IMG/VR virus record: IMGVR_UViG_3300047510_001118
Span: 214,127-278,126 of that record
Origin: a virus
Direction: 5' to 3' (one strand)
Length of the DNA stretch: 64,000 nt
Below the pieces are notes generated by a model. It saw only the letters and a program-made list of their open reading frames with translations. It was not told the origin of the DNA and did not search any database. The position numbers were made by a program, and so were the translations under genes. Below are positions 1-64,000 of this stretch, piece after piece (within the stretch, counting starts at the first letter, position 1; every line of letters begins with the position of its first letter).

Positions 1-81
1 TCTGAGGAAGAACAAAAAGAAGGAGCACCAGCAGAGTTTGAAGCACCTGTAGTCCTGGACGCATCAAATTTTTTCGGGTAA
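1..81 (+). CDS. C-terminal end of a truncated phage protein, probable tail/hub assembly chaperone
   Basis: Only the last 26 codons are inside the window, reading SEEEQKEGAPAEF... to DASNFFG and a TAA stop at 79-81. The tail is acidic and Ala/Pro-rich. The frame holds a canonical slippery heptamer, A AAT TTT, at 66-72, only two codons before the stop, and the -1 frame continues as a conserved-looking 64+ residue protein. That layout is typical of phage tail assembly chaperone pairs, where the short form ends just after the slip site and the long form continues. The function is inferred from layout only. The short hub-assembly genes of T4 (gp26/gp51 type) are an alternative identity. Confidence 0.55.
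   Translation, partial: SEEEQKEGAPAEFEAPVVLDASNFFG
66..72 (+). other. -1 ribosomal frameshift slippery site
   Basis: The heptamer AAATTTT is phased as A AAT TTT in the frame of the upstream gene, which is the X XXY YYZ pattern for simultaneous -1 slippage. After a slip the reading goes AAA TTT TTT CGG GTA AAG and stays open to the stop at 303-305. The zero frame stops two codons later, at 79-81. The -1 frame is free of stops back to position 42. Confidence 0.65.
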
Positions 82-305
82 AGCTCTTTAATCTGCCGCT
101 CGATGAAGCCATGCGGGTGATTAAGGGGCTTGAAAGTGAAATCAAGTCGTTGAAGTTAGAATTATTAAAACTCTGTTGGTATATGAGAGGTGGTATTTCA
201 TTAGAAGAATGTTACAATCTATCATATGATGATCGAGCATTAATTGTAGACATTGTTAAAGAGAACATGGAAACTACTAAGAAATCAGGATTACCTTTCT
301 TCTAA
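66..305 (+). CDS. Tail/hub assembly chaperone, -1 frame extension
   Basis: The first ATG in this frame is at 111 and would give a 64-residue protein ending TTKKSGLPFF. It has no purine-rich ribosome binding site; the bases before it read CTCGATGAAGCC. The frame is open upstream and the added residues (FRVKLFNLPLDEA) run smoothly into MRVIKGLESEIKSLK, so translation by -1 frameshift from the preceding gene at 66-72 is the better model. The sequence is predicted mostly helical. Similar short proteins with a WYMRGG...LS..DR core and a TKKSGLPFF end occur in marine T4-like phages, where names vary. The role is inferred to be tail or baseplate hub assembly. Confidence 0.6.
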   Translation, partial: KFFRVKLFNLPLDEAMRVIKGLESEIKSLKLELLKLCWYMRGGISLEECYNLSYDDRALIVDIVKENMETTKKSGLPFF

Positions 306-312
306 CCTATAT

Positions 313-331
313 AGATGAACTACGTTCATCT
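313..331 (+). terminator. Hairpin after the rightward operon, possible terminator
   Basis: A perfect 8-bp stem AGATGAAC/GTTCATCT with loop TAC begins 8 bases after the stop codon at 305. It is followed by a pyrimidine-rich stretch (ACTATTTCTTCTTTTCTT) rather than a clean T run, so intrinsic termination is plausible but not certain. Confidence 0.45.
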
Positions 332-386
332 GTTCTTCGCTTTCGCTCGAACTATTTCTTCTTTTCTTAACTATTGAACTATTATT

Positions 387-401
387 AAGTGCGAAGCACT
401 T
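387..401. terminator. Short hairpin, possible part of a bidirectional terminator
   Basis: A perfect 6-bp stem AAGTGC/GCACTT with loop GAA. No strong T tract follows on either strand. It is listed because it is the second of three hairpins in a row in the convergent gap. Confidence 0.3.
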
Positions 402-429
402 TAGTATTATCCAGATTGTTCAGGTCACA

Positions 430-449
430 CTTAGCCCTAGCGGGCTAAG
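430..449. terminator. GC-rich hairpin, possible terminator
   Basis: A perfect 8-bp stem CTTAGCCC/GGGCTAAG with a 4-base loop TAGC. It is the most stable of the three hairpins and could stop transcription from either side, but it lacks a T tract. Confidence 0.35.
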
Positions 450-765
450 AAAATGAACATTATCCGAGTTGCACAATGTCACACAGCGTTATGGCATTAC
501 AGAGGCGGTCGTCCGGTACCTCGAGCCACGTCTTATCACGACGGCAGGCATATAAATGTACGCTATCACACTTATATCCGTTAGGGAATTACCCTTCATT
601 TAGCCTTTTTAAATTCTTTTCAAACAGCAAAACCAGTTGTATATAGGCATATCTGATCTTCGTCCTGTCAAGGATAGTTGCTGAGTACTCTTAACGGCAA
701 GAGAGTTTCCGTCCCTGCGACTCGTAGTCCAGGTATTAGGGCGCACGACATTGGCCTGCGCGAGC

Positions 766-1212
766 TTATTGACCGTTTAATTTTGCCTGAGCTTGTTCTT
801 GTAGGCGTTGTCGAAGTATGTTTGAACCACCCACTCTAACGTTGATAATGCCGTTATAGTATTCGTCAGATTCTAAAACTCTGCGTTCAAACTGTTCTCT
901 TGCCTCTAAATATGACAGTTCTGCCTTGCTTTTACAGTAGTAAAGTATTTCTCTTGTGAAGTTTTCTGGACCTAATGATTGAACATCTGCGTTTAACCTA
1001 TCAGATGAGCCCCAGTATTCGCGCCAATCGCTTTCTACTGTGCTACGTCTTTTAAGTTTTTTGCCTTTGAGTGGTGGTTTAGTACGTTTGAATTGAGCTA
1101 ATTTCTTGCCTATGTACTTTTGTCCAGTTTTGAGGTTAGTAATGAGATACACAAAGCCAATATGACCTTCTGGTATTTCTTCAACTAAAGCATTTTGATA
1201 GTGCCATGACAT
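766..1212 (-). CDS. GIY-YIG family endonuclease
   Basis: The protein has 148 residues. Near residues 19-36 it reads GFVYLITNLKTGQKYIGKK, a clear GIY-YIG nuclease signature (VYLI...KYIG). It is followed by a basic segment (residues about 42-57) and a WREYWGSS motif, with conserved E/Y residues near SYLEAREQFERRVL that suit the catalytic glutamate of the family. GIY-YIG enzymes cut DNA with one metal ion. In T4-like phages they serve either as free-standing homing endonucleases or as host-DNA degrading enzymes such as endonuclease II. It lies at the end of the gp55-gp47-gp46 operon, directly before a long noncoding gap. The family call is firm; whether it homes or degrades host DNA cannot be decided from the sequence. 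Confidence 0.8.
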   Translation of the reverse strand: MSWHYQNALVEEIPEGHIGFVYLITNLKTGQKYIGKKLAQFKRTKPPLKGKKLKRRSTVESDWREYWGSSDRLNADVQSLGPENFTREILYYCKSKAELSYLEAREQFERRVLESDEYYNGIINVRVGGSNILRQRLQEQAQAKLNGQ

Positions 1213-1227
1213 GCTCGTATATACCGA

Positions 1228-1458
1228 TCAGTCACTGTCCTCATCCTTGGTTTTGGTTTTGCCTATAAGTTCTTTACGTTTTGACAGTATTTCTATGCGC
1301 CTTTTAGTAGCCATCTCTCGCACTGTTCTCAGTGCTTCTCTGGCTTCTACACTTGATCCAATGTAACCATATCGTTCAAAGCGATCATTCCATCTACAGT
1401 AGGCAATAATCGCTTTGATCAACTCTTCATGTGTGTCGTTATCGAACTCTTCACTCAT
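1228..1458 (-). CDS. Conserved small phage protein of unknown function
   Basis: A 76-residue, highly charged, probably helical protein beginning MSEEFDNDTHEELIKAII and ending in a Lys/Asp-rich tail. It overlaps the 3' end of the gp46 gene by 8 bases and is followed 15 bases later by the GIY-YIG gene, so it is translated as part of the gp47-gp46 operon. No signal peptide, membrane segment or known motif is seen. Its position next to the recombination nuclease is the only functional hint. Confidence 0.7.
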   Translation of the reverse strand: MSEEFDNDTHEELIKAIIAYCRWNDRFERYGYIGSSVEAREALRTVREMATKRRIEILSKRKELIGKTKTKDEDSD

Positions 1459-3235
1459 AAATTTCTACATCATTGGCATAACTGGTGAACCCGTTTTCTT
1501 TTACTACCTTGAGCACGTTGTTCACGCGACCCACTAATTCATCCCTATGAGAAATTAGATAGATATTCTTATGTCGTTCACGGCCCATCTTTTTCAAGAT
1601 ACCTAGAGAGTTTTCAACTCCGTTGGCGTCCATGCCCGAATCAATAAGTTCATCTATGAATAAGAGATTGATGTTCTGGTATAACGACTCCCAAACATCA
1701 CGGAACGCCCACGACAATCCTAAGATTAAGCGATTCCTTTCTCCTCGACTCAAGTTATCAAAGTCTAAATCTTGACCGAGTTGGGTTATTTCTACCGTTA
1801 GGTCATTTTGGAATACAACGGTGTGAGGTAGACCCACCTTATCAAGGTAGTAAGTGAGACGATTGTTTAGATAAGCAAGATTTTGGTCAATGATCTTCTT
1901 ACGAATAAACGAATCTTTGTTTGTTAAAAGTTTAAGAAGAAACTCTTGATGATCTTTTACAAGAGTTAAACTGTTTATAGAATCCCACGATACATCCTGT
2001 AACGCAGTATTTTCTAACTCTGTGATCTGTTCTTGATACATATCAGTTTCTTCTTGTTTGGATTTTAGTTGGTTAGCAAGACTTTCCAAATTACTTCTGT
2101 GATTGTATGCTTCATTAAGTGTGTCGTAGAACGTCTGTGGCCGACCGTTGATGTCTCCAATCTGTTCTAATTCTTTAATAATTAAAGTTAAATCGCCTGT
2201 GACCTTGGATTTGTATGTATCCGCATCTAGAAGATTTTTTTCTGCCGCTTTAATCATTTCGTCATGTTTGTGATCATGTAGTTCTTGTTCACAAGCCGGA
2301 CATGTTTTCTTGTCTAATTGTGTTATTTCTTTAGAATATTTCTGTACAGACTTATCAGCCTGCATAACTGCTGTTTCAAGAGTGGCTTTTTCTTTGTTAA
2401 GACTCTTAATTAATGCGGCTTGTTCGTTATAGACTTTGAGTTTTTCGTGTTGAGATATCTCGTTTTCAATGTCAACTTTTGAAAGTTCATCAATGGCCTT
2501 TTCTATTTTTGCTATTTCTGCTTCACGATTCTTTTGCCAAGCACTTTGTTTTAATTTTAAACTGTTAATACTTTCTTGTATACGTTCATTTGACTTTTTA
2601 ACCGCATCAATCCGTATAGTCTCTTGCGTAATTTCGTCTTTGGTAATACGTACTTGTTCTTTTAACAGTTCTGCTTTCTCACTGAGTAGGGTTATTCCTA
2701 ACAACTGTTCAATAATTACTCGTTGATCACCCGACTTCATAGATAAAAACGGTTCAGTATAGGTGTTAAGAGCAATGATATGCTTAAACATATCGTGACT
2801 CATACCAATAAGCTCGTCAATATCTTTCTGTGTTTCTCTGCTGTCGCCTTGCCCTTCGTCATCTACGTCAGCATTTTCCTGTTCTTGATCATCAACATAG
2901 AACTTTAATACGTTAGGCTTACGTCCACGCTCAATTCTATACAATCGTCCATTCTTTTCAAACTCTACACAGACTAACATATTTTTACCGTTAATCTTGT
3001 TTACAAGATTATCTTTTTTAATGTTAGTTAGAGCCTGTCCAAATAAAGCATAACTTAGTGCGTTTACAATAGTGGTCTTACCCGTGCCGTTTCGAGAGCC
3101 GGAATCGTCACCTCCTTGGTCCAAGTTCTCGCCTAATACGAGGGTAAGTTGTTCTTGATTAAAATTTATAGCCTGAGTAGCATTACCCACGCTCATAAAA
3201 TTTTTAACAGTTAAATCTTTTATTTTTATTATCAT
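1451..3235 (-). CDS. 46: gp46 recombination endonuclease subunit (Rad50/SbcC-like ATPase)
   Basis: The protein has 594 residues, close to the usual length for gp46. It has a Walker A motif (GSRNGTGKTT, residues 46-55), a long coiled-coil middle with a zinc-hook CPAC at 312-315, an ABC signature LSRGER (495-500) and a Walker B LLFIDEL (524-530). With gp47 it forms the Mre11/Rad50-type complex that resects DNA ends for recombination-dependent replication and degrades host DNA in T4-like phages. Its ATG overlaps the gp47 stop by 4 bases, which shows coupled translation. All key motifs are intact. Confidence 0.97.
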   Translation of the reverse strand: MIIKIKDLTVKNFMSVGNATQAINFNQEQLTLVLGENLDQGGDDSGSRNGTGKTTIVNALSYALFGQALTNIKKDNLVNKINGKNMLVCVEFEKNGRLYRIERGRKPNVLKFYVDDQEQENADVDDEGQGDSRETQKDIDELIGMSHDMFKHIIALNTYTEPFLSMKSGDQRVIIEQLLGITLLSEKAELLKEQVRITKDEITQETIRIDAVKKSNERIQESINSLKLKQSAWQKNREAEIAKIEKAIDELSKVDIENEISQHEKLKVYNEQAALIKSLNKEKATLETAVMQADKSVQKYSKEITQLDKKTCPACEQELHDHKHDEMIKAAEKNLLDADTYKSKVTGDLTLIIKELEQIGDINGRPQTFYDTLNEAYNHRSNLESLANQLKSKQEETDMYQEQITELENTALQDVSWDSINSLTLVKDHQEFLLKLLTNKDSFIRKKIIDQNLAYLNNRLTYYLDKVGLPHTVVFQNDLTVEITQLGQDLDFDNLSRGERNRLILGLSWAFRDVWESLYQNINLLFIDELIDSGMDANGVENSLGILKKMGRERHKNIYLISHRDELVGRVNNVLKVVKENGFTSYANDVEIYE

Positions 3236-4236
3236 AGATTATTATAAATTGCCAATAATACTTTGGGATCATAGTTATCGCTTTGTATACTTGCGATTTG
3301 ATTGCTGACAATTTGGTCAATACTTTCAAATTGTTCTACATTTAGATCTGTGTTAATCTCTATTTCTTTTTTCTCTGGAATAAGTGTTAACTCTCTAAGA
3401 TTATTTTGTTTTACAAATGTTTCTTTGATAAAACTTGCCTCTTCAAAACTAATTGGAAGGTCAATACCTACTCTAAGATATGTTTTAGGTAGAATAAGTT
3501 TTTCACTGTTGTCTAATAATTCACTGAGTTTAAGTGTTTTAAATTTAGGAGCATCGTTCCATATCTTATATACCGGAGATTTTCCATGCTCTAAGATCAT
3601 CATACCACGGTCATCGTCCCAGGCATCAGCATAATTGTGCGGAAATGCGTTGCCAATATACACAATATTCTGTTTAGCCTGACGCTTATGGAAGTGTCCT
3701 GAAAACACATATTCGGGATTCTTAAAATGATCTGCCTGTAACTCGCCATGATCTGGCATCTGTACCATAGCATTCATCATAAACAAGGGAAGTTCAAAGT
3801 GACCAAACACATAGCGGCTCTTTAATTTTTCCATTTTACGCCATTCGTCACCAACTAACCACGGGACTAGAGTAACGTCGTCGATAGTTAGTATGTCACT
3901 GACAATGGTGACTCCGGGAATATGGCGTCCCCAGTCTACAGAGTGTACATCGCGTTTATCTTTGTAATATAAATCGTGATTACCGGGAAAGAAAAAGAAT
4001 TGGTCAAAGGCTTTGCCTAATTTTTCTAGGCTTCGAATGCTACTAACCATAGTTAACATATTAAGGCTGTTGCGATTATGATGCCAATCGCCTAGAAAAA
4101 TTCCAGTATCACAGCCTTCTTTTTTAGCCTCAGCAATAAACCAATCTACGAAATCTTCGCAGTCTTGATTATGTGCTGCCGAATTTGATTTTAATCCAAA
4201 GTGTATGTCTGTAAAACACGCAACCTTTTTAAACAT
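3232..4236 (-). CDS. 47: gp47 recombination endonuclease subunit (Mre11/SbcD-like nuclease)
   Basis: The start is placed at the ATG at 4236, which has AGGAA about 7 bases upstream. A TTG six bases earlier would sit too close to that site. The 334-residue protein has the metallophosphoesterase motifs of Mre11: DIH (residues 10-12), GDWHH (49-53), GNHD (85-88) and GHFH (180-183), all needed for the two-metal site. It is the nuclease partner of gp46, encoded directly downstream with a 4-base overlap. A weak promoter may lie in the short gap after gp55. Confidence 0.96.
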   Translation of the reverse strand: MFKKVACFTDIHFGLKSNSAAHNQDCEDFVDWFIAEAKKEGCDTGIFLGDWHHNRNSLNMLTMVSSIRSLEKLGKAFDQFFFFPGNHDLYYKDKRDVHSVDWGRHIPGVTIVSDILTIDDVTLVPWLVGDEWRKMEKLKSRYVFGHFELPLFMMNAMVQMPDHGELQADHFKNPEYVFSGHFHKRQAKQNIVYIGNAFPHNYADAWDDDRGMMILEHGKSPVYKIWNDAPKFKTLKLSELLDNSEKLILPKTYLRVGIDLPISFEEASFIKETFVKQNNLRELTLIPEKKEIEINTDLNVEQFESIDQIVSNQIASIQSDNYDPKVLLAIYNNL

Positions 4237-4260
4237 TAACAATTCCTATAGTTTTGGTAT

Positions 4261-4289
4261 ATTTTAACAGAAATATTGTAAAAGAACAA
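4261..4289 (-). promoter_or_regulatory. Weak sigma70-like promoter before gp47
   Basis: On the minus strand TTGTTC (4289-4284) and TAAAAT (4266-4261) are separated by 17 bases, in the 57-base gap between gp55 and gp47. The match is poor compared with the other promoters in the window. Confidence 0.3.
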
Positions 4290-4293
4290 CAGG

Positions 4294-5118
4294 TTATTCG
4301 CTCGAATCTGCTTCTCTCTTCATGGCAGCATCGTATTCTGCGTTGATCATTCGGGTATAACTAGGACTCATACCGTTCATTTCTAAAATATCATCACGTA
4401 TATTCTGCATTTTCTTTTCAATATTGATGACTCGAACAAACGAATTAGTAACAGCCGCAGTAAAATAGGCAAATGGATTGTCCGATTTCGATTCATCAAA
4501 CTGTAGACCAATCTGCGTTAACTGTAGAATAGCCTGGCCTTTCATTTCTTCATTATAAGTATAACCACGAACGTTGCCACGGGTGGCATATCTTTCACAG
4601 AGCTTGATATACATACGAGCTAAGGTATCTGTGATCTGTCCGTGATCCTTGCTGAACTTGCCTTTGAGCATGCCGCCTCGCCAATGGCTTTTTCCTACAC
4701 AAACTAGTTGATCGTTTTCGTCAAACATCCAGTGTTGAAATGGAGGAAAATTAACTTTTTCTCTGTGATCTGCCGCACTTTTTGGTGTACGTTTACGTCC
4801 GGGCTCTAGCGGAACATGGTCGTAGGTCATAATACGAAAAACTAAATCGCTTTTTTCTATTTTTTTATAATCTACTTCAAACTCGGCTAGTTTAACTTTT
4901 ATATTTTCTGCTTTGGCTTTTTCAAATGCTTCTTGTCCTAGACGTTTTGCTCTTGCTCGTTTAGCATCAGCGACAGTTCTAATATTAATCTTGTCTACGC
5001 TGGGCAATATAATATCATATTGATGATATTCAGGCTTAACAAAACTACAGTAAGTGTTTTTACTTTTGTGTATTTCTGATAACAAATCTTTGTTATTTAG
5101 GTAGTTAACTTTTTTCAT
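4294..5118 (-). CDS. 55: gp55 late-transcription sigma factor
   Basis: The protein has 274 residues, longer than T4 gp55 (about 185). The extra length is an N-terminal basic and charged region of about 90 residues. Residues about 180-245 carry the sigma region 2-like core: MKGQAILQLTQIGLQFDES, then NPFAYFTAAVTNSFVR and an IEKKMQ helix, a close match to the T4 gp55 family pattern (NPFAYFT). gp55 directs host RNA polymerase to late promoters of the TATAAATA type with help from gp33 and the gp45 clamp. The gene has a strong sigma70-like promoter and is divergent from the structural operon, whose late-type box overlaps that promoter. Confidence 0.92.
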   Translation of the reverse strand: MKKVNYLNNKDLLSEIHKSKNTYCSFVKPEYHQYDIILPSVDKINIRTVADAKRARAKRLGQEAFEKAKAENIKVKLAEFEVDYKKIEKSDLVFRIMTYDHVPLEPGRKRTPKSAADHREKVNFPPFQHWMFDENDQLVCVGKSHWRGGMLKGKFSKDHGQITDTLARMYIKLCERYATRGNVRGYTYNEEMKGQAILQLTQIGLQFDESKSDNPFAYFTAAVTNSFVRVINIEKKMQNIRDDILEMNGMSPSYTRMINAEYDAAMKREADSSE

Positions 5119-5142
5119 TATTCTTATGACTCCTCACTATAA

Positions 5143-5171
5143 ATTATAAACTCAGCACTTAATAAAGTCAA
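5143..5171 (-). promoter_or_regulatory. Sigma70-like promoter for gp55
   Basis: On the minus strand TTGACT (5171-5166) and TATAAT (5148-5143) are separated by exactly 17 bases, 25 bases before the gp55 ATG. An AGGAG-type ribosome binding site (GTGAGGAGTC) follows. The -35 element shares bases with the divergent late-type box at 5170-5177. Confidence 0.75.
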
Positions 5172-5177
5172 TAAATA
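5170..5177 (+). promoter_or_regulatory. Late promoter box AATAAATA for the structural operon
   Basis: The octamer AATAAATA lies 22 bases before the first tail gene (5200). It matches the T4 late consensus TATAAATA and the NATAAATA form known from cyanophages. Similar boxes lie 19-27 bases before other structural genes in the window. Confidence 0.65.
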
Positions 5178-5199
5178 TGTTTAACAAGGATAACCAAAT

Positions 5200-6111
5200 A
5201 TGCCAGTCGACTTAAACAATTTTGTAAGTGGTGCTAGATCAATTGCTGGTACTGCCGCTAATACATTAGGAACAGTAGTAAACTCTGTAAACACCTTAAA
5301 GACTCAAGGATTTGGAGCATTTGGCGCAAACATTGCGCAGGCTATCAGAGGAAAAAACCTATTACCCGGAGGAATGACAGGTAAATCTTCATCCCCGACT
5401 AGCGCAATTTTTTCTTCTAATTCTAGAGACTGGCGAGTACGATTAAACTTTCCTCCTAATTTTGCTTTTATCACTAGTCCGTTGCTAAGACCATTAATAG
5501 AAACTCAGGGATTAGTGTTCCCATACACACCGCAGATACAGATTACACATTCTGCCAATTACAGTGATATGAGTCCGGTTCATAATAATTATCCCTTTCT
5601 ATCTTATGAGAATAGCAAAGTTGATAACATAACTATTAATGCTCCTTTTTATGTTGAAGATTCTCTAGAAGCCGCATATTGGGTAGCGTGTATGCACTTT
5701 TTAAAAGCAGCCACAAAAATGCAGTTTGGTGAAGATTCAAATGCCGGCGCACCTCCTCCTATTTTTAAATTAAACGGTTACGGAGATTATGTGTTTAAAG
5801 ATGTACCAGTGGTAGTTAAATCATTTACAATGGATTTACCTAACGATTCAGATTATATTTCAACAGGCCTTGCCGCACAAGGCGGTGCTACAGGCAATAC
5901 TGCGGCAAGAATTGCTTCACAGGTTACCGGAATAAACTTTACTGGCTCTGCAACAGCTCAGGGAGTGTCCTGGGCACCAGTAAAAAGTACAATTAATATT
6001 ACAGTAGTGCCATTATACACTAGACAACAGGTTAGAAACTTCAGTCTTGAAAAATTCGTCAGCGGCGATTATGTTATTGGATCTACTGGAAACAAAACAG
6101 GATTTATCTAA
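5200..6111 (+). CDS. Baseplate-tail tube junction/cap protein (gp48/gp54-like)
   Basis: The 303-residue protein starts with a Gly/Ala/Thr-rich segment (residues 1-70), followed by DWRVRLNFPPNF and a globular beta-rich domain with FPYTPQIQITHSANYS, the pattern of T4-like cyanophage proteins placed between the tail tube and the baseplate. It is the first gene of the rightward baseplate operon and overlaps gp53 by one base (TAATG). Gene order (this, gp53, hub, gp5, gp25, gp6) is that of related phages. Whether it corresponds to gp48 or gp54 of T4 cannot be decided here. No enzyme motif is seen. Confidence 0.7.
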   Translation: MPVDLNNFVSGARSIAGTAANTLGTVVNSVNTLKTQGFGAFGANIAQAIRGKNLLPGGMTGKSSSPTSAIFSSNSRDWRVRLNFPPNFAFITSPLLRPLIETQGLVFPYTPQIQITHSANYSDMSPVHNNYPFLSYENSKVDNITINAPFYVEDSLEAAYWVACMHFLKAATKMQFGEDSNAGAPPPIFKLNGYGDYVFKDVPVVVKSFTMDLPNDSDYISTGLAAQGGATGNTAARIASQVTGINFTGSATAQGVSWAPVKSTINITVVPLYTRQQVRNFSLEKFVSGDYVIGSTGNKTGFI

Positions 6112-6413
6112 TGGCGTCAGATTATAAAAATAAAAGTCCGTGGCATACTACTACAATTTTTCCAGGATATCTTGGAAATTTAAATGTACGATCTGTAAGT
6201 GCCGAACCCGACGACTGGGAATACACCATAGAACCACAATATAATTATAGGCCAGATCTGTTGGCATTTGACTTATACGGAACTCCTAAACTATGGTGGG
6301 TTTTTGTACAACGAAATATGGATGTATTAAAAGATCCTGTATTTGATTTTAAAACCGGAACTAGCATCTACATACCAAAGCAGACTAGTTTATTTTCTGT
6401 TCTAGGAATTTAA
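6111..6413 (+). CDS. 53: gp53 baseplate wedge subunit
   Basis: The 100-residue protein carries the hallmark gp53 segment YNYRPDLLAFDLYGTPKLWW followed by VFVQRNMDVLKDPVFDF and a short beta tail ending in IYIPKQ. gp53 joins baseplate wedges to one another during baseplate closure. It is shorter than T4 gp53 (about 196 residues), as is usual in marine T4-like phages. The gene overlaps its upstream neighbour by one base and the next gene starts 2 bases after its stop. Confidence 0.92.
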   Translation: MASDYKNKSPWHTTTIFPGYLGNLNVRSVSAEPDDWEYTIEPQYNYRPDLLAFDLYGTPKLWWVFVQRNMDVLKDPVFDFKTGTSIYIPKQTSLFSVLGI

Positions 6414-6414
6414 T

Positions 6415-8706
6415 ATGACTCAGGGTAATGATAGTATTGGTATCATACCAAACGTCTTAGAAGGTTTTGCTTCATATAACACAATTTTTACAATCAGCGC
6501 ATTAACTACGGAACAATTAAATTTTCCAGAATCTGCCAACAGTTACAAAAGCAATCAACTAGGCGAAATTATACTACGTAGTGGATCAGGTCAGCCCTCT
6601 AATCGAATTAGAACAGCCTTAACTACCTACGACAACCCTTCGGGACAATACGAATTTTTTATCGACAATATAAACATTGAAGCAATTATTTCTTTTGATA
6701 AAAGAACCAAAGGTTCAAACGCTACAGATATTACCTTTGAAATTGTTGAACCGTATTCAATGGGGTTATTTTTACAAAGTTTACAATTAGCCGCTGCCGC
6801 TGTCAGCGATGCTGGCACTCTTGCTACCTATACAGAAACTCCTTTTTTATTAACAATACAATTTATAGGGTATGATGAAACAGGAAATGTAGTTCTTGTA
6901 GATGATTCGTTAGACAGGCATATACCTTTTACTTTTACGAATATTGAAATGGAAGTAGCAGCCAGCGGTTCAAAATATAAATGTACAGCAATTCCTCATA
7001 ATGAAGAAGCTCTCAAAGATTCAGTAAACAAAGTCAAAGAAGACATTGCTATAAGTGGATTAACAGTACAAGAATTATTACAGTCGGGAAAAAATAGTTT
7101 ACAATATAGATTGAACACTTACAAAAAAGAAATTGCTAAACAAGGATCAGAAACAAATAAGGAAGAATATGTTCCTGATCAAATTGTTATAATTTTTCCT
7201 AAAGATAAATCAGCAGGTATTTCTGCTCCAGGGATAGGAGAAGATCTTGGACAAGCAACAGCAGTAAATCCTGGCAGTAGCGCAAGTAACTCCCAAGTCA
7301 AACAAAAATTGTCTCTAACCCAAGAAACAATACAAGCAGGATCTGGATCAGAACAGACTATTACAAATTTATTAGTACAAGACTCGGCTTCTTTAAACAG
7401 TATTGGATCAGCAAAAATGGGCTTCACAGCCAACACCGGCGGAGAGTCGCAGCCTGCTCCAGCAAATCAAATACAGAATGCGGCAGACAAACCAGCCTCA
7501 AGAAAAAATAACGTCTATGATCCTAAAAATAAAGTTTTTAGATTTCCACAGGGCTCGTCGGTTATTAATATAATAACAGAAGTTTTATTAATGAGTGAAT
7601 ACTGTAAAAAATCTGTAGAACAACCCTCAGACGAAGCAGGTCTTAAGTCTTGGTTTAGAATTGAAACACAAGTTTATAATTTAAAAGCCAATGCTGGTAA
7701 TGCTAATAGAGCAAAAAGACCTAAGTTGTTTGTTTATAAAGTAGTTGAATATAAAGTACACGAACATAGATTTAAACCACCAGGAGCGATTCCGCAGGGA
7801 TACGATGCTCTTAAAAAGAATTGTGTAAAAGAATACAATTATATCTATTCAGGTAAGAACGTTGATATATTAAATTTTAATATTAGTTTAAAGACGTCAA
7901 TGTTTACAACTGCCTATTCTGATATGAATGCGTTGTCGGGATCAGTGTATGGGCAGATTAACGGAGCAGCCACTGAAGCAAATTCTCAACCAACAAATGC
8001 TGATGCTAACAAGGCAGCAGCCGATTCGGGAATGCCGGTTATTCCTGTTGGTGAGCTAAACACTCGATATAAAAATATTGGCGGTGGTCCCAACGACGAC
8101 TACCGCAGTCTAGTATCTAAAAACTTTCAAGAAGCATTGTTAAACAGTCCAGCAGACATGATGAGTATAGAGATGGAAATTATGGGAGATCCTTATTATC
8201 TTGCTGACAGCGGAGTTGGAAACTTTAGTGACATGCCTGCTAATTTTAATATTAATGAAGATGGCTCAATGAACTATCAAAGCGGAGAAGTTGATGTTAT
8301 TATTAATTTTAGAACTCCTCTTGACTACAACTCTTTTGGTTTAATGGACTTTGCTCAAGGAGTAGATGCTACTGGATTCAGTGGATTATATAATATCTAC
8401 GAAGTAACAAATACATTTAATCGCGGTAAATTTACACAGTTATTAAAAGCCATTAGGCGGCCTGTACAGAAACCTACAAAAGAAGCCGAGGCCGCTGCCA
8501 AAAAGTATGGAATCTCCGCCCGATCAGACCAGGCAAGAATGTTAGCCGAACAAGACAAAGACTTTGAAGATGAAGGTAAACCGGCAACTGTAAATCCAAA
8601 CAGACCACAAACAAACACAGCAATAGATTCAACACCACAGGGAACCAGGACCGGTCAGGTAGAATACGTCCCAGGTACAAATACAAGAGTCCCAGGAAGA
8701 ACATAA
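6415..8706 (+). CDS. Large baseplate structural protein, possible hub component (gp27/gpD-like)
   Basis: The protein has 763 residues. Its first 180 residues contain a beta-rich segment with VEPYSMGLFLQSL and FLLTIQFIGYDETGNVV. This resembles the hub proteins of the gp27/gpD type, which bind the tail tube end. The middle (about 270-370) is low-complexity and rich in Ser/Gln/Ala. The C-terminal third has a second globular segment with MEIMGDPYYL and FRTPLDYNSFGLMDF, then a polar tail with Pro, Thr and Arg. It lies between gp53 and gp5, where hub proteins are expected. The hub role is inferred from position and weak sequence resemblance. Confidence 0.6.
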   Translation: MTQGNDSIGIIPNVLEGFASYNTIFTISALTTEQLNFPESANSYKSNQLGEIILRSGSGQPSNRIRTALTTYDNPSGQYEFFIDNINIEAIISFDKRTKGSNATDITFEIVEPYSMGLFLQSLQLAAAAVSDAGTLATYTETPFLLTIQFIGYDETGNVVLVDDSLDRHIPFTFTNIEMEVAASGSKYKCTAIPHNEEALKDSVNKVKEDIAISGLTVQELLQSGKNSLQYRLNTYKKEIAKQGSETNKEEYVPDQIVIIFPKDKSAGISAPGIGEDLGQATAVNPGSSASNSQVKQKLSLTQETIQAGSGSEQTITNLLVQDSASLNSIGSAKMGFTANTGGESQPAPANQIQNAADKPASRKNNVYDPKNKVFRFPQGSSVINIITEVLLMSEYCKKSVEQPSDEAGLKSWFRIETQVYNLKANAGNANRAKRPKLFVYKVVEYKVHEHRFKPPGAIPQGYDALKKNCVKEYNYIYSGKNVDILNFNISLKTSMFTTAYSDMNALSGSVYGQINGAATEANSQPTNADANKAAADSGMPVIPVGELNTRYKNIGGGPNDDYRSLVSKNFQEALLNSPADMMSIEMEIMGDPYYLADSGVGNFSDMPANFNINEDGSMNYQSGEVDVIINFRTPLDYNSFGLMDFAQGVDATGFSGLYNIYEVTNTFNRGKFTQLLKAIRRPVQKPTKEAEAAAKKYGISARSDQARMLAEQDKDFEDEGKPATVNPNRPQTNTAIDSTPQGTRTGQVEYVPGTNTRVPGRT

Positions 8707-8707
8707 T

Positions 8708-10105
8708 ATGCCATATGATACCCGAACGCCGGAAAATATTTCACCAGATTTTAAAGCCGGCCCCTACCTTGCTCGAATTATCAATAATTTTGATCCCAAA
8801 TATATGGGAACCTTACAGGTTCAACTGCTTAGGGACGTAGGTAATATTCCTGAAAGTGAAGGCAGTCTTTTTCAAGTCAAGTATCTAAGCCCATTCTATG
8901 GAGTTACGGGTTTAGACCATGTAGGAAAAAATAACACCTACGGCGACACACAAAAAAGTTACGGAATGTGGATGATTCCTCCTGATGTAGGAGTAGTAGT
9001 ATTAGTAATGTTCGTTGACGGTGACCCTAAACAAGGCTATTGGATTGGCTGTGTTCAAGACGAGTTTATGAATTTTATGATTCCTGGTTTAGCGTCCACA
9101 TCGTTAAAAGTTCCGTTCAACGCAGAAAAAGCGCCAGTCGCCGAATATAACAAAAAAATTAATCCAAACGAACAGGTTGATACAACATTAATTAAAAAAC
9201 CAGAACATCCGTTTACTAATATATTAACTGAGCAAGGGTTACTCAGTGACGAAACAAGAGGTATTACAACTTCTAGTGCCCGTCGAGAAAGTCCCAGCAA
9301 CGTATTTGGTATTAGCACACCTGGACCAGTTGATAGAACGTCATCGGGTACTAAAGGTAATATAGGTAGCAAAGAAAACAGAATAACCGGAGCATTTGTT
9401 AGTCGGCTCGGCGGCACTACTTTTGTTATGGACGACGGTGATGAAAACTTTTTAAGAAAAAAATCTGCCGGGGAAGATAAACCAGAGTATGCCAGCGTAG
9501 AAAATGATGAAAAAGGAGGAGATCCTAAGATACCTCACAACGAGCTAGTGCGTATAAGAACACGTACTGGTCATCAAATACTTTTACATAATTCAGAAGA
9601 CCTAATCTATATTGGAAATGCCAAAGGTACAACTTGGATAGAACTAACCAGTAACGGTAAAATAGACATCTATGCCAAAGACAGTGTCAGCGTTTACAGT
9701 GAAAATGATATTAATTTTACAGCGAAACGAGATATAAATCTTACAGCAGAAACAGGAAATGTTAACATCAACGCCAGCGTTAATTTTAATGTAACTGCGG
9801 GCACTAACTATGAAATCAAAGCAGGTGCCGACGGCAAATTAACAGTTGGCGGCAACAGCAACATTAAAGCCGGCGGCAATCATGTAGAAACAGCGTCTAA
9901 CATTCATATGAATGGCCCAGCAGCCGCTACAGCCCAAACTGCTCCAAAAGCCAATCGAGTTCCTAAACATGAGCCTTGGCCAGGACATGAAAATCTAAAT
10001 CCTAAAAATTTTACTGCTGACAAAACAAGAGCAAAATTAACACCAGATGTTCCAGCAGAACAGTTTCCTAAGATACTAGATACATTCAAAAAAATAGGAA
10101 AATAA
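8708..10105 (+). CDS. 5: gp5-like baseplate hub spike protein without lysozyme domain
   Basis: The protein has 465 residues. The N-terminal 130 residues form the OB-fold expected of gp5 (YLARIINNFDPKYMGTLQVQ, then VVVLVMFVDGDPKQGYWIG). Residues about 325-400 have short repeats of the form DINLTAETGNVNINASVN, typical of a triple-stranded beta-helix spike. The lysozyme domain found in the middle of T4 gp5 is absent, as in many marine relatives, so cell wall digestion must be done elsewhere. The C-terminus is Pro/Ala/Lys-rich. It starts one base after the stop of the previous gene. Confidence 0.85.
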   Translation: MPYDTRTPENISPDFKAGPYLARIINNFDPKYMGTLQVQLLRDVGNIPESEGSLFQVKYLSPFYGVTGLDHVGKNNTYGDTQKSYGMWMIPPDVGVVVLVMFVDGDPKQGYWIGCVQDEFMNFMIPGLASTSLKVPFNAEKAPVAEYNKKINPNEQVDTTLIKKPEHPFTNILTEQGLLSDETRGITTSSARRESPSNVFGISTPGPVDRTSSGTKGNIGSKENRITGAFVSRLGGTTFVMDDGDENFLRKKSAGEDKPEYASVENDEKGGDPKIPHNELVRIRTRTGHQILLHNSEDLIYIGNAKGTTWIELTSNGKIDIYAKDSVSVYSENDINFTAKRDINLTAETGNVNINASVNFNVTAGTNYEIKAGADGKLTVGGNSNIKAGGNHVETASNIHMNGPAAATAQTAPKANRVPKHEPWPGHENLNPKNFTADKTRAKLTPDVPAEQFPKILDTFKKIGK

Positions 10106-10115
10106 ATAATAAACT

Positions 10116-10553
10116 ATGGCAACTACAATAACCGGTAAAAAAGTAATTCCTTCTTATCAAAATTCTGATCTCGCTCCTACCGGACGAGCATATCGCGGAA
10201 TAAGCACAGTTGCCAATGTCAAGGGCAGTTATACTATTTTTGATTTAAATTTAATCAAACAAGATATTTTAAATCATTTACATATTCGTCAGGGTGAACG
10301 TTTAGAAAATCCTAATTTTGGTTGTATTATTTGGGATTTATTATTTGACCCCCTAACTGATGATTTAAAAGATTTAATCGCACAAAACGTCACAGAGATT
10401 ATGAACTACGACCCGCGAGTAAAGGTTGATAGTTTAATAGTCAGTCAATACGAGAGCGGAATTCAAGTTGAATGCGAGCTTACATACTTGCCTTACAACA
10501 TATCAGAAGCATTGAGATTCCGCTTTGATCAAGACAACAATATCCTAAACTAA
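10116..10553 (+). CDS. 25: gp25 baseplate wedge subunit
   Basis: The 145-residue protein contains the gp25 family core: LIKQDILNHLHIRQGERLE, PNFGCIIWDLLFDPL and a C-terminal VECELTYLP segment. gp25 is the most conserved wedge protein in contractile injection systems and links gp6 to the sheath initiator. The ATG at 10116 lies 8 bases after an AATAAATA sequence and has only a weak ribosome binding site (AGGAAA). It is probably translated with gp5 from the long operon transcript. Confidence 0.93.
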   Translation: MATTITGKKVIPSYQNSDLAPTGRAYRGISTVANVKGSYTIFDLNLIKQDILNHLHIRQGERLENPNFGCIIWDLLFDPLTDDLKDLIAQNVTEIMNYDPRVKVDSLIVSQYESGIQVECELTYLPYNISEALRFRFDQDNNILN

Positions 10554-10579
10554 AAATTAACTGCCCACTTTATGAATAC

Positions 10580-10587
10580 AATAAATA
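10580..10587 (+). promoter_or_regulatory. Late promoter box AATAAATA before gp6
   Basis: The octamer AATAAATA lies in the 52-base gap between gp25 and gp6, 18 bases before the gp6 ATG, with a GAGGGC ribosome binding site in between. It is a second late start inside the structural operon. Confidence 0.6.
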
Positions 10588-10605
10588 TAGTATCGAGGGC
10601 AGAAT

Positions 10606-13600
10606 ATGGCAAGTGTAGATAGACAAAATAAATTAATAGCCGCAGAAGATTGGAAAAAAGTATACCAGTCTTTTAAGAACGCAGACTTTAAATCCTACGA
10701 CTTTGATAACCTACGTCGTACAATGATCACGTATCTGCGTGAAAATTATCCAGAAGATTTTAACGATTATATTGAGTCAAGTGAGTACTTGGCCCTTATT
10801 GACCTTATTGCTTTCCTAGGTCAAAACCTAGCATTTAGATTTGATTTAAATGCTCGAGATAACTTTTTAGAACTGTCAGAACGCCGTGAAAGTGTACTGC
10901 GTCTAGCACGTCTTTTGTCTTATAACCCTAAACGCAATCAATCAGCAAACGGGCTATTAAAATTTACAGCAATTTCTACAACAGAATCTGTTGTAGATAG
11001 TAACGGTCGAGATATTTCAGGACAAACTATTGTTTGGAACGACAGTGCCAATGCTAACTGGTACGAGCAGTTTATTAAAGTAATTAATGCTTCCTTGCCA
11101 GAAACAAGTCAGTTTGGGTTACCTCAGGATTCTGCTACTATCAGCGGAGTTCCAACTCAGCAATATAGATTTAATGCGTCAAACACAGAAATACCTGTCT
11201 ACGGTTTTAGCAAAAACATCGATGGCCGAAACATGGACTTTGAAATAGTGTCTACGGTATTTGCCGGCAGCAATAAGATCTATGAAGAAGCACCATTTCC
11301 AACAAATAGTCTAGCGTTCCTACACCGAGATGATGGCGGCGGTCCAGCCAGTAGCAACACAGGATTTTTTGTACACTTCCGTCAAGGTACACTACAAGAA
11401 AGTACATTTGCTATTGATCGTCCAAGCACCAGCGAGACAGTTGATATCAACACACAAGAAATCAATAATTCAGATATTTGGTTGTATTCTTTAAATTCAA
11501 TCGGTTTTGAAAACGAACTATGGACTAAGGTTGATGCTGTAGAAGGCAACAACATCATCTATAATAGCATTAGCAAAAATATAAGAAACATTTACAGCGT
11601 TCTTACACGTTCATTAGACAGAGTAAGGTTAATTTTCTCTGACGGTGTGTTTGGTAATTTACCTCAGGGAAATTTTAAAGTTTATTATAGAACTAGTAAT
11701 GGTTTGAGTTACTCAATAAATCCAGCAGATGTACGCAATGTGACTATTGATATTCCTTATATCAGTCGAGTAGGTAAACGAGAAATTGTAACAATTACTT
11801 TAGGATTAAAATATACAGTGGCAAACGCCACAGCCGCTGAAACCACAGACAGCATTAAAACAAATGCTCCGGCTACTTATTACACACAGAATCGCATGAT
11901 CACTGGAGAGGATTATAATGTTTTTCCTCTTAGTGTAAATCAAGAAATTGTTAAAATTAAATCAATTAACCGCATTAGTAGTGGTATTAGTAGGTATTTT
12001 GATTTAAAAGATGCCTCAGGAAAATACAGTACAACAAATCTATTTGGCACCGACGGTGTGCTTTACAAAGAACAGACTAATGACTCATTTACTTTTACAG
12101 TAGCAACTAGAACCGACATCGAAAGCGTTATTCGTAATCAAGTCGAGCCGTTATTGTCGTCACGTAAGATTAAAGATTTTTATATTGATAACTTTCCTAG
12201 TATTAACCAAGGACCAAACTTCCACTCGTTTTATCAACAGACCAGTGCCGTTAATCTATGTACCGGGTATATTGGAGATCCATCTAGTGCCGCAATTAAA
12301 AAAGTAGGAACTTTCACATCTTCAAATTTAAGATTTATTACGCCTGGCGCAATAGTAAAATTTATTCCTAGAGAGGGATACCTTTTCACTAAAGATAACG
12401 AAGAAGTTTTGATAGCAGATGCCGATAAAGAAGCCAAATCTTATATTTGGACAAAAATAATCAATGTTGTTGGAGACGGCACAGCCTCTGGTACAGGACT
12501 ATTGCCCAACGGTCAAGGACCAATTACGTTTAATGACATTGTACCATCAAACGCTGTTATGGATTTAACATACTCTAAATTTGTAACAGGATTAGAAACT
12601 AGTGTTAGAAATAGAGCCATTGATCTTATTTTTGCTAATAAAGAATTTGGCTTTAGATATGATTCGAATTCTTCTTCGTGGAAAATTATCACAGACGCAA
12701 ACTTAGATAAGAAGAACGAGTTTAGTCTAGGAAAATCAGGCGACGCAAGTAATCAACAATTAGATGCTAGTTGGTTAATTCTTTTTGAAACCAACGGGGA
12801 AACCTATACTGTAACTGTTAGAGGTACACGATACGTGTTTGAAAGTGAAAAAGAAATACGCTTTTTCTATGACAGTTCAGATAAAGTATACGATAGTAAC
12901 ACAGGAAAAATTGTTAGAGATAAAGTTGTAGTTTTAGGTATTAATACTAAACCATCAGACATTGCTCCTATTAATCAAGATATTGATTGGGAAATAGTCG
13001 ATGATTATAAAGGCGCCGACGGATATATCGACAGTAAAAAAATATCAATAAGTTTTTATGACAATGACGAAGACGGTGTTATAGACAACCCAGAAATTTT
13101 TGATATAGTAGTTGCTCCTGATACTGCTCTATTAGTAGACCGATACGTTTTTCAAAAGAGTCGTGTAAGCATTGATGGTGTTACAGATTATTATTACATC
13201 AAAAACGAAAATGATTTAATTAAAATATTTCAAACACAAAATGCTGTTGATCCTAACACGTTAGTAGATCAACAATTAATTTATATTATTGAAGAAAACT
13301 TAGTTAAAATTTTTAATAAGTCAAGTATTACATATACAGTAACAACTGATTATAAAGCGTTTATAGGTAGAGATGAGTTAAAATTTCAATATATTCATGC
13401 CGCAGATGAAAGTTCTAGAATAGATCCGTCGTCTACAAATATTGTTGATGTGTTTATGTTAACTAAGTCATATGACACTAATTACCGTAGATGGCTCAAC
13501 GGTGACATTGCTACAAAACCGTTGCCACTAAGCAGTGATGCTTTGTTTATTAACTTTGGCAGCGACCTTAATAAGATTAAAGCAATGAGTGACGAGATCA

Positions 13601-14040
13601 TTTATCACCCAGTAAAATATAAAAATTTATTCGGATCTAAAGCAGATACTAGTCTACAGGCTATCTTTAAAGTTGTTAAAAATTCCTCAATGGTAGTCAG
13701 CGACAACGATATTAAAACCGGAGTAATCAACGCAGTCAACGAATTCTTTTCAATTGAAAACTGGGACTTCGGCGATACTTTCTATTTTGGAGAATTAGCC
13801 ACTTATGTTATGACTAAACTAACTCCTAAAATTGCTAATATTGTTTTAGTTCCAAAAAATCAAAATCTTGCGTTTGGTAGTTTGTATGAAATTAAATCAA
13901 ACCCCGACGAAATTTTTGCTAGTTCGGCCACAGTTGAAAGTGTTGAAATCATTTCAGAGATTACTGCGGCAAGACTCAATTCAAGTGGCACAGTATTAAC
14001 AGCAGTGTCTAGTGGCACATCAAGTATTGAAAGTAATTAA
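10606..14040 (+). CDS. 6: gp6 baseplate wedge subunit
   Basis: The protein has 1144 residues, about twice T4 gp6 (660). The N-terminus is the standard gp6 entry: LRENYPEDFNDYIESSEYLA, then LIDLIAFLGQNLAFRFDLNA and RRESVLRLARLLSYNPKR. gp6 forms the continuous wedge ring that changes diameter during contraction. The long C-terminal half is beta-rich and ends in a Ser/Thr-rich tail. The extra length is a feature of marine relatives. It is followed 10 bases later by the giant wedge gene. Confidence 0.95.
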   Translation: MASVDRQNKLIAAEDWKKVYQSFKNADFKSYDFDNLRRTMITYLRENYPEDFNDYIESSEYLALIDLIAFLGQNLAFRFDLNARDNFLELSERRESVLRLARLLSYNPKRNQSANGLLKFTAISTTESVVDSNGRDISGQTIVWNDSANANWYEQFIKVINASLPETSQFGLPQDSATISGVPTQQYRFNASNTEIPVYGFSKNIDGRNMDFEIVSTVFAGSNKIYEEAPFPTNSLAFLHRDDGGGPASSNTGFFVHFRQGTLQESTFAIDRPSTSETVDINTQEINNSDIWLYSLNSIGFENELWTKVDAVEGNNIIYNSISKNIRNIYSVLTRSLDRVRLIFSDGVFGNLPQGNFKVYYRTSNGLSYSINPADVRNVTIDIPYISRVGKREIVTITLGLKYTVANATAAETTDSIKTNAPATYYTQNRMITGEDYNVFPLSVNQEIVKIKSINRISSGISRYFDLKDASGKYSTTNLFGTDGVLYKEQTNDSFTFTVATRTDIESVIRNQVEPLLSSRKIKDFYIDNFPSINQGPNFHSFYQQTSAVNLCTGYIGDPSSAAIKKVGTFTSSNLRFITPGAIVKFIPREGYLFTKDNEEVLIADADKEAKSYIWTKIINVVGDGTASGTGLLPNGQGPITFNDIVPSNAVMDLTYSKFVTGLETSVRNRAIDLIFANKEFGFRYDSNSSSWKIITDANLDKKNEFSLGKSGDASNQQLDASWLILFETNGETYTVTVRGTRYVFESEKEIRFFYDSSDKVYDSNTGKIVRDKVVVLGINTKPSDIAPINQDIDWEIVDDYKGADGYIDSKKISISFYDNDEDGVIDNPEIFDIVVAPDTALLVDRYVFQKSRVSIDGVTDYYYIKNENDLIKIFQTQNAVDPNTLVDQQLIYIIEENLVKIFNKSSITYTVTTDYKAFIGRDELKFQYIHAADESSRIDPSSTNIVDVFMLTKSYDTNYRRWLNGDIATKPLPLSSDALFINFGSDLNKIKAMSDEIIYHPVKYKNLFGSKADTSLQAIFKVVKNSSMVVSDNDIKTGVINAVNEFFSIENWDFGDTFYFGELATYVMTKLTPKIANIVLVPKNQNLAFGSLYEIKSNPDEIFASSATVESVEIISEITAARLNSSGTVLTAVSSGTSSIESN

Positions 14041-14050
14041 AGGACAGTAA

Positions 14051-17000
14051 ATGGCATTTACTAAAGATCAAAAAGAACCAAAACTACCAATAGGTCAAGA
14101 CAGCACTCGAAGTGCTTCAGATTTTTTACCTAGATATTTTAGAACAAATACTAATCGTAAAATATTAAACGGAACACTTGATCAGTTAATATCTGTTGGT
14201 AATGTAGATAAAATTAATGCTTACATCGGTAGAAAATCTACCAAGGCGTATACGCCTACTGACAATTACTTAGAAGAAATATCTTTAGATCGTCAGTCAT
14301 ACCAACTTGAGCCTGCGATCTTAGTCAAAGACAAATTAGATAATGTAACATTTTTTAAAGATTACAACGATTATATTAATCAGTTACTATATTTTAATAC
14401 TTTTGATATTGACCACGAGCTAACTAATAGCCAAGAATTTTACAGTTGGAATCCGCACATTGATTGGGACAAATTTGTAAACTATCGTGAATATTATTGG
14501 CTACCAATGGGACCGCAGTCAATCGCAGTTAAAGGTCAGTCTAAAGACATTGTTAGCACATACTCGATTTCTTTAGTAGAAGATTCTGATAATTTTGCTT
14601 ATATTTTTACTCCTGACGGACTGACACGTAATCCTACACTAAAACTTTACAGAGGTCAAACATATAATTTTGACATTGACTGTGAAGGACAGCCTTTAAC
14701 TTTTTCTACTAATCGTTCTCAAGATATTACATTTGTCTATAAGGACGGTGTGACTAAAGATTCTGAATATGTTGAAAAAGGAACAATTACATTTAAAGTT
14801 CCTGACAATGCGCCTGATATTATCTATTATGTTAGTAAAAATAATATCAACACATCAGGATTTTTTAAAATATATGACATTGAAGAAAATACAGCCATCG
14901 ATGTTGAAAAAGAAATATTAGGTAAAAAAACTTACTTAATCGACGGAATAACTCCGCTGTCAAGTGGAATGAAAATTAATTTTATTGGTAATGTTACCCC
15001 TGAAAAATACAGTACTGGATTTTGGTATGTAGAAGGCGTGGGAAATGCTATTAGATTAGTTGATTCAGTTACTCTTGAAAATCCTGGAGGATATACATTC
15101 AGTGAAGACATTGACTTTGATAGTGAAAAATTTGATACACAAGGATTTGACAGCAACAATAACTATCCTTCTAACAAAGATTATATCACTATTAATAGAT
15201 CAAGCCGAGATAGAAACCCGTGGTCAAGATATAATAGATGGTTCCACAAATCTGTTATCGAAACATCGGCAGCATATAATAATCAACCTATAGATCTTGA
15301 CCAAGAAGCAAGGGCTAAAAGACCTATTGTTGAATTTGATAGAGATATCCAACTTTGGAATTTTGGAGTAGAAGCAAAAAATTCAATAGACTTAATTGAT
15401 TTATATACTAAAGATGTTTTTAGCACGGTAGAAGGATCATTTGGATTTAAAGTTGATGGTGTTTCGTTAGTCGAAGGCATGCGTGTATTGTTTGCCGCAG
15501 ACACTGATAAAACAGTCAATGGTAGAATTTTTAAAGTAACATTTGTTACGCACCTAGGACAAAAAAGAATTTCTCTAATTGATGTTGATGATACAAATCC
15601 TATCGAAGGAGAAAGTGTATTAGTACTACAGGGAGATTTTTTAAAAGGAAAAACATTCCATTATTCGTCTGGTGTATGGAATTTAAGTCAAGAAAAGACT
15701 GGTCTTAATCAGCCACCGTTATTTGATACTGTTGATGTATCTGGAAATAGTTTTGGAGATCGATCTGTTTATATCGGTTCTACTTTCCAAGGAACTAAAA
15801 TTTTTAGTTATGCTGTAGGAGACGTACTAGATCCAGTGTTAGGCTTTAACATTGATTATCGCAATATTGGCAACATCGGAGATATTGTTTTTGATTTTAA
15901 TTTACAAAAAGATCAGTTTACCTATCAAGGTGAAGTTGAATTAATTACAAAAAAATTAGATAGAGGTTATCTAAAGAAAAATATTTCTATTTCAACTTTT
16001 AATTTAATAAACGGTTGGGTTAAGGCAGAATTTAATTCTAAGCAACCAGTTATTCGTCAATACGACACAACAACTCAAAACAATTTATTTGAAATTGATG
16101 TTTATAAAAATAGTGCCACACTAGACGATCTTGAAGTGTCAGTGTTTGTTGATGATATCAAACAGCCTTCTACTTCCTATGAAGTATATAGACAAAATAG
16201 CATAGCCTACATTCAATTTAACAGCGACTTAGACACGAACAGATCTGTAGTATTAGAAACACGGTCAGCGGCAAAGAAATTAAAAGATGTTGGTTATTAT
16301 AAGTTTCCAAGCAATCTTGAAAGTAATCCTCAAAATTTAAGTCTTGACGATTTAACACTGGGAGAAATCACAAATCATTTAAAAACTATTGTTGATAATT
16401 CTCCAAGTTTTTCAGGACAAATGCCAGGAATTAGTAATCTACGAGATATCGGAGATCAAACTGGATACGGTAGTCAAATAATTCAACACTCTGCTCCGTT
16501 GGCACCAATTATCTATTCTTTTACTAACAAAAATGTTAATATAATTAAGTCTCTAAGATATGCCAATGATGAATACTCAAAGTTTAAAAGAAACTTTATT
16601 AGAACTGCTACAACATTAGGATATGATGGGGAAACTCGAGATCATGTTGATTTAATTTTTAAAGAATTAAGAAAAAATTCTACTACATCATCACCATTCT
16701 ATCTCAGCGACATGGTACCGTTTGGTGTAAACTTTATCTACGAACAAGAAATCATCGACGATAGTTTTACTGATTATCCGTTGACATTTGATTTTAATTT
16801 AGAAACATTAAGTCGTAAATCAGTTTTAGTTTACTTAAACGACACATTATTATTATATGGTAGAGATTACATCTTTACAAATGACAGTTTTGTTAGATTG
16901 TTAGCCCCAATCACTACAGGTGACAATTTAAAGGTAGCACAATATGAAAACAGCCTTGGCTGCTGTGTTCCACCGACGCCTACTAAGTTAGGATTATATC

Positions 17001-20000
17001 CAAAATTTGAACCTAAAATTTTTATTGATAACACATATCAAACACCAACGTTGGTAATTCAAGGGCACGATGGCAGTATCACAGTAGCCTTTAATGATTA
17101 TAGAGATAATCTAATATTAGAATTAGAATATAGAATTTATAATAATATTAAGAAAGAATATGATCCTTCATTGTTTGACATTAATAATTTCATTGAAGGC
17201 CACCATAGAAAAACTAACCTTTCAACTAATGAATTAAATCTTGCTTTAAGACAAGAATTTTTAACTTGGTTAGGTTTAACTAATAAAGATTATACAAAGC
17301 ACGATTTCTTTGATAGAAATAATCCTTATACATTTAATTACAAGTCTTATTCAAGCTCTGACGGAACGCCATTAATTGGATTCTGGAGAGGAATATACAA
17401 ATATTTCTATGACACTGACAGACCGCACACACACCCATGGGAGATGTTAGGTTTTTCAAATAAGCCAACTTGGTGGGACAGTGTATATGGAATTGCGCCT
17501 TATACTAAAGATAATTTAATTTTATGGAATGATCTAAGAGATGGAATAATTAGAGAGCCTGGCATACTACCAAAACAAAATAAAAAATACGTTAGGGAAG
17601 ATTTATTAACTTATATTCCTGTTGATGCTGAAGGCAATCTTTTAAATCCTTTAGAAATTGGATTAGTAAGAAATTATGTAGCAACGTCTGCTGAAAAAGA
17701 ATTTACGTTCGGCGACTGGGCGCCTGTTGAAACTGCTTGGAGACGCGGCAGTCAATATCCGTTTGCTTTAATTACAGCCTTAACACTGTTAAGACCTGCT
17801 CAAATGTTTGCTGTTTGCTTTGATAGAGAGCGTCAATATAGAGACGGAACAGGGCAAATTGTATATAAAATGCCAGCAGGAAATCTAAGATTTAATACAA
17901 CTAATTTAGTCTTTCCTAATACAGTAAAAGAATCTGAAAATAGATTTACCAGTGGACTAATCAACTATATGTGCGATTATGCTATAAGTAAATCTTTTGG
18001 ATTTTTAGAAGAGTTTAAAACTGAGTTATCAAGTTTACAAATAAAAATTTCTAGCAAGTTGGCAGGATTTACTAGCAAAGAAAAATTTAAACTTATTCTC
18101 GACAGCCGTAGTCCTTTAAATCAAGGAAATGTTTTTATACCGCAAGAGAATTATAATATAATTCTTAATACTAGCAGTCCTATTTTATCAATATCTTATA
18201 GTGGTGTAATTATTGAAAAAACATCTAGCGGTTTTGTAATCAATGGATATAATAAATCAAATCCTGACTTTAGATATTTTAAACCATTAGATACAGTTTC
18301 AGACCCAACAGTTAATGTGGGCGGTATTTCAGAAACATATCTCGAGTGGACTTCGGGTAAAACATACACTAAAGGCCAAGTTGTAAGAGTTGATCAAAAC
18401 TTTTATAGAGTAACGGCTTCTCATGATGGCGGCCCTTCTTTTGAATTAAAATATTTTGCTAAACTACCAGCACTACCAATCGTGGGCGGCAGAGAAGTTA
18501 TTATTAGAAGAAACTTTACCACAGAAGTTTCAACAATACACTACGGGGCCGAATTAAAAACAACACAAGAAGTGGTTGATTTTGTATTAGGTTACGGTAA
18601 ATGGTTAGAAAGCCAAGGATTTATTTTTGACAGTTTTAATCCTGTAATTAAAACAGTTACAGACTGGCAAACTAGTGCCAAAGAGTTTGCCTTCTGGACA
18701 ACTCAAAATTGGAGTACTGGATCTGTAATTACCCTAAGCCCAGCAGCCGAAGAAGTAACATTTGGAAAATTATATGCGGTTGCTGACAGCATCTACGATC
18801 CGTTCTATGAATATACAGTGTTCAAACAAGACGGTCAAACATTAGATCCAAATTTTACAAATACTGTAAGAGAGAATAATTCTTTTAGTATCCGTCCTAA
18901 AGATACTGGAGATGGTGTTTATCACATTACATTAAATTTAATTCAAAAAGAACATGTGCTAATATTAGATGATGTTACGGTGTTTAATGATGTAATATAC
19001 GATCAAACACAGGGATATAGACAGGATAGGATTAAAGTTGTAGGCTATAAAATATCAGACTGGAACGGCGATTTTGTTATTCCTGGATTTGTGTATGACA
19101 GAGCAGTATTAACTGAATGGAAACCTTGGAGAGATTATGCTCTAGGAGAAACTGTAAAATACAAAGAATTTTATTACAGTGCTAGAAAAAATATTCCAGG
19201 AACTGAGCTATTCAACGACGACGAGTGGTACAGATTAAACGGTAAACCAGAAAGTAAATTAATTCCTAACTGGGACTATCGTGCTACACAGTTTGAAGAT
19301 TTTTATGATCTAGATACAGATAGTTTCGATGTTGATCAACAAAAGTTTGCTCAACATTTAATTGGTTATCAAAAGAGACAATATCTTGAAAACATTATCA
19401 ATGATGATGTAAGCCAGTATAAGTTTTATCAGGGCATGATTCAAGAAAAAGGAACAAAGAATAGCCTTTCAAAATTATTTGACGTATTAAGTTCTACAGA
19501 TGCCGACAGCCTTGAATTTTATGAAGAGTGGGCAATTAGATTAGGTCAGTACGGAGCCAGCGAAGGATTTGAAGAAGTTGAGTATCTATTAGACGAGTCT
19601 CAATTTTTAATAAATCCACAGCCTATTGAATTAGTTGATTCAGTACCTCCGGGCGTGAATGATTTTGTCTACAGAATTACTAGAGATAAAGTTTATCTAA
19701 AACCAGACACATACGATCACAAACCTATTCCTACAGTTAGGTCTAAGAAAGAATATATTCCTACTGCTGGCTATGTACATTTAGAAGATATAAAATATAT
19801 TATAACTTCTAAAGATCAAATTGGTGACTATAATATCAATGATCTAAAAGAGGGCGATTATTTTTGGTTAGGATTTGATAAAACATCTTGGAATGTTTAC
19901 AGATTTACTCTAGTTGTTTCTTCAGTAAGATCCTTCCAAGAATTATCTAATCTAAGAATTAATTTTAATTCAGCAAGTAGTTTATTTTCTGTAAATGATT

Positions 20001-23000
20001 TTATCGGAATTAACAATACAAATTCATCTGTTGAAGGAATAAAACAAGTTTTAGCAGTCGGCCCAGGATATATTGAAATTGAACTTCCTCAAGATCTTGA
20101 TACTGAAGCCATTGCGGCACTTAATAACAATCTACAAGTAAACTTATTTGCTTTTACGTCGCAGAGATTAGCAACTACAAGTTCTAAAATTTCAACAATA
20201 GACGACTTAAATGATTTACCTGTTCCTAGAAAAAAGAACGGAGAACTTGTTTGGATTGACGGTGCTAATAATGACTGGAGTGTGTGGAAGTTTGACAAGT
20301 CATATTCTCGATCAGTGATATCTAACACTGCTGATTATTTTGGTAGAACATTAGCAGTAAGCGAAGACGATTCTATTTTTGCTGTTAGCAGTCTAACAAC
20401 TCTAGTTGATAGCAATGGGGATCCTAGAGTAGACGATAACGGAGATATATTAAAGTCTGATGTCTTATCTTTTTATACAAGATCTACTGAAAAGTTTTCA
20501 TGGCTCCTAAAGGGAGAAATATCAAAATTAACAACAATTATTCAGAACGAAAGTTTTCAAAATACAAACTATAGTTTTGGAGAATCGTTAGCCCTTAGCG
20601 CCGCCGGCGACTATCTATTAGTTGGAGCACCAGCATACGGAATAGTTGAGATTCCTCAACCACCGTTGCCACCGATTGAAATAGTTAAAAATTGGGGTTA
20701 TGTTGCCAAGTATAATAAAAACAGATTTAATAATTTTGAATTTGACAGAGTTATTTTAAGTCCAGTACAAACAGATAATGAGTTCTTTGGTCATAAGATA
20801 GCAATATCTGGTAACGTTGCGTTTATTGCCGGTAAAGGCAGTGACACGGCGCCTGCGTCTTTGACAGCATACAATCTAGCATCTAATACAACGACCGTAA
20901 GAATTACTTTCTCTAATGTAGAAATTATTGATTTAACAACAGGTTCTGATAATACTGTGGTAATTTCTAAATCAGACTCAACTGTAGCAGTATACAAACT
21001 AGTAGGAAATTCTTTAACATTAATACAAAATATATCATCAAGTGTTGTTCCAGGTACGCTAATTGACGACAAGTTTGGCCAATCTGTATCAATTTCTAAA
21101 GATAATTCTATGATTGCTGTGGGAATTCCATACTACAGTGAAGTGAATTCTAATCAGGGCACAGTGGCAATTTTAATTAAATCTGGTTCAACTTATCAGT
21201 ACAGTTATCGTGTCAACAGCCCATTAAAACAAGAATCGGAAAGATTTGGTTACAGAGTTAGATTTAATCCTACTGGAAATAGATTGGTAGTTTACAGTTA
21301 CGGTGGCGACCAAACCATTGACACAACGATTGATCAAGGTACAACTACGTTTGACCTAGACGCAATGAAATTTGTAGAGCGCAGTGAAAATGTTGGAAGT
21401 GTGCGTGTCTATGAAAAATACGGAAACAAGTTTATATTCGATGACGAACTTGAGCCTCAAGAAGTCATAGGAATTAATTACGGCGACAATTTAGTAGTGG
21501 GTAGAAACAACATATATGTCAATGACTACACAGCCGTAGAAGGACGTTTCTATGAATTTGTAGGACGATCAACTTCGTGGACAAAATATAGAAGTCCAGA
21601 TCCTATTGTTGACCTAACAAAGATAAAATCTATCTTCTTATACGATACTGTTAAAAATAATATTATTCAAAATTTAGATTTCATCGATCCAATCAACGGA
21701 AAAGTTTTAGGTGTTGCTGAACAAGAACTAAGTTTTAAAACTTATTACGATCCGGCTGTATATTCAACAGGTACTGATGCTGTAGTTGTCGATAGTTTAA
21801 TGCCATGGAAACAACAGCAAGTTGGAAAGTTATGGTGGGATTTAAGTACAATTAAATTTGTTAATCCTAATCAAGGTAGTGTTGTCTATAAAGCAAATAC
21901 ATGGAATAATGTATTTGCTGAAGCAGAGGTTGATATCTACGAATGGGTTGAGTCAGAATATTCACCAGAAGAGTGGGATAGTCTAGCAGACACTGAAGCC
22001 GGCCTTACACTAGGAATCAGCGGAGTATCAAAATATGGTGCTCAGGTATACAGCGTTAGTCAAACTTATGACAACGTAAGCAAAACATTTAAAAACATTT
22101 ATTATTTCTGGGTTAAAAATAAATCAATAGTTCCTGATGTAACCTTCCGTAAAGTTTCAGCCAGAGAAGTCTCAGAATTAATTTCTAATCCTAAATCTAA
22201 AGGCATTAGATATGTTACTTTATTAGGAAATAATCAATTAGCGTTAGTTAACTGTAAAGAATTAATCACTGACAAAGATGTTGCTTTAAATATTCGCTAT
22301 TGGATTATTGACAAAACAGATCAAAATATACACAGTCATTATCAATTATTAGCCGAAGGCAACGTTGACAAAAAACTTAACAAGTATGTTGAACAAAAAT
22401 GGTTTGATAGTTTAATTGGATATGATAACCAGGGTAGAGAAATTCCTGATCCAAGTTTGCCACCGAAGTTAAAATATGGTATTTTAAGCAAACCTAGACA
22501 GTCAATGTTTGTTAATAGATTAGAGGCATTAAAACAGGTTATCGAAAGAGTTAATTCTGTATTAGTAAACAATTTATTAATTGATGATTTTGATTTTGAT
22601 ATTTTAAATTCTAAAGAAGAACCTCCGTCAGAATTTTCAAGAGAATATGACATAGCAATTGACACTCAAAGTCAAATTAGATTTGTTGGATCTACCGGCT
22701 TTGACCAAGCCACTGCTAGTTTAGTAATCAAAGAAGGCAAAATTGAACGAGTAATAGTAACTAGTGCGGGTAGAGGATACAAGATTCCTCCTTCTGTAAA
22801 AGTTATTTCTAATACCGGCTCAGGAGCAAGATTATCAACAGTTATCAACTCTTCAGGAGAGGTTACTGCTATTAATATTGACAATGCTGGTAGAAATTAT
22901 CAAACATCGACCTTTGTAGAAATTAGACCGTTTACTGTATTAGTTACTACTGACGAAACTGCGGCTAGTAAGTGGTCACTGTACACCTGGAACTCAGCAA

Positions 23001-26000
23001 TCGCTAACTGGACCAGAAGTCGTACACAAATTTATGATGTAACAAAACATTGGAACTATATTGACTGGTATGCCACCGGATTCTCATCTTATACTAAAAT
23101 AAATCATCAAATCGATTTAGCATACGAAATGAGCTTTATTGATATTGCCATTGGCGATATAGTTAAGATTAACAATGAAAAAACAGGTGGCTGGATATTA
23201 TTACAAAAAATTAATAATCTTGATACCGATAACGTATCCTTAAATTATAAAACAGTAGGCCGTCAAAACGGAACTATACAATTTAACTCAAATCTTTATA
23301 AGTTTAAGAACAGTAACATAGGTTACGATAGTACAAGTTATGACAGAGATGTCTATGACGACGAGCCTAAAGAAGAATTAAGATTTATTTTAAGTTGTAT
23401 AAAAAATAATTTACTAATTGATAATTTAGAAATTGAATATAACAAATTATTCTTTTCAAGTTTGAGATACGTGTTTACTGAACAAGGTTTTGTTGATTGG
23501 GCATTTAAGACTAGTTTTATCAAAGCCAAACATAATTTGGGAGAGCTTAAACAGAAGGTTACTTTTAAGAGCGACAATCTAGAAAGTTATGAAGATTATA
23601 TTAATGAAGTTAAACCATACAGAACTAAGATTAGAGAATTTATCAGTAATTATACAGCCTATGATCAAACTAATTCTGCTGTAACTGATTTTGATTTACC
23701 TCCAAGGTATGTAACAGCCGAAGGTCAAATTTTACCTTTTACTGTTAAAGTTAAAAATTCTCAGATTGAATATATAGAATCAGACATTCTAAAAGAGCCG
23801 TATCAAGATTGGTTGTCTTCTGTTGGTTACCAAGTAGTTGAGATTAGAGTAATTGACGGCGGCACAGGATATCAAGGGCCTCCTCAAGTAGAAATAGTCG
23901 GTGACGCCGAAACAACAGCAACAGCAAAAGCCTATGTTTCTCAGGGAGCAGTTTCTAAAGTAATAGTTGAAACGCCAGGTCAAGGATATGTAACTATCCC
24001 AACAATACGTTTTAATGGATCAGTTGGTGCTACAGGTAGACCTGCTAAGGCCATTGTAGTATTAGGAAACTCTTTAGTAAGAACAAATAATCTTGGAATT
24101 AAATTTGATAGAATTTCACCTGAGTTTACAGTATCGTCTATTACAGTAACGCAGGCATTTGACGGTACAGGATCAAGAACTAGATTTGAATTACGCTGGC
24201 CAGTTGATTTATCTGTTGAAAAAACCACAGTGTTCATAGATACTGAAGAACTACTATCTAATGACTTTGAAGTTTCAAACGAACTAGATACTACCTCAAA
24301 GTATACTAGATATAAAGGAATTTTAACCTTAACCAAAGCCGCGCCTATAACAACTACAGTTACTATCAATTATGCCAAAGACATAAGATTATTAGACGCC
24401 GCTGATAGAATTCAATATTATTATGAACCTGGAATTGGCCAATTAGGAAAAGATCTTGGTCAATTAATGGAAGGTGTTGATTATGGCGGTGTTGAAGTTA
24501 CCGGGTTAGACTTTGACCTTGGTGCTGGCTGGGATGGCTTGCCTTGGTTTACATCTGGATGGGACGACTTTGATGTAAACTATACTGATCATTTAGTGGT
24601 AACTGACGGTGTACAAAGAACATTCGAATTACCATACACACCCGCAGACGGTGAAGCACTTAACATTTATCTAAACAGTGTTAGAATCGACGATCCAAAT
24701 TACGATGTATATACTCTAGCAGAAGACAATTACAATAGTTTAGTTGCTGAACTTGTGATACTTCAACAAGAAGAAGAAGTATTACAGCAGGCATATGACC
24801 AAGCAGTAATTGATTATGATAATATTATAGCCGAACAAGTTGCTCGTCAGGAACAGTATGATAACCTTACAGCAGATTATGCTCCTGATTCAGGTGCTGA
24901 ACCCGATCCCGATCGTCCTTGGGCAGTGCCTGGCGGTACAGATCCAATTAATATACCGCTTGAAAATCTATTAACAGAGATTCTCGCAGACATTGCGGAT
25001 CTACAGGCCCAGGCAATCGCTGCAGCAACTGTTAGAAATAATGCTCTAGATGATTTAACTGACAAACAACAAGAAGTAGCAGATAAAGAAGATGAAGTAA
25101 GCGATGCTCTTGACACACTTAATGCCGCTCCGGAAATTACAAATCCAACAGCGTCAATGAATACATTCTACGGTGACGGCATAACCAATGAAGTGGTTAT
25201 TCCAAATAATGTTGTTATCGCTGATAAAGATCAGTTTATCTTCCGTAAGATTACCAGTGACGGTAGTTTTAAACCAAACGAAAAGTTTTACGATTCTGAA
25301 ATTATTGGCGGACTTCCAAATTCAACAACAGGCGGCATGAGTTACGAAACTGCCAAAGGAATCCTAGCAGAAGAAATTATTATCGATGGCGATAATTTTG
25401 TAACTACGACATCAAGTCATGCTCCAGAAGAAGTAGTTACTGGGCAGGTGCTAGATTCTGTTTCAATAACAGTCTATGACACAGTTAGCGACGGTTCTCC
25501 GGTGATTTTAAATAGACATTATATTGCCGATGGTGTTCAAACTGAATTTGCTATTGGACAAAAACCAAATACGACTCAAGCCGCATTGGTTAAAATAAAT
25601 GGTTTTGTTAAAAAACAAGATGTTGATTATACTTTTGATTATATAAATCAAAAAATTATTTTTGATACAGCGCCTCAAAAACTTGATGAAGTTGTTATTA
25701 CATCAATGAGTAGAAACGGTCTAAATGTATTAGATGCTGATTCTTTTGTTGGCGACGGTATTACTAAAGAATTTATTACAGTTGCTCGTTGGGAGGAAGA
25801 CAAGTATTCTGTATTAGTGACAATTAACGGCGAAGCAGAAACAGTAACAACATTTATTACAGATTCGTCTTACAGTGAAGTTGGTAATATAGGAATTATT
25901 TTTGATACAGCACCAGTAGCCGGAGCAATCATTGATTACACTGTATTAAGTTCAACAGTTAATACTATCAGTTATATGAAAACTGAAACAGTAATACATG

Positions 26001-27997
26001 ACGGAACGGCTGATTCTTATGTATTAACTCAAATACCTTCTAACTTGAAACCTTTTGAGAATAATGTAATAGTTGAAGTTGCCGGCGAAGTTCTTCGTCC
26101 ATCAGACGCAGTGTACTTTGACGTTCAGGGAACTAATAGAACCTACATAGTTGATGTAGGAGATTATGCTTTAAATTCTATCGATACTTCACAAGTTGAA
26201 GTTTATAGAAATGGAGTAAAACTTTCAGTGTCAATTCAGTATACGTGGACTTCAACTAAAAATGAATTAAAGATTAAACGTGGTATTGCTAATCCGGGTG
26301 ATAAGATTGTATTAGTAATAGTTGATCAAGGTCAATACTATATCGAACCCGACGGCACCGATTTAAAACTAAGACTAGTTGGCACTTATACAGCAGGTGA
26401 TAAAATTTCTGTAACAACTTTTTCAAATCATGATATTCTTGAAATTGAAAGAAATAATACTTACATTAGATCTGCCTCAGAACTAATAAGAGGAACACCA
26501 GAATATTACACAATTAACGAGGTTATCAATGGAAGATTTAAATTAAGATATCCTATTAGTTCTGCTTCTTATGTGTGGGTAACATTTAATGGTAAGTTAT
26601 TAACATCTGAATTAGATTATATTCTTGAAGATAATAACGAATACATCCAAATAGATAAAAATCGAAACCTATTAGAAACTGATTTAGTTGAAATTATCGT
26701 ATTCAATGATGAGTATACTAAACGTCCTTTTGGTTACAGAATTTTTAAAGATATGCTTAACAGAACATTCTATAAGAGAATTGACGATACTATATCTACA
26801 AAATTAGCAACACCTTTAAATTATTTTGATACAGAAATAGAAGTAGAAGATGCCAGCGGACTCTTAGAACCAAATAGAGATCAAAACGAAGCAGGCATCA
26901 TTTATATTAATGCGGAACGTATTGAGTATCTTGAAAAAGATGGCAACACTTTAAGATATCTTCGTAGAGGTACATTAGGTACAGGAACTCCAGCAAGTCA
27001 TCCAATAGGATCATTTGTAAGAGACCAAGGTAAAAATCAAACTATTCCTTACAAAGACGAAACTGAAACTGTGGTATTAGTAGCCGATGGTTACCTAAGT
27101 GCGCTAACTGATTTTGAAAATTCTTCAACAGTAACAGTTACTGATATTAGATACGCAAGCCCAGTAAACAATAATACTGCGTTTCCGTTAGGCGGACAAA
27201 CTGTTACAGTTAAAGGTACAGGATTTAAATCTAACGTTAAGGCCTATGTTGGTAATACCGAATGTCCTACAACTTATATTAGTCCAACAGAATTAACATT
27301 CGTAAACCCACAAAAAACAGTTGGAGCATATGATCTTGTTATTACAAATCCTTCAATAATCATTGACGGCAATCTAATTCCTTCTACAAGCAGAGTAGTG
27401 CCTGGCGCAATTAAGTATCTACAGATACTTCTACCTTTTAGTCCTGCGCCAAACCCAAGTACGGAAACAGGATGGTATAAGAATACTGAAATATTAAATG
27501 TCTCAAAAATACAGATTGGTCGATATTACACTATTTCAGAATCTGGAACAACAGACTTTATTGCGATGGGTGCTGGCTCTAATAATCCGGGACATAGTTT
27601 CTTGGCTACTGCTACTGGTACAGGAACTGGAACAGTAATTAATTATTCTAGTATTCCGTATGAGTATTGGGAAGGACAAGACATTGAAATGTTCATTGGC
27701 GGTAAGAGATTACGTAAGAGTCCGTTGAGCATTTGGGACGAATCGTTAGGCCCAGACAGTCCTAGCGGTGACAAAACATTAGAAGCAGAGTTTGCAGTAA
27801 ACAAAAACATAGGACCCTATGTAAGGTTAACTACACCTCCTCCTAAAGGATCTAAGATTATAGTACAGAAGAAACTTGGACAAATGTGGACAGCACCGGG
27901 AGTACAATTATCAGATAGTCAAACCGATCAGGCTAAGTTTATTAGGGCCGGTGTTGTCTATCTACCAGGAAAAACCCAAATAAATAATGGGAATTAA
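14051..27997 (+). CDS. 7: Giant baseplate wedge protein at the gp7 position, 4648 residues
   Basis: This single uninterrupted frame encodes about 510 kDa, against about 120 kDa for T4 gp7. Residues 1-180 give a globular start rich in aromatic residues. About 197-277 looks like a beta-sandwich (LYRGQTYNFDID ... FKVPDNAPDIIYYVS). About 2087-2480 has repeated FG-GAP-like blades (FGRTLAVSEDD, FGESLALSAAGDY, FGHKIAISG, FGQSVSISKD). Twin AGRGY/GGTGY modules lie near 2904 and 3270. A helical hairpin of coiled coil spans 3557-3693, interrupted by a Pro/Asp linker, and an IPT/TIG-like domain starts near 4361. The wedge role is inferred from position between gp6 and the fibre genes; no separate gp8, gp9, gp10 or gp11 is recognisable, so it may replace several of them. 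A RBS (AAGGACAG) precedes the ATG. Confidence 0.75.
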   Translation: MAFTKDQKEPKLPIGQDSTRSASDFLPRYFRTNTNRKILNGTLDQLISVGNVDKINAYIGRKSTKAYTPTDNYLEEISLDRQSYQLEPAILVKDKLDNVTFFKDYNDYINQLLYFNTFDIDHELTNSQEFYSWNPHIDWDKFVNYREYYWLPMGPQSIAVKGQSKDIVSTYSISLVEDSDNFAYIFTPDGLTRNPTLKLYRGQTYNFDIDCEGQPLTFSTNRSQDITFVYKDGVTKDSEYVEKGTITFKVPDNAPDIIYYVSKNNINTSGFFKIYDIEENTAIDVEKEILGKKTYLIDGITPLSSGMKINFIGNVTPEKYSTGFWYVEGVGNAIRLVDSVTLENPGGYTFSEDIDFDSEKFDTQGFDSNNNYPSNKDYITINRSSRDRNPWSRYNRWFHKSVIETSAAYNNQPIDLDQEARAKRPIVEFDRDIQLWNFGVEAKNSIDLIDLYTKDVFSTVEGSFGFKVDGVSLVEGMRVLFAADTDKTVNGRIFKVTFVTHLGQKRISLIDVDDTNPIEGESVLVLQGDFLKGKTFHYSSGVWNLSQEKTGLNQPPLFDTVDVSGNSFGDRSVYIGSTFQGTKIFSYAVGDVLDPVLGFNIDYRNIGNIGDIVFDFNLQKDQFTYQGEVELITKKLDRGYLKKNISISTFNLINGWVKAEFNSKQPVIRQYDTTTQNNLFEIDVYKNSATLDDLEVSVFVDDIKQPSTSYEVYRQNSIAYIQFNSDLDTNRSVVLETRSAAKKLKDVGYYKFPSNLESNPQNLSLDDLTLGEITNHLKTIVDNSPSFSGQMPGISNLRDIGDQTGYGSQIIQHSAPLAPIIYSFTNKNVNIIKSLRYANDEYSKFKRNFIRTATTLGYDGETRDHVDLIFKELRKNSTTSSPFYLSDMVPFGVNFIYEQEIIDDSFTDYPLTFDFNLETLSRKSVLVYLNDTLLLYGRDYIFTNDSFVRLLAPITTGDNLKVAQYENSLGCCVPPTPTKLGLYPKFEPKIFIDNTYQTPTLVIQGHDGSITVAFNDYRDNLILELEYRIYNNIKKEYDPSLFDINNFIEGHHRKTNLSTNELNLALRQEFLTWLGLTNKDYTKHDFFDRNNPYTFNYKSYSSSDGTPLIGFWRGIYKYFYDTDRPHTHPWEMLGFSNKPTWWDSVYGIAPYTKDNLILWNDLRDGIIREPGILPKQNKKYVREDLLTYIPVDAEGNLLNPLEIGLVRNYVATSAEKEFTFGDWAPVETAWRRGSQYPFALITALTLLRPAQMFAVCFDRERQYRDGTGQIVYKMPAGNLRFNTTNLVFPNTVKESENRFTSGLINYMCDYAISKSFGFLEEFKTELSSLQIKISSKLAGFTSKEKFKLILDSRSPLNQGNVFIPQENYNIILNTSSPILSISYSGVIIEKTSSGFVINGYNKSNPDFRYFKPLDTVSDPTVNVGGISETYLEWTSGKTYTKGQVVRVDQNFYRVTASHDGGPSFELKYFAKLPALPIVGGREVIIRRNFTTEVSTIHYGAELKTTQEVVDFVLGYGKWLESQGFIFDSFNPVIKTVTDWQTSAKEFAFWTTQNWSTGSVITLSPAAEEVTFGKLYAVADSIYDPFYEYTVFKQDGQTLDPNFTNTVRENNSFSIRPKDTGDGVYHITLNLIQKEHVLILDDVTVFNDVIYDQTQGYRQDRIKVVGYKISDWNGDFVIPGFVYDRAVLTEWKPWRDYALGETVKYKEFYYSARKNIPGTELFNDDEWYRLNGKPESKLIPNWDYRATQFEDFYDLDTDSFDVDQQKFAQHLIGYQKRQYLENIINDDVSQYKFYQGMIQEKGTKNSLSKLFDVLSSTDADSLEFYEEWAIRLGQYGASEGFEEVEYLLDESQFLINPQPIELVDSVPPGVNDFVYRITRDKVYLKPDTYDHKPIPTVRSKKEYIPTAGYVHLEDIKYIITSKDQIGDYNINDLKEGDYFWLGFDKTSWNVYRFTLVVSSVRSFQELSNLRINFNSASSLFSVNDFIGINNTNSSVEGIKQVLAVGPGYIEIELPQDLDTEAIAALNNNLQVNLFAFTSQRLATTSSKISTIDDLNDLPVPRKKNGELVWIDGANNDWSVWKFDKSYSRSVISNTADYFGRTLAVSEDDSIFAVSSLTTLVDSNGDPRVDDNGDILKSDVLSFYTRSTEKFSWLLKGEISKLTTIIQNESFQNTNYSFGESLALSAAGDYLLVGAPAYGIVEIPQPPLPPIEIVKNWGYVAKYNKNRFNNFEFDRVILSPVQTDNEFFGHKIAISGNVAFIAGKGSDTAPASLTAYNLASNTTTVRITFSNVEIIDLTTGSDNTVVISKSDSTVAVYKLVGNSLTLIQNISSSVVPGTLIDDKFGQSVSISKDNSMIAVGIPYYSEVNSNQGTVAILIKSGSTYQYSYRVNSPLKQESERFGYRVRFNPTGNRLVVYSYGGDQTIDTTIDQGTTTFDLDAMKFVERSENVGSVRVYEKYGNKFIFDDELEPQEVIGINYGDNLVVGRNNIYVNDYTAVEGRFYEFVGRSTSWTKYRSPDPIVDLTKIKSIFLYDTVKNNIIQNLDFIDPINGKVLGVAEQELSFKTYYDPAVYSTGTDAVVVDSLMPWKQQQVGKLWWDLSTIKFVNPNQGSVVYKANTWNNVFAEAEVDIYEWVESEYSPEEWDSLADTEAGLTLGISGVSKYGAQVYSVSQTYDNVSKTFKNIYYFWVKNKSIVPDVTFRKVSAREVSELISNPKSKGIRYVTLLGNNQLALVNCKELITDKDVALNIRYWIIDKTDQNIHSHYQLLAEGNVDKKLNKYVEQKWFDSLIGYDNQGREIPDPSLPPKLKYGILSKPRQSMFVNRLEALKQVIERVNSVLVNNLLIDDFDFDILNSKEEPPSEFSREYDIAIDTQSQIRFVGSTGFDQATASLVIKEGKIERVIVTSAGRGYKIPPSVKVISNTGSGARLSTVINSSGEVTAINIDNAGRNYQTSTFVEIRPFTVLVTTDETAASKWSLYTWNSAIANWTRSRTQIYDVTKHWNYIDWYATGFSSYTKINHQIDLAYEMSFIDIAIGDIVKINNEKTGGWILLQKINNLDTDNVSLNYKTVGRQNGTIQFNSNLYKFKNSNIGYDSTSYDRDVYDDEPKEELRFILSCIKNNLLIDNLEIEYNKLFFSSLRYVFTEQGFVDWAFKTSFIKAKHNLGELKQKVTFKSDNLESYEDYINEVKPYRTKIREFISNYTAYDQTNSAVTDFDLPPRYVTAEGQILPFTVKVKNSQIEYIESDILKEPYQDWLSSVGYQVVEIRVIDGGTGYQGPPQVEIVGDAETTATAKAYVSQGAVSKVIVETPGQGYVTIPTIRFNGSVGATGRPAKAIVVLGNSLVRTNNLGIKFDRISPEFTVSSITVTQAFDGTGSRTRFELRWPVDLSVEKTTVFIDTEELLSNDFEVSNELDTTSKYTRYKGILTLTKAAPITTTVTINYAKDIRLLDAADRIQYYYEPGIGQLGKDLGQLMEGVDYGGVEVTGLDFDLGAGWDGLPWFTSGWDDFDVNYTDHLVVTDGVQRTFELPYTPADGEALNIYLNSVRIDDPNYDVYTLAEDNYNSLVAELVILQQEEEVLQQAYDQAVIDYDNIIAEQVARQEQYDNLTADYAPDSGAEPDPDRPWAVPGGTDPINIPLENLLTEILADIADLQAQAIAAATVRNNALDDLTDKQQEVADKEDEVSDALDTLNAAPEITNPTASMNTFYGDGITNEVVIPNNVVIADKDQFIFRKITSDGSFKPNEKFYDSEIIGGLPNSTTGGMSYETAKGILAEEIIIDGDNFVTTTSSHAPEEVVTGQVLDSVSITVYDTVSDGSPVILNRHYIADGVQTEFAIGQKPNTTQAALVKINGFVKKQDVDYTFDYINQKIIFDTAPQKLDEVVITSMSRNGLNVLDADSFVGDGITKEFITVARWEEDKYSVLVTINGEAETVTTFITDSSYSEVGNIGIIFDTAPVAGAIIDYTVLSSTVNTISYMKTETVIHDGTADSYVLTQIPSNLKPFENNVIVEVAGEVLRPSDAVYFDVQGTNRTYIVDVGDYALNSIDTSQVEVYRNGVKLSVSIQYTWTSTKNELKIKRGIANPGDKIVLVIVDQGQYYIEPDGTDLKLRLVGTYTAGDKISVTTFSNHDILEIERNNTYIRSASELIRGTPEYYTINEVINGRFKLRYPISSASYVWVTFNGKLLTSELDYILEDNNEYIQIDKNRNLLETDLVEIIVFNDEYTKRPFGYRIFKDMLNRTFYKRIDDTISTKLATPLNYFDTEIEVEDASGLLEPNRDQNEAGIIYINAERIEYLEKDGNTLRYLRRGTLGTGTPASHPIGSFVRDQGKNQTIPYKDETETVVLVADGYLSALTDFENSSTVTVTDIRYASPVNNNTAFPLGGQTVTVKGTGFKSNVKAYVGNTECPTTYISPTELTFVNPQKTVGAYDLVITNPSIIIDGNLIPSTSRVVPGAIKYLQILLPFSPAPNPSTETGWYKNTEILNVSKIQIGRYYTISESGTTDFIAMGAGSNNPGHSFLATATGTGTGTVINYSSIPYEYWEGQDIEMFIGGKRLRKSPLSIWDESLGPDSPSGDKTLEAEFAVNKNIGPYVRLTTPPPKGSKIIVQKKLGQMWTAPGVQLSDSQTDQAKFIRAGVVYLPGKTQINNGN
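27979..27986 (+). promoter_or_regulatory. Possible late box AATAAATA at the end of the giant gene
   Basis: AATAAATA occurs inside the last codons of the giant gene, 78 bases before the next start. A weaker GTAAATAT lies at 28036-28043, 21 bases before that start. One of them may drive the fibre genes. Confidence 0.35.
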
Positions 27998-28063
27998 CTA
28001 GGTTTAAAGAAATAACTGCGCAGATTAAATTAACGGTAAATATAGAATACAGGTGACAAAAAT

Positions 28064-28672
28064 ATGATTACAAATGACAAATCCGGAATACTAGTACAAG
28101 GGCATATTAAAATATATGACCCAAATACTAAAGAAATCTTTATTGACAAGAAAAATGCTATTCATTATGAAAACATGAGTATTAGTCTAGCAGAAAGTCT
28201 TGCCAATGCCGGACAAGGATTTATTTACGAAATGGTGTTTGGCAATGGGGGTACCACAGTTGATCCAACAGGAGTTATCACATACCTTACGCCTAACAGC
28301 ACAGGATCTAATGCTAGTTTATATAATGAAACTTATACAAAAGTAGTTGATGATCGTAGTACAAATAATTTAGATCCTACAAGAAATAAAATTGAAACTC
28401 GTCATGTTACTGGAACAAACTATACTGATATTTTAGTAACTTGTTTGCTAGACTACGGCGAACCCAGCGATCAGGATGCGTTTGATAACGCTACCTATAC
28501 AGACGGGCAATATGTTTTTGATGAGTTAGGACTTAGAAGTTATGATCCAACGGGCACAGGGCGTTTACTAACACACGTGATATTCCATCCTGTACAAAAA
28601 AGTTTAAATCGTTTAATTCAGATAGACTATACTGTTCGTGTACAGAGTTTAACCGGTTTTAATGAGGCGTAA
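28064..28672 (+). CDS. Structural protein between wedge and tail fibres, unknown
   Basis: The 202-residue protein begins with a beta-rich segment (GILVQGHIKIYDPNTKE) and ends with a conserved-looking stretch, FDELGLRSYDPTGTGRLLTH then VIFHPVQKSLNRLIQIDYTV. This resembles beta-sheet attachment domains of tail fibre-proximal proteins. It lies alone after a 66-base gap that holds a possible late box, and is followed 2 bases later by the first fibre gene. It may connect the fibres to the baseplate (the gp8/gp9/gp10 roles of T4), but no firm family is recognised. Confidence 0.6.
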   Translation: MITNDKSGILVQGHIKIYDPNTKEIFIDKKNAIHYENMSISLAESLANAGQGFIYEMVFGNGGTTVDPTGVITYLTPNSTGSNASLYNETYTKVVDDRSTNNLDPTRNKIETRHVTGTNYTDILVTCLLDYGEPSDQDAFDNATYTDGQYVFDELGLRSYDPTGTGRLLTHVIFHPVQKSLNRLIQIDYTVRVQSLTGFNEA

Positions 28673-28674
28673 TT

Positions 28675-30975
28675 ATGGCATATCAAGTTAGATACACCGA
28701 TTCAACAAATTTAGATAAACCAGCATTGACGGTAGAAGACAATACTATCAATGCCACGACTAGTATTCAGTTTCCTGGTAGAAATATTACAGGTTACGGA
28801 ACAATTATAGCAGAAAATTTTCTTCACATACTAGAAAATTTTGCCAACGATAGTGCTCCAGTTAGCCCAATAGAAGGCCAACTATGGTATGATAACACAG
28901 CCGGAGTTAATCAATTAAAAGTCTATGATGGCACAAGTTGGAGTTCAGCAGGCGGACTAAAGAAGGGTAACTCGGAACCAGATTTAAACAGCAGTTTACC
29001 AGGAGACCTTTGGGTAAACACAGATACTCAACAATTATATCTATACACAGGTTCGGGTTGGATTTTAGTTGGTCCAAGATTTAGTTCGGGATCACGTACA
29101 GGCGCCGAGCCAGAGTTTATTGAAGATACTCTCAGTAACGAACAGGCAGTAGTTAGCAATTATGTTAACGGTGTTCGTGTAGCAATTATAAGTAACACAG
29201 AATTTACACCTAAAGTTTTAATTCCAGGATTTACAAAAATTAATCCTGGCGTTACTTTAAATTCAAATTATAACACATATTTTGGAGTAGCAGAAAAAGC
29301 CAGTGCGCTGTTAGTTGGAACCACAACAGTTGATGCTAGTAATTTTTTAAGAGGCGATGCAACAAGTAATACTAACTTTCCATTAAATGTTAGAAATGCT
29401 AACGGAATGTCTGTTGGTGAAGATACACAGTTAAACATAGGTATTGACGGAGCAGCCGGTGTAATTTTTCACAAAACTTCTGGCAGTAACTTAGATATTC
29501 GTATGAATAACAACGGTTCAATCCGTACAGTTATTCGAGTTGACAGCTCAGAACGTGTGGGTATTAACAATCCTAATCCGCAAACAGATCTTGATGTTGG
29601 GGGATCTATTACAGCATCTGGATCTATTAGTGCTACCGGAACAGAAGAGTCTACTTCAGTATCAACAGGTAGTGGTATATTTGGCGGTGGCGTAGGTATT
29701 GCTGGCAACTTAAATGTTGGCGGAGGAGTCTCGTTTGGTGGTGATGTTCGTATAGCAACTAATTTACTACCTGATGTTGATAACGGTGCGGTCATCGGCG
29801 GCCCTGATCTTAAGATTAGCAGAATTTATGCTTCAAGGGTAGACGGCGATGTATATGGTAATGTGTTTGGGACATTAACAGGAAACACAACAGGTAGTTC
29901 AACTAAGTTGGCTAGTCCTACAATTTTTGACCTAGACGGTGACATAACCAGTAACGAAGTTGAATTTGACGGACAGACAGGCACCCCTACTTTAAATACA
30001 CTGTCGGCATCAGGCGACGGTGTTACAGCAAGATTAACATTTACGGCACAAACAGTGGCACCGTTCCCAACAGGATCACAGATTATTGTTTCTGGTATTG
30101 CTCCTACAGGATATCGAGGCACTTATACAGTCACAGAAGGCGGCCTCGATTATGTTGAATACGCTAATATCACAGTAGGGTCACAAACTACTGTGGGTAG
30201 TATTTCTAGATTTGGTATAAGTGGAAATAGAAAAAGATTTTTTACAAGACTAAGCGAATCATTTATCGCAGATAAACCAGAAGCAGAAGGTGTACAGGAA
30301 AACGACACCTTTGTAGTTAGTCGTGGCGCCGAAGGTTTAAAGAAAATGTCTAAGTCGCAGTTGTTTGGTGCGATTCCTAAAACGCCTGCGGGTGTATTGT
30401 TACCATTTGCGGGTTTAAATGCTCCTATTAATTGGTTGCTGTGTGATGGTGCTGAAGTACCAATTTCATCGTATCCCGAATTGTTTGACGCCATTGGTTA
30501 TCAATTTGGAGATATTGCCACTCTTCAAGGCCTCGGTACATTTAAATTACCAGACATGAGGGGTAGAATGGCATTGGGTCTAGATAACATGGACAATGAC
30601 ATTAAAGTTCCAAATAAATTAGATCCAACAAATCAGATTAAAACTAGCGGTGGCCCAGCAAATAGGGTTACTGCTCCGGAAGCAGACAGTGTTGGTTTGT
30701 CTTCTGGTTCAGAATCGAGATTAGTAGACCAATCGCAGATTCCAAATCACGTACACGATATGAAAGGTTCTGATGAGAACCAATACTATGCGTTTAGAAA
30801 TGTCCCAGGAGCACCAACAGATACAGATGCTATTTCTGGAGAGGGTTCTACAGTAACAGCAAGAGGTCAATATTTGTTAAACAGCGGTGGAATACAAGAT
30901 TACACTACACAAAGTCCTCTAAATGTTATGAATCCTTATCTTTCTATAAACTATATTATCTACACCGGAAAATAA
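28675..30975 (+). CDS. Tail fibre/short fibre protein with phage tail collar domain
   Basis: The protein has 766 residues. The N-terminal 90 residues (IIAENFLHILENFANDSAPV, then GQLWYDNTA) are shared with the two fibre genes downstream. The middle is repetitive Gly/Ser/Thr beta structure (GSITASGSISATG). Residues about 572-642 match the phage tail collar domain (GVLLPFAGLNAPINWLLCDG ... FKLPDMRGRMALGLDNMD), and the last residues LSINYIIYTGK are the typical collar-protein end. It probably trimerises and binds a host receptor. The shared N-terminus is presumably the baseplate attachment module. Confidence 0.88.
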   Translation: MAYQVRYTDSTNLDKPALTVEDNTINATTSIQFPGRNITGYGTIIAENFLHILENFANDSAPVSPIEGQLWYDNTAGVNQLKVYDGTSWSSAGGLKKGNSEPDLNSSLPGDLWVNTDTQQLYLYTGSGWILVGPRFSSGSRTGAEPEFIEDTLSNEQAVVSNYVNGVRVAIISNTEFTPKVLIPGFTKINPGVTLNSNYNTYFGVAEKASALLVGTTTVDASNFLRGDATSNTNFPLNVRNANGMSVGEDTQLNIGIDGAAGVIFHKTSGSNLDIRMNNNGSIRTVIRVDSSERVGINNPNPQTDLDVGGSITASGSISATGTEESTSVSTGSGIFGGGVGIAGNLNVGGGVSFGGDVRIATNLLPDVDNGAVIGGPDLKISRIYASRVDGDVYGNVFGTLTGNTTGSSTKLASPTIFDLDGDITSNEVEFDGQTGTPTLNTLSASGDGVTARLTFTAQTVAPFPTGSQIIVSGIAPTGYRGTYTVTEGGLDYVEYANITVGSQTTVGSISRFGISGNRKRFFTRLSESFIADKPEAEGVQENDTFVVSRGAEGLKKMSKSQLFGAIPKTPAGVLLPFAGLNAPINWLLCDGAEVPISSYPELFDAIGYQFGDIATLQGLGTFKLPDMRGRMALGLDNMDNDIKVPNKLDPTNQIKTSGGPANRVTAPEADSVGLSSGSESRLVDQSQIPNHVHDMKGSDENQYYAFRNVPGAPTDTDAISGEGSTVTARGQYLLNSGGIQDYTTQSPLNVMNPYLSINYIIYTGK

Positions 30976-30979
30976 GAAC

Positions 30980-33022
30980 ATGACCTATAGAATTAATAAA
31001 ACAGACGGAAATCAATTAGTAGATTTGCCTGACGGTACCTTTGATACCGATACAACATCTATTACATTAATAGGTAGGAATGTTACTAGTTTTGGTGAAG
31101 CAATTAACGAAAATTTAGTAAAACTTTTAGAAAATTTTGCCAGTGCCAGTGCTCCTGAAAATGCTCTTAAGGGTCAACTATGGTATGATACAGGATCTGG
31201 AAGATTAAATGTTTACGATGGAAATACTTTTAGATCTGCCGGTGGCCCGGTTATTAGTCCAAGAACACCTCAGGATTTAGTTGCTGGAGACCTATGGTTA
31301 AACAATGATACAAATCAACTTTGGTTTTATGATGGTTCAGACTTAGTATTAGCAGGGCCAATATATACAAATCAGCAAGGAACTACCGGATTTGTTGTAG
31401 AAACAATACTTGATAATTTTAATAGAAGTCATGTAATTTCAAAATTAGTTGTTTCTAATGTGTTACTTGGAATTTTTAGTCGAGATCAATTTACTCCAGC
31501 ATTGCCTATAGCAGGATACTCAACAGCAATTAAAGAAATAAAAATAGGATTCAACGCTGCCGAACTAGCAAACATGAAGTTTGATGTTACTGTTACTAAA
31601 ACAGAAAATATTTTAACAGATGCCGGCGAATTAAAAAATGCTGCACAGATTGTGTATAATGACGAAGACGGTACAATCTTAGGCAGTTTAGTTTTACAAT
31701 CTAACAATGGTATCTCGTTTGGTGCTCCGCCAGTTGTTGATATGAAGATTGCCAATGATAAGTTTGTTATAGAACAAACACAAACTGGTCAGCCATTTGC
31801 ACTAAAAACTAAAACACCTACAGGAACACGAGAAGCGATATCAGTTGATGCTGTTAATTCTCGAGTAGGATTTTGGACTGAAACTCCTCAAGCAGATGTA
31901 GATATACAGGGAAATTTAAGAGTTGCTGGTGACATAATAGTTGGCGGTGAAACTGCTACAATCAATGTTACAGTATTACAAGTAGAAGATAAGAATATTG
32001 TATTAGGTAATACTCCTCAGACTCCAACTGATACAGCAGCCGATGGCGGCGGAATTACATTATTAGGTGATACAGATAAAACTCTAGAGTGGAAAAACAA
32101 TAGTGACTCGTGGACTAGCAGTGAAAATTTTGATTTAGCCGCAACTAAGGTTTATAAAATTAACACTACAGAAGTTTTAAGCATAGACGAGTTGGGTCCA
32201 ACAGTACTAACATCAAATTTACAAAATTTAGGTAATTTAAATGAAATTAATATGGCAGGTGGAACATCTGCTATTAGAATAGAAACTAATGAAATATCTA
32301 CAGGTATTGTTGATCTAGTATTACGCCCAATTGGTCCAGGTACTAATGTAAGTGTAAGTAACAAACGAGTTATTAATCTAGCAAATCCAGTAGGTGAGCA
32401 AGATGCTACTACTAAATCGTATGTAGACACAGCAGTTTATCTACGTGGTATTGGTATGAGTATGGATATTACTTCGCCAACTGTTCCCGGAACAGCCATG
32501 GATAATCCTGAAATTGCTATTATTTTAAATGCCATTGTTCCTTTTTATGATCCTATAACAGCACCATTTGGTGTTGCTGTTAACGGAACAAGATTAAGAC
32601 TACATGGAACTTATTCAACAGTAACTAACTCTACAGTTTCTTATACACCGCAAGAAGACGTTGGCAGCGGCGGCGATTTTTCTCGTGTAGTAGTATATAC
32701 AGCAGTTTTTCAAGGGTCTATAGCAAGTACTACTTTAACTGTTTCTAGCGTAATTGCTGGTAATATACAAGCAGGTATGTCTATAACAGGCCCAGGAATA
32801 TTAGCAGGAACTATAATTCTTTCGGGTTCAGGTTCTACTTGGACTGTAAATAACTCACAAGCAGTAGGACCAATAACAATAAACGGTAATACTTCGGTAA
32901 TTAGGGATATTTCAACAAGCCAAACGCTTGATGCGCCTATAGCAACAGTTACAGTAACCCGTGTAAACAAGTTGTTTATTATGACTAACGGCAGTTGGCT
33001 GTATACTGAACCGTTTGCATAA
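30980..33022 (+). CDS. Second paralogous tail fibre protein
   Basis: The 680-residue protein repeats the N-terminal module of its upstream neighbour (INENLVKLLENFASASAPEN, then LKGQLWYDTGSG). It continues with a beta-rich shaft that includes GNLRVAGDIIVGGETATINV, and NLANPVGEQDATTKSYVDTA, a motif found near the ends of phage fibre repeats. It has no collar domain. The C-terminal 170 residues are Thr/Val/Ile-rich and may form the tip. It starts 4 bases after the previous stop, in one transcription unit. Confidence 0.82.
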   Translation: MTYRINKTDGNQLVDLPDGTFDTDTTSITLIGRNVTSFGEAINENLVKLLENFASASAPENALKGQLWYDTGSGRLNVYDGNTFRSAGGPVISPRTPQDLVAGDLWLNNDTNQLWFYDGSDLVLAGPIYTNQQGTTGFVVETILDNFNRSHVISKLVVSNVLLGIFSRDQFTPALPIAGYSTAIKEIKIGFNAAELANMKFDVTVTKTENILTDAGELKNAAQIVYNDEDGTILGSLVLQSNNGISFGAPPVVDMKIANDKFVIEQTQTGQPFALKTKTPTGTREAISVDAVNSRVGFWTETPQADVDIQGNLRVAGDIIVGGETATINVTVLQVEDKNIVLGNTPQTPTDTAADGGGITLLGDTDKTLEWKNNSDSWTSSENFDLAATKVYKINTTEVLSIDELGPTVLTSNLQNLGNLNEINMAGGTSAIRIETNEISTGIVDLVLRPIGPGTNVSVSNKRVINLANPVGEQDATTKSYVDTAVYLRGIGMSMDITSPTVPGTAMDNPEIAIILNAIVPFYDPITAPFGVAVNGTRLRLHGTYSTVTNSTVSYTPQEDVGSGGDFSRVVVYTAVFQGSIASTTLTVSSVIAGNIQAGMSITGPGILAGTIILSGSGSTWTVNNSQAVGPITINGNTSVIRDISTSQTLDAPIATVTVTRVNKLFIMTNGSWLYTEPFA

Positions 33023-33032
33023 TGGGCGAAGC

Positions 33033-33040
33033 GATAAATA
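33033..33040 (+). promoter_or_regulatory. Late promoter box GATAAATA before the third fibre gene
   Basis: GATAAATA lies in the 41-base gap after the second fibre gene, 23 bases before the ATG at 33064. An AGGGGC ribosome binding site is in between. Confidence 0.6.
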
Positions 33041-33063
33041 TTATAAATTAGGGGCTTTAGTAA

Positions 33064-35034
33064 ATGGCGTATACAATAAATCGATGGGACGGAACAGCAG
33101 TAGCAGTTATCGAAGACGGTACTGTTAACCAAAGTTTAGATGTTAAACTTATTGGTAAAAATTATGCTGGTTACGGCGAAATACAAAACGAAAATTTTTT
33201 ACATTTAACCGAAAATTTTGCTGGTTCAATATATCCAGCAAGTGCGATTCGCGGTCAATTATGGTATGACACAGCCAATAAAAAACTAAAAGTTCATACA
33301 GGTGACCTAGTAGGAGCAGTAAAACAATGGAAAACTATTGGTGGTGCCGATTACGGTATTACTGAACCTGCTTTTCCAAATAATGGTGACTTATGGTTTG
33401 ATACTACAAAAGACCAATTGAAGGTTAGAACTGGAGAAACTTGGTTATCCGTTGGTCCACAAAGTGCTGGCGCTGGTACTACACAGATGCTTAGTAAGCA
33501 AGTTCGTGGTTTTGGTATTGGAAGTACAACACCAGAAAACTTCTCAATTATTATTGCTACAATCAACGATGAACCAGTTTACATGATTTCTAGAATTGAT
33601 TTTACTCTAGATATCAGTGATGCTGATAGTAATATTCCAGGATTTAATAATGCTGGAGTATCTAATTTAGTTAAAACAGGTGTTACCCTAGCAAATACTA
33701 ATTCTGTCACTGGCATTAGCGGTGTTAACTCTGATCATTTATATTGGGGAACTTCTTCTAATGCTTTACGTTTAGGTGGCTTCTTAGCATCGGATTATGT
33801 ACGTTCAGGAAGTTCTTCATTTACTGCTACAGTTCGTTTTAGTGATGCGGGCTATACAGTCGGCGACAGCAACGATTTAGCAGTATTCATCGATGGCGGC
33901 ACAGAACCAATTATTCAAAATATCACTGGACCAAATATTACATTTAGAGTTCGTGACGGTGCTGACATTAAATCACCTTTATCAATTAATCCAACTGGAT
34001 TAATTCCTAGTGTTACTGAAACATTTAACATTGGTTCAAATATACGTAAATGGAAAGACATTTACGCTGAAAATTTATTTGGCATTGCCACACAAGCCAA
34101 CGAACTACGTGTAGGAACAGAATATAGAGTGGCATCAACTAGCGCAGGAGCAAACACCATTGCGGCTAGAGATGCCAGCGGAAATTTATCAGCCAATACA
34201 TTTAATGGTAATGCTACAAGTGCTACACGTTTAGCAACTATTAGAACAATTAACGGTGTTAATTTTGACGGTACTAACAATATCATAGTTGAAGATGCTA
34301 CTAAAGTTAGACTTGATGGCAGTACAATGACCGGTTTCCTTACATTAAGTGCCGATCCTACAAGTCCTTTACATGCCGCAACTAAGAATTATATCGATAA
34401 CAAGTTTGGTATTGGTGGCATTTTACAAGTATCCTTTGGTGGTACTGGTGCTACTACTGCTGAAAACGCTAGAACAAACTTAGACGTTCCTTCTAGATCG
34501 GGATCAGGAGCCACAGGAACTTGGGCTATTAATACTTCTGGTACAGCAGGAAATGCTTTGTTACTAGAAGGATTCGGTCAAACTACTGCGGCAGTCATTA
34601 ATACAGTTGCCAGAAGAGACGGCAGTGCTAATTTAACAGCCAACGTTTTTGTTGGTACTGCTACATCAGCACGTTACGCTGACTTAGCAGAAAAATATCT
34701 AACAGATAATGACTACGAAGTTGGAACAGTGGTTATGATTGGCGGAGAAAAAGAAGTTACTGCCTGTACATTTGGCTCAAGAGCCGTCGGTGCGATTTCT
34801 GGAAACCCTGCTTATATGATGAACAGCGGCCTAGAAGGCGGACAATATGTTGCTCTAAAAGGTCGTGTTCCAGTTAAGGTAACAGGTAGTGTTAAGAAAG
34901 GTGATAGAATGATAGCCAGCAACGGGGGAGTTGCTATTGCAGGACAACATCATACTGCCGCTGATACTTTTGCTATTGCTTTAGAAAGTAATGATAATAC
35001 AGATATTAAACTAGTTGAGTGTTTAATTCTTTAA
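33064..35034 (+). CDS. Third paralogous tail fibre protein with chaperone-like C-terminal end
   Basis: The 656-residue protein has the same N-terminal module (QNENFLHLTENFAG, then IRGQLWYDTANKKLKVHTG). The shaft holds ATKNYIDNKFGIGG-type and NTSGTAGNALLLEG-type repeats, common in phage fibres. The final 120 residues start with ARYADLAEKYLTDNDYEVG and continue with GRVPVKVTGSVKKGDRMIAS. This resembles the C-terminal intramolecular chaperone or peptidase-G2-like ends that follow fibre trimerisation. It is the last gene of the 30-kb structural operon. Its stop overlaps tail to tail with the stop of thyA by 4 bases, leaving no room for a terminator between the opposing operons. Confidence 0.82.
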   Translation: MAYTINRWDGTAVAVIEDGTVNQSLDVKLIGKNYAGYGEIQNENFLHLTENFAGSIYPASAIRGQLWYDTANKKLKVHTGDLVGAVKQWKTIGGADYGITEPAFPNNGDLWFDTTKDQLKVRTGETWLSVGPQSAGAGTTQMLSKQVRGFGIGSTTPENFSIIIATINDEPVYMISRIDFTLDISDADSNIPGFNNAGVSNLVKTGVTLANTNSVTGISGVNSDHLYWGTSSNALRLGGFLASDYVRSGSSSFTATVRFSDAGYTVGDSNDLAVFIDGGTEPIIQNITGPNITFRVRDGADIKSPLSINPTGLIPSVTETFNIGSNIRKWKDIYAENLFGIATQANELRVGTEYRVASTSAGANTIAARDASGNLSANTFNGNATSATRLATIRTINGVNFDGTNNIIVEDATKVRLDGSTMTGFLTLSADPTSPLHAATKNYIDNKFGIGGILQVSFGGTGATTAENARTNLDVPSRSGSGATGTWAINTSGTAGNALLLEGFGQTTAAVINTVARRDGSANLTANVFVGTATSARYADLAEKYLTDNDYEVGTVVMIGGEKEVTACTFGSRAVGAISGNPAYMMNSGLEGGQYVALKGRVPVKVTGSVKKGDRMIASNGGVAIAGQHHTAADTFAIALESNDNTDIKLVECLIL

Positions 35035-35858
35035 ACAGCCATATCTGCTTTAATAGCAGGATCTGGATTGTAATTATCTAATATAAAATCGTCGACTACA
35101 TAGTCGGCGATTTTTTTATTGACAGTCATAAACAGAGTCGGTAACTCTTTAGGTGTTCTTGATAATTGTTCTTTTACAGCATCAACGTGATTATTATAGA
35201 TATGACAATCACCACCGGTCCAAATAAAATCCCCAACCTTTAATTTGCATTCTCTAGCAATAATATGTGTAAGTAAACTGTAACTGGCAATGTTAAAAGG
35301 CACACCGAGAAACATATCGCAACTACGCTGATACATCTGGCAACTTAAATGCCCATCTGTAACATCAAATTGGCTCAATACATGACAGGGTGGTAGAGCC
35401 ATGTCTGAAAGTTCAGAAGGATTCCAAGCAGTTAAAATATGTCTACGTCCGCTAGGATCGTTTTTAATACCATCAATTAATTGTTGTATTTGATCAACAC
35501 CAAGAAAGTCCCTCCACTGTACTCCGTAGACACGACCAAGGTCGCCTTCATAGTGTGCTTTAGGTAACCAATAGTCTGCTTTAGCGTTAGCAGTCCATAT
35601 AGTTGTTTTTGATAAGTCTCTAGTACCATGTAGGATCTCCGCAAGTCGGCGTTCGTCACCGCTCCCCTCTAAGAACCAAAGAAGTTCCGAAACTACTGCT
35701 CGCCAGGCGAGCTTCTTAGTAGTAACGGCTGGGAAGCCTTCTTGCAGATTAAAACGCATTTGATAACCAAATACGCTACGGGTTCCTACGCCCGTCCTAT
35801 CAGTCTTGCTTTTTCCGTTTTCTAGAATGTGTTGTAGTGCTTGATGATATTGTTTCAT
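35031..35858 (-). CDS. thyA: Thymidylate synthase (ThyA type)
   Basis: The 275-residue protein makes dTMP from dUMP with methylene-tetrahydrofolate. It has TDRTGVGTRSVFG near the N-terminus, the catalytic cysteine C158 in MALPPCHVLSQF, RSCDMFLGVPFNIASY and the folate-site end. All key residues for ThyA are present, with usual length. It forms a unit with DHFR, which regenerates its folate. The DHFR coding end overlaps this gene by 59 bases in another frame. The start ATG at 35858 has an AGAAG site upstream. A homologous td/frd pair exists in T4. Confidence 0.97.
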   Translation of the reverse strand: MKQYHQALQHILENGKSKTDRTGVGTRSVFGYQMRFNLQEGFPAVTTKKLAWRAVVSELLWFLEGSGDERRLAEILHGTRDLSKTTIWTANAKADYWLPKAHYEGDLGRVYGVQWRDFLGVDQIQQLIDGIKNDPSGRRHILTAWNPSELSDMALPPCHVLSQFDVTDGHLSCQMYQRSCDMFLGVPFNIASYSLLTHIIARECKLKVGDFIWTGGDCHIYNNHVDAVKEQLSRTPKELPTLFMTVNKKIADYVVDDFILDNYNPDPAIKADMAV

Positions 35859-36333
35859 TGTTATATTCTTCTACGATACATGAACCAAGGTTGGTGGTGT
35901 TTGTTAAAGTCATTCCTGTTAAAAATTCATCGATGTTTATTTTAACATCATTAAAATATTCTCCAGGGACTCGAGTCAAATAAACTTTATCTAATACTGG
36001 TTTACTTTGTATTAATAAGTTAGGCCCGCCTATTATAAAAACTTTTTGTTTTTTATCTTGATATATGATTGATTTTAATGCTTCGCAAACATCACCACGA
36101 ACTTGCTCAATGTCGTCACATTCAAAAAAATTGTTTGTAAAAACTACATTGTGTCTGCCTGGTAAAGGTTTTGGCATATCATTACTTTCCCATGTACGCT
36201 TGCCCATTACAACAACATGACCTTGAGTTAATGTTTTAAACCATTTCATGTCGTCTTTATTATGTGGCCACGGAATACAACCTTTCCAACCCATGCTTCC
36301 TATGTCGTCAATTGCAAATACGGCTGCTATCAT
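35800..36333 (-). CDS. frd: Dihydrofolate reductase
   Basis: The 177-residue protein reads MIAAVFAIDDIGSMGWKG then CIPWPHNKDDMKWF, VVMGKRTWES and FIIGGPNLL, the standard DHFR substrate- and NADPH-binding motifs. It reduces dihydrofolate made by thymidylate synthase. The last 20 residues (Thr/Ser then RKRKKQD) lie in the unusually long 59-base overlap with thyA and are probably a non-essential tail. Its ATG overlaps the stop of the preceding gene (ATGA). Confidence 0.95.
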   Translation of the reverse strand: MIAAVFAIDDIGSMGWKGCIPWPHNKDDMKWFKTLTQGHVVVMGKRTWESNDMPKPLPGRHNVVFTNNFFECDDIEQVRGDVCEALKSIIYQDKKQKVFIIGGPNLLIQSKPVLDKVYLTRVPGEYFNDVKINIDEFLTGMTLTNTTNLGSCIVEEYNNETISSSTTTHSRKRKKQD

Positions 36334-36647
36334 TTTTGTTTTGGCTTTTTAAGAAAATTTTTTGTTTTTTTAATTATATCTTTCTTAACCCGATCAACAT
36401 CTAACCTAAAATCAATATGTTCTATTGATTCTTCGTAGTTACCGATTAATTCTTGTAGATGTTGATCAAGATCTTGAATACCATTTTTTCTAGCATGAGC
36501 GGCAATGTTTAAATCCCATACTTTACCATCTGAAAAAATGATTCGCATGGAGTGCAAATACTCTAACGGTACTGCTTTAACATCTACATCACTAAAAATT
36601 TCTGGCCATTGATCTACTACATCTTTAGGCAGAGATTTTTTCTTCAC
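36330..36647 (-). CDS. Conserved small phage protein of unknown function
   Basis: The 105-residue protein has a Lys-rich start and end and a middle with YLHSMRIIFSDGKVWDLNIA. The start codon is GTG at 36647, which overlaps the stop of the preceding gene as GTGA. The next gene, DHFR, overlaps its stop as ATGA. It is soluble, with no known domain. Similar small genes stand near frd in marine T4-like phages. Confidence 0.65.
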   Translation of the reverse strand: MKKKSLPKDVVDQWPEIFSDVDVKAVPLEYLHSMRIIFSDGKVWDLNIAAHARKNGIQDLDQHLQELIGNYEESIEHIDFRLDVDRVKKDIIKKTKNFLKKPKQK

Positions 36648-37285
36648 GCTTCAACGTTGGCTTTTTTTGTCTTTGCTGGAGCAAGTTTTTCTGCTTCGGC
36701 ACGTAAACGTGCGGCTTCTTTATAAAGACGATCAGCATCGCTACGCATTTTTCTAGCCAAATCTTCGTCAGTTAGCGGAGCATCAATTTTAGCAACTTGA
36801 CTTTCTGCTACAACATTTGATTTAGTAGTATCGCTGATATCTCTAACTTGTGCCACTTCTTCGACTACTGGCTCAGTTAATGACTGAGCACTTGATCCAT
36901 TACCTAGAGCAAGGTCGTTAACGCTAATACCTCTCTGTTCAGCAATAACTTGATTTAATTGATCAAGGCCGATTGTAGTCTGCATGTTTGGAATCATTTC
37001 TACAGTCGATGTTTTAACTTTAACTAATTTAGAATTAAAGTGTAAACTTGATAACATTACACTGCCGTCGGAGAATCTAGACCTTGCCAACACTTCAGCA
37101 AACTCATATGAGTTTTGTCCAGCCGGACTTTCAACTAACGTAATTATAGCATCGTGTTGTTCCGGAGTCAGAGCCTCTGTTTGAATAATTAGGGCAGAGT
37201 CACTTTCACCGGGTAAGGTTCTATAAGCAACTAGAACTTTACGACCGGTTGATTTGATTCTTCCGATATGTTTTAAATTAGCCAT
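36644..37285 (-). CDS. Conserved phage protein with coiled-coil C-terminus, unknown
   Basis: The 213-residue protein has a globular N-terminal part (residues 1-95, beginning MANLKHIGRIKSTGRKVLVA). A polar linker with Ser/Gln/Val follows. The C-terminal helix of about 40 residues is rich in Ala, Arg and Glu (ADRLYKEAARLRAEAEKLAP) and probably forms a coiled coil. An AAAGGAC site precedes the ATG. No enzyme motif is visible. It lies between small genes of the thyA/frd operon. Confidence 0.65.
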   Translation of the reverse strand: MANLKHIGRIKSTGRKVLVAYRTLPGESDSALIIQTEALTPEQHDAIITLVESPAGQNSYEFAEVLARSRFSDGSVMLSSLHFNSKLVKVKTSTVEMIPNMQTTIGLDQLNQVIAEQRGISVNDLALGNGSSAQSLTEPVVEEVAQVRDISDTTKSNVVAESQVAKIDAPLTDEDLARKMRSDADRLYKEAARLRAEAEKLAPAKTKKANVEA

Positions 37286-37286
37286 T

Positions 37287-37511
37287 TTATTTTTGTCCTT
37301 TGTTGACGCTCTCTAAGAATGTATTCAACTTATTATAAGTTGCGCCCACAGCAGTCATTTCAGCCGGTTTAAATGCGCCTCTCTGTGCGGCAATATCAAT
37401 AATGCTACGAAGCATATTGAGGTCTTGTACAGTTAGATCAGCACTTGGCTGTTGTTGCTCCGGTGTTTCCGGATTAGCAATTACTTCTTTAGTTTCGGTG
37501 TTTTCAGTCAT
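37287..37511 (-). CDS. Small conserved helical protein, unknown
   Basis: The start is placed at the ATG at 37511, which has AAGGAG 7 bases upstream; the longer frame lacks such a site. The 74-residue protein has a Pro/Glu/Thr-rich N-terminus and a compact helical core, LNMLRSIIDIAAQRGAFKPA then EMTAVGATYNKLNTFLESV. It is followed one base later by the 213-residue gene. Homologues of this type are common in marine myoviruses with no assigned role. Confidence 0.65.
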   Translation of the reverse strand: MTENTETKEVIANPETPEQQQPSADLTVQDLNMLRSIIDIAAQRGAFKPAEMTAVGATYNKLNTFLESVNKGQK

Positions 37512-37543
37512 AGTTATACTCCTTTGTGCTATTATATATGCTG

Positions 37544-37822
37544 TTAATGATTTGTGTACTTTAAATGTGAGCAAGCCAGTAAAAAGAAACTAAGCTCTTT
37601 TGGCTCTTCAAAACCAATTTTAGTTTTAATTTGAAATTGGTTATTCTCTAATGTTAGCGTTTCTCCAATATAAAATCTATACCGAAGATTTTCGTAAACC
37701 CATTCTCTAATTGCTTCAGTTAAATTGTACTTAACATCCAAATAATGATAATGAAAATAGGGAGGCGGATCTGGCACCTCCCTACAATCCAAAACATTTA
37801 GCGGATTAATCTTACGATTCAA
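37544..37822 (-). CDS. Small protein downstream of the VWA gene, unknown
   Basis: The 92-residue protein starts at TTG 37822, which overlaps the VWA stop as TTGA and has AAGGA five bases upstream; no in-frame ATG follows soon. It contains an aromatic stretch PPPYFHYHYLDVKYNL and a C-terminal KELSFFLLACSHLKY. No known domain is recognised. Because it is translationally coupled to the VWA protein, a supporting role for that system is possible. Confidence 0.55.
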   Translation of the reverse strand: MNRKINPLNVLDCREVPDPPPYFHYHYLDVKYNLTEAIREWVYENLRYRFYIGETLTLENNQFQIKTKIGFEEPKELSFFLLACSHLKYTNH

Positions 37823-38991
37823 TTTTTTCCTTCGTAATACGCATAAGAACCAAATGGTGGAACAACAGTGTCGTTACCGTGAATGATAAAGATTGTATCA
37901 CAGTAATCTTCGTCACCCCAACTGTCCCAAGGATAGCCATCTGTAAACATGATGAACTTTTTAGGAACAATGTCATGTTCTTTCATATATTCCCAATTAC
38001 AGGTAAAGTCAGTGCCGCCACCGCCCATAACTTCGTAGTCGTTGATTTGATCTGCTGAGTATCCGTCAAAATCTTGTTCGTTATATACACGAGTATCAAA
38101 GCACCAAACTTTCATGTTAAAGTCTTTGAACTCTTCCATAATACCTTTGATTTCACTCATAAAATCTGAGGCTTGATCGTCACCAATAGAACCTGACATA
38201 TCAATACCAATACAAATATCAATAGTAGTATCAAAGTTACAACCTGGTATAATTGCTCCAGTCATTTGACCTTTGCGGCTAGGACGACTCCAACTAAAGT
38301 CATTCTTAATTGTGCTTTGGATTTGTTGACGTAGTAACTCACGCCAATTCATCTTAGGCTCAGTCATTTCTTTAATCATTCGAGCAATTTCCCCAGGCAC
38401 GTTACCTGCGCCTGCGGCCTGTGCGGCTTGGATCATTGCTTCTTTAATTTCGTCACGAATTTTCTTTAATTCTTCTTTAGAATATTTTGGACCATTTCCG
38501 TCACCGTCTTTGTCTGGATCCAAATGCTGATCCAAAAGTTCGCCTAATGCTGATAGTTGTTCTTCGTCATACTTGCTGTAAATTTCGTCATAGACTTGTT
38601 CAGCACTCCAGCCGTCATACTTACGATCATAGAAGAATTTAACAGGAGGATCATCGCCGATGCGTTCACGCTTCAATAGACCATTAACACAATAGTCAGC
38701 GGCAATATTCCAAACTTGTTTATCTCTGCCTTCGTTACGCATCATGTGATCGTAAACACAATGTAAGATTTCGTGAGCAACAACAAATTCGACTTGTCGC
38801 GGAGTCATCTTTTCAAAGAATTCTCTGTTAAAAAAGAAATTACGGAAATCAGTAGCGGCAGTAGGAAGCCAATCACTTGCGTCTACTAATTTCATACGAG
38901 TAGCCATATTACCAAAAAATGGATGACGTAGTAAAAGTCCTACTCTGGCTACAACAATTTTATCAATAATTGGATCTTGTGAATGCGACAT
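37819..38991 (-). CDS. VWA-domain protein with metallopeptidase-like N-terminus
   Basis: The 390-residue protein has an HEILH zinc-peptidase motif at residues 73-77 (VVAHEILHCVYDHMM) in a DUF2201-like N-terminal domain. After an acidic linker (about 145-180) it has a C-terminal von Willebrand A domain with a MIDAS motif DMSGS (264-268) and GGGTDF. Proteins of this type pair with MoxR ATPases, which remodel or insert metals into targets. Here the MoxR gene stands directly upstream. The gene has its own near-perfect promoter. Related pairs occur in marine T4-like phages, and their targets are not established. Whether HEILH is an active protease is unknown. Confidence 0.85.
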   Translation of the reverse strand: MSHSQDPIIDKIVVARVGLLLRHPFFGNMATRMKLVDASDWLPTAATDFRNFFFNREFFEKMTPRQVEFVVAHEILHCVYDHMMRNEGRDKQVWNIAADYCVNGLLKRERIGDDPPVKFFYDRKYDGWSAEQVYDEIYSKYDEEQLSALGELLDQHLDPDKDGDGNGPKYSKEELKKIRDEIKEAMIQAAQAAGAGNVPGEIARMIKEMTEPKMNWRELLRQQIQSTIKNDFSWSRPSRKGQMTGAIIPGCNFDTTIDICIGIDMSGSIGDDQASDFMSEIKGIMEEFKDFNMKVWCFDTRVYNEQDFDGYSADQINDYEVMGGGGTDFTCNWEYMKEHDIVPKKFIMFTDGYPWDSWGDEDYCDTIFIIHGNDTVVPPFGSYAYYEGKN

Positions 38992-39021
38992 TTTGGCTCC
39001 GTTTGTTTACTGTATGTATAT

Positions 39022-39050
39022 ATTATACAATCGTTCTAAATTTTTGTCAA
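39022..39050 (-). promoter_or_regulatory. Consensus sigma70 promoter for the VWA operon
   Basis: On the minus strand TTGACA (39050-39045) and TATAAT (39027-39022) are separated by exactly 17 bases: a perfect sigma70 match. The initiation point would lie about 20 bases before the VWA ATG, where a CGGAG site is found. Confidence 0.85.
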
Positions 39051-39055
39051 GACAA

Positions 39056-39075
39056 AGGCGCATTTCTGCGCCCTT
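39056..39075 (-). terminator. Terminator-like hairpin after the MoxR gene
   Basis: The minus strand reads AGGGCGCAGAAATGCGCCTT, with a 6-bp core GGCGCA/TGCGCC and loop GAAA, ten bases after the MoxR stop. It is followed by TTGTCTTG, a weak T tract. It separates the MoxR gene from the promoter of the VWA gene. Confidence 0.55.
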
Positions 39076-39085
39076 GTTTTTTAAA

Positions 39086-40186
39086 TTAGCGGCTCTTTTC
39101 TTGAGCAGCCGCAATATACTTACCAAACTTCTCATGAAACTCATCGAAGCAGTCGATCTCGTCTGGATCCAATGGAAGTTGATATTGGGTAAGAGCAAGT
39201 TTAGTACCCATAACAACCAATTCAGTTTCAAAATTGTCCATGATAAAACGGAAGAAATGGTTTACTTTTTCGTTGAACTTTTTATCGTTTTTGTCTGAAG
39301 CATCTTTAAGTTCGTAGCACAGACTAACAGTCAACGAGTACATAGCACTAATTTCTTTAGTGTCCATTTTCTTAACTTTACCTGCCAAAATATCTTCTGG
39401 CTTTGGCAGTTTAGACGAAACTTTACGGTGAGCCATGAATTTAATAGCCAAACCTTCACCGACGGCACCTGAGATAAGATCGGTTAGTGTACTTTCGTCA
39501 GTGTCATCGTCTTCCAACAACTCGCTGACAAATGACCAAGAACGAGGAGTAGCAAACGCACGGCTTGAACTTTTTGGATCAAAGTCGTACAGATCTTTCT
39601 TAGCAAAAGTACAGTAACCAACTACATCCTTATGTACTCGATTATCGGTAGCCCACTGTGCCCAGTCATCAAAGTCTACACGCATTTCCAAGTGAACGAA
39701 TCGGTTTGCCAACGGAGCAGGCATACGATAAGTAACACCCTTATCTGCTTCACGGTTACCTGCGGCAACGATTAGGACGTTATCGGGCAGACGATACTGT
39801 CCAACACGTCGATTCAAAATAAGTTGATAAGCCGCCGCCTGTACACTAGGAGCCGCACTGTTCATTTCGTCCAAGAACAAAATTACGTGGGGGAAATTTT
39901 TAGCAAATTCTTCAGTTGGAAGTTCGCTAGGTTGTCCCCAAACCATTGTTTTTTGTACAGAATCAAAATAAGGGATACCCTTAATGTCAGTGGGTTCCCA
40001 AAGACTCAAACGGATATCAATTACATGAGCATTGAGTTCTTCACCAATTTGATGAATGATATCAGATTTACCAATACCTGGAGGCCCCCAAAGAAACAAT
40101 GGACGTTTCTTTTTAAATGCTTTACGTACAGCATTTTTAGCACCATTTGGGCTAACTTGACGATTAATGACTTCTGCTTTAGACAT
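39086..40186 (-). CDS. MoxR/CobS-type AAA+ ATPase
   Basis: The 366-residue protein has Walker A GPPGIGKS (residues 34-41), Walker B VILFLDEM (101-108), sensor 1 AAGNRE and an arginine-finger region MPAPLANRFVHLEM. These identify the MoxR branch of AAA+ proteins, the same branch as CobS of cobalt chelatase, which cyanophages also carry. Such ATPases act with VWA-domain partners, and the partner here is the next gene. The gene has its own sigma70-like promoter and is separated from the VWA gene by a hairpin, so the two can be expressed independently. The substrate is unknown. Confidence 0.88.
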   Translation of the reverse strand: MSKAEVINRQVSPNGAKNAVRKAFKKKRPLFLWGPPGIGKSDIIHQIGEELNAHVIDIRLSLWEPTDIKGIPYFDSVQKTMVWGQPSELPTEEFAKNFPHVILFLDEMNSAAPSVQAAAYQLILNRRVGQYRLPDNVLIVAAGNREADKGVTYRMPAPLANRFVHLEMRVDFDDWAQWATDNRVHKDVVGYCTFAKKDLYDFDPKSSSRAFATPRSWSFVSELLEDDDTDESTLTDLISGAVGEGLAIKFMAHRKVSSKLPKPEDILAGKVKKMDTKEISAMYSLTVSLCYELKDASDKNDKKFNEKVNHFFRFIMDNFETELVVMGTKLALTQYQLPLDPDEIDCFDEFHEKFGKYIAAAQEKSR

Positions 40187-40224
40187 ACTTGCTCCTGTGT
40201 GTTAATAAGTTTCGCAGTATCATT

Positions 40225-40253
40225 AGTATAAGCTCGCTCCGCGATTCTGTCAA
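40225..40253 (-). promoter_or_regulatory. Sigma70 promoter for the MoxR gene
   Basis: On the minus strand TTGACA (40253-40248) and TATACT (40230-40225) are separated by 17 bases, 39 bases before the ATG at 40186. An AGGAG site precedes that ATG. Confidence 0.8.
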
Positions 40254-40269
40254 CAAGAATTTTGGACTT

Positions 40270-40668
40270 TTATTGCTCTTTTAGAGGTTTTGGATGTTCT
40301 CGTTTCATTGCTTTGATAATGCCATATTTTCGAACATCACCAGCAAATAAATGGAGTTCAACGGCTTTGCGCTCGCTGAGTACTATAATAGCATCTTCGG
40401 TTAAGTGATATGGACAGTCGATAAACTTGTCCAAATATAATAATACTTGAGGTTTTAAATCTAAGTCGGGGGGAAAAGGAACTTCGTATGTTTTGATGTC
40501 TAAAATTTTAGTTAAAAACTCTAGACCTTGATCTGTGAGACGCAAACTGTGATTAAAATTGGATCTGTTGTTTTTCCACCACAGTCTTGTTTTAATTTTT
40601 ATATTTTCTTCGCTGAGAGCCTCGCCAGCAGTTTGTATAAAAATTTTAGTATAGGCTCTTTTGTCCAT
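40270..40668 (-). CDS. Conserved phage protein, possible winged-helix-like, unknown
   Basis: The 132-residue protein contains TRLWWKNNRSNFNHSLRLTD then QGLEFLTKILDIKTYEV and a C-terminal VLLYLDKFIDCPYHLTEDAI. The LRLTDQGLEFL segment resembles a small helix-turn-helix-type wing, but no family is firmly recognised. Its start overlaps the stop of the preceding gene (TAATG). It ends 83 bases before the MoxR start. Similar proteins are widespread in T4-like phages of marine hosts. Confidence 0.65.
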   Translation of the reverse strand: MDKRAYTKIFIQTAGEALSEENIKIKTRLWWKNNRSNFNHSLRLTDQGLEFLTKILDIKTYEVPFPPDLDLKPQVLLYLDKFIDCPYHLTEDAIIVLSERKAVELHLFAGDVRKYGIIKAMKREHPKPLKEQ

Positions 40669-40952
40669 TACTTAATTTCTTCACCTGTGGTCAATTTATA
40701 AACGGAAAAGTTTTTGGTATTGAACATTGTGTTTAATTTTTTAGCCAAATTGTGTGCGTGTCCGGGATTAGAGAAAGATACCTTTTTATATTTGCTACCA
40801 GAGTATCCACCAAGACTATTTTGGCTTTTTAAATTAAAAGGTTTCCCATCATAAAAGACTGCCCAAATGGCTTCTGCTTCTAATATTTGATCGCTCTTAA
40901 AATTTTTCTTATTAATGTTTTCTAGTACTACAGTTGGCTTAGGTCGACTCAT
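40668..40952 (-). CDS. Conserved small phage protein, unknown
   Basis: The 94-residue protein contains ILEAEAIWAVFYDGKPFNLK, then SKYKKVSFSNPGHAHNLAKK and a C-terminal VYKLTTGEEI. It is basic and soluble. Its gene is preceded by a GATAAATA late-type box and an inverted repeat, and TGAGGAAT is its ribosome binding site. No function can be assigned. Confidence 0.65.
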   Translation of the reverse strand: MSRPKPTVVLENINKKNFKSDQILEAEAIWAVFYDGKPFNLKSQNSLGGYSGSKYKKVSFSNPGHAHNLAKKLNTMFNTKNFSVYKLTTGEEIK

Positions 40953-40978
40953 ACGTATTCCTCAATTATATACGTATA

Positions 40979-40986
40979 TATTTATC
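40979..40986 (-). promoter_or_regulatory. Late-type box GATAAATA on the minus strand
   Basis: GATAAATA reads on the minus strand 26 bases before the ATG at 40952. A 7-bp inverted repeat (ATCCGAA/TTCGGAT, 40984-41001) overlaps its upstream edge and may serve as an operator or a terminator of the preceding gene. Confidence 0.45.
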
Positions 40987-40991
40987 CGAAT

Positions 40992-41243
40992 TTATTCGGA
41001 TTTATTCCAACTGCCTCCGTCCATTTCTACTTTAACTACAGTGTCTTTTTCTTCTTTTTGTATATTTAAAATAAGGTTTTCGTAATTACCGGCTAATCTA
41101 GTCATAACTAGTCCTAGTGTATAAGATAAATTTTTAGCCGTAGTAATATCCAATCTTACTTCTCGTTGGTTACTCATATCTGCGGCTTTAATCGCAGATA
41201 TCACCTGCTGTAAAACTGCGGTATTGATATTATTTTGAGACAT
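40992..41243 (-). CDS. Small phage protein, unknown
   Basis: The 83-residue protein begins MSQNNINTAVLQQVISAIKA and has an amphipathic middle (NLSYTLGLVMTRLAGNYENL). It overlaps the end of the preceding gene by 14 bases. No domain is recognised. It ends inside the AT-rich inverted repeat before the next gene. Confidence 0.6.
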   Translation of the reverse strand: MSQNNINTAVLQQVISAIKAADMSNQREVRLDITTAKNLSYTLGLVMTRLAGNYENLILNIQKEEKDTVVKVEMDGGSWNKSE

Positions 41244-41703
41244 TACTTAACCTTTGTTTCATTTCTAATTCTGTTTTAAATGGTCCTTGATATTGATATC
41301 GTTCAACAGTAATTAATTTAGGACAAAAACTTTTGACCCAACCTTTATCAAAACGAATAATATAATATCCAGCACAATAAACAGATTTAGATTTATTACT
41401 CTTAGTAAAGAGTGGTAAATGTCTTTTTACATCATACAATGGATTGTGCGGAATTGAACTAGTAGGATAGTCGTGAACTGTTTTATCAACAACAACAGAT
41501 TTTTGAATTTGTTCTTTTACAAAAAAATTTGTACCAAATGTTTCAAAAAGTTTTTTCTTATTATCAAATGTAGTAATATTGTCTTTACTACTAAAGACAT
41601 ATTTCTTTTGTTCAGTAACTTTTAAAATACCTACTTTGTTTCCCTGATCTTCGACAATCCAAAATTTTCCATCTACTACTGGTTTGGCATGTAATTCGGT
41701 CAT
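41230..41703 (-). CDS. Conserved phage protein, unknown
   Basis: The 157-residue protein is basic, with a beta-rich N-terminus (GKFWIVEDQGNKVGILKV) and a C-terminal VYCAGYYIIRFDKGWVKSFC segment that looks like a folded core. Its ATG overlaps the stop of the RNase H gene (ATGA), so it is translated with it. No motif points to a reaction. Confidence 0.65.
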   Translation of the reverse strand: MTELHAKPVVDGKFWIVEDQGNKVGILKVTEQKKYVFSSKDNITTFDNKKKLFETFGTNFFVKEQIQKSVVVDKTVHDYPTSSIPHNPLYDVKRHLPLFTKSNKSKSVYCAGYYIIRFDKGWVKSFCPKLITVERYQYQGPFKTELEMKQRLSNVSK

Positions 41704-42668
41704 TGATGATACCTCGCATTAAGTGGTTCGGCGTATTGTTGCGCCTGTTCAGAAATCTTTTTTAAATCGTAAAGTTGACAAAATTTAAGCAGTCGAATTC
41801 CAACTTGGCTGACATTTTTTTCTTTATCGATATTTTCTTTAATGGTGCCAAAAATTTTACTTTTAACATCATCTGGTTGTTGTGTTAAATCAATTAACTG
41901 TCTGTTTCGTTCGTAATCTTCTAATACACGATGTTCTTCACCGTTGTGATCAACCCAACGTTGCAACATGAGATTGTTCCAAGCAAAGCCTTTATTTTGA
42001 CGATCTTTAAATGCTTCTTCAAGTTTGTTTTTACGCACTTTAGGAAAGGCACTAAAAACGTTATCACTGCTATCGCCACGAATACATTTTTCAAAAAGTA
42101 ACCATTCTGGATTAGGAACTGCTTTAGGTTCTTTAGTTTTATTGTCTAAAACACGATTACCTTTTTTATCAACTATACCTTCGTGTGTAATATGATGTTC
42201 CATAACACCATTATATTGACTTACGTTAGGAGCAATTAACTGTACAAAATCACTGTCTGTACTAATAATAACGTGTTTTGAATCGGGGTGACTCTGTATC
42301 CACCCTGCGATTAAATCATCTGCTTCTAATTCTTGATGTTGTAATACTGTACAGTTAGTTTTTTCAACAATAAATTCTTTAAACTTGTCAAAACTTTCCC
42401 AGAACAATTGATCTTCTTCTTGTTCTTTAGGAGTTAAAGCGGCTCGAGCATCACTGCGATTGCGTTTATAAGGAGCATAATAGTCTTTGCGCCACGACCG
42501 TCCTTCTAAACAGAATACCACATGAGTGCCTCCAAAATCTTGCCACGCTTTTTTGATACTGTTTAGTGTAATATGAAAAGCCATGCCCAGTTTAGTGTCA
42601 GCGTCACCTTTAATGACGTGACGGGCACGGAAGAATGTGTTAGCAGTATCAACTAAAATATATGTCAT
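41700..42668 (-). CDS. rnh: RNase H / 5'-3' flap exonuclease (T4 Rnh-like)
   Basis: The 322-residue protein is a FEN/PIN-type nuclease. It reads ILVDTANTFFRARHV at the start, then YKRNR, LEADDLIAGWI, STDSDFVQL and KCIRGDSSDNV, which supply the conserved acidic metal ligands and the helix-arch basic residues of T4 RNase H. It removes RNA primers from Okazaki fragments during phage replication. Length matches T4 Rnh (305 residues). It overlaps the genes on both sides by 4 bases. Confidence 0.93.
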   Translation of the reverse strand: MTYILVDTANTFFRARHVIKGDADTKLGMAFHITLNSIKKAWQDFGGTHVVFCLEGRSWRKDYYAPYKRNRSDARAALTPKEQEEDQLFWESFDKFKEFIVEKTNCTVLQHQELEADDLIAGWIQSHPDSKHVIISTDSDFVQLIAPNVSQYNGVMEHHITHEGIVDKKGNRVLDNKTKEPKAVPNPEWLLFEKCIRGDSSDNVFSAFPKVRKNKLEEAFKDRQNKGFAWNNLMLQRWVDHNGEEHRVLEDYERNRQLIDLTQQPDDVKSKIFGTIKENIDKEKNVSQVGIRLLKFCQLYDLKKISEQAQQYAEPLNARYHQ

Positions 42669-43096
42669 GAGACTTCTGATTTACCTTCGGCTAGTTTTTT
42701 AACATTGATATATCCACCTGTTCGATCAGTCATATCAATACCCTCTTCGTCGGCTACGTCCTTACACAGTGTTCGAAACCAACGATCTACAATCTGTTCT
42801 TCAGGATCTCCCTCAAAACCATAACCTTCTTGCTTTAATTGTAGCACGAATTGTTCATTCCAGTCAAGCTCAAAAAATCCGTTACGTAAATTTTCTTTAT
42901 TGACATGAGTTTCCAAAACTGCCACATAGGGCTCTCCTAAGGCAGTGGCACGCTCTTTTGGAGACATCTTTGCCAATTCTTCTTCTTTTTTAGCAGCCTC
43001 TGCTCTAGTTTTAGCCAATGCTGTTTCGACAACTAGTTGTTCTTTTTCTTCTTCTAGTTTTTTAATCCCAGTAATTTTTTTAAGCCAATCTTTCAT
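42665..43096 (-). CDS. Conserved protein with coiled-coil N-terminus, unknown
   Basis: The start is placed at the ATG at 43096, which overlaps the QueE stop as TAATG and has GGGGGA five bases upstream; an earlier in-frame ATG lies inside queE. The 143-residue protein has a Lys/Glu/Ala-rich coiled coil of about 40 residues, then a globular part with FFELDWNEQFVLQLKQEGYG and DRWFRTLCKDVADEEG. No function is known. It is coupled to the queE gene. Confidence 0.65.
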   Translation of the reverse strand: MKDWLKKITGIKKLEEEKEQLVVETALAKTRAEAAKKEEELAKMSPKERATALGEPYVAVLETHVNKENLRNGFFELDWNEQFVLQLKQEGYGFEGDPEEQIVDRWFRTLCKDVADEEGIDMTDRTGGYINVKKLAEGKSEVS

Positions 43097-43950
43097 TATG
43101 TCCCCCATTCATTTTTAAATAGTGGAACTTGTAGTCTATCACTATATCTTAAACCGTTTTTCATTGCTAGTTCAGCAACTCTACGATTATTCAGAGTATA
43201 AACTGATTCAACACCACCTACGGGCATAAGATAACAAGATCCAGTAAAACCATTTTCTCGATACACATCTAATGTCTCTAATGCTTCTTCGGCATCTTCT
43301 TCTGTAGCAACTACAAATTTAAGATATGTATGACCAACTTCTTGATATTCGCAAATAACGTCAGGTTGAATTGCTTCGTTACGTTCTTCGCCTGAGCAAC
43401 TTAATTTAGCACTTACACTAAATGTAATTTCTTTATGATAATCTAATTCTGGCATTTGCCATTGTATTAGATAATCTTTAAATTCTGAACTTAACTTTTG
43501 AGTACCATTTGTTTCAAATGTAATTTCTTTTAGTCCTGCCATTTTAGGATGATTTAATAAATCTGGATAAGCACGTTGCCAACCCAACAACGGTTCCCCG
43601 CCTGTGATAACTAGATGTTCGTCTCGCCATTCATTGAACGGCAATATTTCCATTATACGCTCAGCAATAGCATCACTAGTAAGCATAGGACTAAGATCCT
43701 TGAACCTTGGATCCCAACTTGCGTAACTATCGCAGCCAGTAGTAACAAGAGGTAGTTCTTCATATTTGTTAAATTTATCTACTATTTGCGCGATTGCGTC
43801 TACTTCTGTGCTTAGTTGGCCTCTAGGCATACCAAAACCACTACATTTAAAGTTACAGCCAAAGGTACGCAAGAAAACAGAAGGAACGCCCATATAGCGT
43901 CCTTCACCTTGTATGCTGTAAAATAATTCTGCTATTTTTATTTTACTCAT
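43096..43950 (-). CDS. queE: QueE, 7-carboxy-7-deazaguanine synthase (radical SAM)
   Basis: The 284-residue protein begins with the QueE entry FYSIQGEGRYMGVPSVFLR, then GCNFKCSGF, and has the SAM-binding GGEP motif at 116-119 (ITGGEPLLGW) and ETNGT. QueE rearranges carboxy-tetrahydropterin into 7-carboxy-7-deazaguanine. Its cluster motif is unusual: C32 and C36 are followed by a 36-residue stretch before C73 (TTGCDSYASW), instead of the usual closely spaced third cysteine. The insertion makes the protein longer than cellular QueE (about 210-225 residues). It is in the same minus-strand cluster as FolE, a QueD-fold protein and a DpdA-type enzyme. Confidence 0.9.
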   Translation of the reverse strand: MSKIKIAELFYSIQGEGRYMGVPSVFLRTFGCNFKCSGFGMPRGQLSTEVDAIAQIVDKFNKYEELPLVTTGCDSYASWDPRFKDLSPMLTSDAIAERIMEILPFNEWRDEHLVITGGEPLLGWQRAYPDLLNHPKMAGLKEITFETNGTQKLSSEFKDYLIQWQMPELDYHKEITFSVSAKLSCSGEERNEAIQPDVICEYQEVGHTYLKFVVATEEDAEEALETLDVYRENGFTGSCYLMPVGGVESVYTLNNRRVAELAMKNGLRYSDRLQVPLFKNEWGT

Positions 43951-44240
43951 TGTTTTAATATTTCCATTGTTGCGATTTTAGCAATACGATCGCCAAAATC
44001 TTGATCATTGGTAATGATATAGGTTTGATTAAAATTACGATCTCGTTGACGATCATAATGTCTAAACTCTACAATCTTTCCACCTACGGCACTAAACACT
44101 CTAAAATTTAGAATAGGGTCTGAATCTGAAACTGATTCAACGTCTCGGCTGGCAACTAGCACTTCGCCGCGACTAACTTTATTAGCATTTTCCCAATCGT
44201 CACGCACCCAGCGGACTACCATTTTTTTAAACCAATTCAT
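43947..44240 (-). CDS. Conserved small protein upstream of queE, unknown
   Basis: The start at the ATG at 44240 has AAAGGA upstream, and its stop overlaps queE by 4 bases. The 97-residue protein begins MNWFKKMVVRWVRDDWENAN and then has a beta-rich core with VFSAVGGKIVEFRHYDRQRD and a helical end. The WVRDDW segment resembles short tryptophan-flanked stretches in two other proteins of this window. No function is assigned. Confidence 0.65.
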   Translation of the reverse strand: MNWFKKMVVRWVRDDWENANKVSRGEVLVASRDVESVSDSDPILNFRVFSAVGGKIVEFRHYDRQRDRNFNQTYIITNDQDFGDRIAKIATMEILKQ

Positions 44241-44452
44241 GCTCGATCCTTTAACCACAAATCAACCTGTGCTTCTGCTTCTTCTTGTGTGACAGCATAA
44301 GCATAGATCCAATAACAGTCATCCTTGCCTTTGATATCGAATGGTACAGGACCATTAAACAAGATGCCGTCTTCTAGCATACGTTTGACTTCAAACTTTT
44401 TTAAATTTTTGGCACGATTAATTAAATCGTTAGCCATATCTACTGAATTCAT
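44237..44452 (-). CDS. Small phage protein between folE and queE, unknown
   Basis: The 71-residue protein begins MNSVDMANDLINRAKNLKKF and ends with QEEAEAQVDLWLKDRA. Its ATG overlaps the folE stop (ATGA) and its own stop overlaps the next gene. It is soluble, with no known motif. Tight coupling to folE suggests co-regulation, not a known role. Confidence 0.6.
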   Translation of the reverse strand: MNSVDMANDLINRAKNLKKFEVKRMLEDGILFNGPVPFDIKGKDDCYWIYAYAVTQEEAEAQVDLWLKDRA

Positions 44453-45273
44453 CTTGGGGCAAACTCCTGTTGTAATTTAATATTATCAAAGAATTCTTTC
44501 TTTGTATTACCATCTTCTTTAAACGCACCTTTAAGCACTGTAGTCTGTGTTAAACTGCTATGTGCCATGATACCACGGTTTTCACAACAACCGTGCGTTG
44601 CTTGAATATAAACACCTAGATCTTTGGCTCCTGTAGCCTTTTCGATCTCCCTAGCAATGTCATTAGCAAGTTCCTCCTGGAGAGTACCACGTCGGGCGCA
44701 CCACTGTGCGATGCGTGTGTACTTACTGAGTCCGATGAGTTTCTGAGCCGCAATAATACCAATATAAGCAACGCCACTAACGGGTTGGTGATGATGGCTA
44801 CACATACTGCGAAGCTCACTGCGAACAACCAACATACCTTCGTAGCGGTCCTCCGAATCATTTGGGAAAGCCGTCGCGTCTGGTGATGGTTCATATCTTC
44901 CTGCCATTATTTCATTAAAGTACATCTTGGCAAGCCTACGTGCTGTGCCTTTTGAGTTAGGATCGTTCTCACGATCAATTAAGAGTCTATCTAATACAAG
45001 TTCAAAGGCTTCTGTGGCTTCGTCGATAAGTTTAGATTTATCTTCTTCACTTACATAGTCTGAGATGTTGTCGCCTGCCCAAAAACGCTTGTTATCACGT
45101 TTCATCTTAAAGCGAATAGTATCGCCCAAATACGCTTCTTTGTAACCTTTATCAGACATCATGTCTGCGGCTTTAACAAATACTTCTTTGCCCAAAGGTT
45201 GATATTCGTCTTTTACAAAGTCTTTATCGATCTTATGATTAATTATTGGGTCTGGTTTAAATTTTTCTGTCAT
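44449..45273 (-). CDS. folE: GTP cyclohydrolase I (FolE)
   Basis: The 274-residue protein converts GTP to dihydroneopterin triphosphate, the first step of both folate and 7-deazaguanine synthesis. It shows the zinc ligands C158 and H161 (SMCSHHHQP) and C229 (HGCCENRG), the GLSKYTRIAQWCARR loop and EDRYEGMLVV. It has about 80 residues of extra N-terminal sequence compared with the usual core. The gene has its own sigma70-like promoter with a hairpin in the leader. Since queE and dpdA are close by, a role in deazaguanine synthesis is favoured, though folate supply for ThyA/DHFR is possible too. Confidence 0.94.
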   Translation of the reverse strand: MTEKFKPDPIINHKIDKDFVKDEYQPLGKEVFVKAADMMSDKGYKEAYLGDTIRFKMKRDNKRFWAGDNISDYVSEEDKSKLIDEATEAFELVLDRLLIDRENDPNSKGTARRLAKMYFNEIMAGRYEPSPDATAFPNDSEDRYEGMLVVRSELRSMCSHHHQPVSGVAYIGIIAAQKLIGLSKYTRIAQWCARRGTLQEELANDIAREIEKATGAKDLGVYIQATHGCCENRGIMAHSSLTQTTVLKGAFKEDGNTKKEFFDNIKLQQEFAPR

Positions 45274-45289
45274 TGTAATTCTCCGAGTT

Positions 45290-45307
45290 ATAGACGTGGA
45301 TGTCTAT
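45290..45307 (-). repeat. Inverted repeat in the folE leader
   Basis: A perfect 6-bp inverted repeat ATAGAC/GTCTAT with a 6-base spacer lies between the -10 box and the folE ribosome binding site. It could be an operator or a leader hairpin that affects folE translation. It is too small for a preQ1-type riboswitch. Confidence 0.35.
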
Positions 45308-45312
45308 GTTTT

Positions 45313-45342
45313 ATTATATAGGTTTATTTAGGTTTTTGTCAA
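45313..45342 (-). promoter_or_regulatory. Sigma70 promoter for the folE operon
   Basis: On the minus strand TTGACA (45342-45337) and TATAAT (45318-45313) are separated by 18 bases; an overlapping TATATA gives 16. It lies inside the 3' end of the preceding gene. The spacer contains CCTAAATA, also found in the gp45 promoter. Confidence 0.75.
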
Positions 45343-45637
45343 TAATTACATTGCCGTTTTCATCGTAGGTATACCAACTATTAAGTTCAGAATCCCAATG
45401 GCGATTATCATAAATTCGAAATGCTATTCCGTAACCTAACACACCTAAAACAAATTCTAATCCAGCATGATCTCCCTTGGTAGCGAATTTAAATTCAACA
45501 TCCAATAATTGATTGCTGTAATAGGTATGCTCTAATTCCCAAAATTTGTTTTTAGAAATTTGTCCGTGAAGACAACCGAGGTTACGAAAATAATCCCAAC
45601 TCCAGGGACTGGCAATTTCTAAACGAAAATTAATCAT
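45314..45637 (-). CDS. Conserved phage protein, unknown
   Basis: The 107-residue protein starts MINFRLEIASPWSWDYFRNL and has HAGLEFVLGVLGYGIAFRIY and DNRHWDSELNSWYTYDENG. It is aromatic-rich and probably a small beta fold. The ATG overlaps the stop of the preceding gene (ATGA). Its 3' end contains the folE promoter. The type is common in marine T4-like phages and has no known role. Confidence 0.7.
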   Translation of the reverse strand: MINFRLEIASPWSWDYFRNLGCLHGQISKNKFWELEHTYYSNQLLDVEFKFATKGDHAGLEFVLGVLGYGIAFRIYDNRHWDSELNSWYTYDENGNVIIDKNLNKPI

Positions 45638-45858
45638 GTTCTATATAAATTGGTTTGTCCGTTTTCTTGATTTTTACGTATTTCTTCTCTGCGAAGTTGT
45701 CTACATTCTTCTTTAACACGGGCAGGAATATCTGGATGCCATTCTGCCATACCGCAATCGTAGGCTTTGGATCTTTCTTCGTTTATGCCCATTAGAAGAA
45801 AGATAGTAAAAATCAGCAAGATTAAAATTATAATCTTTCCGACAATAAGATTCGACAT
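45634..45858 (-). CDS. Small single-pass membrane protein, unknown
   Basis: The 74-residue protein has an N-terminal hydrophobic segment (IVGKIIILILLIFTIFLLMG) that would span the membrane once. A charged cytoplasmic or periplasmic tail with MAEWHPDIPARVKEECRQL follows. AGGGA lies 9 bases before the ATG. The function is unknown; small membrane proteins of T4-like phages often act on the host envelope or in superinfection control. Confidence 0.65.
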   Translation of the reverse strand: MSNLIVGKIIILILLIFTIFLLMGINEERSKAYDCGMAEWHPDIPARVKEECRQLRREEIRKNQENGQTNLYRT

Positions 45859-46046
45859 AAGTCAGCGTCCCTTAGTGATTTAAAAATAAAAGTCATTGAA
45901 TCTTGTTCTGGGTGACTAGTATATCGATTTCCAGGAAGTCCAAATACTTCCAAAACCATAGCACAGGTTTCGTTCCACCAAAATCCGTTTTGATTATCCC
46001 AAAGAATACAGATCTTATGCTGATCTGTTGCTAGTGCAACTGTCAT
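45828..46046 (-). CDS. Small conserved phage protein overlapping both neighbours, unknown
   Basis: The 72-residue protein reads ICILWDNQNGFWWNETCAMV and VFGLPGNRYTSH, with a C-terminal FIFKSLRDADLCRILLSE. It overlaps the preceding gene by 32 bases and the following one by 31, in different frames. The pattern (a Leu-rich end after FIFK) looks like a real small fold. The start codon is uncertain. Confidence 0.55.
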   Translation of the reverse strand: MTVALATDQHKICILWDNQNGFWWNETCAMVLEVFGLPGNRYTSHPEQDSMTFIFKSLRDADLCRILLSERL

Positions 46047-46212
46047 TCCACATTTCCTGTGCTTGTTTTTTATATTCGTTTAAATCCCACTCGGCTTGCT
46101 TGGCTTGATATTGTTCTTCACTTAATCCGTGCCAGCCTATACAATCTCCAGTGGGGCTACGACCGCAACCACAAGTTCCAATTTTTCCTTCTGGATTAGC
46201 TCTTACTTGCAT
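46015..46212 (-). CDS. Small cysteine-rich protein with CDGSH-like motif
   Basis: The start is placed at the ATG at 46212, preceded by AAAGGAA. The 65-residue protein has CGCGRSPTGDCIGWH at residues 14-28, which resembles the CDGSH iron-sulfur motif (CXCXXS...C.G.H) with one residue fewer between Ser and Cys and Ile in place of Asp. It ends in a charged helix. CDGSH proteins bind a 2Fe-2S cluster with three Cys and one His. A zinc site is an alternative. It may supply electrons, but this is speculation. Confidence 0.6.
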   Translation of the reverse strand: MQVRANPEGKIGTCGCGRSPTGDCIGWHGLSEEQYQAKQAEWDLNEYKKQAQEMWNDSCTSNRSA

Positions 46213-46579
46213 TTTTATAATTTCCTTTACTTGGTATAACGTGACGTACCCCGCCACGAGGATCTTCCATGTCTCCCTTTCTGCGGGGAATCATATGGAT
46301 GTGCGGATACATCACTGTTTGGCCAGCAGCCTCGCCACAGTTTTGCCCGACGTTAAAAGCGTCCCAACGTTCCGAGAGGACTCCGTCGGCACCAAACTTG
46401 TAGGCTGCTCTGTAACATTCCATAATGTTTTCAAAGCGTTCTTGGGTTGGCACAAAGAGCAAATGTCCCTCCGATACGGGATAGGCGTCTCTAAAAACCC
46501 AAAAGTCTTTTGTTCGATATTCAATTTCTGTCCACGGTGCTCGTCGTTCATTTAGTGCTTTCTCCAGATCATTAATCAT
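46196..46579 (-). CDS. HIT-family nucleotide hydrolase/transferase
   Basis: The start at the ATG at 46579 overlaps the PRTase stop (ATGA) and has GGAGGA upstream. The 127-residue protein has the HIT fold pattern: WVFRDAYPVSEGHLLFVPTQ, then NVGQNCGEAAGQTVMYPHIH and the active-site segment HIHMIPRRKGD. The triad is HxHxI/M rather than the perfect HxHxHxx. HIT proteins cleave nucleotide phosphoesters. It is translated together with a phosphoribosyltransferase, which suggests a joint role in nucleotide handling. Confidence 0.8.
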   Translation of the reverse strand: MINDLEKALNERRAPWTEIEYRTKDFWVFRDAYPVSEGHLLFVPTQERFENIMECYRAAYKFGADGVLSERWDAFNVGQNCGEAAGQTVMYPHIHMIPRRKGDMEDPRGGVRHVIPSKGNYKNASKS

Positions 46580-47154
46580 TTCCAGTATTCCTCCCAAGGA
46601 TATACTAACCAGCAATCTTCTTCGGCTTTGTTGACTTCCCAAGCATAATAATCTATGTCTGCTTGACTAGATAGATTATTTGTCAGTACAGCGAATCGAA
46701 CATTTTGATGCCAAATGTCTTGATCCCAGGAAGGATCATTGGGCATACATCCACTACGCCAATCTTCTTTAATCCAATTAATTGTAGCACCTGTATCATT
46801 AATATCGTCTATGATCAAGATATTTTTATAACTGTCGCCTTTTTCTAAAAGATCAGCCGCCGCTTCGAATATGCCTTCGATATCGTTTTCATCTTCAACA
46901 AATCGTTCAGATTGATATCCAAAGGCATCTTCGGCCATGCCTAAATCACTAACGGTTTGACCACCATCTCTGAGACTGACTTCTAACGGACGCATAGGAA
47001 CGCCTAAAAACTGACTGATCATTACAGCAGGAATAGCACCACCTCTGGTGATGCCGACAACATAATCAGGACGCCATCCGCTGGTAATAACACTTCTTGC
47101 TATTTCTAAACAAGCACCTTCAACATCCGACCAACTGTAATAGATTTTTTTCAT
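46576..47154 (-). CDS. Type I phosphoribosyltransferase
   Basis: The 192-residue protein has DYVVGITRGGAIPAVMISQF near residues 30-49 and the PRPP-binding motif ILIIDDINDTGAT at 112-124, both standard for purine-type phosphoribosyltransferases (hypoxanthine/xanthine-guanine type). It would join PRPP to a base. In this cluster the base might be a normal purine or a 7-deazaguanine derivative. A WIKEDWRS segment follows the PRPP loop (127-134) and is echoed in a membrane protein at 56571-56864. The substrate is not known. Confidence 0.82.
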   Translation of the reverse strand: MKKIYYSWSDVEGACLEIARSVITSGWRPDYVVGITRGGAIPAVMISQFLGVPMRPLEVSLRDGGQTVSDLGMAEDAFGYQSERFVEDENDIEGIFEAAADLLEKGDSYKNILIIDDINDTGATINWIKEDWRSGCMPNDPSWDQDIWHQNVRFAVLTNNLSSQADIDYYAWEVNKAEEDCWLVYPWEEYWK

Positions 47155-47381
47155 GATGTTAGTGCTGACGCTAATAATGACATTTCTTCTTTGGTCATGA
47201 AAAAATTGTAAACAGCAGTGTCAACAATTTCGCCGTCTTTTAGTGATTGTTGTTCAAAATCAACACTAAAAAGACCTTTGGGATTTATTACTTCGTGTTG
47301 TTTTAACACAAGTCGAAATCCTTCGTGATTTTTAATTACTGTTTCTTTATAAGTCTGTCTAACTGATTCATGTAGTTCCAT
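47151..47381 (-). CDS. Small phage protein, unknown
   Basis: The ATG at 47381 is chosen because AAAGGAG lies at a good distance; the ATG six bases upstream would overlap that site. The 76-residue protein has KETVIKNHEGFRLVLKQHEV and a C-terminal FFMTKEEMSLLASALTS. Its stop overlaps the PRTase start (ATGA). No function is known. Confidence 0.6.
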   Translation of the reverse strand: MELHESVRQTYKETVIKNHEGFRLVLKQHEVINPKGLFSVDFEQQSLKDGEIVDTAVYNFFMTKEEMSLLASALTS

Positions 47382-47778
47382 CTTCATCTCCTTTAATTGC
47401 TTCCCATGTTCTATATTTGGCCAGTGCTTTAATATAGTCGTCGTACATCTTTTTAAGTTTTGGATGTTTCTTTTCTAGTTTAACATCTCTTTCGGGCATA
47501 TTCAAGACTTTTTCAATAGTTTCCAAACGTTCTTCTAAGTCAACACCGTTAATAATCATATTACCTTTGACTTCTAAAGTGGGCGGATTACCTTGTTTAA
47601 TTGTCATTGCCTCGTTTGGATTGGTCCAGGTTACATTCGTTCCTGTTGAAGTATAGATCAAAGGACCAGTAGTAGTTCCCGTGCCAATAGTGTAACTACT
47701 GCCACTAGCACCTGTACCGGTTAAGGTTACTGTGCTATTGCTGTTTGTTAAGTTTCCGATCGTATAAGTATTTGTCAT
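47368..47778 (-). CDS. Conserved phage protein, Thr/Gly-rich N-terminus, possible structural
   Basis: The start at 47778 has a GGA site. The 136-residue protein has a Thr/Ser/Gly-rich beta-like N-terminus (residues 1-55, YTIGNLTNSNSTVTLTGTG), then GNMIINGVDLEERLETIEKV and a helical, charged end with KYRTWEAIKGDEDG. The ING.DL.ERL pattern is like that of fibre-associated proteins that mark attachment points. It overlaps the cupin gene upstream by 44 bases. The structural role is only a guess. Confidence 0.6.
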   Translation of the reverse strand: MTNTYTIGNLTNSNSTVTLTGTGASGSSYTIGTGTTTGPLIYTSTGTNVTWTNPNEAMTIKQGNPPTLEVKGNMIINGVDLEERLETIEKVLNMPERDVKLEKKHPKLKKMYDDYIKALAKYRTWEAIKGDEDGTT

Positions 47779-48196
47779 TGTGAATCCAATTATCGTCAAC
47801 AAGAAATCCCCATTCTCGTCGATGTGGACCAGGCATAAACAGCGTCCATGCTGTAACGCCTTCCTTTAATTCAATACGATGGTAACTTGTTGGACTACAT
47901 ATACGAAAGTGTCCGGGGCCACGCCATTTTCTTATTTCGCAACTTTTTGTTCCATCAGCATTAAATTGGGGAATCCATTCGTAGTAACCACCTTTGAGAA
48001 TAAGGGTGGCATAAGGCCAAGGATGATCGTGAACATCGTCCGGATCACCTTTTAAAAATTTATGTAAAAAGATATTGAAAGGAAAACGATTCCTTTCTTT
48101 TAAAAACAAATAATAACGTTCTAGATACGGCTCATTATATTGACGATCCATGATAATTCGTTTACGTCCGAGTTTATCTAAAAGTTTTAAAATCAT
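47735..48196 (-). CDS. Cupin-like metal-binding protein
   Basis: The 153-residue protein contains DDVHDHPWPYATLILKGGYY and GHFRICSPTSYHRIELKEG, the two cupin-type motifs with metal-ligand histidines (HDH and YHR). GAWTLFMPGPHRREWGF completes a double-stranded beta-helix. Similar cupins appear in marine phages with no known substrate. In a base-modification cluster it could be an oxygenase or isomerase acting on sugar or base, but nothing in the sequence fixes the substrate. Confidence 0.7.
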   Translation of the reverse strand: MILKLLDKLGRKRIIMDRQYNEPYLERYYLFLKERNRFPFNIFLHKFLKGDPDDVHDHPWPYATLILKGGYYEWIPQFNADGTKSCEIRKWRGPGHFRICSPTSYHRIELKEGVTAWTLFMPGPHRREWGFLVDDNWIHNDKYLYDRKLNKQQ

Positions 48197-49290
48197 ACAA
48201 GTCTTTCTAAAAGTGTATCTGCTGAAAAGAAATTATCTGTTAAATCTTTAGTCTGTTTACGTAGTTGTGGCAAGAACTTGTCATAGTTATCCATGTATTG
48301 AATAATCTTAGCACAAAGTTCTGGACGATGTGTTTGATATGTTTCAAAGGACTCGGTCCAGGTACTTGGATATTTGAAAGTATCGTAATACATTTCTTTA
48401 TAACTTAGTCGATCCGGCACCATAGGAATAGCATCTACAACAGCACCTTCATAACAACTGATGCCTAATGTTTCTTGTAGATTAGCACTGAACACTAGTT
48501 TTGCTTCACCTAACAAATTATGGTATTCGTTCTTTGTAAGTTGTTGATCCTGACAAACAACAAATTCATATTGTGGTAAGTGTTCTTTTAGATCTCTAAA
48601 GATTTCTACTTGTTTTTCTGGAGCAATGCGATGTGGAAACAGAATTAGATTACGTTTAACCATTCCTTTATATGTGGTTAAAGTATCTTCCATATATTCC
48701 ATAGGCCACCCTGATCGAACAATCTTTGGAATCTTTCCTTGAAGAGCATCTTGAATGTCTTCTTCCAACCAAGGGTTTTCTATCATACTATCATTTAACA
48801 AATTCTTCATAAACATTTCAATATGAAAATTTGTAGCAAAATAATTATAGTTGATAGCATGAAAGAAACTTTTTTCAGCGTGTCTAACCCACGGAGCATC
48901 ACCGATAAGTCGACCTAAGAAGTCTTGAGGATCATAACTACCAGCATGCCAAAGTGCGTGAATTTTTACAGGAATCTGTAATAGTTCACTCATATACTTT
49001 AAGTTTATGATACCAGGATGCCAAGCATCAGTAAAGATGAAGTGATCATTAGGAGCCACTGATCCACCGCAAAACAGCCGGCCCATCTGTTCAACTTGAG
49101 CAGACTTATATATATTGGTGCCGCCAAAATTAAGGAAAGCACCAGGAGTGGTCGCACTAGGAATATCTGTAGGACCAGATATAATTTGAACATTGTGTCC
49201 TCTCTTCCGTAACAGAGTTGGTAGATGTGTCTTCCACTGTGAAGTGTAGCGTGTTTCTACCGACTCTAGATCTACAAGGTAGATCGTCAT
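48193..49290 (-). CDS. GT-B family glycosyltransferase
   Basis: The 365-residue protein has a GT-B-like architecture. The C-terminal domain reads LILFPHRIAPEKQVEIFRDL, then YEFVVCQDQQLTKNEYHNLL and FSANLQETLGISCYEGAVV, with the EX7E-like donor site (QETLGISCYEGA) typical of GT4/group 1 enzymes. It could add a sugar to modified DNA bases, like the glucosyltransferases of T4, or act on host envelope sugars. It lies between a cupin and the QueD-fold gene in the presumed DNA modification cluster. The acceptor is unknown. Confidence 0.85.
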   Translation of the reverse strand: MTIYLVDLESVETRYTSQWKTHLPTLLRKRGHNVQIISGPTDIPSATTPGAFLNFGGTNIYKSAQVEQMGRLFCGGSVAPNDHFIFTDAWHPGIINLKYMSELLQIPVKIHALWHAGSYDPQDFLGRLIGDAPWVRHAEKSFFHAINYNYFATNFHIEMFMKNLLNDSMIENPWLEEDIQDALQGKIPKIVRSGWPMEYMEDTLTTYKGMVKRNLILFPHRIAPEKQVEIFRDLKEHLPQYEFVVCQDQQLTKNEYHNLLGEAKLVFSANLQETLGISCYEGAVVDAIPMVPDRLSYKEMYYDTFKYPSTWTESFETYQTHRPELCAKIIQYMDNYDKFLPQLRKQTKDLTDNFFSADTLLERLV

Positions 49291-49496
49291 TGACGATTAT
49301 TCCTGTAGTTATTTTGGCCTCTCGGCTTCCACTCTTTGCGTTCAAATCTTCTTGGACGCTTACTTGCCTCGTAGGCCTGCCAAATTTTACTTTGGCGGTT
49401 ATACAAATCTGCCGGATTATACGGCAACATTTCAAACCTGCAGAAATCCAACAGGGCGTCGAGATCATCAAAAATCCTAACGACTTCTTGTTTCAT
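49287..49496 (-). CDS. Small basic conserved protein, unknown
   Basis: The 69-residue protein starts MKQEVVRIFDDLDALLDFCR and ends with a very basic Arg/Asn tail (RRFERKEWKPRGQNNYRNNR), suited to nucleic acid binding. AAGGAA precedes the ATG. It overlaps the glycosyltransferase gene by 4 bases. The role is unknown. Confidence 0.6.
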   Translation of the reverse strand: MKQEVVRIFDDLDALLDFCRFEMLPYNPADLYNRQSKIWQAYEASKRPRRFERKEWKPRGQNNYRNNRQ

Positions 49497-49513
49497 CTTT
49501 TTATTTCCTTTAA

Positions 49514-49909
49514 TTAATATTTGATGAACGAACCATTTTCTCCATCTTCGGAGACCTCAATCCAAACCTCACGGCCAGGATACTTCTTGCTAATGATGTC
49601 ATATAAATCGTCTGACATCATTTCGCAACTCTTGTAGTCAAGGCTCAAAACGGAACCTTGACCATTATACAGCGACTCGAGCCATCGTTTGAACTGGATG
49701 AACTCGATGTCCCTGTCATTGTGTTGCACATTGATCCACACCCTGAAATGAAAGATGTGGCGATGAGGATAACCAAGAAACGATACATCATATTCATCTC
49801 CTGTTTTTAATTTTGGATCTTCTAGGGCCGCAGGATATTTGTGAATTCCTTCTTTGCGGAAAGTAACCCAGATCATTTTGTTAGGGCGAACATCTTGTTT
49901 AATGATCAT
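49514..49909 (-). CDS. queD: QueD/PTPS-fold protein lacking the catalytic cysteine
   Basis: The 131-residue protein aligns along its length with 6-carboxytetrahydropterin synthase. H23 (KEGIHKYPA) and H49/H51 (YPHRH) match the three zinc ligands, RDIEFIQFKRW matches the IIDF.ELK segment, and VWIEVSEDGENGSFIKY matches the C-terminal VKET segment. The QueD nucleophile Cys, four residues before the HxH pair, is replaced by Leu (L45 in FLGYPHRH), and the second catalytic His is not evident. It may therefore have a changed reaction or a structural role. Its position next to a DpdA-type gene supports a 7-deazaguanine context. The alignment was made by eye. Confidence 0.7.
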   Translation of the reverse strand: MIIKQDVRPNKMIWVTFRKEGIHKYPAALEDPKLKTGDEYDVSFLGYPHRHIFHFRVWINVQHNDRDIEFIQFKRWLESLYNGQGSVLSLDYKSCEMMSDDLYDIISKKYPGREVWIEVSEDGENGSFIKY

Positions 49910-50424
49910 TTAATAATTTTATCGTTGATATATTGTGACCAGTCTGTGAACTTACTACGATCCATTAGTGTGTGTAGACTGTGGGACCACACACCGGGAT
50001 TAGTTGCCTTAAAATCTTTGTCATCGATTTTAAGCATTGTATTATAATTCCAAAGTTTTATGTAAGGAATTGGAACACGAATCTGCGGAATAAAGTTATT
50101 GTATTCGCAGTAACCGCTTTCATGAAATTCTTCAACTTGATTAATTGGAATATCTAAACTACAAAGAATTCCTTCTTCTAACAAAGGAAAAATCATATTT
50201 TCCCAAGATTTGTGTTCTTCATAATTTTGCGGGTTAAAACTGTGATTAGCGCCAAAGAAAATATGTTTACAAAGTTCGTTGGCGTAGTGCTGTTTAATTT
50301 CAGTATATGATTGTACACCAGTTACAAACAGTGTTTTCAAACCATAGGCGGGCGTGTGTTCTATCTCTTCTCCAACGAAGAAAATAATTTTATCTTGAGA
50401 ACCGTCTTGATAATCTCTTATCAT
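49906..50424 (-). CDS. Conserved phage protein next to the QueD-fold gene, unknown
   Basis: The ATG at 50424 begins one base after the stop of the preceding gene, and no stronger start is seen; a TTG at 50481 would overlap it. The 172-residue protein contains HTPAYGLKTLFVTGVQSYTE, HIFFGANHSFNP and IDDKDFKATNPGVWSHSLH. Its stop overlaps the QueD-fold start (ATGA). Similar genes are found beside this QueD-like gene in marine T4-like phages. No enzymatic motif is clear. Confidence 0.65.
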   Translation of the reverse strand: MIRDYQDGSQDKIIFFVGEEIEHTPAYGLKTLFVTGVQSYTEIKQHYANELCKHIFFGANHSFNPQNYEEHKSWENMIFPLLEEGILCSLDIPINQVEEFHESGYCEYNNFIPQIRVPIPYIKLWNYNTMLKIDDKDFKATNPGVWSHSLHTLMDRSKFTDWSQYINDKIIK

Positions 50425-50425
50425 T

Positions 50426-50674
50426 TTAGTACTTGGTTTTTGATTTTGTACAAAGGAAGGTGCTACCTGATTCTTTTCCAACCATCGTCCACAACCGATA
50501 ATCGGCCGATAGAATACATTCGTTATAGGTTGAAAAACTATCGTCGCTCATTTTCATTAAATTTCCAGTTTCTCGAAATTCTAAGGCTACAACATATTTA
50601 GGTTTAGACCATGCTTGATATGAAACAAACAGAGCACATAGCAAAATTGTTACTAATAGGATTCGAGTTTTCAT
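50426..50674 (-). CDS. Small exported or membrane-anchored protein
   Basis: The 82-residue protein has an N-terminal hydrophobic segment after KTR (ILLVTILLCALFVSYQAWS), which reads as a signal peptide or single membrane anchor. The rest holds two cysteines (ECILSADYRLW and STFLC) that could form a disulfide in the periplasm. It overlaps the dpdA stop by 4 bases. Its role is unknown. Confidence 0.6.
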   Translation of the reverse strand: MKTRILLVTILLCALFVSYQAWSKPKYVVALEFRETGNLMKMSDDSFSTYNECILSADYRLWTMVGKESGSTFLCTKSKTKY

Positions 50675-52233
50675 TCCATGCCTTCTTCAAGTTTATCTAA
50701 ATTTTGAGCCTCTTCATCGGTAAATTCTTCACCGTGTTCTAATTGTACAGTCTCTTCTTCTGTTTCGTCAAAGAATTTGGCAAAGTTAGTGCTGGCATTG
50801 ATTGTTTTCTTACCAGTAGCACCGCGAGTTCCAATAATACTAATCCAAAATTTACTGTATTCAGTTATTATGGCTTCTGCTTCTGCTCTATCGCTGGTAG
50901 CAAAAATAGCCTCAACTATGTCTTTGAAAAACAGTCTATCAAATTTTTCTTGAACCAACATAGCAGGAACAATTCCAGCATCATATTGTCGATTGGCTTC
51001 TTGAACAGCATTAATATGCATCCAAACATTATGTCCCATTTGAATAGCATAACTAAAACTATCCCAACTGGTTTTACCAATTTTTCCAATCTTGTTCATA
51101 TCGGTTGGACCATATATACAGACATCAGATACTTTTAATTCTGCGCTGATTGGACTATCTTCAAAACCTTTGAATCGTCCATCTTGAACACCAACTGCTC
51201 CAAACGGACGATTGTCTTGATAATATTTTTTATCATCTATACTAGGAACCATTCGATACACCCACTTGGTGCGATCTTCAATTTCTGTTTGAATATAAAT
51301 TTGTCCATTGGCAGTTGCTAGGAATGGACTAGCACAGTCAAAACTAATAGTAAAATTAGGATTATGATATTTTCTAACAGCACGTTGGATGTCAGTGAGT
51401 AACGTAGCCCACTCTAATTTACTAGTACCAAGAAAGTGCATCCAGTCATGTACACCAGGTTCTAACAGTCCATCAAATCTTAACGCTACTAATCTACGCA
51501 ATACCAAATGAACATCACACATATTCTGACCACCCATAGCCCAGCCATTAAAATGACGTCCGGGATATTGTTTTGGATCGCAGTATTTTTTCATACGATC
51601 ATACCAATCATCTGCCTCGGCATGATTCTCGCCTTGTAGAACATTAAGAAACTTACAAGAACCAGTTCTATTGTTAATAAACCAATCGTTGTTAATGTAA
51701 GTACCTTGAACGGCTTCCATATAACTGTTAATACCAGTGGCTTCTCTGCCACGAGGACTACGGCAGACCCAGGCAGGAATATCAAGAATCATGCCATAAT
51801 CCATGTAAGCGTCCATCCACTTAAGAACCTGCTCACGTTTCTTTTGTGCTTTAGGACAGTTAGGATTTTTCCAATCTCCTTCCCAAACACCTTTACCAAT
51901 TTGGAAACCGCCCGAATCGCCTAACAGCCAACTGTCAGCACGATTACGATTACGTACCATATCTTCTTTAGGAGAAAATTTATTAGTATCTAAATCTGCG
52001 TGTCCAGCAGAGTATAGGCTCCAATGATATTGAAACTGTCCCTGTTGCGGATTTAACCAATTAAGACTTTCTACACCGTTGGTGAAGTTACTAGGTACTC
52101 TAGCAGGATCCACATACAGTCCTTTGACAGGATCTGGAAAACGTTGTTTTCCTACATAGGTAGCATAAAACCCGCTAAGTGCCGGTAAAAAGATAGCGTA
52201 GTCGTTCTGTGCGGCTGTTAAATTTTTATTCAT
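50671..52233 (-). CDS. dpdA: DpdA-like tRNA-guanine-transglycosylase-family DNA base exchange enzyme
   Basis: The 520-residue protein has TGT-family active-site segments. DSGGFQ at 106-111 is the substrate-binding loop, LDIP has D151, LQGE is at 199-202, WAMGGQN at 231-237, and SFDCASPF holds D299 at the place of the TGT nucleophile aspartate. The CXCXXC zinc site of bacterial TGT is not seen, as is known for phage and bacterial DpdA proteins. DpdA enzymes swap guanine in DNA for a 7-deazaguanine. folE, queE and a QueD-fold gene lie in the same cluster. The C-terminal 60 residues are acidic. DpdA is favoured over tRNA TGT by length and context. Confidence 0.85.
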   Translation of the reverse strand: MNKNLTAAQNDYAIFLPALSGFYATYVGKQRFPDPVKGLYVDPARVPSNFTNGVESLNWLNPQQGQFQYHWSLYSAGHADLDTNKFSPKEDMVRNRNRADSWLLGDSGGFQIGKGVWEGDWKNPNCPKAQKKREQVLKWMDAYMDYGMILDIPAWVCRSPRGREATGINSYMEAVQGTYINNDWFINNRTGSCKFLNVLQGENHAEADDWYDRMKKYCDPKQYPGRHFNGWAMGGQNMCDVHLVLRRLVALRFDGLLEPGVHDWMHFLGTSKLEWATLLTDIQRAVRKYHNPNFTISFDCASPFLATANGQIYIQTEIEDRTKWVYRMVPSIDDKKYYQDNRPFGAVGVQDGRFKGFEDSPISAELKVSDVCIYGPTDMNKIGKIGKTSWDSFSYAIQMGHNVWMHINAVQEANRQYDAGIVPAMLVQEKFDRLFFKDIVEAIFATSDRAEAEAIITEYSKFWISIIGTRGATGKKTINASTNFAKFFDETEEETVQLEHGEEFTDEEAQNLDKLEEGME

Positions 52234-52474
52234 TCAATTTTATCCAAATCTCGTAGTACGGATCATAGACCCATCCCTCTGGCGGCTCGCAAGGATCGAA
52301 CATCCAAGGATGAGTCTGAGGTGTTTTTTCTTGAGGTGTAGGTGCCCATCTTTTAAGATAATCTTTTCTTATTTGATCCTGTCGTGTTTCTGGATATTGA
52401 TGCGCCATAACCCCTTCTACAAGATCATCATAGTTTGTTTCACCAAAAAAGATTTTTTTAAGAAGTTCTTTCAT
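52226..52474 (-). CDS. Conserved small protein before dpdA, unknown
   Basis: The 82-residue protein begins MKELLKKIFFGETNYDDLVE and has a Trp/Pro-rich C-terminus (WMFDPCEPPEGWVYDPYYEI). It overlaps the dpdA start by 8 bases. It is soluble, with no recognised domain. Confidence 0.6.
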   Translation of the reverse strand: MKELLKKIFFGETNYDDLVEGVMAHQYPETRQDQIRKDYLKRWAPTPQEKTPQTHPWMFDPCEPPEGWVYDPYYEIWIKLNE

Positions 52475-52487
52475 TTGGAAATCCCTA

Positions 52488-52856
52488 TCATTTAACTAAG
52501 TGCTGTGCTAATACCATACAACTTATCCATACCCACAACGTGTTAAATCCTACTAGTGTAGGTAACAATTTTTTGTTACTGGCCCATATCAGTGTTAGAG
52601 AAGTTGCCAGTGTAAAAAAATACAACCACCAAAGACTAATACCAAAAATTAAACCTGGAACGATAATAACTGCCTTTGCTAACCAACTGGCAAATTCTAC
52701 TTTATTATAATCAGTCCAATACTCTTTGGTAAACCACATTCCATAACAGTTTTTAATAGCAGGCCATGTGCTGTGGGCATAACTAACTCCAACTAGTACC
52801 GCCCAGGCTAGTGTAGCATATAAAACTTGTTCGATCGTCAATCTATTCTCCCCCAT
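52488..52856 (-). CDS. Multi-pass membrane protein, unknown
   Basis: The 122-residue protein has about four hydrophobic segments (YATLAWAVLVGVSYA, AKAVIIVPGLIFGISLWWL, LATSLTLIWAS and FNTLWVWISCMVLA). The ATG at 52856 overlaps the preceding gene by 19 bases. A TTG at 52841 has a better GGGGGAG site and overlaps the preceding stop as TTGA, so it may be the true start. It is an inner-membrane protein of unknown role. Confidence 0.6.
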   Translation of the reverse strand: MGENRLTIEQVLYATLAWAVLVGVSYAHSTWPAIKNCYGMWFTKEYWTDYNKVEFASWLAKAVIIVPGLIFGISLWWLYFFTLATSLTLIWASNKKLLPTLVGFNTLWVWISCMVLAQHLVK

Positions 52857-53041
52857 TTAATTTTTAACCAAATTCTTTCATGTATATAATAATCGATGCT
52901 TAAAAGAATATGTAATGCTGTGGCAAATCCGGTGGCATTTCCTATGTCACCGGTAAACATATAAGTCCAAAGAATAGTAAACAGCCAGGCAGTAAGCCTG
53001 TATGTTACCATTCTTGTTATAGTTCTTTTTTTAGTTTCCAT
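52838..53041 (-). CDS. DUF2061-type small membrane protein
   Basis: The 67-residue protein has a basic N-terminus, a hydrophobic segment (YRLTAWLFTILWTYMFTG) and a second one ending in SIDYYIHERIWLKIKWGR. The YxxHERxWxxIxWG end is the DUF2061 signature. Its ATG overlaps the gp45 stop (TAATG). Such proteins span the inner membrane twice and have no known role. Confidence 0.75.
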   Translation of the reverse strand: METKKRTITRMVTYRLTAWLFTILWTYMFTGDIGNATGFATALHILLSIDYYIHERIWLKIKWGRID

Positions 53042-53775
53042 TACTTGCTTTGTGCTGGTAAAATGTAATCATAAACAGCAACACCGCTATCAACAGTGAT
53101 CTGCATAGCACCTGCGTCTGCGATCTTCATAGTAATTTCGCCGTCGAGTCCTAAGATGCTCTGTACTTGACTAACTGGCCAAGCCCATGTATGTTTTAGT
53201 TTACCGCCAACATCGTGTTGGAATACAAATGAACCTGCGTGTGTGCTGGCGTCACCAAAGAAAAATACTAGGTTGTTATCTTCTGTACGAACTTGGAATA
53301 CAGTTTCTTCGCTGTGTGCGGCACTTTGTAGTTTAAGTCTTTGAATAGCGGCCACTGTTGGTTTAAATTCAACTTCCCATGAAGCACCTTTAAACTTCAC
53401 TGACTTTAGTTTTTCGCTGATAATTTCACTGCTCATAAAGCGATAATCGTTTTGAAAATCGCCAGCGGCATTTACAAAATGTAAACCAGTTGGCACAGTA
53501 CTGCCATTGCGCTCGGCCTTGACTACATCAACCTTGGCATTTTCTTTATACTCTGGATTCTTCAAGTGAAGATTCAACTTGTCTAAATTAGGCATACCAA
53601 ACGTGCCATCAAATTCTGCTACAGCCTTGTGTGCTTGGGCAGTAACAATTACAGAGCGATCTTCCGCCATAGATTCGATCTGTGTTGAATTTGCGTCACC
53701 GGTAATTTTAACCAACGGCAAGAAGCCTAGGCTATGTGTATGTGCTACGATATCTGTTAGAATGTCTTTAATCAT
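53041..53775 (-). CDS. 45: gp45 sliding clamp
   Basis: The 244-residue protein is close in length to T4 gp45 (228). It shows the two-domain beta-clamp pattern with VKITGDANSTQIESMAEDRS, NLDKLNLHLKNPEY, SVKFKGASWEVEFKPTVAAI and a C-terminal VAVYDYILPAQ. It acts as a trimeric clamp for gp43 and as the mobile enhancer of late transcription with gp55. It has its own sigma70-like promoter and heads the cluster down to dpdA. Confidence 0.9.
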   Translation of the reverse strand: MIKDILTDIVAHTHSLGFLPLVKITGDANSTQIESMAEDRSVIVTAQAHKAVAEFDGTFGMPNLDKLNLHLKNPEYKENAKVDVVKAERNGSTVPTGLHFVNAAGDFQNDYRFMSSEIISEKLKSVKFKGASWEVEFKPTVAAIQRLKLQSAAHSEETVFQVRTEDNNLVFFFGDASTHAGSFVFQHDVGGKLKHTWAWPVSQVQSILGLDGEITMKIADAGAMQITVDSGVAVYDYILPAQSK

Positions 53776-53795
53776 TATAGTTCTCCTTAAGATTG

Positions 53796-53824
53796 ATTAT
53801 ATTTAGGTTTTTGGTCAAAGTCAA
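53796..53824 (-). promoter_or_regulatory. Sigma70 promoter for gp45
   Basis: On the minus strand TTGACT (53824-53819) and TATAAT (53801-53796) are separated by 17 bases, 20 bases before the ATG, which has AAGGAG. The spacer includes CCTAAATA, so late-type recognition is also conceivable. Confidence 0.75.
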
Positions 53825-53828
53825 CCTA

Positions 53829-56498
53829 TTAAAACTCGAATAACTTATTAAAAGTATTCTTTTCTTCAGTTGATTTAATATCCCAACCTAGAACACCTAT
53901 TAAGTTTTCTAATTTATTGTCGATAATGGTATTTTCCATTTCGGCATCATCAAATGGCAATTCCATAAACCATTTGGGTAAACGCAGTTCGTCTACAGGA
54001 TAAGCCACTGAAGTATAACCTAAAGGATTATTTTTAAGTTTACATACAATGACTTTTTGCCCATCGACAATCTGCATTGAATATTTGTCACCGTTCATGC
54101 GTCGAAGTGTATTCCAATTAATGCTGGCACGTACATGACCTGGCATGTTAGTCTTACCAGCCTTTTCTTCTTTACCTTGATACTCGGTAATATTGTTGGC
54201 ACGTTTGGGACTACCTTTCTCCCAACCTGGCCGAGATTTAAATTCGGTTCTAAACGCAGTAATAAAGTCTAAGACCTGCTGTTCTGTTGCGCCTGTTAGA
54301 ACAAGTTCAAGAATGTCGCTTAGAAAGTCTTGAATAAATGCCGGAGTATCAGATCTTTTTAGATCAAGACCCATGGCTTTGATTTTTCCAGGCTTTCCGT
54401 CTATGTCGGCTCGCTTGCCTTCTTTGTCATAGACTAGCACAGCATATCGCTTTTTAGTAATAAACAAGCCTTTAGATCCAACAATCTCACGACCTGCTTT
54501 AATAACTTCACCACGACTTGGCGGACAATGAAACGCCTGTTCCATAAACTTTATAAAGGTACCATTTACTTCATCAGCAATTTGATCATACAATGCGGTA
54601 ATGTTTTCTTTAGTCCAAGGAATAGCACCAGACTCAATATCTTTTTTCAGTGTATTGTACGCTGAAAAATAACAAGAGTCAGTATCACCGTAGATTACTG
54701 CTTTACCTACGTGGTTGTATTCACCTGTGATGATTTCATTTACCTTGCCAGCCATATGTTTAGCAATTTGGCGCCCAACAAGTGTTGTTGACTGACCAAT
54801 ACGCTTGTCGAAAAAACGACAGCCAGGATTAAGAATAGCACCATACAAACTGTTGAGATTAATCTTTTTAACCAACTGTCTTTTATCCCAGTATTCTTCT
54901 TCAATTTTGTTTCCACTGGTAATACACTCCTTTAGTTTGGCCTGCATCTCTTTACGTTCAGCATACCAACGCTTTAACAAGCCGGGAATAATACCTTCTT
55001 TTTCATAAGTGAAAATAGTACCATTGGCTGAAATCATCCAAGGTTGATTACTGTCAAAAATTAGTTTATAGACTTCGGCAGCACTGTGTACAGTATTTTC
55101 ACCATCTTCCCAGTCAATGGTAATTTCTGTGTCACGACGCTGAGCCATTACTGCTTCATATTCTTCAGAACCAAACTTACCTTCCCAACTTGCGGCAAAT
55201 GATTTCTTTTTTAGATTCATTTGTTCATGGATGTATGCTTGTGTGTATACTGGTCGTAGTTGTCCAATGATTGTCTCTGGACCCATGTTCAGCGCACGAA
55301 TAGCACTTGGATACAGTGAGTTAATGTCTAGAGAACCAATCCAGTCTTGAATACCTTCTTTGGGATAGGCAACATACGCACCAGCGGCCTGAGTATCTTC
55401 GCTGTCGTCTCGTTTAGGACGATTAGGAACTTGGAAGCCTCTACGATGTGCTTCATTAATAATAGCCTGTTCTGTAACAGCCACAGCACCCATTGTAGTC
55501 TGTAACAATACAGTATTTTCGTGTGCGATTTTATTAGCAAGATCAATAAACTTTAGTTTATCGTCTAATTTGTTTAACAACGCAACGTCTTGTCTATTAT
55601 ATTCAATAAACTTTTTAAAGTCTTTGTTATATAATTGGTCTAAGGTGCCTTCGTAGACAGTTTTAGTTTCGCCAATCTCTGTTTCACCGATAGCATCTAA
55701 TCGATATGTATGACGTTCTTCATAGGTAAACTTACGATAAAGTTCAAGACTGTCTAAGTGAACTCGACCGATTAGGTCATAAGTTTGAGCAGTCTTGCCG
55801 TACTTTTCATATTCTCTCTTTTTAGGAAATTGCCCCCAAAGACAAAAACGTTTAGTATCTTCTTTACTCAATACCTGTGTTATACGGTTTACAGTATAAG
55901 GAATATCATAACCTTCTGAGTTCCAACCACTTAAAATATCTGCGTCATCGATAAGTTCAAGAAACGTTTCTAGCATATCGGACTCGTTGTCAAATATGTA
56001 AGTGTTTGGAAATTCTTTAACTGCTTCAGTGGCCTGCGCAGTGGTCATGGTCTTAGGAGCCAATGCTAGAGTAATAAGTCTATCTAACCATTTCAGATGT
56101 ACTGAAATAGCAGTGATTGGCATAAACGCATCTTCAGGTGTGGAGTAACCTCTTTCCGGATCAAAGTCTACCTCAATGTCGAAGAAGCAGATGTTTAATT
56201 TAGGTGCGTCTTGATTAAGATAGTTTTCACTGAGATGAACAAAGATAGGATTAATATCTGATTCGTAAAGTTCTTTGCCATTGTTAATAGCCAACTCTTT
56301 ACGAAAGTCTTTACTGTTCTTACAGACTACTCGAGTAAGTGGATCTCCAAATATACTTTGAAATTTACCACGGGGATCTGGATAGTAAAATGTATAGCGT
56401 ACAGGATGTTCTTTATATACCCGTTCGCCTTGGTCGTTTCTTTCAACGACTTTGATGATATCATTCTCTCTATCAAAGAGAGCGTCTACATAACTCAT
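53829..56498 (-). CDS. 43: gp43 DNA polymerase (family B)
   Basis: The start is placed at the ATG at 56498, which has AAGGAG eight bases upstream; ten residues of an upstream in-frame extension are ignored. The 889-residue protein has the 3'-5' exonuclease DIE motif (107-109), the polymerase motif A SLDINSLYPSAI (about 390-400), motif B KKINLNSLYGAI and motif C YGDTDS (about 605). Its C-terminal end reads KNTFNKLFEF and may bind the clamp. Length matches T4 gp43 (898). No intein or intron is seen. Confidence 0.96.
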   Translation of the reverse strand: MSYVDALFDRENDIIKVVERNDQGERVYKEHPVRYTFYYPDPRGKFQSIFGDPLTRVVCKNSKDFRKELAINNGKELYESDINPIFVHLSENYLNQDAPKLNICFFDIEVDFDPERGYSTPEDAFMPITAISVHLKWLDRLITLALAPKTMTTAQATEAVKEFPNTYIFDNESDMLETFLELIDDADILSGWNSEGYDIPYTVNRITQVLSKEDTKRFCLWGQFPKKREYEKYGKTAQTYDLIGRVHLDSLELYRKFTYEERHTYRLDAIGETEIGETKTVYEGTLDQLYNKDFKKFIEYNRQDVALLNKLDDKLKFIDLANKIAHENTVLLQTTMGAVAVTEQAIINEAHRRGFQVPNRPKRDDSEDTQAAGAYVAYPKEGIQDWIGSLDINSLYPSAIRALNMGPETIIGQLRPVYTQAYIHEQMNLKKKSFAASWEGKFGSEEYEAVMAQRRDTEITIDWEDGENTVHSAAEVYKLIFDSNQPWMISANGTIFTYEKEGIIPGLLKRWYAERKEMQAKLKECITSGNKIEEEYWDKRQLVKKINLNSLYGAILNPGCRFFDKRIGQSTTLVGRQIAKHMAGKVNEIITGEYNHVGKAVIYGDTDSCYFSAYNTLKKDIESGAIPWTKENITALYDQIADEVNGTFIKFMEQAFHCPPSRGEVIKAGREIVGSKGLFITKKRYAVLVYDKEGKRADIDGKPGKIKAMGLDLKRSDTPAFIQDFLSDILELVLTGATEQQVLDFITAFRTEFKSRPGWEKGSPKRANNITEYQGKEEKAGKTNMPGHVRASINWNTLRRMNGDKYSMQIVDGQKVIVCKLKNNPLGYTSVAYPVDELRLPKWFMELPFDDAEMENTIIDNKLENLIGVLGWDIKSTEEKNTFNKLFEF

Positions 56499-56570
56499 TT
56501 TTCTCCTTATGCGATTTACGGCTCGCAAACACCAAACGTGCGGCTTATGGCCCGCAAACCTTACTGTATA
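56499..56570 (-). promoter_or_regulatory. gp43 leader with GC-rich hairpin
   Basis: This 72-base leader between a membrane-protein gene and gp43 is much richer in G and C than its surroundings. On the minus strand it can form a 5-bp stem TGCGG/CCGCA with an 8-base loop GCCATAAG, about 45 bases before the ribosome binding site. T4 gp43 represses its own translation through a hairpin with an 8-base loop, so a similar operator is possible. No clear promoter is found. Confidence 0.35.
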
Positions 56571-56864
56571 TTAATTAATTAGCATTCTAACTAGTCCCAG
56601 TGAGTCAATAGTGACTAGCAAGAGATAGTTAGCCAGCATGCCAAAACTTCTACGAGTCCATGCAGCCCAGCCGTACATAGCACAACCAGCGATCCAAATA
56701 GGATACAAAACCAACAAAGGTGGCGTAGGGACTGTAAGGGCCATTGTGATGCTACAGCCAATACTAACAGCCCAAGCAAGAAGCTCGACACAAAAACGGA
56801 AAGGATTACTACGCCAATCATCTTTTATCCATTCGATGGTTGGTCGAAATACAGAGTCAATCAT
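56571..56864 (-). CDS. Small multi-pass membrane protein, unknown
   Basis: The 97-residue protein starts MIDSVFRPTIEWIKDDWRSN and then has about three hydrophobic segments (LLAWAVSIGCSITMALTV, LLVLYPIWIAGCAMYGWAA, MLANYLLLVTIDSLGL). Its ATG overlaps the stop of the DsbA-like gene (ATGA). The WIKDDWRS segment resembles a stretch in the PRTase of this window. It sits directly before gp43. Function is unknown. Confidence 0.65.
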   Translation of the reverse strand: MIDSVFRPTIEWIKDDWRSNPFRFCVELLAWAVSIGCSITMALTVPTPPLLVLYPIWIAGCAMYGWAAWTRRSFGMLANYLLLVTIDSLGLVRMLIN

Positions 56865-57121
56865 TTATCCTTTCCAACAGTAACAATGATAGTCTCTAAA
56901 TCATCAAACTCTGAATATACATCATTCCAGTTACCCTTGTGAGCAATTTTAATTGCTTTGGTAATTAAAGAGGGTTTAACATTCAGTTCTTCAGCAACTG
57001 CTTTTACTGTTTCTTTTAAACCTTCATTGAGGCTTTCAATTTCGTATTGAATTTGAACACCTTCGTTAATTAGTCTTTCTAATTTGGCTTTTTCTTCTGG
57101 TCCGTAAGTTCTGTCGCTCAT
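56861..57121 (-). CDS. dsbA: DsbA-like double-stranded DNA-binding protein
   Basis: The 86-residue protein is helical and reads KLERLINEGVQIQYEIESLN, GLKETVKAVAEELNVKPSLI and TKAIKIAHKGNWND. This matches T4-type DsbA-like proteins annotated in marine T4-like phages, which bind DNA near late promoters. AGGAG precedes the ATG and a near-consensus promoter stands upstream. The assignment rests on resemblance only. Confidence 0.6.
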   Translation of the reverse strand: MSDRTYGPEEKAKLERLINEGVQIQYEIESLNEGLKETVKAVAEELNVKPSLITKAIKIAHKGNWNDVYSEFDDLETIIVTVGKDK

Positions 57122-57145
57122 GCGATTCTCCTAATAATATAATTG

Positions 57146-57174
57146 ATTATATATGTATGCTCAACAGAAGTCAA
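57146..57174 (-). promoter_or_regulatory. Sigma70 promoter for the dsbA-gp43 unit
   Basis: On the minus strand TTGACT (57174-57169) and TATAAT (57151-57146) are separated by 17 bases, 24 bases before the ATG. It directly follows the terminator of the upstream gene. Confidence 0.8.
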
Positions 57175-57196
57175 TGATTATTTTTTCAAAAGATAA

Positions 57197-57220
57197 AAAA
57201 AGGCCCCAAAGGGCCTTTTT
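57197..57220 (-). terminator. Rho-independent terminator
   Basis: A perfect 10-bp stem AAAAAGGCCC/GGGCCTTTTT with a CAAA loop (+ strand), with T runs on both strands. It lies 14 bases after the stop of the large gene ending at 57234 and before the dsbA promoter. It is the clearest intrinsic terminator in the window. Confidence 0.9.
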
Positions 57221-57233
57221 ATTTTGACACAAA

Positions 57234-59642
57234 TTATGCGGCAGGTGTAGAAATAGTATTGCCACCAGGTTCCGCTGCCGGCGCCGCCGCAGTTTTCATA
57301 CTGGCTAGTTTATCTGCTTTCTTTAGAACGTTGTTTAATCTAGTCTTAATGTCATCTGGTAAAGTTTGAACTGCTTTTTCATCTTTAGCATATTTCTGTA
57401 TGATTTCTAGATTTTTCAATAATTCTGCTTTGTCCGCTGGATCCATTTGGGCTTCGGGACTCTTTAACCAATTATATAGAGCAGCCACACCGCCTGCTAT
57501 TCCGAGGGTAATAAAAGCACCTCGTTTTGTAACTTTGCCTAGAACTTTTTTACCAAATCCTTTAAGTCTTTCCCAAGCAGAAGGCTTACCAGGTTCTGGT
57601 GCTGGTGTAGGTCCTGGTCCTGGTGTAGGTCCTGGTCCTGGTACTGGTAGACCCTTTCTCATCTTCTCAATGTCAAACGAAGAAAGTTTTTCTGAAGGGT
57701 TAGCACGATTAAAATATTGATCAGGTACACCAGGAACTTTTTCCCAAGTTTTGCCACCTACTCTAATAACTCCAGGCAACGGTGGTCCTGGATCAAGTGG
57801 GCCAGCCTCACTTAAAATTTCATTTTCGGATAACAATGTTAGTTGAAGTATAGATATTTGTTCACTGGGAGTAAAATCATTAATGTTTTCAAGTACAAGT
57901 TTTTTAAGGTCTTTAATAGATAGCTCGTCAATACTTTCGGCAATCTTATATTTGCCCATGATTCTTTCTACAACAGTTAATGCCTGTACCAATTGATTCT
58001 TGGCCAAAATTGCTTTTCCGTTTTCTAATGCTTTGATTAACTCTGGAGTAATTTTGCCAGTTTCGGGCATACCAGCCATCTTCTCAAATTGTTTAATTGC
58101 GTCTGCGGTCTCAGTTCCCATCTTACCGTCTGCGCCAAATCTAGGTAATTTAAAACCTAAACCTAGTAATAACTCTTGAACTTTTTTAACATCACCGCCG
58201 CCTGTAGTTGTTGTAGGATCTGTTTTAGTATCTGTCTTATTATCTGTTTTAGTATCTGTCTTATTATCTGTCTTAGCATCTGTATCTGTTTTAGTATCAG
58301 AACTAAATTGTGCTGGGAGATTAAGGGCACGATTTGCCAATTGTAAAATTTCAGGATCATCTGGGAAATCTGTTTTCAATCCAGCGGCATAGGTCTGTAA
58401 TTCTTTGTATTCTGCAGCAGTTAATTCTTCACTTAGTGTTGTACCTTCAGCAATACGTTGTATACGAGCTATTAATTCGCTCATACTTTCAGGAACAACT
58501 TTTGATTGTCCAGATGTAGTGCCTGGTGCTGGAGATGTAACTTTAGGTTGATTAGCCTTGGCTAGTAATTCTTTTACTCTGGCCAATCTTTCTTCTTTGG
58601 ATTTAGCAGTTCCGTCTTTGTTGTAATCTGCTGGAAACTTTTTCTCAGGTTCAGGCTTAGTTAAACTGTAGTCAACTTTGCCTTTTGTAGGATCTTGATT
58701 TCCTGGTTTAGCAGGGTTTAAAGTAGTAGTATCGGTTTTAGACAACGCATCGGCTTTGGCCTTCTCGTCGGCTTTGTTTTTTTCTTCCACTGCTTTGATT
58801 GCGGCTACAATTTCTGCTTTAACTGCTTCAATTTCTTTTTGTGTTTCAGGATCTTGTTTTAGTTGATCAGACATGCTGTCAAATTTTAAAACTATAGAAT
58901 TAATTTCGTCAATAATTTTTTTAAGTTCGGCATTGCTATTTTGCGCACCACCAAATCCTTTGCCACTAGTTGTGCCGTCTGGATTGATAGTTACTCTTTC
59001 TTCAACGTCTTGATCAATAATTTCGTCTTGGAATTCGTTGATCAATGATTCAAAAATACTTGATTCAGTTTTAAATTTAAATTTATCTGGGTTTAAACCA
59101 AAAAATGTTCCACTGCCTGAAGCGGCACTGTCGGAGCCACTAGGACCAGCAGTTTTCATTTTTTCTACAGCGGCTTTTAATTGTGCTCCTAGATCTTTAA
59201 GTTTAGGAAGATTTTCTGTTTTAAATTTTTCGTACTTTTGCTTAGTTACAACACCTTGGCTTCTAGTTCTAAGATCTTGGTCGTATTGGCCTTTTTCGTC
59301 GCCTCTAAAAGCTCGTCCTAGTGCTGTAGAAGTTTTAGCATTATCGGGGATTAAGCCTAGGTCTGCTAGGGCACGATCGGATCTTTCGCTACCAGTGGCT
59401 CCTATGCTGATTCGTCCAGGACCACCCATTCCTTGATTTACGCTCTGTTTTCCAACAAAGCCTCCACTAATAGGATCATATAACCCAGGAAGTTTGTGTT
59501 TCCATGCTAGATCGTTAAGTATTTCAGCACGAGCTTGCTCATCATTTTCTTTGCCTTTTACAGCCGCTTCAACATCGTCTAATGATATTGCTTCAGCAAG
59601 TACTACTTCGTCTAGTTTGTTTAAAATTGCTCTTATATCCAT
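57234..59642 (-). CDS. Large low-complexity protein with peptidoglycan-binding domain, probable virion protein
   Basis: The 802-residue protein has a short helical start (MDIRAILNKLDEVVLAEA), long polar regions, a Asp/Thr/Lys repeat (about 450-475), a peptidoglycan-binding-type domain at about 484-547 (VKKVQELLLGLGFKLPRFGA and TADAIKQFEKMAGMPETGKI), Pro/Gly repeats (about 665-680) and a hydrophobic segment near 700-722 (AFITLGIAGGVAALYNWL). No lysozyme or amidase residues are seen. A GATAAATA late box precedes it and a strong terminator follows. It may be carried in the virion and contact the host wall. Confidence 0.6.
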   Translation of the reverse strand: MDIRAILNKLDEVVLAEAISLDDVEAAVKGKENDEQARAEILNDLAWKHKLPGLYDPISGGFVGKQSVNQGMGGPGRISIGATGSERSDRALADLGLIPDNAKTSTALGRAFRGDEKGQYDQDLRTRSQGVVTKQKYEKFKTENLPKLKDLGAQLKAAVEKMKTAGPSGSDSAASGSGTFFGLNPDKFKFKTESSIFESLINEFQDEIIDQDVEERVTINPDGTTSGKGFGGAQNSNAELKKIIDEINSIVLKFDSMSDQLKQDPETQKEIEAVKAEIVAAIKAVEEKNKADEKAKADALSKTDTTTLNPAKPGNQDPTKGKVDYSLTKPEPEKKFPADYNKDGTAKSKEERLARVKELLAKANQPKVTSPAPGTTSGQSKVVPESMSELIARIQRIAEGTTLSEELTAAEYKELQTYAAGLKTDFPDDPEILQLANRALNLPAQFSSDTKTDTDAKTDNKTDTKTDNKTDTKTDPTTTTGGGDVKKVQELLLGLGFKLPRFGADGKMGTETADAIKQFEKMAGMPETGKITPELIKALENGKAILAKNQLVQALTVVERIMGKYKIAESIDELSIKDLKKLVLENINDFTPSEQISILQLTLLSENEILSEAGPLDPGPPLPGVIRVGGKTWEKVPGVPDQYFNRANPSEKLSSFDIEKMRKGLPVPGPGPTPGPGPTPAPEPGKPSAWERLKGFGKKVLGKVTKRGAFITLGIAGGVAALYNWLKSPEAQMDPADKAELLKNLEIIQKYAKDEKAVQTLPDDIKTRLNNVLKKADKLASMKTAAAPAAEPGGNTISTPAA
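57598..57650. repeat. Pro-Gly coding tandem repeat
   Basis: An 18-base unit (GGTGTAGGTCCTGGTCCT) is repeated twice with partial flanking copies and encodes PGPGPTPGPGPTP. It is a flexible linker within the 802-residue protein. Confidence 0.7.
58219..58297. repeat. Lys/Asp/Thr coding tandem repeat
   Basis: Imperfect units of 12 and 24 bases (CTGTTTTAGTAT, CTGTCTTATTAT) encode repeats of TDTKTDNK type in the 802-residue protein. Such repeats change length easily. Confidence 0.7.
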
Positions 59643-59667
59643 TTTGAATCCCCAAATTCTTATCTAG

Positions 59668-59675
59668 TATTTATC
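59668..59675 (-). promoter_or_regulatory. Late promoter box GATAAATA for the 802-residue gene
   Basis: GATAAATA on the minus strand lies 25 bases before the ATG at 59642. Its position matches the late boxes of the tail genes on the other strand, which supports a virion role for this gene. Confidence 0.6.
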
Positions 59676-59750
59676 AGTGCTCACTTTAACTAACAAGGGT
59701 AGCGAATCCAGTTAGTAGCCCAGCAGCCGGACACATAACCCCAAACGGTC

Positions 59751-59843
59751 CTAGGGTATGTTCCTTCCTTCATAAAATAGACCGCCTAGACCGCAGCCTA
59801 GACGAGCCAAACATTCTATGAAAGTATCTAATATTTCTTTCAT
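59751..59843 (-). CDS. Tiny 30-residue protein coupled to the Pro/Ala-rich gene
   Basis: This short frame starts with an ATG that overlaps the stop of the preceding gene as ATGA and encodes MKEILDTFIECLARLGCGLG and GLFYEGRNIP. The -1 frame beyond the stop reads LGPFGVMCPAAGLLTGFATL, which looks like the continuation of a small membrane protein, so the gene may be broken by a frameshift or joined by slippage. Evidence is limited to coupling and composition. Confidence 0.4.
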   Translation of the reverse strand: MKEILDTFIECLARLGCGLGGLFYEGRNIP

Positions 59844-60760
59844 CTTAGACCTGCGATGCGAAGCATTTGTTGTAATAAACGATTATCTTTTTCGTGGTAC
59901 TCGATACTTTCACGTTTTGTACGGCCAGTGCTTGGATCCCACTTTCCCGCGCCTGGATACTGTGCTCCAGTCATGTTCCAATTTGGGTTCTTAGCTCTCC
60001 AAGCATACTCATCTTGAGATGCTGTAGTAATATTAGTAGTTCCACCTGTTCCAGTTTTTACTTGTCCCGGAACTGTGCTTAATCCAGTGTCAGTGTTAAC
60101 GCCTGGTTCAGCCTGTGTTGGCTGTCCGTCGGCTGCGGTAGCAGACTGGGCATAACCACCTTGACTTTGTTGTGCTGGTGCGTATCCGCTTGCGCCACCT
60201 GCTGGTGCTGGAGCAGGTTCAGGTTCGGGAGTTGGTTGTGGAGTCTCTGCAGGTGGATTTGGTTTGTCTGCTTGCGGCTGAGGAGTGCCAAACGCTGGAC
60301 TACTACTTTGAGCAGTTACTCCTAACGCATTTTTTTCTGGAGGAGGAGTAACTGCTGGAGTTGGCGCTGGCGTTGCCGGTGTTGCTTGTTGAGCCTGAGC
60401 AGGATTGGTTATTGTAGTAGCAGTTCCTGCTGTCTGAGAACCTTTTGCAGCATCAACGGCAGGTCCAAATTGTTGTTCAGCGGCTCGTGTCTGTGGTCCC
60501 ATAATACCGTCTGCTTTAATTTTAGCACCAGCCTTGATTAATTCTTGCTGTCTTGCTAGTACCTGAGGATCTTTTTTAGCAGCCGGTTTAGCAGCCGGCT
60601 TAGCCGCTGTTGTTGGCTGTGGGGTTTTCATAGCAATAGCCTGTTGAGCCATTGCAGCCGGATCCATACCTGCGCCTTGCGGCCCTGGAGTTGTAACATT
60701 TCCTGGTTTTCCAATGTTACCTGTCTGATATTCTTGTATAAGTAAATCTCTAATTTTCAT
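59840..60760 (-). CDS. Pro/Ala-rich low-complexity protein, possible virion protein
   Basis: The 306-residue protein is mostly Pro, Ala, Gln and Thr. Residues about 65-98 contain a degenerate peptidoglycan-binding motif (LIKAGAKIKADGIMGPQTRA then AEQQF). The C-terminus is a charged helix, RLLQQMLRIAGLR. The N-terminus MKIRDLLIQEY is like those of its neighbours. The ATG directly follows the stop of the 50-residue gene (TAAATG). Its function is unknown, perhaps a packaged wall-binding protein. Confidence 0.6.
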   Translation of the reverse strand: MKIRDLLIQEYQTGNIGKPGNVTTPGPQGAGMDPAAMAQQAIAMKTPQPTTAAKPAAKPAAKKDPQVLARQQELIKAGAKIKADGIMGPQTRAAEQQFGPAVDAAKGSQTAGTATTITNPAQAQQATPATPAPTPAVTPPPEKNALGVTAQSSSPAFGTPQPQADKPNPPAETPQPTPEPEPAPAPAGGASGYAPAQQSQGGYAQSATAADGQPTQAEPGVNTDTGLSTVPGQVKTGTGGTTNITTASQDEYAWRAKNPNWNMTGAQYPGAGKWDPSTGRTKRESIEYHEKDNRLLQQMLRIAGLR

Positions 60761-60913
60761 TTAATGTTCTCCGTATGGATTTTTTGGTCTGTCAGTACCG
60801 TCGTCTTCTGGAAAAACTTCGTATTTTTCTTCCTTCGCTGGTTGACTTATATCTTTCTTTAATTCTTCTTGAGCACGTTTAATGTAATCTGCTAGTGTTT
60901 TATCTAAGATCAT
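60761..60913 (-). CDS. 50-residue acidic protein
   Basis: This frame, too short to be noticed by usual length limits, starts at an ATG that overlaps the Dps-like stop as ATGA and ends with TAA directly before the next ATG. The product is MILDKTLADYIKRAQEELKK then DISQPAKEEKYEVFPEDDG and TDRPKNPYGEH. Its perfect fit between two genes shows that it is translated. The type is charged and helical, with no known function. Confidence 0.65.
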   Translation of the reverse strand: MILDKTLADYIKRAQEELKKDISQPAKEEKYEVFPEDDGTDRPKNPYGEH

Positions 60914-61344
60914 TTTAATGTAGCCCTTAACATCCAACTGTGCTTGCGATGTGCGTCTTGACGACCTGCTAAAAAATCAGCAAGACCATGTTCTCCATTA
61001 CGTTCAGCAATGTCAAACACTAGTTTAAAAATATTAGCCATCCTATCAGAGTCTTCTAATAAGATTTCTGTCATTGATCTAGCATCTGGAATTTCAGTTT
61101 CGTCATCAATTTTTGATAACATTGAAAATCTTTCAAAACTGCCAGGAGTATAACTGCCTGCTTTGCGAATGTTTTCAGCAAAGTCATCAATACTACCATA
61201 GACTTCTTCGTAGATTCCGCCAAACAGTTCGTGATACTGTTGAAAGTTTTCGCCTTCTACGTTCCAATGAAAGTACTGTGCTTTTAGATAAAAACTAAAT
61301 TCACTGGCAAAAGAAATTTTAAGTGCTTTGATTAATTCATCCAT
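60910..61344 (-). CDS. dps: Dps-like ferritin-fold protein
   Basis: The 144-residue protein has a Dps pattern: FYLKAQYFHWNVEGENFQQY then HELFGGIYEEVYGSIDDFAE and NIRKAGSYTPGSFERFSML. The ferroxidase-type ligands H26, H38, D53 and E57 are in place, but the Asp usually four residues after the second His is Gly (G42). Dps shells bind DNA and detoxify iron and peroxide. A phage version could protect or compact phage DNA, or be packaged. Missing one ligand may reduce iron oxidation. It is in a cluster of probable virion genes. Confidence 0.75.
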   Translation of the reverse strand: MDELIKALKISFASEFSFYLKAQYFHWNVEGENFQQYHELFGGIYEEVYGSIDDFAENIRKAGSYTPGSFERFSMLSKIDDETEIPDARSMTEILLEDSDRMANIFKLVFDIAERNGEHGLADFLAGRQDAHRKHSWMLRATLK

Positions 61345-61345
61345 T

Positions 61346-61576
61346 TTAACAAACCTGTAATATTCCGTAAATTCCTGTGACTAACATAGACTTTAATGCT
61401 ATATCGTCTGCTTCACTATCTAATTTATCTGTTCTAATTAAATCTTCTAATAATTCTTTGGCTTCTGCTTGACCAATCTGACCATTTTGTAATGCTTCGG
61501 CGATCTGTAATGCTACTTGAGCACGTTCTGCGGCCCAACCTTTTCCTGAATTAACACAATTTAAAAGTTCTTGCAT
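61346..61576 (-). CDS. Small helical protein, unknown
   Basis: The 76-residue protein reads MQELLNCVNSGKGWAAERAQ, VALQIAEALQNGQIGQAEAK and ELLEDLIRTDKLD. It is helical and acidic. It lies between the lipoprotein gene, whose stop overlaps its start by one base, and the dps gene. No function is recognised. Confidence 0.6.
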   Translation of the reverse strand: MQELLNCVNSGKGWAAERAQVALQIAEALQNGQIGQAEAKELLEDLIRTDKLDSEADDIALKSMLVTGIYGILQVC

Positions 61577-61968
61577 TAGAATCTCCCTAGCACTGCTTCA
61601 CTGGCACGTTTAGCCTGTGTCTGCATAATTTTCTTTTTAATGTTACAATATGTTTCTGTACCTTGGCTGTCTTTGCTACGTTTTACAAAATCACTAACAG
61701 TATCCTGTAAAGGTTTAACTAATTTTAAAACATCTTGTTGTCTAAAACCTTTGCTTTCGCTGTACAACTGGAACCAAAGAATATCAGTTTCAATTTTTTC
61801 TGCTTGTGGAAGATGTGGCTTAGAACAATCTAAAGTTTCAACACTGTGTCTAACATCAATTATTTTAGCACTTTGATTGTCGTCCCAGAAACTAGGAATT
61901 ATGCTTTTTATATTAGCACAGCCTGATAACGAAACAACAATAGCAGTTGACAATAAAATTTTTTTCAT
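61576..61968 (-). CDS. Lipoprotein, possible spanin or envelope protein
   Basis: The 130-residue protein has a classic lipoprotein signal: MKKILLSTAIVVSLSGC, with the lipidated cysteine at position 17. The mature part is polar and helical with two cysteines (ETLDCSKPHL and TYCNIKKK). It could be an outer-membrane spanin or an adsorption/envelope factor. No inner-membrane spanin partner or endolysin is recognised in this window. It overlaps the next gene by one base. Confidence 0.7.
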   Translation of the reverse strand: MKKILLSTAIVVSLSGCANIKSIIPSFWDDNQSAKIIDVRHSVETLDCSKPHLPQAEKIETDILWFQLYSESKGFRQQDVLKLVKPLQDTVSDFVKRSKDSQGTETYCNIKKKIMQTQAKRASEAVLGRF

Positions 61969-63150
61969 TTAAAAATCTTGACTTTTTGATTGTTTTAATT
62001 CTTGTGCGGCTTTGTTAATAGCCCCCCACTTCCCGCCCATTGGACCTGGAAAACCAGGATTAGGACCTTGAACTCCTAATTGTTTTGCAACCTGCTCTGG
62101 AGACATACCCTTGGCTAGTAATGGTCTTGCTTTGGCAAGCGTTTCAATATATTCTGGTGTAGCACCGCCCTCACTTAGTGAATTTGACACACTTTCTTTT
62201 GGTACGCAGTTATTAACTCTTACACCACCTTTGACTTTGGTCTTAGGATTACCTATTTTCTTTCCAGACCAGCACTTAGGATCTAAACGTGTTTTAGTTG
62301 CCTTGGCTTCTGCTAGAAAATTTTGCTCTGCTTCTTGTAGGTAATCTAAGAAAGATTTCTTACCTTCTGTAGCAGGAGCATTAACCTGAGCCATTGCTCT
62401 ATTGTAAGTTGCTTCTTTATCTTTATTGCCCATAGCATATAAATCTTTACCACTTGGCGCATTATTTGGATCTTGGGTAGTCATACGTTTAGATGTTATA
62501 CCTTTAGCGTTTTTATTCATGCCTACAGTAGTGGTGCCCATGTTATACTCTGCGTCAGTTTCTAAAGGTTTACCAGTTTTATCGTATGTTTGAGAAGTGT
62601 TCAGTGGTCCAGCCATGTATCTTACAGTGATGTTTCCTGTAACTAGGTCATGTTCTTGACTTAGTCCACTAAAACTAGGGCTTCGATACATGATTGGTTT
62701 GTTATTTTTGTCAAATTTAAACAAGCCTTGACCGCTAGTGTGTTCTTTAGAACCGTCGGGATTAAGTTTAATTGATACACCGTCTCCCATGTCATTGGCG
62801 CCGGGCTGTAGTTGTACATTGGGCAATACAGGTGCTGTAGGAACTTGGAGATTAGGTTTAAAACCTGGATCTCCGGGTTTACCTTGTTCGCCTAAATCGT
62901 TGTCTTCTTTTTTACTAGAATTATCCGCAGTCTTAACGCCATACATCTTAGCCACTGCTTTTTCATCGTATGGCCTAAAGTCGCTGAGTTTATCTCTAGT
63001 AGCACTACCGGCCGCAACAATTTTATCAGCAACTGTTTTTAATGTATTGTTTTCATGGACAATAGACACGAAACGGCGCATATCATTTGCGCCTTCCACT
63101 TTGCGACTAGATGCTTTGTCTAGTGCTTGTAAGATTCGTTTCATGTCCAT
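61969..63150 (-). CDS. Probable virion-associated protein, unknown
   Basis: The 393-residue protein has the helical start MDMKRILQALDKASSRKV, a polar middle and a Cys-bearing segment near residues 289-320 (LDPKCWSGKKIGNPKTKV then KGGVRVNNCVPKES). That segment resembles a recurrent motif of marine phage structural proteins. Its end has EQVAKQLGVQGPNPGFPGPM. Asn, Gly and Lys content is high and no enzyme motif is seen. It belongs to a set with similar N-termini and composition at 57-64 kb. Confidence 0.6.
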   Translation of the reverse strand: MDMKRILQALDKASSRKVEGANDMRRFVSIVHENNTLKTVADKIVAAGSATRDKLSDFRPYDEKAVAKMYGVKTADNSSKKEDNDLGEQGKPGDPGFKPNLQVPTAPVLPNVQLQPGANDMGDGVSIKLNPDGSKEHTSGQGLFKFDKNNKPIMYRSPSFSGLSQEHDLVTGNITVRYMAGPLNTSQTYDKTGKPLETDAEYNMGTTTVGMNKNAKGITSKRMTTQDPNNAPSGKDLYAMGNKDKEATYNRAMAQVNAPATEGKKSFLDYLQEAEQNFLAEAKATKTRLDPKCWSGKKIGNPKTKVKGGVRVNNCVPKESVSNSLSEGGATPEYIETLAKARPLLAKGMSPEQVAKQLGVQGPNPGFPGPMGGKWGAINKAAQELKQSKSQDF

Positions 63151-63154
63151 GGTG

Positions 63155-63997
63155 TTATCCGTTCAAACGTGTTAGGAATTGTTTCATACGAATCAACTCG
63201 GCAGATTCGGCAATCATGCTTTCTGACATTGAGCATTCTTTCATACCATGTACTGGGCAAGATTCACCTTTTGGTGACTCGTTGCACTTACCTGAAGATT
63301 CTTTAACTTTTTCGTCTTTCTTAGCAAAAGGATTTTCTTTCTTATCAGCAATAGCCTTTTTCATTGTTTCTTTCTTGTCGCCGTCTTTGTCCATATCTAA
63401 GAAGTCTGGCTTACCTTTGCCTGCTTTCTTTTCAGCAACAACTTTTCTAACAATACTCTTAACTAGGTCTTGGTCTTCTTTAAATGCTGGATTTGTAGGA
63501 CCAGGAGTTTTTTCACTCCACTCTTTACCTTTGTTTGGACCAGAAGTTACTTTAGGATACTTGCCAGTCTTTGGATCTTTCTTAGGAGCGGCTGTAGCAC
63601 CATCTGGTGGACTCATCTCGTTTGTTGGCTCTGGTGAATTTAACTCGATTTCGCTTTTATATTTTCCGGCTTTAGCTCTTTTTGCGTAGACATCCTCATC
63701 GGGTTTTTCACCGGCTGTGTCCTTCTTCATTAAATTACTGACACCCTTTCCTATTTTTCTTCCTAATTTTGAAATAGGATCAGTTGGTTCAGGCATCTTA
63801 AATCCGCCAGCAGTTCCTAAAGATTCGTCAGTTTTCTTTTTCTTTTCTGGAAGACCTTTGTGTTTTGTACTGGCAAAGTCTTCAGCATCTTTCTTGCTCA
63901 TGCCTTTAGCGGCTTTGGCAACTTCTTTGCTGGCTGGCTTTTCGCCTTTCTTGGCCGCATGTACCATACCCATAAATTTTTGTTGTGCTTTGCTCAC
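63155..63997 (-). CDS. DUF3008-type lysine-rich protein, possibly cut by the window edge
   Basis: The frame opens at a GTG at 63997, three bases from the edge, and may begin further out. The first 50 residues read SKAQQKFMGMVHAAKKGEKP and SKKDAEDFASTKHKGLPEKK, the DUF3008 signature. The rest is Lys/Pro/Glu-rich and low in complexity, ending in ELIRMKQFLTRLNG. It is very basic and might bind DNA or be packaged. The full start cannot be confirmed. Confidence 0.6.
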   Translation of the reverse strand: MSKAQQKFMGMVHAAKKGEKPASKEVAKAAKGMSKKDAEDFASTKHKGLPEKKKKTDESLGTAGGFKMPEPTDPISKLGRKIGKGVSNLMKKDTAGEKPDEDVYAKRAKAGKYKSEIELNSPEPTNEMSPPDGATAAPKKDPKTGKYPKVTSGPNKGKEWSEKTPGPTNPAFKEDQDLVKSIVRKVVAEKKAGKGKPDFLDMDKDGDKKETMKKAIADKKENPFAKKDEKVKESSGKCNESPKGESCPVHGMKECSMSESMIAESAELIRMKQFLTRLNG

Positions 63998-64000
63998 AGC

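Follow-up and report, generated by a model that had tools for sequence, protein, structure and literature searches.

A phage gene cluster for the synthesis and insertion of 7-deazaguanine that lacks queC raises the question of which base it would place in DNA. The window analyzed here, a stretch of 64,000 nucleotides from the IMG/VR virus record IMGVR_UViG_3300047510_001118 (positions 214,127 to 278,126), carries such a cluster, and the original prediction was that its DNA would contain 7-carboxy-7-deazaguanine (CDG). The ten genes of the cluster all lie on the minus strand as a single operon, which comprises the following features (positions are those of the window):

43096-43950, minus strand: QueE, 7-carboxy-7-deazaguanine synthase with atypical cysteine spacing (phrog_2076 'QueE-like', E=2.7e-52)
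44449-45273, minus strand: FolE, GTP cyclohydrolase I (PF01227, E=5.1e-39)
46196-46555, minus strand: HIT-domain protein, accessory (PF01230, 4.8e-9)
46576-47154, minus strand: purine (xanthine/hypoxanthine-guanine type) phosphoribosyltransferase (PF00156, 2.7e-11)
47735-48196, minus strand: cupin-like protein (phrog_4786, 1.4e-37)
48193-49290, minus strand: GT-B/GT4-type glycosyltransferase (EX7E motif; its family matches Glycos_transf_1)
49287-49496, minus strand: small conserved ORF of 69 aa between the QueD-fold and glycosyltransferase genes (60 of 85 related loci)
49514-49909, minus strand: QueD-fold paralogue, phrog_17812 (fold match to E. coli QueD; H23, H49, H51 and E121 kept)
49906-50481, minus strand: X191, conserved protein of 191 aa (adjoins DpdA in most relatives)
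50671-52233, minus strand: putative DpdA-type DNA guanine transglycosylase of 520 aa (DSGGFQ and D299, profile comparisons)

Composition of the cluster

The clustering of FolE, QueE, a QueD-fold protein and a DpdA-type transglycosylase, on which the original prediction was built, is borne out by profiles, the AlphaFold fold and motifs. The QueD-fold protein had been reported without coordinates and can now be assigned to 49514-49909, and three genes had been overlooked, namely those for the glycosyltransferase, the purine phosphoribosyltransferase and the 191-aa protein. The locus is well supported as a phage 7-deazaguanine DNA modification cluster without QueC, and this part of the earlier interpretation stands, whereas CDG is probably not the final base.

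When the QueD-fold, DpdA and glycosyltransferase profiles were run against the PDB in simple HMM searches, nothing useful was returned, and the assignments needed folds and profile-profile comparisons. The assignment of the DpdA-type protein depends on such comparisons, as Pfam and PHROG searches with it gave no match, the TGT model PF01702 included. Its DSGGFQ motif (residues 106-111) and D299 are invariant across 20 relatives, and its profile aligns with E. coli Tgt in hhalign (p=0.002), with the QG, GG and FDC..P...NG blocks in order. It also matches a second group of phage DpdA proteins (p=2.3e-4), which in turn matches Tgt (3.7e-6). These motifs and profile comparisons point to a DpdA/TGT-like transglycosylase which, together with the early-pathway genes for FolE and QueE, is what a Dpd system would be expected to contain. 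The gene adjoins those for DNA polymerase and clamp.

Compared with the PDB, the QueE family profile matched only 7-carboxy-7-deazaguanine synthases (best 5.7e-15); C32 and C36 are invariant and the third cysteine, C73, is nearly so. The phosphoribosyltransferase profile matched purine, HGPRT and XGPRT enzymes, and the gene is found in three lineages, with homologues in the BUCT-ZZ01 and Paride clusters. The HIT-domain gene is part of the cluster in some relatives. The gene for the cupin-like protein, possibly a sugar isomerase or a metal oxygenase, is restricted to nearer relatives, and H44, H55, H57 and H105 are invariant in its alignment. X191 also lies beside DpdA in ACP17, while in the PA5oct/Paride group its homologue sits elsewhere.

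QueC and the QueD-fold protein

The original prediction had seen no QueC, and a search of the full 278,126-base record with PF06508, a model that was positive in 12 of 14 control genomes, likewise returned no match. The absence is lineage-wide and not a gap of this record, since none of 19 environmental relatives scored above the cut-off and no convincing match was obtained in the 11 isolates that carry the QueD-fold gene. On the other hand, QueC is present in all eight comparison phages lacking the pair formed by the QueD-fold and glycosyltransferase genes, these phages having been picked from DpdA/QueE matches and partly by annotation. QueC and the pair are, in this sampling, mutually exclusive. 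With neither QueC nor Gat-QueC in the record, the cluster does not conform to a preQ0-type, QueC-dependent pathway.

Canonical QueD is also missing from the record, in which the Pfam PTPS model had no match; an overlooked copy was rejected, as a custom profile built from 15 QueD sequences of phages reached no better than E=0.62. QueD was found elsewhere in the genome in all eight relatives of at least 188 kb, and hence the record may be incomplete.

The AlphaFold model of the 49514-49909 product (mean pLDDT 91) has a beta-beta-alpha-alpha-beta-beta topology, and its best PDB match is E. coli QueD (probability 1.00, TM of about 0.62, E=4.6e-4). The model shares with QueD/PTPS (6-carboxy-tetrahydropterin synthase) the T-fold, the three zinc-binding histidines and a C-terminal glutamate. 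Unlike QueD, it has in place of the catalytic cysteine a leucine, Leu45, which is invariant in 24 of 24 sequences and whose position is mapped through the histidine alignment, and the Asp-His pair is not conserved. Moreover, a separate PTPS/QueD match occurs in all 11 isolates that carry the QueD-fold gene, ten of them above the cut-off and one below it. Given the loss of the catalytic cysteine and this coexistence, the modeled protein is probably not QueD itself. X191 was also considered as the QueD-fold protein and was ruled out, since its AlphaFold model (pLDDT 83) matched nothing in the PDB at E<=0.001.

The glycosyltransferase and a proposed pathway

The window glycosyltransferase itself falls under the Pfam cut-offs, yet members of its family match PF00534 and the homologue in Xanthomonas phage X1 matches Glycos_transf_1 at 8e-12. 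The EX7E motif (E273, E281), R221 and K226 are invariant in 34 of 34 sequences, and motif and homology together identify a retaining, GT4-like enzyme of the GT-B type. No tRNA queuosine mannosyltransferase domain was matched in Pfam. Among 50,697 annotated phage records, the full-length homologues were all found in 7-deazaguanine clusters (16 of 16, reciprocally recovered), spanning five isolate lineages and two unlike DpdA groups. DpdA and the QueD-fold gene are likewise present at all 42 glycosyltransferase loci on viral contigs with enough flank, and at loci that apparently lack the gene a divergent glycosyltransferase stands in its place. In the lineage of the window and in five others, the cluster consistently includes the glycosyltransferase, and two relatives (L234 and L239) carry sugar-nucleotide genes inside the cluster.

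We propose that FolE and QueE would lead to CDG, where the phage pathway would end, with QueD coming from the host or from an unrecovered portion of the genome. The QueD-fold paralogue would then divert CDG, its presumed substrate, to another 7-deazaguanine in place of QueC, DpdA would exchange guanine in phage DNA for this base, and the glycosyltransferase would cap it with a sugar, the modified base being the putative acceptor and DNA the putative site of addition. The purine phosphoribosyltransferase may salvage the guanine expelled by the exchange. For the model as a whole, with the paralogue replacing QueC, DpdA inserting the base and a GT4-type enzyme adding the sugar, we see an even chance. 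Counting against it, unsubstituted 7-deazaguanine offers no side chain for a sugar, the window glycosyltransferase scores under the Pfam cut-offs, the QueD-fold gene occurs in six isolates that do not have this glycosyltransferase family, and QueD is missing from the record. With a paralogue in the place of QueC and a constant glycosyltransferase in the cluster, the final base is probably something other than CDG.

Alternatively, the QueD-fold protein might be DpdL, which is reportedly a CDG decarboxylase predicted to make dDG, so that the base would be plain 7-deazaguanine and the glycosyltransferase would modify some other base or target. Replacement of QueC by the QueD-fold gene fits this proposal, as does the occurrence of the gene without this glycosyltransferase family in six isolates, which would be the pattern for an enzyme that works on CDG alone. 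The constant glycosyltransferase and in-cluster sugar-nucleotide genes would be left unexplained, however, and we regard this alternative as unlikely. Somewhat less probable still is that the base is unmodified CDG (dCDG), the QueD-fold protein being a divergent QueD and the glycosyltransferase acting elsewhere, for instance on cell-surface sugars or the capsid. A dCDG base has been reported from a phage, and the lack of QueC, the lack of canonical QueD in the record and the T-fold with its zinc histidines are all congruent with this explanation, but the lost cysteine, the coexistence with PTPS/QueD in relatives and a glycosyltransferase that stays tied to the cluster from lineage to lineage argue against it.

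It is quite improbable that host QueC (and QueD) finish the pathway, with phage FolE and QueE merely raising flux and DpdA inserting preQ0 or a derivative. In E. coli, the 9g DpdA expressed alone replaced 0.3% of Gs with preQ0 made by the host (PMC6884629), and a QueC-bearing host could likewise supply the DpdA of the window, but host supply fails to explain why QueC is missing with the pair and present without it. Finally, an increase of queuosine in host tRNA with unmodified DNA, suggested for phages with preQ0 genes but without DpdA (PMC6884629), would use the same early enzymes but is very improbable here, as the DpdA-like enzyme is distinct from tRNA TGT and is encoded beside replication genes.

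The proposal of a paralogue-made acceptor and a dedicated GT4-type enzyme can be stated more broadly, and we would accept or reject it with equal readiness: a widespread class of large phages would carry glycosylated 7-deazaguanine in DNA, with one sugar added, or possibly two where two glycosyltransferases occur. By analogy with published 7-deazaguanine phages, the modification may block restriction (PMC6884629). The literature searched, with most subscription papers outside its scope, held no description of a sugar on 7-deazaguanine in DNA and no paper linking a glycosyltransferase to such DNA, nor was a nucleoside analysis of phages with the QueD-fold/glycosyltransferase cluster found in it. 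If correct, the proposal would add a chemically new kind of base to those of DNA, a 7-deazaguanine bearing a sugar, join two separately known strategies (7-deazaguanine replacement and base glycosylation), assign a pathway step to phrog_17812, a QueD-like family of unknown function, and predict how DNA is masked in jumbo phages like those of the Paride/PA5oct group. It is directly testable, since the cultured phages BUCT-ZZ01, Paride, ACP17, X1 and Phosso have the same cluster.

Relation to known systems

The cluster resembles the Dpd systems of phages such as Enterobacteria phage 9g and Vibrio phage nt-1, the DNA of which carries dPreQ0 in the case of nt-1, in that a single phage genome encodes FolE and QueE together with a TGT-like DpdA (PMC6884629), and its QueE is 34.6% identical to that of nt-1. 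It differs from them in lacking QueC or an amidotransferase, in possessing the QueD-fold paralogue and the glycosyltransferase, and in a DpdA that the Pfam TGT model fails to detect. Acinetobacter phage SH-Ab 15497 was dropped as a 7-deazaguanine reference because the paper examined assigns no such genes to it. The Menderavirus-type cluster of Stenotrophomonas phage Moby (L228) is like that of X1 in its FolE, DpdA, QueE and T4-like setting, but in Moby QueC adjoins DpdA, whereas the same place in X1 is occupied by the glycosyltransferase and QueD-fold genes. In a similar vein, phage DNA glycosyltransferases such as T4 alpha-GT and beta-GT are of the GT-B type and genetically tied to base modification (PMC13216743), the T4 enzymes to hydroxymethylcytosine, whereas the enzyme in the window is linked to 7-deazaguanine and belongs to a GT4-like EX7E family.

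Gene content of the modification cluster

The window covers positions 214127-278126 of a 278,126-base virus record. The genes of the cluster (window 43096-52233) are all on the minus strand, with 4-bp overlaps between several of them, in an operon-like arrangement:

50671-52233, minus strand, likely DpdA
49906-50481, minus strand, conserved 191-aa protein
49514-49909, minus strand, QueD-fold protein
49287-49496, minus strand, 69-aa ORF
48193-49290, minus strand, glycosyltransferase (GT)
47735-48196, minus strand, cupin
46576-47154, minus strand, phosphoribosyltransferase
46196-46555, minus strand, HIT protein
44449-45273, minus strand, FolE (PF01227, 5.1e-39)
43096-43950, minus strand, QueE (phrog_2076, 2.7e-52)

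The original prediction of FolE, QueE, QueD-fold and DpdA-type genes in one cluster is borne out by the PF01227 and phrog_2076 matches, a fold match, and motifs and profiles. The identities of FolE and QueE are certain, and the QueE family profile matches only 7-carboxy-7-deazaguanine (CDG) synthases in the PDB. The window QueE and most of its relatives present a CX3C motif (C32, C36) with a third cysteine (C73) about 37 residues downstream, as opposed to the usual CX3CX2C, which is found in the QueE of ACP17 and Phosso. (Residue numbers for QueE, DpdA, GT and the QueD-fold protein are those of the full-length protein, i.e. alignment numbers plus one, the first Met being missing there.) The DpdA-type protein has no match in Pfam or PHROGs. 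Its DSGGFQ motif (106-111) and D299 are invariant among 20 relatives, and in profile comparison it aligns both with E. coli Tgt, motifs in order (p=0.002), and with another group of phage DpdA proteins (p=2.3e-4), which itself aligns with Tgt (p=3.7e-6). We regard DpdA as its likely, not proven, identity.

In profile searches, the phosphoribosyltransferase family hits enzymes of the purine, hypoxanthine-guanine and xanthine-guanine types, homologues are present in the BUCT-ZZ01 and Paride clusters, and proteins with IMPDH/GMP-reductase domains occur in the clusters of two genome-assembly loci, L234 and L239. Because each base exchange frees guanine and FolE uses GTP, guanine recycling would be a sensible, though only inferred, role for this enzyme. 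These marine-assembly clusters (L234:8713-13508 and L239:8627-11948) also encode peroxiredoxin, beside the IMPDH/GMP-reductase and sugar-nucleotide enzymes.

Elsewhere in the window, the Pfam matches of a single ORF of 4,648 aa (14051-27997) are confined to TIG and FG-GAP, and three large consecutive ORFs with similar N-termini (28675-35034) are apparently tandem paralogues and perhaps tail proteins. At 37819-40186 a MoxR-like AAA ATPase comes after a DUF2201 metallopeptidase/VWA protein, and a ferritin-like (Dps-type) protein is also phage-encoded (60910-61344).

The QueD-fold protein

The predicted structure of the QueD-fold protein (pLDDT 91) has E. coli QueD as its nearest solved structures (probability 1.00, TM ~0.62). 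In QueD, three histidines bind zinc and a cysteine is catalytic. Alignment of the QueD-fold family shows that these histidines (H23, H49, H51) and the C-terminal Glu (E121) are kept, that Leu45 occupies the position of the catalytic Cys, and that a new invariant Cys-Glu (C95, E96) lies at the start of helix 2; the family has no conserved Asp-His pair. Furthermore, all 11 isolates with the gene (Paride, ACP17, Phosso, X1, BUCT-ZZ01, phiST, RHph_I1_18, Bakedbeans, Ahp1, D479 and MA9V-3) have a separate PTPS match in the genome, over the Pfam cut-off in 10 and in several also confirmed at gene level, and QueD exceeds the cut-off in 13 of 19 environmental relatives, including all 8 records of at least 188 kb. 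Profile searches of the window's own 278,126-base record yielded no QueD; the record may be incomplete or host QueD may be used. Given its coexistence with PTPS and the replaced Cys, the QueD-fold protein is probably not QueD. The original interpretation stands as regards a QueC-less 7-deazaguanine cluster, but probably not as regards CDG as the final base, and it had overlooked the GT. In Vibrio phage Bakedbeans (L177:7212-8363) and Chryseobacterium phage MA9V-3 (L182:7464-8345) the QueD-fold domain makes up the C-terminal region of a larger protein, the N-terminal region of which matches no Pfam family.

The glycosyltransferase and the predicted base

The window GT has no significant glycosyltransferase match in Pfam; its X1 homologue matches Glycos_transf_1 at 8e-12, as part of a family in which 9 of 34 members have a Pfam glycosyltransferase match at E<=0.1. 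Residues E273 and E281 correspond to the EX7E signature of retaining GT-B enzymes and, together with R221 and K226, are invariant in all 34. Among 50,697 phage records, tblastn matched 20. In 16 of them the match reaches 80% query coverage or more; 11 belong to the PA5oct/Paride group of Pseudomonas phages, and the others are two ACP17 records, X1, Phosso and BUCT-ZZ01. The same 16 were recovered with the X1 protein as query. In the PA5oct/Paride group the GT match follows the DpdA match at a distance of about 12 bases, and in the others GT lies within a FolE/QueE cluster. The remaining four matches span only two thirds of the query, and the one examined, Xanthomonas phage PhiXhv-15, presents a different gene context. 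There (L183:5669-8903), the distant homologue adjoins genes annotated as glutamine-fructose-6-phosphate aminotransferase and GlcNAc-malate deacetylase, possibly for another sugar modification.

GT accompanies two unlike DpdA groups, the window type in Paride and Phosso (in the latter far from GT) and the X1 type in ACP17, X1 and BUCT-ZZ01. In viral contigs, mostly close relatives, 31/31 QueD-fold loci (6 kb flank) contain DpdA and GT, and 42/42 GT loci (5 kb flank) contain DpdA and the QueD-fold gene. Three genome-assembly loci seemingly lacking GT (L234, L236 and L239) carry a divergent GT at that position, that of L236 matching the GT profile at p=2e-20 and being 71% identical to the GT of BUCT-ZZ01, whose cluster has a second GT-like gene. 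Sugar-nucleotide genes also lie within the cluster: an NAD-dependent sugar epimerase in L234 and a cytidylyltransferase with a mannose-6-phosphate isomerase domain in L239.

In the proposed mechanism, FolE, QueD and QueE would convert GTP to CDG, the QueD-fold protein would turn CDG into another 7-deazaguanine, DpdA would insert it and GT would add a sugar. This QueD-fold step can stand alone, since 6 isolates have the protein and lack a GT of the window family. The sugar acceptor atom is the weakest point of the scheme. If, speculatively, the QueD-fold protein is DpdL, reportedly a CDG decarboxylase, the sugar would have to sit on a base without side chain; retention of the carboxylate would make an ester with the sugar possible.

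What the cluster specifically and testably predicts is that phage DNA contains glycosylated 7-deazaguanine. Phage 7-deazaguanine bases that depend on DpdA, and protection from restriction enzymes, were established by Hutinet et al. 2019 (PMC6884629), and glycosylation of DNA is known for hydroxymethylated pyrimidines (PMC13216743, PMC12783734); the literature searched, which covered few subscription papers, yielded no paper joining the two.

Mutual exclusion of QueC and the QueD-fold protein

Hutinet et al. 2019 (PMC6884629) remarked that the substrate of QueC could be carried by a phage in which only this enzyme is missing. The lack of QueC noted in the original prediction extends to the whole 278,126-base record in a search that matched 12 of 14 control genomes, and none of the 19 environmental relatives has QueC over the cut-off. 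Only D479 exceeds it among the 11 isolates, with a partial match (32.8 bits) similar to the 36-bit QueC-like match present in D484 in addition to its genuine QueC; the X1 match reaches 16 bits. Conversely, eight comparison phages with DpdA or QueE from outside the QueD-fold hit list (9g, Moby, pf16, nt-1, D484, GR7B, NCTB and 2.275.O) all have QueC, and none has GT or the QueD-fold protein. QueC and the QueD-fold protein are mutually exclusive, with one-sided Fisher p-values of 1.3e-5 (no isolate QueC-positive), 1.2e-4 (D479 positive) or 6e-4 (D479 and X1 positive) that serve only as a guide, because the comparison phages were selected among DpdA and QueE hits, in part by their annotation.

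In Stenotrophomonas phage Moby, the 7-deazaguanine cluster includes an annotated inositol-3-phosphate synthase gene (L228:3454-4704) between FolE and QueC. In this T4-like phage the gene order is FolE, ..., QueC, DpdA, QueE, helicase, whereas in X1 it is FolE, ..., GT, DpdA, QueD-fold, QueE, helicase.

Follow-up and report, generated by a model that had tools for sequence, protein, structure and literature searches.

The window, a stretch of 64,000 nucleotides from a large phage (positions 214,127 to 278,126 of the IMG/VR virus record IMGVR_UViG_3300047510_001118), contains a cluster of minus-strand genes in which enzymes of 7-deazaguanine synthesis lie close to a glycosyltransferase (GT), a phosphoribosyltransferase (PRTase), a HIT-domain protein, and a cupin:

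42665..43108, minus strand: unknown protein, found directly downstream of QueE in 108 cases
43096..43950, minus strand: QueE-like, 7-carboxy-7-deazaguanine synthase (phrog_2076, E 2.7e-52; Radical_SAM, PF04055)
44449..45273, minus strand: FolE, GTP cyclohydrolase I (PF01227, E 5.1e-39)
46196..46582, minus strand: HIT-domain protein, 128 aa (PF01230, E 5.9e-9), mostly found directly after the PRTase
46576..47154, minus strand: 6-oxopurine PRTase, 192 aa (PF00156, E 2.7e-11)
47151..47387, minus strand: small unknown ORF upstream of the PRTase, kept in close relatives
47368..47802, minus strand: unknown ORF overlapping the 3' end of the cupin gene, kept in close relatives
47735..48196, minus strand: cupin, cysteine-dioxygenase-like, 153 aa (phrog_4786 'cysteine dioxygenase', E 1.4e-37)
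48193..49290, minus strand: GT of GT-B fold, GT4-like, 365 aa (predicted structure, residues, gene context)
49514..49909, minus strand: QueD-fold (T-fold) protein, phrog_17812 (predicted structure, adjacency to the GT)
49906..50424, minus strand: conserved protein without assigned function, between the DpdA-like and QueD-fold genes
50671..52233, minus strand: DpdA-like/TGT-superfamily transglycosylase, 520 aa (motifs, hhalign, context)

The PRTase, HIT, cupin, and GT genes had been described in a sequence-only reading as co-directional and partly overlapping, and indeed all four exist on the minus strand with overlaps of a few bases: 4 nt between GT (48193-49290) and cupin (47735-48196), and 7 nt between PRTase (46576-47154) and HIT (46196-46582). 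That description did not include two further ORFs, 47368-47802 and 47151-47387, between cupin and PRTase. A longer ORF considered for the HIT protein was dropped, and its start is the ATG at 46582. The start of the protein at 49906..50424, which is present in 162 of 221 loci, was set at Met 20, invariant in the alignment, the open ORF extending to 50481. DNA polymerase and clamp genes adjoin the cluster, and the window also holds a thymidylate-synthase-like gene (35031-35858). Megablast of the cluster against phages gave no matches. The gene arrangement recurs in well over 100 viral contigs and, among named phages, in unrelated ones, which is more than chance.

FolE and QueE, the pair by which a 7-deazaguanine system is recognized, are both encoded in the cluster. 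QueE was present in all 13 phage records tested, two of them found through the PRTase alone, and the window's QueE as query gave matches in 138 of 50,697 phage records overall. No QueC (PF06508) was found in the window's own record, nor in PA5oct, Phosso, ACP17, or BUCT-ZZ01. QueC is required for preQ0-type bases, whereas a CDG-type base needs none; because QueC is absent, the base is probably 7-carboxy-7-deazaguanine. As for QueD, PF01242 (PTPS/QueD) has no match in the 278 kb of the own record, which is possibly incomplete, and is present in 12 of 13 related records.

The identity of the QueD-fold protein rests on structure prediction, as the PDB sequence-profile searches found no real match for this protein, the DpdA-like protein, or the protein at 49906-50481. 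Its AlphaFold model (pLDDT 91.9) has E. coli QueD as the top Foldseek matches (E 8.5e-5), and a PTPS Pfam match appears in 3 of 40 family members (best E 0.0077). H23, H49, and H51 are invariant, and the Cys and Asp-His residues of QueD are missing. Its gene lies directly upstream of the GT in 172 cases. The idea that this protein simply replaces QueD is weakened by the canonical PTPS that 12 of 13 related records also carry.

The DpdA-like protein displays the DSGGFQ substrate motif, LQG, GG, and the catalytic DCxxP in TGT-superfamily order, and the DSGG-Q and catalytic-Asp columns are invariant among 30 diverse members. Alignment with E. coli Tgt by hhalign gave E 0.0024 at a probability of only 12%, with the LQG, GG, and DCxxP motifs collinear. 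The Pfam TGT model PF01702 matched only 1 of 30 members (E 0.25), and hhalign of the family profile was not significant against phage 9g DpdA or against the protein of Xanthomonas phage X1, although the latter alignment keeps DSGG(F/L)Q and QG. In a Vibrio phage, a homologue is found near QueF, YhhQ, QueC, and FolE.

A Pfam search of the GT returned nothing above cut-off. Its AlphaFold model (pLDDT 90.5) has a GT-B/GT4 fold according to Foldseek, with BshA (E 3.4e-9), glycogen synthase, and MshA as top matches; the 50 matches listed are mostly of these types. R221, E225, K226, and E281 are invariant in 150 of 150 sequences, and position 273 is E or D, so that the Arg/Lys phosphate contacts (R221, K226) and the (E/D)X7E motif (273, E281) of GT4 enzymes are both present.

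Clustering at 50% identity gives eight GT lineages, and in every one the GT is tied to deazaguanine genes as a core partner. In seven of them it occurs with DpdA-like, QueE, or FolE genes and the QueD-fold gene, and in the eighth, from Xanthomonas phage PhiXhv-15, it follows a PIG-L deacetylase and a Gat-QueC fusion. PhiXhv-15 had been considered as a counter-example having the GT without deazaguanine genes. It was ruled out as such, since what is annotated next to its GT as a glucosamine-synthase-type aminotransferase is this Gat-QueC fusion. Among close GT relatives flanked by 8 kb or more on each side, the DpdA-like, QueD-fold, and QueE genes occur in 23 of 23 cases and FolE in 22 of 23, and loci whose GT is only about 25% identical retain the DpdA-like gene (40/40), the QueD-fold gene (39/40), and FolE (38/40). 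The DpdA-like and GT genes of PA5oct overlap by 1 nt, and in X1 the GT abuts a gene annotated as queuine tRNA-ribosyltransferase. Furthermore, Azospirillum and Aurantimonas bacterial contigs carry the DpdA-like gene, a Vut_1/YhhQ-like transporter, and the GT, without FolE or QueE.

Nucleotide-sugar genes accompany the GT in related clusters: it is the nearest upstream cluster gene of GalE in 76 cases, and UDP-glucose dehydrogenase was found in 93 related loci. The window's cluster itself has no such gene, those in the own record lying 170-190 kb away, and a separate sugar-enzyme island lies at 60-100 kb of that record. This island, the thymidylate-synthase-like gene in the window, and the interpretation of jumbo cyanophage GTs and nucleotide-sugar enzymes as capsule/LPS modification (PMC7824862) would all suit a GT that is only physically linked to the cluster and has some other target, be it a polysaccharide of the host surface, a protein of the phage, or a different DNA base such as hydroxymethyl-uracil, the deazaguanine being an ordinary unglycosylated one (e.g., dCDG). 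We regard this as rather unlikely, however, given that the linkage of the GT to DpdA-like, QueE, and FolE genes holds down to about 25% GT identity, that the GT is kept in bacterial cassettes reduced to the DpdA-like gene, transporter, and GT, and that the cluster adjoins the DNA polymerase and clamp genes.

The profile of the PRTase matches an archaeal purine PRTase (1vdm, E 1.4e-20) and also GpT-1/2, HGPRT, and XGPRT. D116, D117, D120, G122, and T124, comprising the PRPP motif and the Asp that serves as general base at purine N7, are invariant in 131 of 131 sequences. At the position aligned to the Lys contacting the purine O6, 119 of the 131 sequences have Asn and 11 have Lys, and with this replacement guanine specificity is not certain. 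The gene is directly beside QueE in 40 cases, and in other phages it is beside QueE or FolE. Some relatives encode nearby a GMP reductase that shares 58% identity with E. coli GuaC. The sequence-only reading had offered attachment of a ribosyl group as an example of base decoration. In such a scheme the PRTase would make a phosphoribosylated deazaguanine, as precursor or as ribosyl decoration, with no recycling of guanine; this is in our view unlikely. Its direct proximity to QueE and the Lys-to-Asn change at the O6 contact would be in keeping with that scheme, but the invariant Asp acts on an N7 proton and would serve no purpose with a 7-deaza base, 6-oxopurine PRTases are the nearest relatives of solved structure, and DpdA-type exchange already gives a nucleoside in DNA. 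Recycling of the guanine ejected by DpdA appears a better fit than ribosyl attachment, judging from the guanine/hypoxanthine/xanthine family to which the sequence belongs, the retained Asp, and the occasional GMP reductase.

The HIT and cupin proteins are optional, lineage-specific accessories, occurring in only two of the eight GT lineages. The score against PF01230 is above cut-off, which makes the HIT protein a HIT-fold member with an altered triad: the first His of HxHxH is Tyr or Trp in 56 of 56 sequences, and the second and third are kept. The cupin has the three-His metal site H56, H58, and H106 in 69 of 69 sequences. This complete set of ligands, the location of the cupin directly after the GT in 61 cases, and the HIT protein with two of three triad His following the PRTase in 53 cases might suggest that both are required for decoration, for example, through an Fe-dependent oxidation of the base that creates a hydroxyl for glycosylation. 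We find this highly doubtful, as both are missing from six of the eight lineages and relatives of the cupin turn up in 84 phage records, mostly in unrelated surroundings; the two records inspected showed no deazaguanine genes nearby.

From the gene families, folds, conserved residues, and linkage described above, we infer a reaction order, an acceptor, a sugar transfer, and a role for the PRTase as follows. FolE and QueE, together with a QueD that is canonical in most relatives, would convert GTP to the 7-deazaguanine base, and the DpdA-like enzyme would exchange guanine in DNA for it. A nucleotide-sugar would supply the sugar that the GT, with the QueD-fold protein, places on this base either before or after it enters the DNA, and the product would be a glycosylated 7-deazaguanine. 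The PRTase would convert the ejected guanine to GMP. Overall, we consider it reasonably probable that the cluster is a post-replicative hypermodification system yielding glycosylated 7-deazaguanine in phage DNA, with guanine recycling by the PRTase and the HIT and cupin proteins as accessories. The earlier suggestion that the four families could decorate the deazaguanine base further is well supported for the GT, in view of its partnership in 8/8 lineages, intact GT4 residues, and adjoining nucleotide-sugar genes in relatives. It is not supported for all four taken together, since guanine recycling suits the PRTase better and HIT and cupin occur in 2/8 lineages and have relatives in phages without the pathway nearby. 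Counting against the proposed pathway, a carboxylate acceptor would give a glycosyl ester, which is unusual, and surface sugars are another use of GTs in large phages (PMC7824862).

To our knowledge, the position-7 groups of phage deazaguanine DNA bases are small, namely cyano, amide, amidine, aminomethyl (with methyl and formyl derivatives), and carboxy. A conserved GT in the deazaguanine gene set predicts instead a bulky sugar at position 7, the guanine counterpart of the glucosyl-hydroxymethylcytosine of T4, and such a sugar, if present, would be likely to affect Type IV enzymes as well as restriction and CRISPR. As for the guanine set free when bases are exchanged, the PRTase and GMP reductase suggest that these phages manage it; we found no discussion of this cost. 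A sugar-coated 7-deazaguanine DNA base was likewise not found described in the literature covered, and an earlier mention of the GT elsewhere is possible. There is perhaps an even chance that these loci represent a widespread but hitherto overlooked branch of phage deazaguanine modification, in which the base carries lineage-specific sugars (GalE, UDP-glucose dehydrogenase, and aminotransferase or deacetylase variants) and guanine is recycled by the phage's own PRTase, sometimes with GMP reductase. The phages of the PA5oct group and of Acidovorax, Xanthomonas, and Sinorhizobium that carry the set are isolates, and the prediction is therefore directly testable.

The cluster shares with the phage 7-deazaguanine DNA modification system (FolE/QueD/QueE/QueC/DpdA) of Hutinet 2019 (PMC6884629) FolE and QueE, an adjoining DpdA-like transglycosylase, and adjacent phage replication genes. 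It differs in that QueC is absent, the DpdA-like protein has diverged beyond the reach of the Pfam TGT model, and three genes are added, namely those of a conserved GT4-type GT, a 6-oxopurine PRTase, and a paralogue with the QueD fold. Neither 'glycosyl' nor 'phosphoribosyl' appears in the main text of that paper. PA5oct carries the same DpdA-like, GT, QueD-fold, PRTase, and QueE set as the window. In the passages found in Iyer 2021 (PMC7824862), a deazaguanine synthesis and incorporation system alone is named for this phage, and neither a GT nor a PRTase was found mentioned as belonging to it.

Sugar transfer of this kind has several parallels. The best structural match of the GT is BshA of bacillithiol synthesis, and the PhiXhv-15 GT has a PIG-L/BshB-like deacetylase as neighbour; no bacillithiol genes beyond these two types were seen, and the expected acceptor of the phage GT is a base, whereas that of BshA is malate. 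In animal tRNA, mannosyl- and galactosyl-queuosine carry a sugar on a 7-deazaguanine nucleoside (PMC12518689), a likeness to the predicted product, in RNA where the phage prediction concerns DNA. Finally, the alpha- and beta-glucosyltransferases of T4 (AGT/BGT), which are not among the 50 Foldseek matches listed for the GT, act on hydroxymethylcytosine, whereas the base predicted here is a deazaguanine; the phage GT would, like them, glycosylate a modified base of DNA.

The four enzyme families that the sequence-only reading had named here, a phosphoribosyltransferase (PRTase), a HIT protein, a cupin and a glycosyltransferase (GT), are all found on the minus strand of the window (G000:C1:214127-278126, in a record of 278,126 bases), and both the families and their coordinates were correct. 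Transcription on this strand runs through DNA polymerase, sliding clamp and then the genes below, and cluster neighbours share overlaps of a few bases in an operon-like arrangement.

Genes of the cluster in transcription order
50671-52233, minus: DpdA-like, 520 aa, transglycosylase motifs
49906-50481 (as open ORF), minus: unknown gene between the DpdA-like and QueD-fold genes
49514-49909, minus: small QueD-fold gene, 131 aa, from predicted structure
48193-49290, minus: GT, from predicted structure and conserved residues
47735-48196, minus: cupin, three-His site
between cupin and PRTase, minus: two small ORFs
46576-47154, minus: PRTase, from profile search
46196-46582, minus: HIT, start at ATG 46582
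44449-45273, minus: FolE, clear family assignment
43096-43950, minus: QueE, clear family assignment

Directly 3' of QueE, at 42665-43108, lies a 147-aa protein to which no function is assigned; it holds this position in 108 cases. Elsewhere in the window, two Ala/Pro-rich proteins (57234-59642 and 59840-60760) contain short segments that by eye resemble peptidoglycan-binding sequences.

Viral contigs were scanned, yielding 80 close relatives of the GT, a further 80 related to a cyanophage GT that is only ~25% identical to the window GT, and 49 PRTase relatives. Counting was confined to loci in which the anchor gene had at least 8 kb on each side. Among these, the close GT loci contain the DpdA-like gene, the QueD-fold gene and QueE in 23/23 cases each, FolE in 22/23, cupin in 22/23, PRTase in 20/23 and HIT in 10/23. 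The distant group gives DpdA-like 40/40, QueD-fold 39/40, FolE 38/40, PRTase 35/40, cupin 2/40 and HIT 1/40. Because relatives are not independent, the GTs were collapsed at 50% identity to eight lineages, with PA5oct, Phosso, ACP17, BUCT-ZZ01 and X1 among the named phages; the QueD-fold and deazaguanine genes stand beside the GT in seven of the eight, PRTase occurs in four, and HIT and cupin in two each. In PA5oct the DpdA-like and GT genes overlap by 1 nt. Thirteen records were picked because they contain a homologue of the GT, the PRTase or the DpdA-like protein, and QueE is present in all of them; two of these, Cellulophaga phiST and Brevundimonas StAshley, were reached through PRTase alone. 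The window QueE used as query matched at least 138 of 50,697 phage records, a base rate that is a lower bound and is to be read knowing that larger genomes hold more genes. Adjacency of these genes across distant lineages is hard to explain other than by real linkage.

The eighth lineage, Xanthomonas PhiXhv-15, was considered as an exception and rejected as one: a Gat-QueC fusion and a PIG-L deacetylase precede its GT, and the record holds QueE and QueD. An in-frame TAG lies inside its QueE homologue (220009-220896). A reduced set, made up of the DpdA-like gene, a Vut_1/YhhQ-type transporter and the GT, occurs in bacterial contigs of Azospirillum and Aurantimonas, with the QueD-fold gene too in one; FolE and QueE are absent from these cassettes (Azospirillum isscasi L235 and Aurantimonas sp. 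L236), which are possibly a mobile modification or defence element. An integrase-like ORF was noted by eye near L235. In E. coli, YhhQ has a part in the transport of preQ0 (PMC5372724).

The GT model (pLDDT 90.5) matches GT4 enzymes in Foldseek, with BshA first (E 3.4e-9), followed by glycogen synthase and MshA, and two tetrahydrobiopterin glucosyltransferases lower in the list. R221, E225, K226 and E281 do not vary among 150 aligned relatives, and a Glu or Asp occupies position 273 in all but one, which has a gap there. Such residues form the usual GT4 donor-binding pattern, and since they are kept, the GT is predicted to be an active enzyme.

In the 520-aa protein the motifs of tRNA-guanine transglycosylases, DSGGFQ, LQG, GG and FDCxxP, are conserved in order in the alignment, and hhalign against E. 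coli Tgt gives E 0.0024 at modest probability. It is called DpdA-like because of these motifs and because its homologue in Vibrio phage 2.275.O has QueF, QueC, FolE and a YhhQ-type transporter in its neighbourhood. In ACP17, X1 and BUCT-ZZ01 it is replaced by a second DpdA-like family, phrog_10773, whose proteins there have no match in Pfam. Two inserted genes, for a GFO/IDH/MocA-like oxidoreductase and for an alcohol-dehydrogenase-like protein, separate the DpdA-like gene from the next gene of the cluster at 39 loci (L085:5173-6051 and L082:7966-8841 are examples).

Sequence comparison of the 131-aa protein with the PDB gave no usable match. Its model (pLDDT 91.9) is a T-fold, with E. coli QueD and PTPS enzymes as best solved matches, and its family-invariant H23, H49 and H51 occupy the positions of the QueD zinc ligands. 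Set against QueD, it lacks the catalytic Cys and the Asp-His pair, and therefore only a QueD fold, and no reaction, is assigned. QueC is absent from the window's own record, PA5oct, Phosso, ACP17 and BUCT-ZZ01, which suggests 7-carboxy-7-deazaguanine as the inserted base, provided that the phage does not draw on QueC of the host. In L128 and 13 more loci, a PP-loop ATPase that resembles NAD synthase and is weakly similar to QueC (E 4.9e-5) is encoded between QueE and the 42665-type gene; by amidating the carboxylate, such an enzyme could stand in for QueC.

Profile searches place the PRTase among 6-oxopurine PRTases (Pyrococcus 1vdm, E 1.4e-20; Sulfolobus GpT-1/2, HGPRT and XGPRT). All 131 sequences compared keep its PRPP motif and the Asp that takes the proton from purine N7, and this Asp would be useless on a 7-deaza base because there is nothing there to act on. 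Asn replaces the O6-contacting Lys in 119/131, which may change the enzyme's specificity. PRTase is directly adjacent to QueE in BUCT-ZZ01, and it comes after FolE in Brevundimonas StAshley and before QueE in PA5oct. GMP reductase occurs in 14 relatives' loci, adjoining PRTase in several, and the copy that was compared shares 58% identity with E. coli GuaC. DpdA base exchange must free one guanine per modified position, which PRTase could convert to GMP, and then GTP or IMP would follow; we infer that salvage is its simplest role. The HIT protein keeps the second and third His of its triad, the first being Tyr or Trp, and the cupin keeps its three-His site; their limited spread across lineages argues against core roles for both.

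As for sugar supply, Pfam searches of relatives' loci found UDP-glucose dehydrogenase in 93, GalE in 86 (76 times with the GT as the closest cluster gene on its upstream side) and a cytidylyltransferase in 55; 25 loci have a phosphomannomutase-like HAD gene and 17 a DegT aminotransferase. None of these lies in the window cluster; elsewhere in the window's own record, epimerases lie near 70-76 kb and a UDP-glucose dehydrogenase near 91 kb. These genes belong to an island of overlapping minus-strand genes (G000:C1:60000-100000) that looks sugar- or secondary-metabolite-like and encodes five or more radical-SAM proteins, of which one has a B12-binding domain; because of these radical-SAM genes, the sugar genes may serve another purpose.

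The main text of Hutinet 2019 (PMC6884629) makes no mention of glycosyl or phosphoribosyl. Iyer 2021 (PMC7824862) records a deazaguanine system in PA5oct and ascribes cyanophage GT clusters to surface polysaccharide. Titles and abstract openings on deazaguanine with glycosyltransferase or glycosylation, a coverage without Cui 2023, Iyer 2013 and a 2024 review, do not propose glycosylated deazaguanine in DNA. Glycosylated queuosine is known in animal tRNA (PMC12518689), which gives such chemistry a precedent on RNA.
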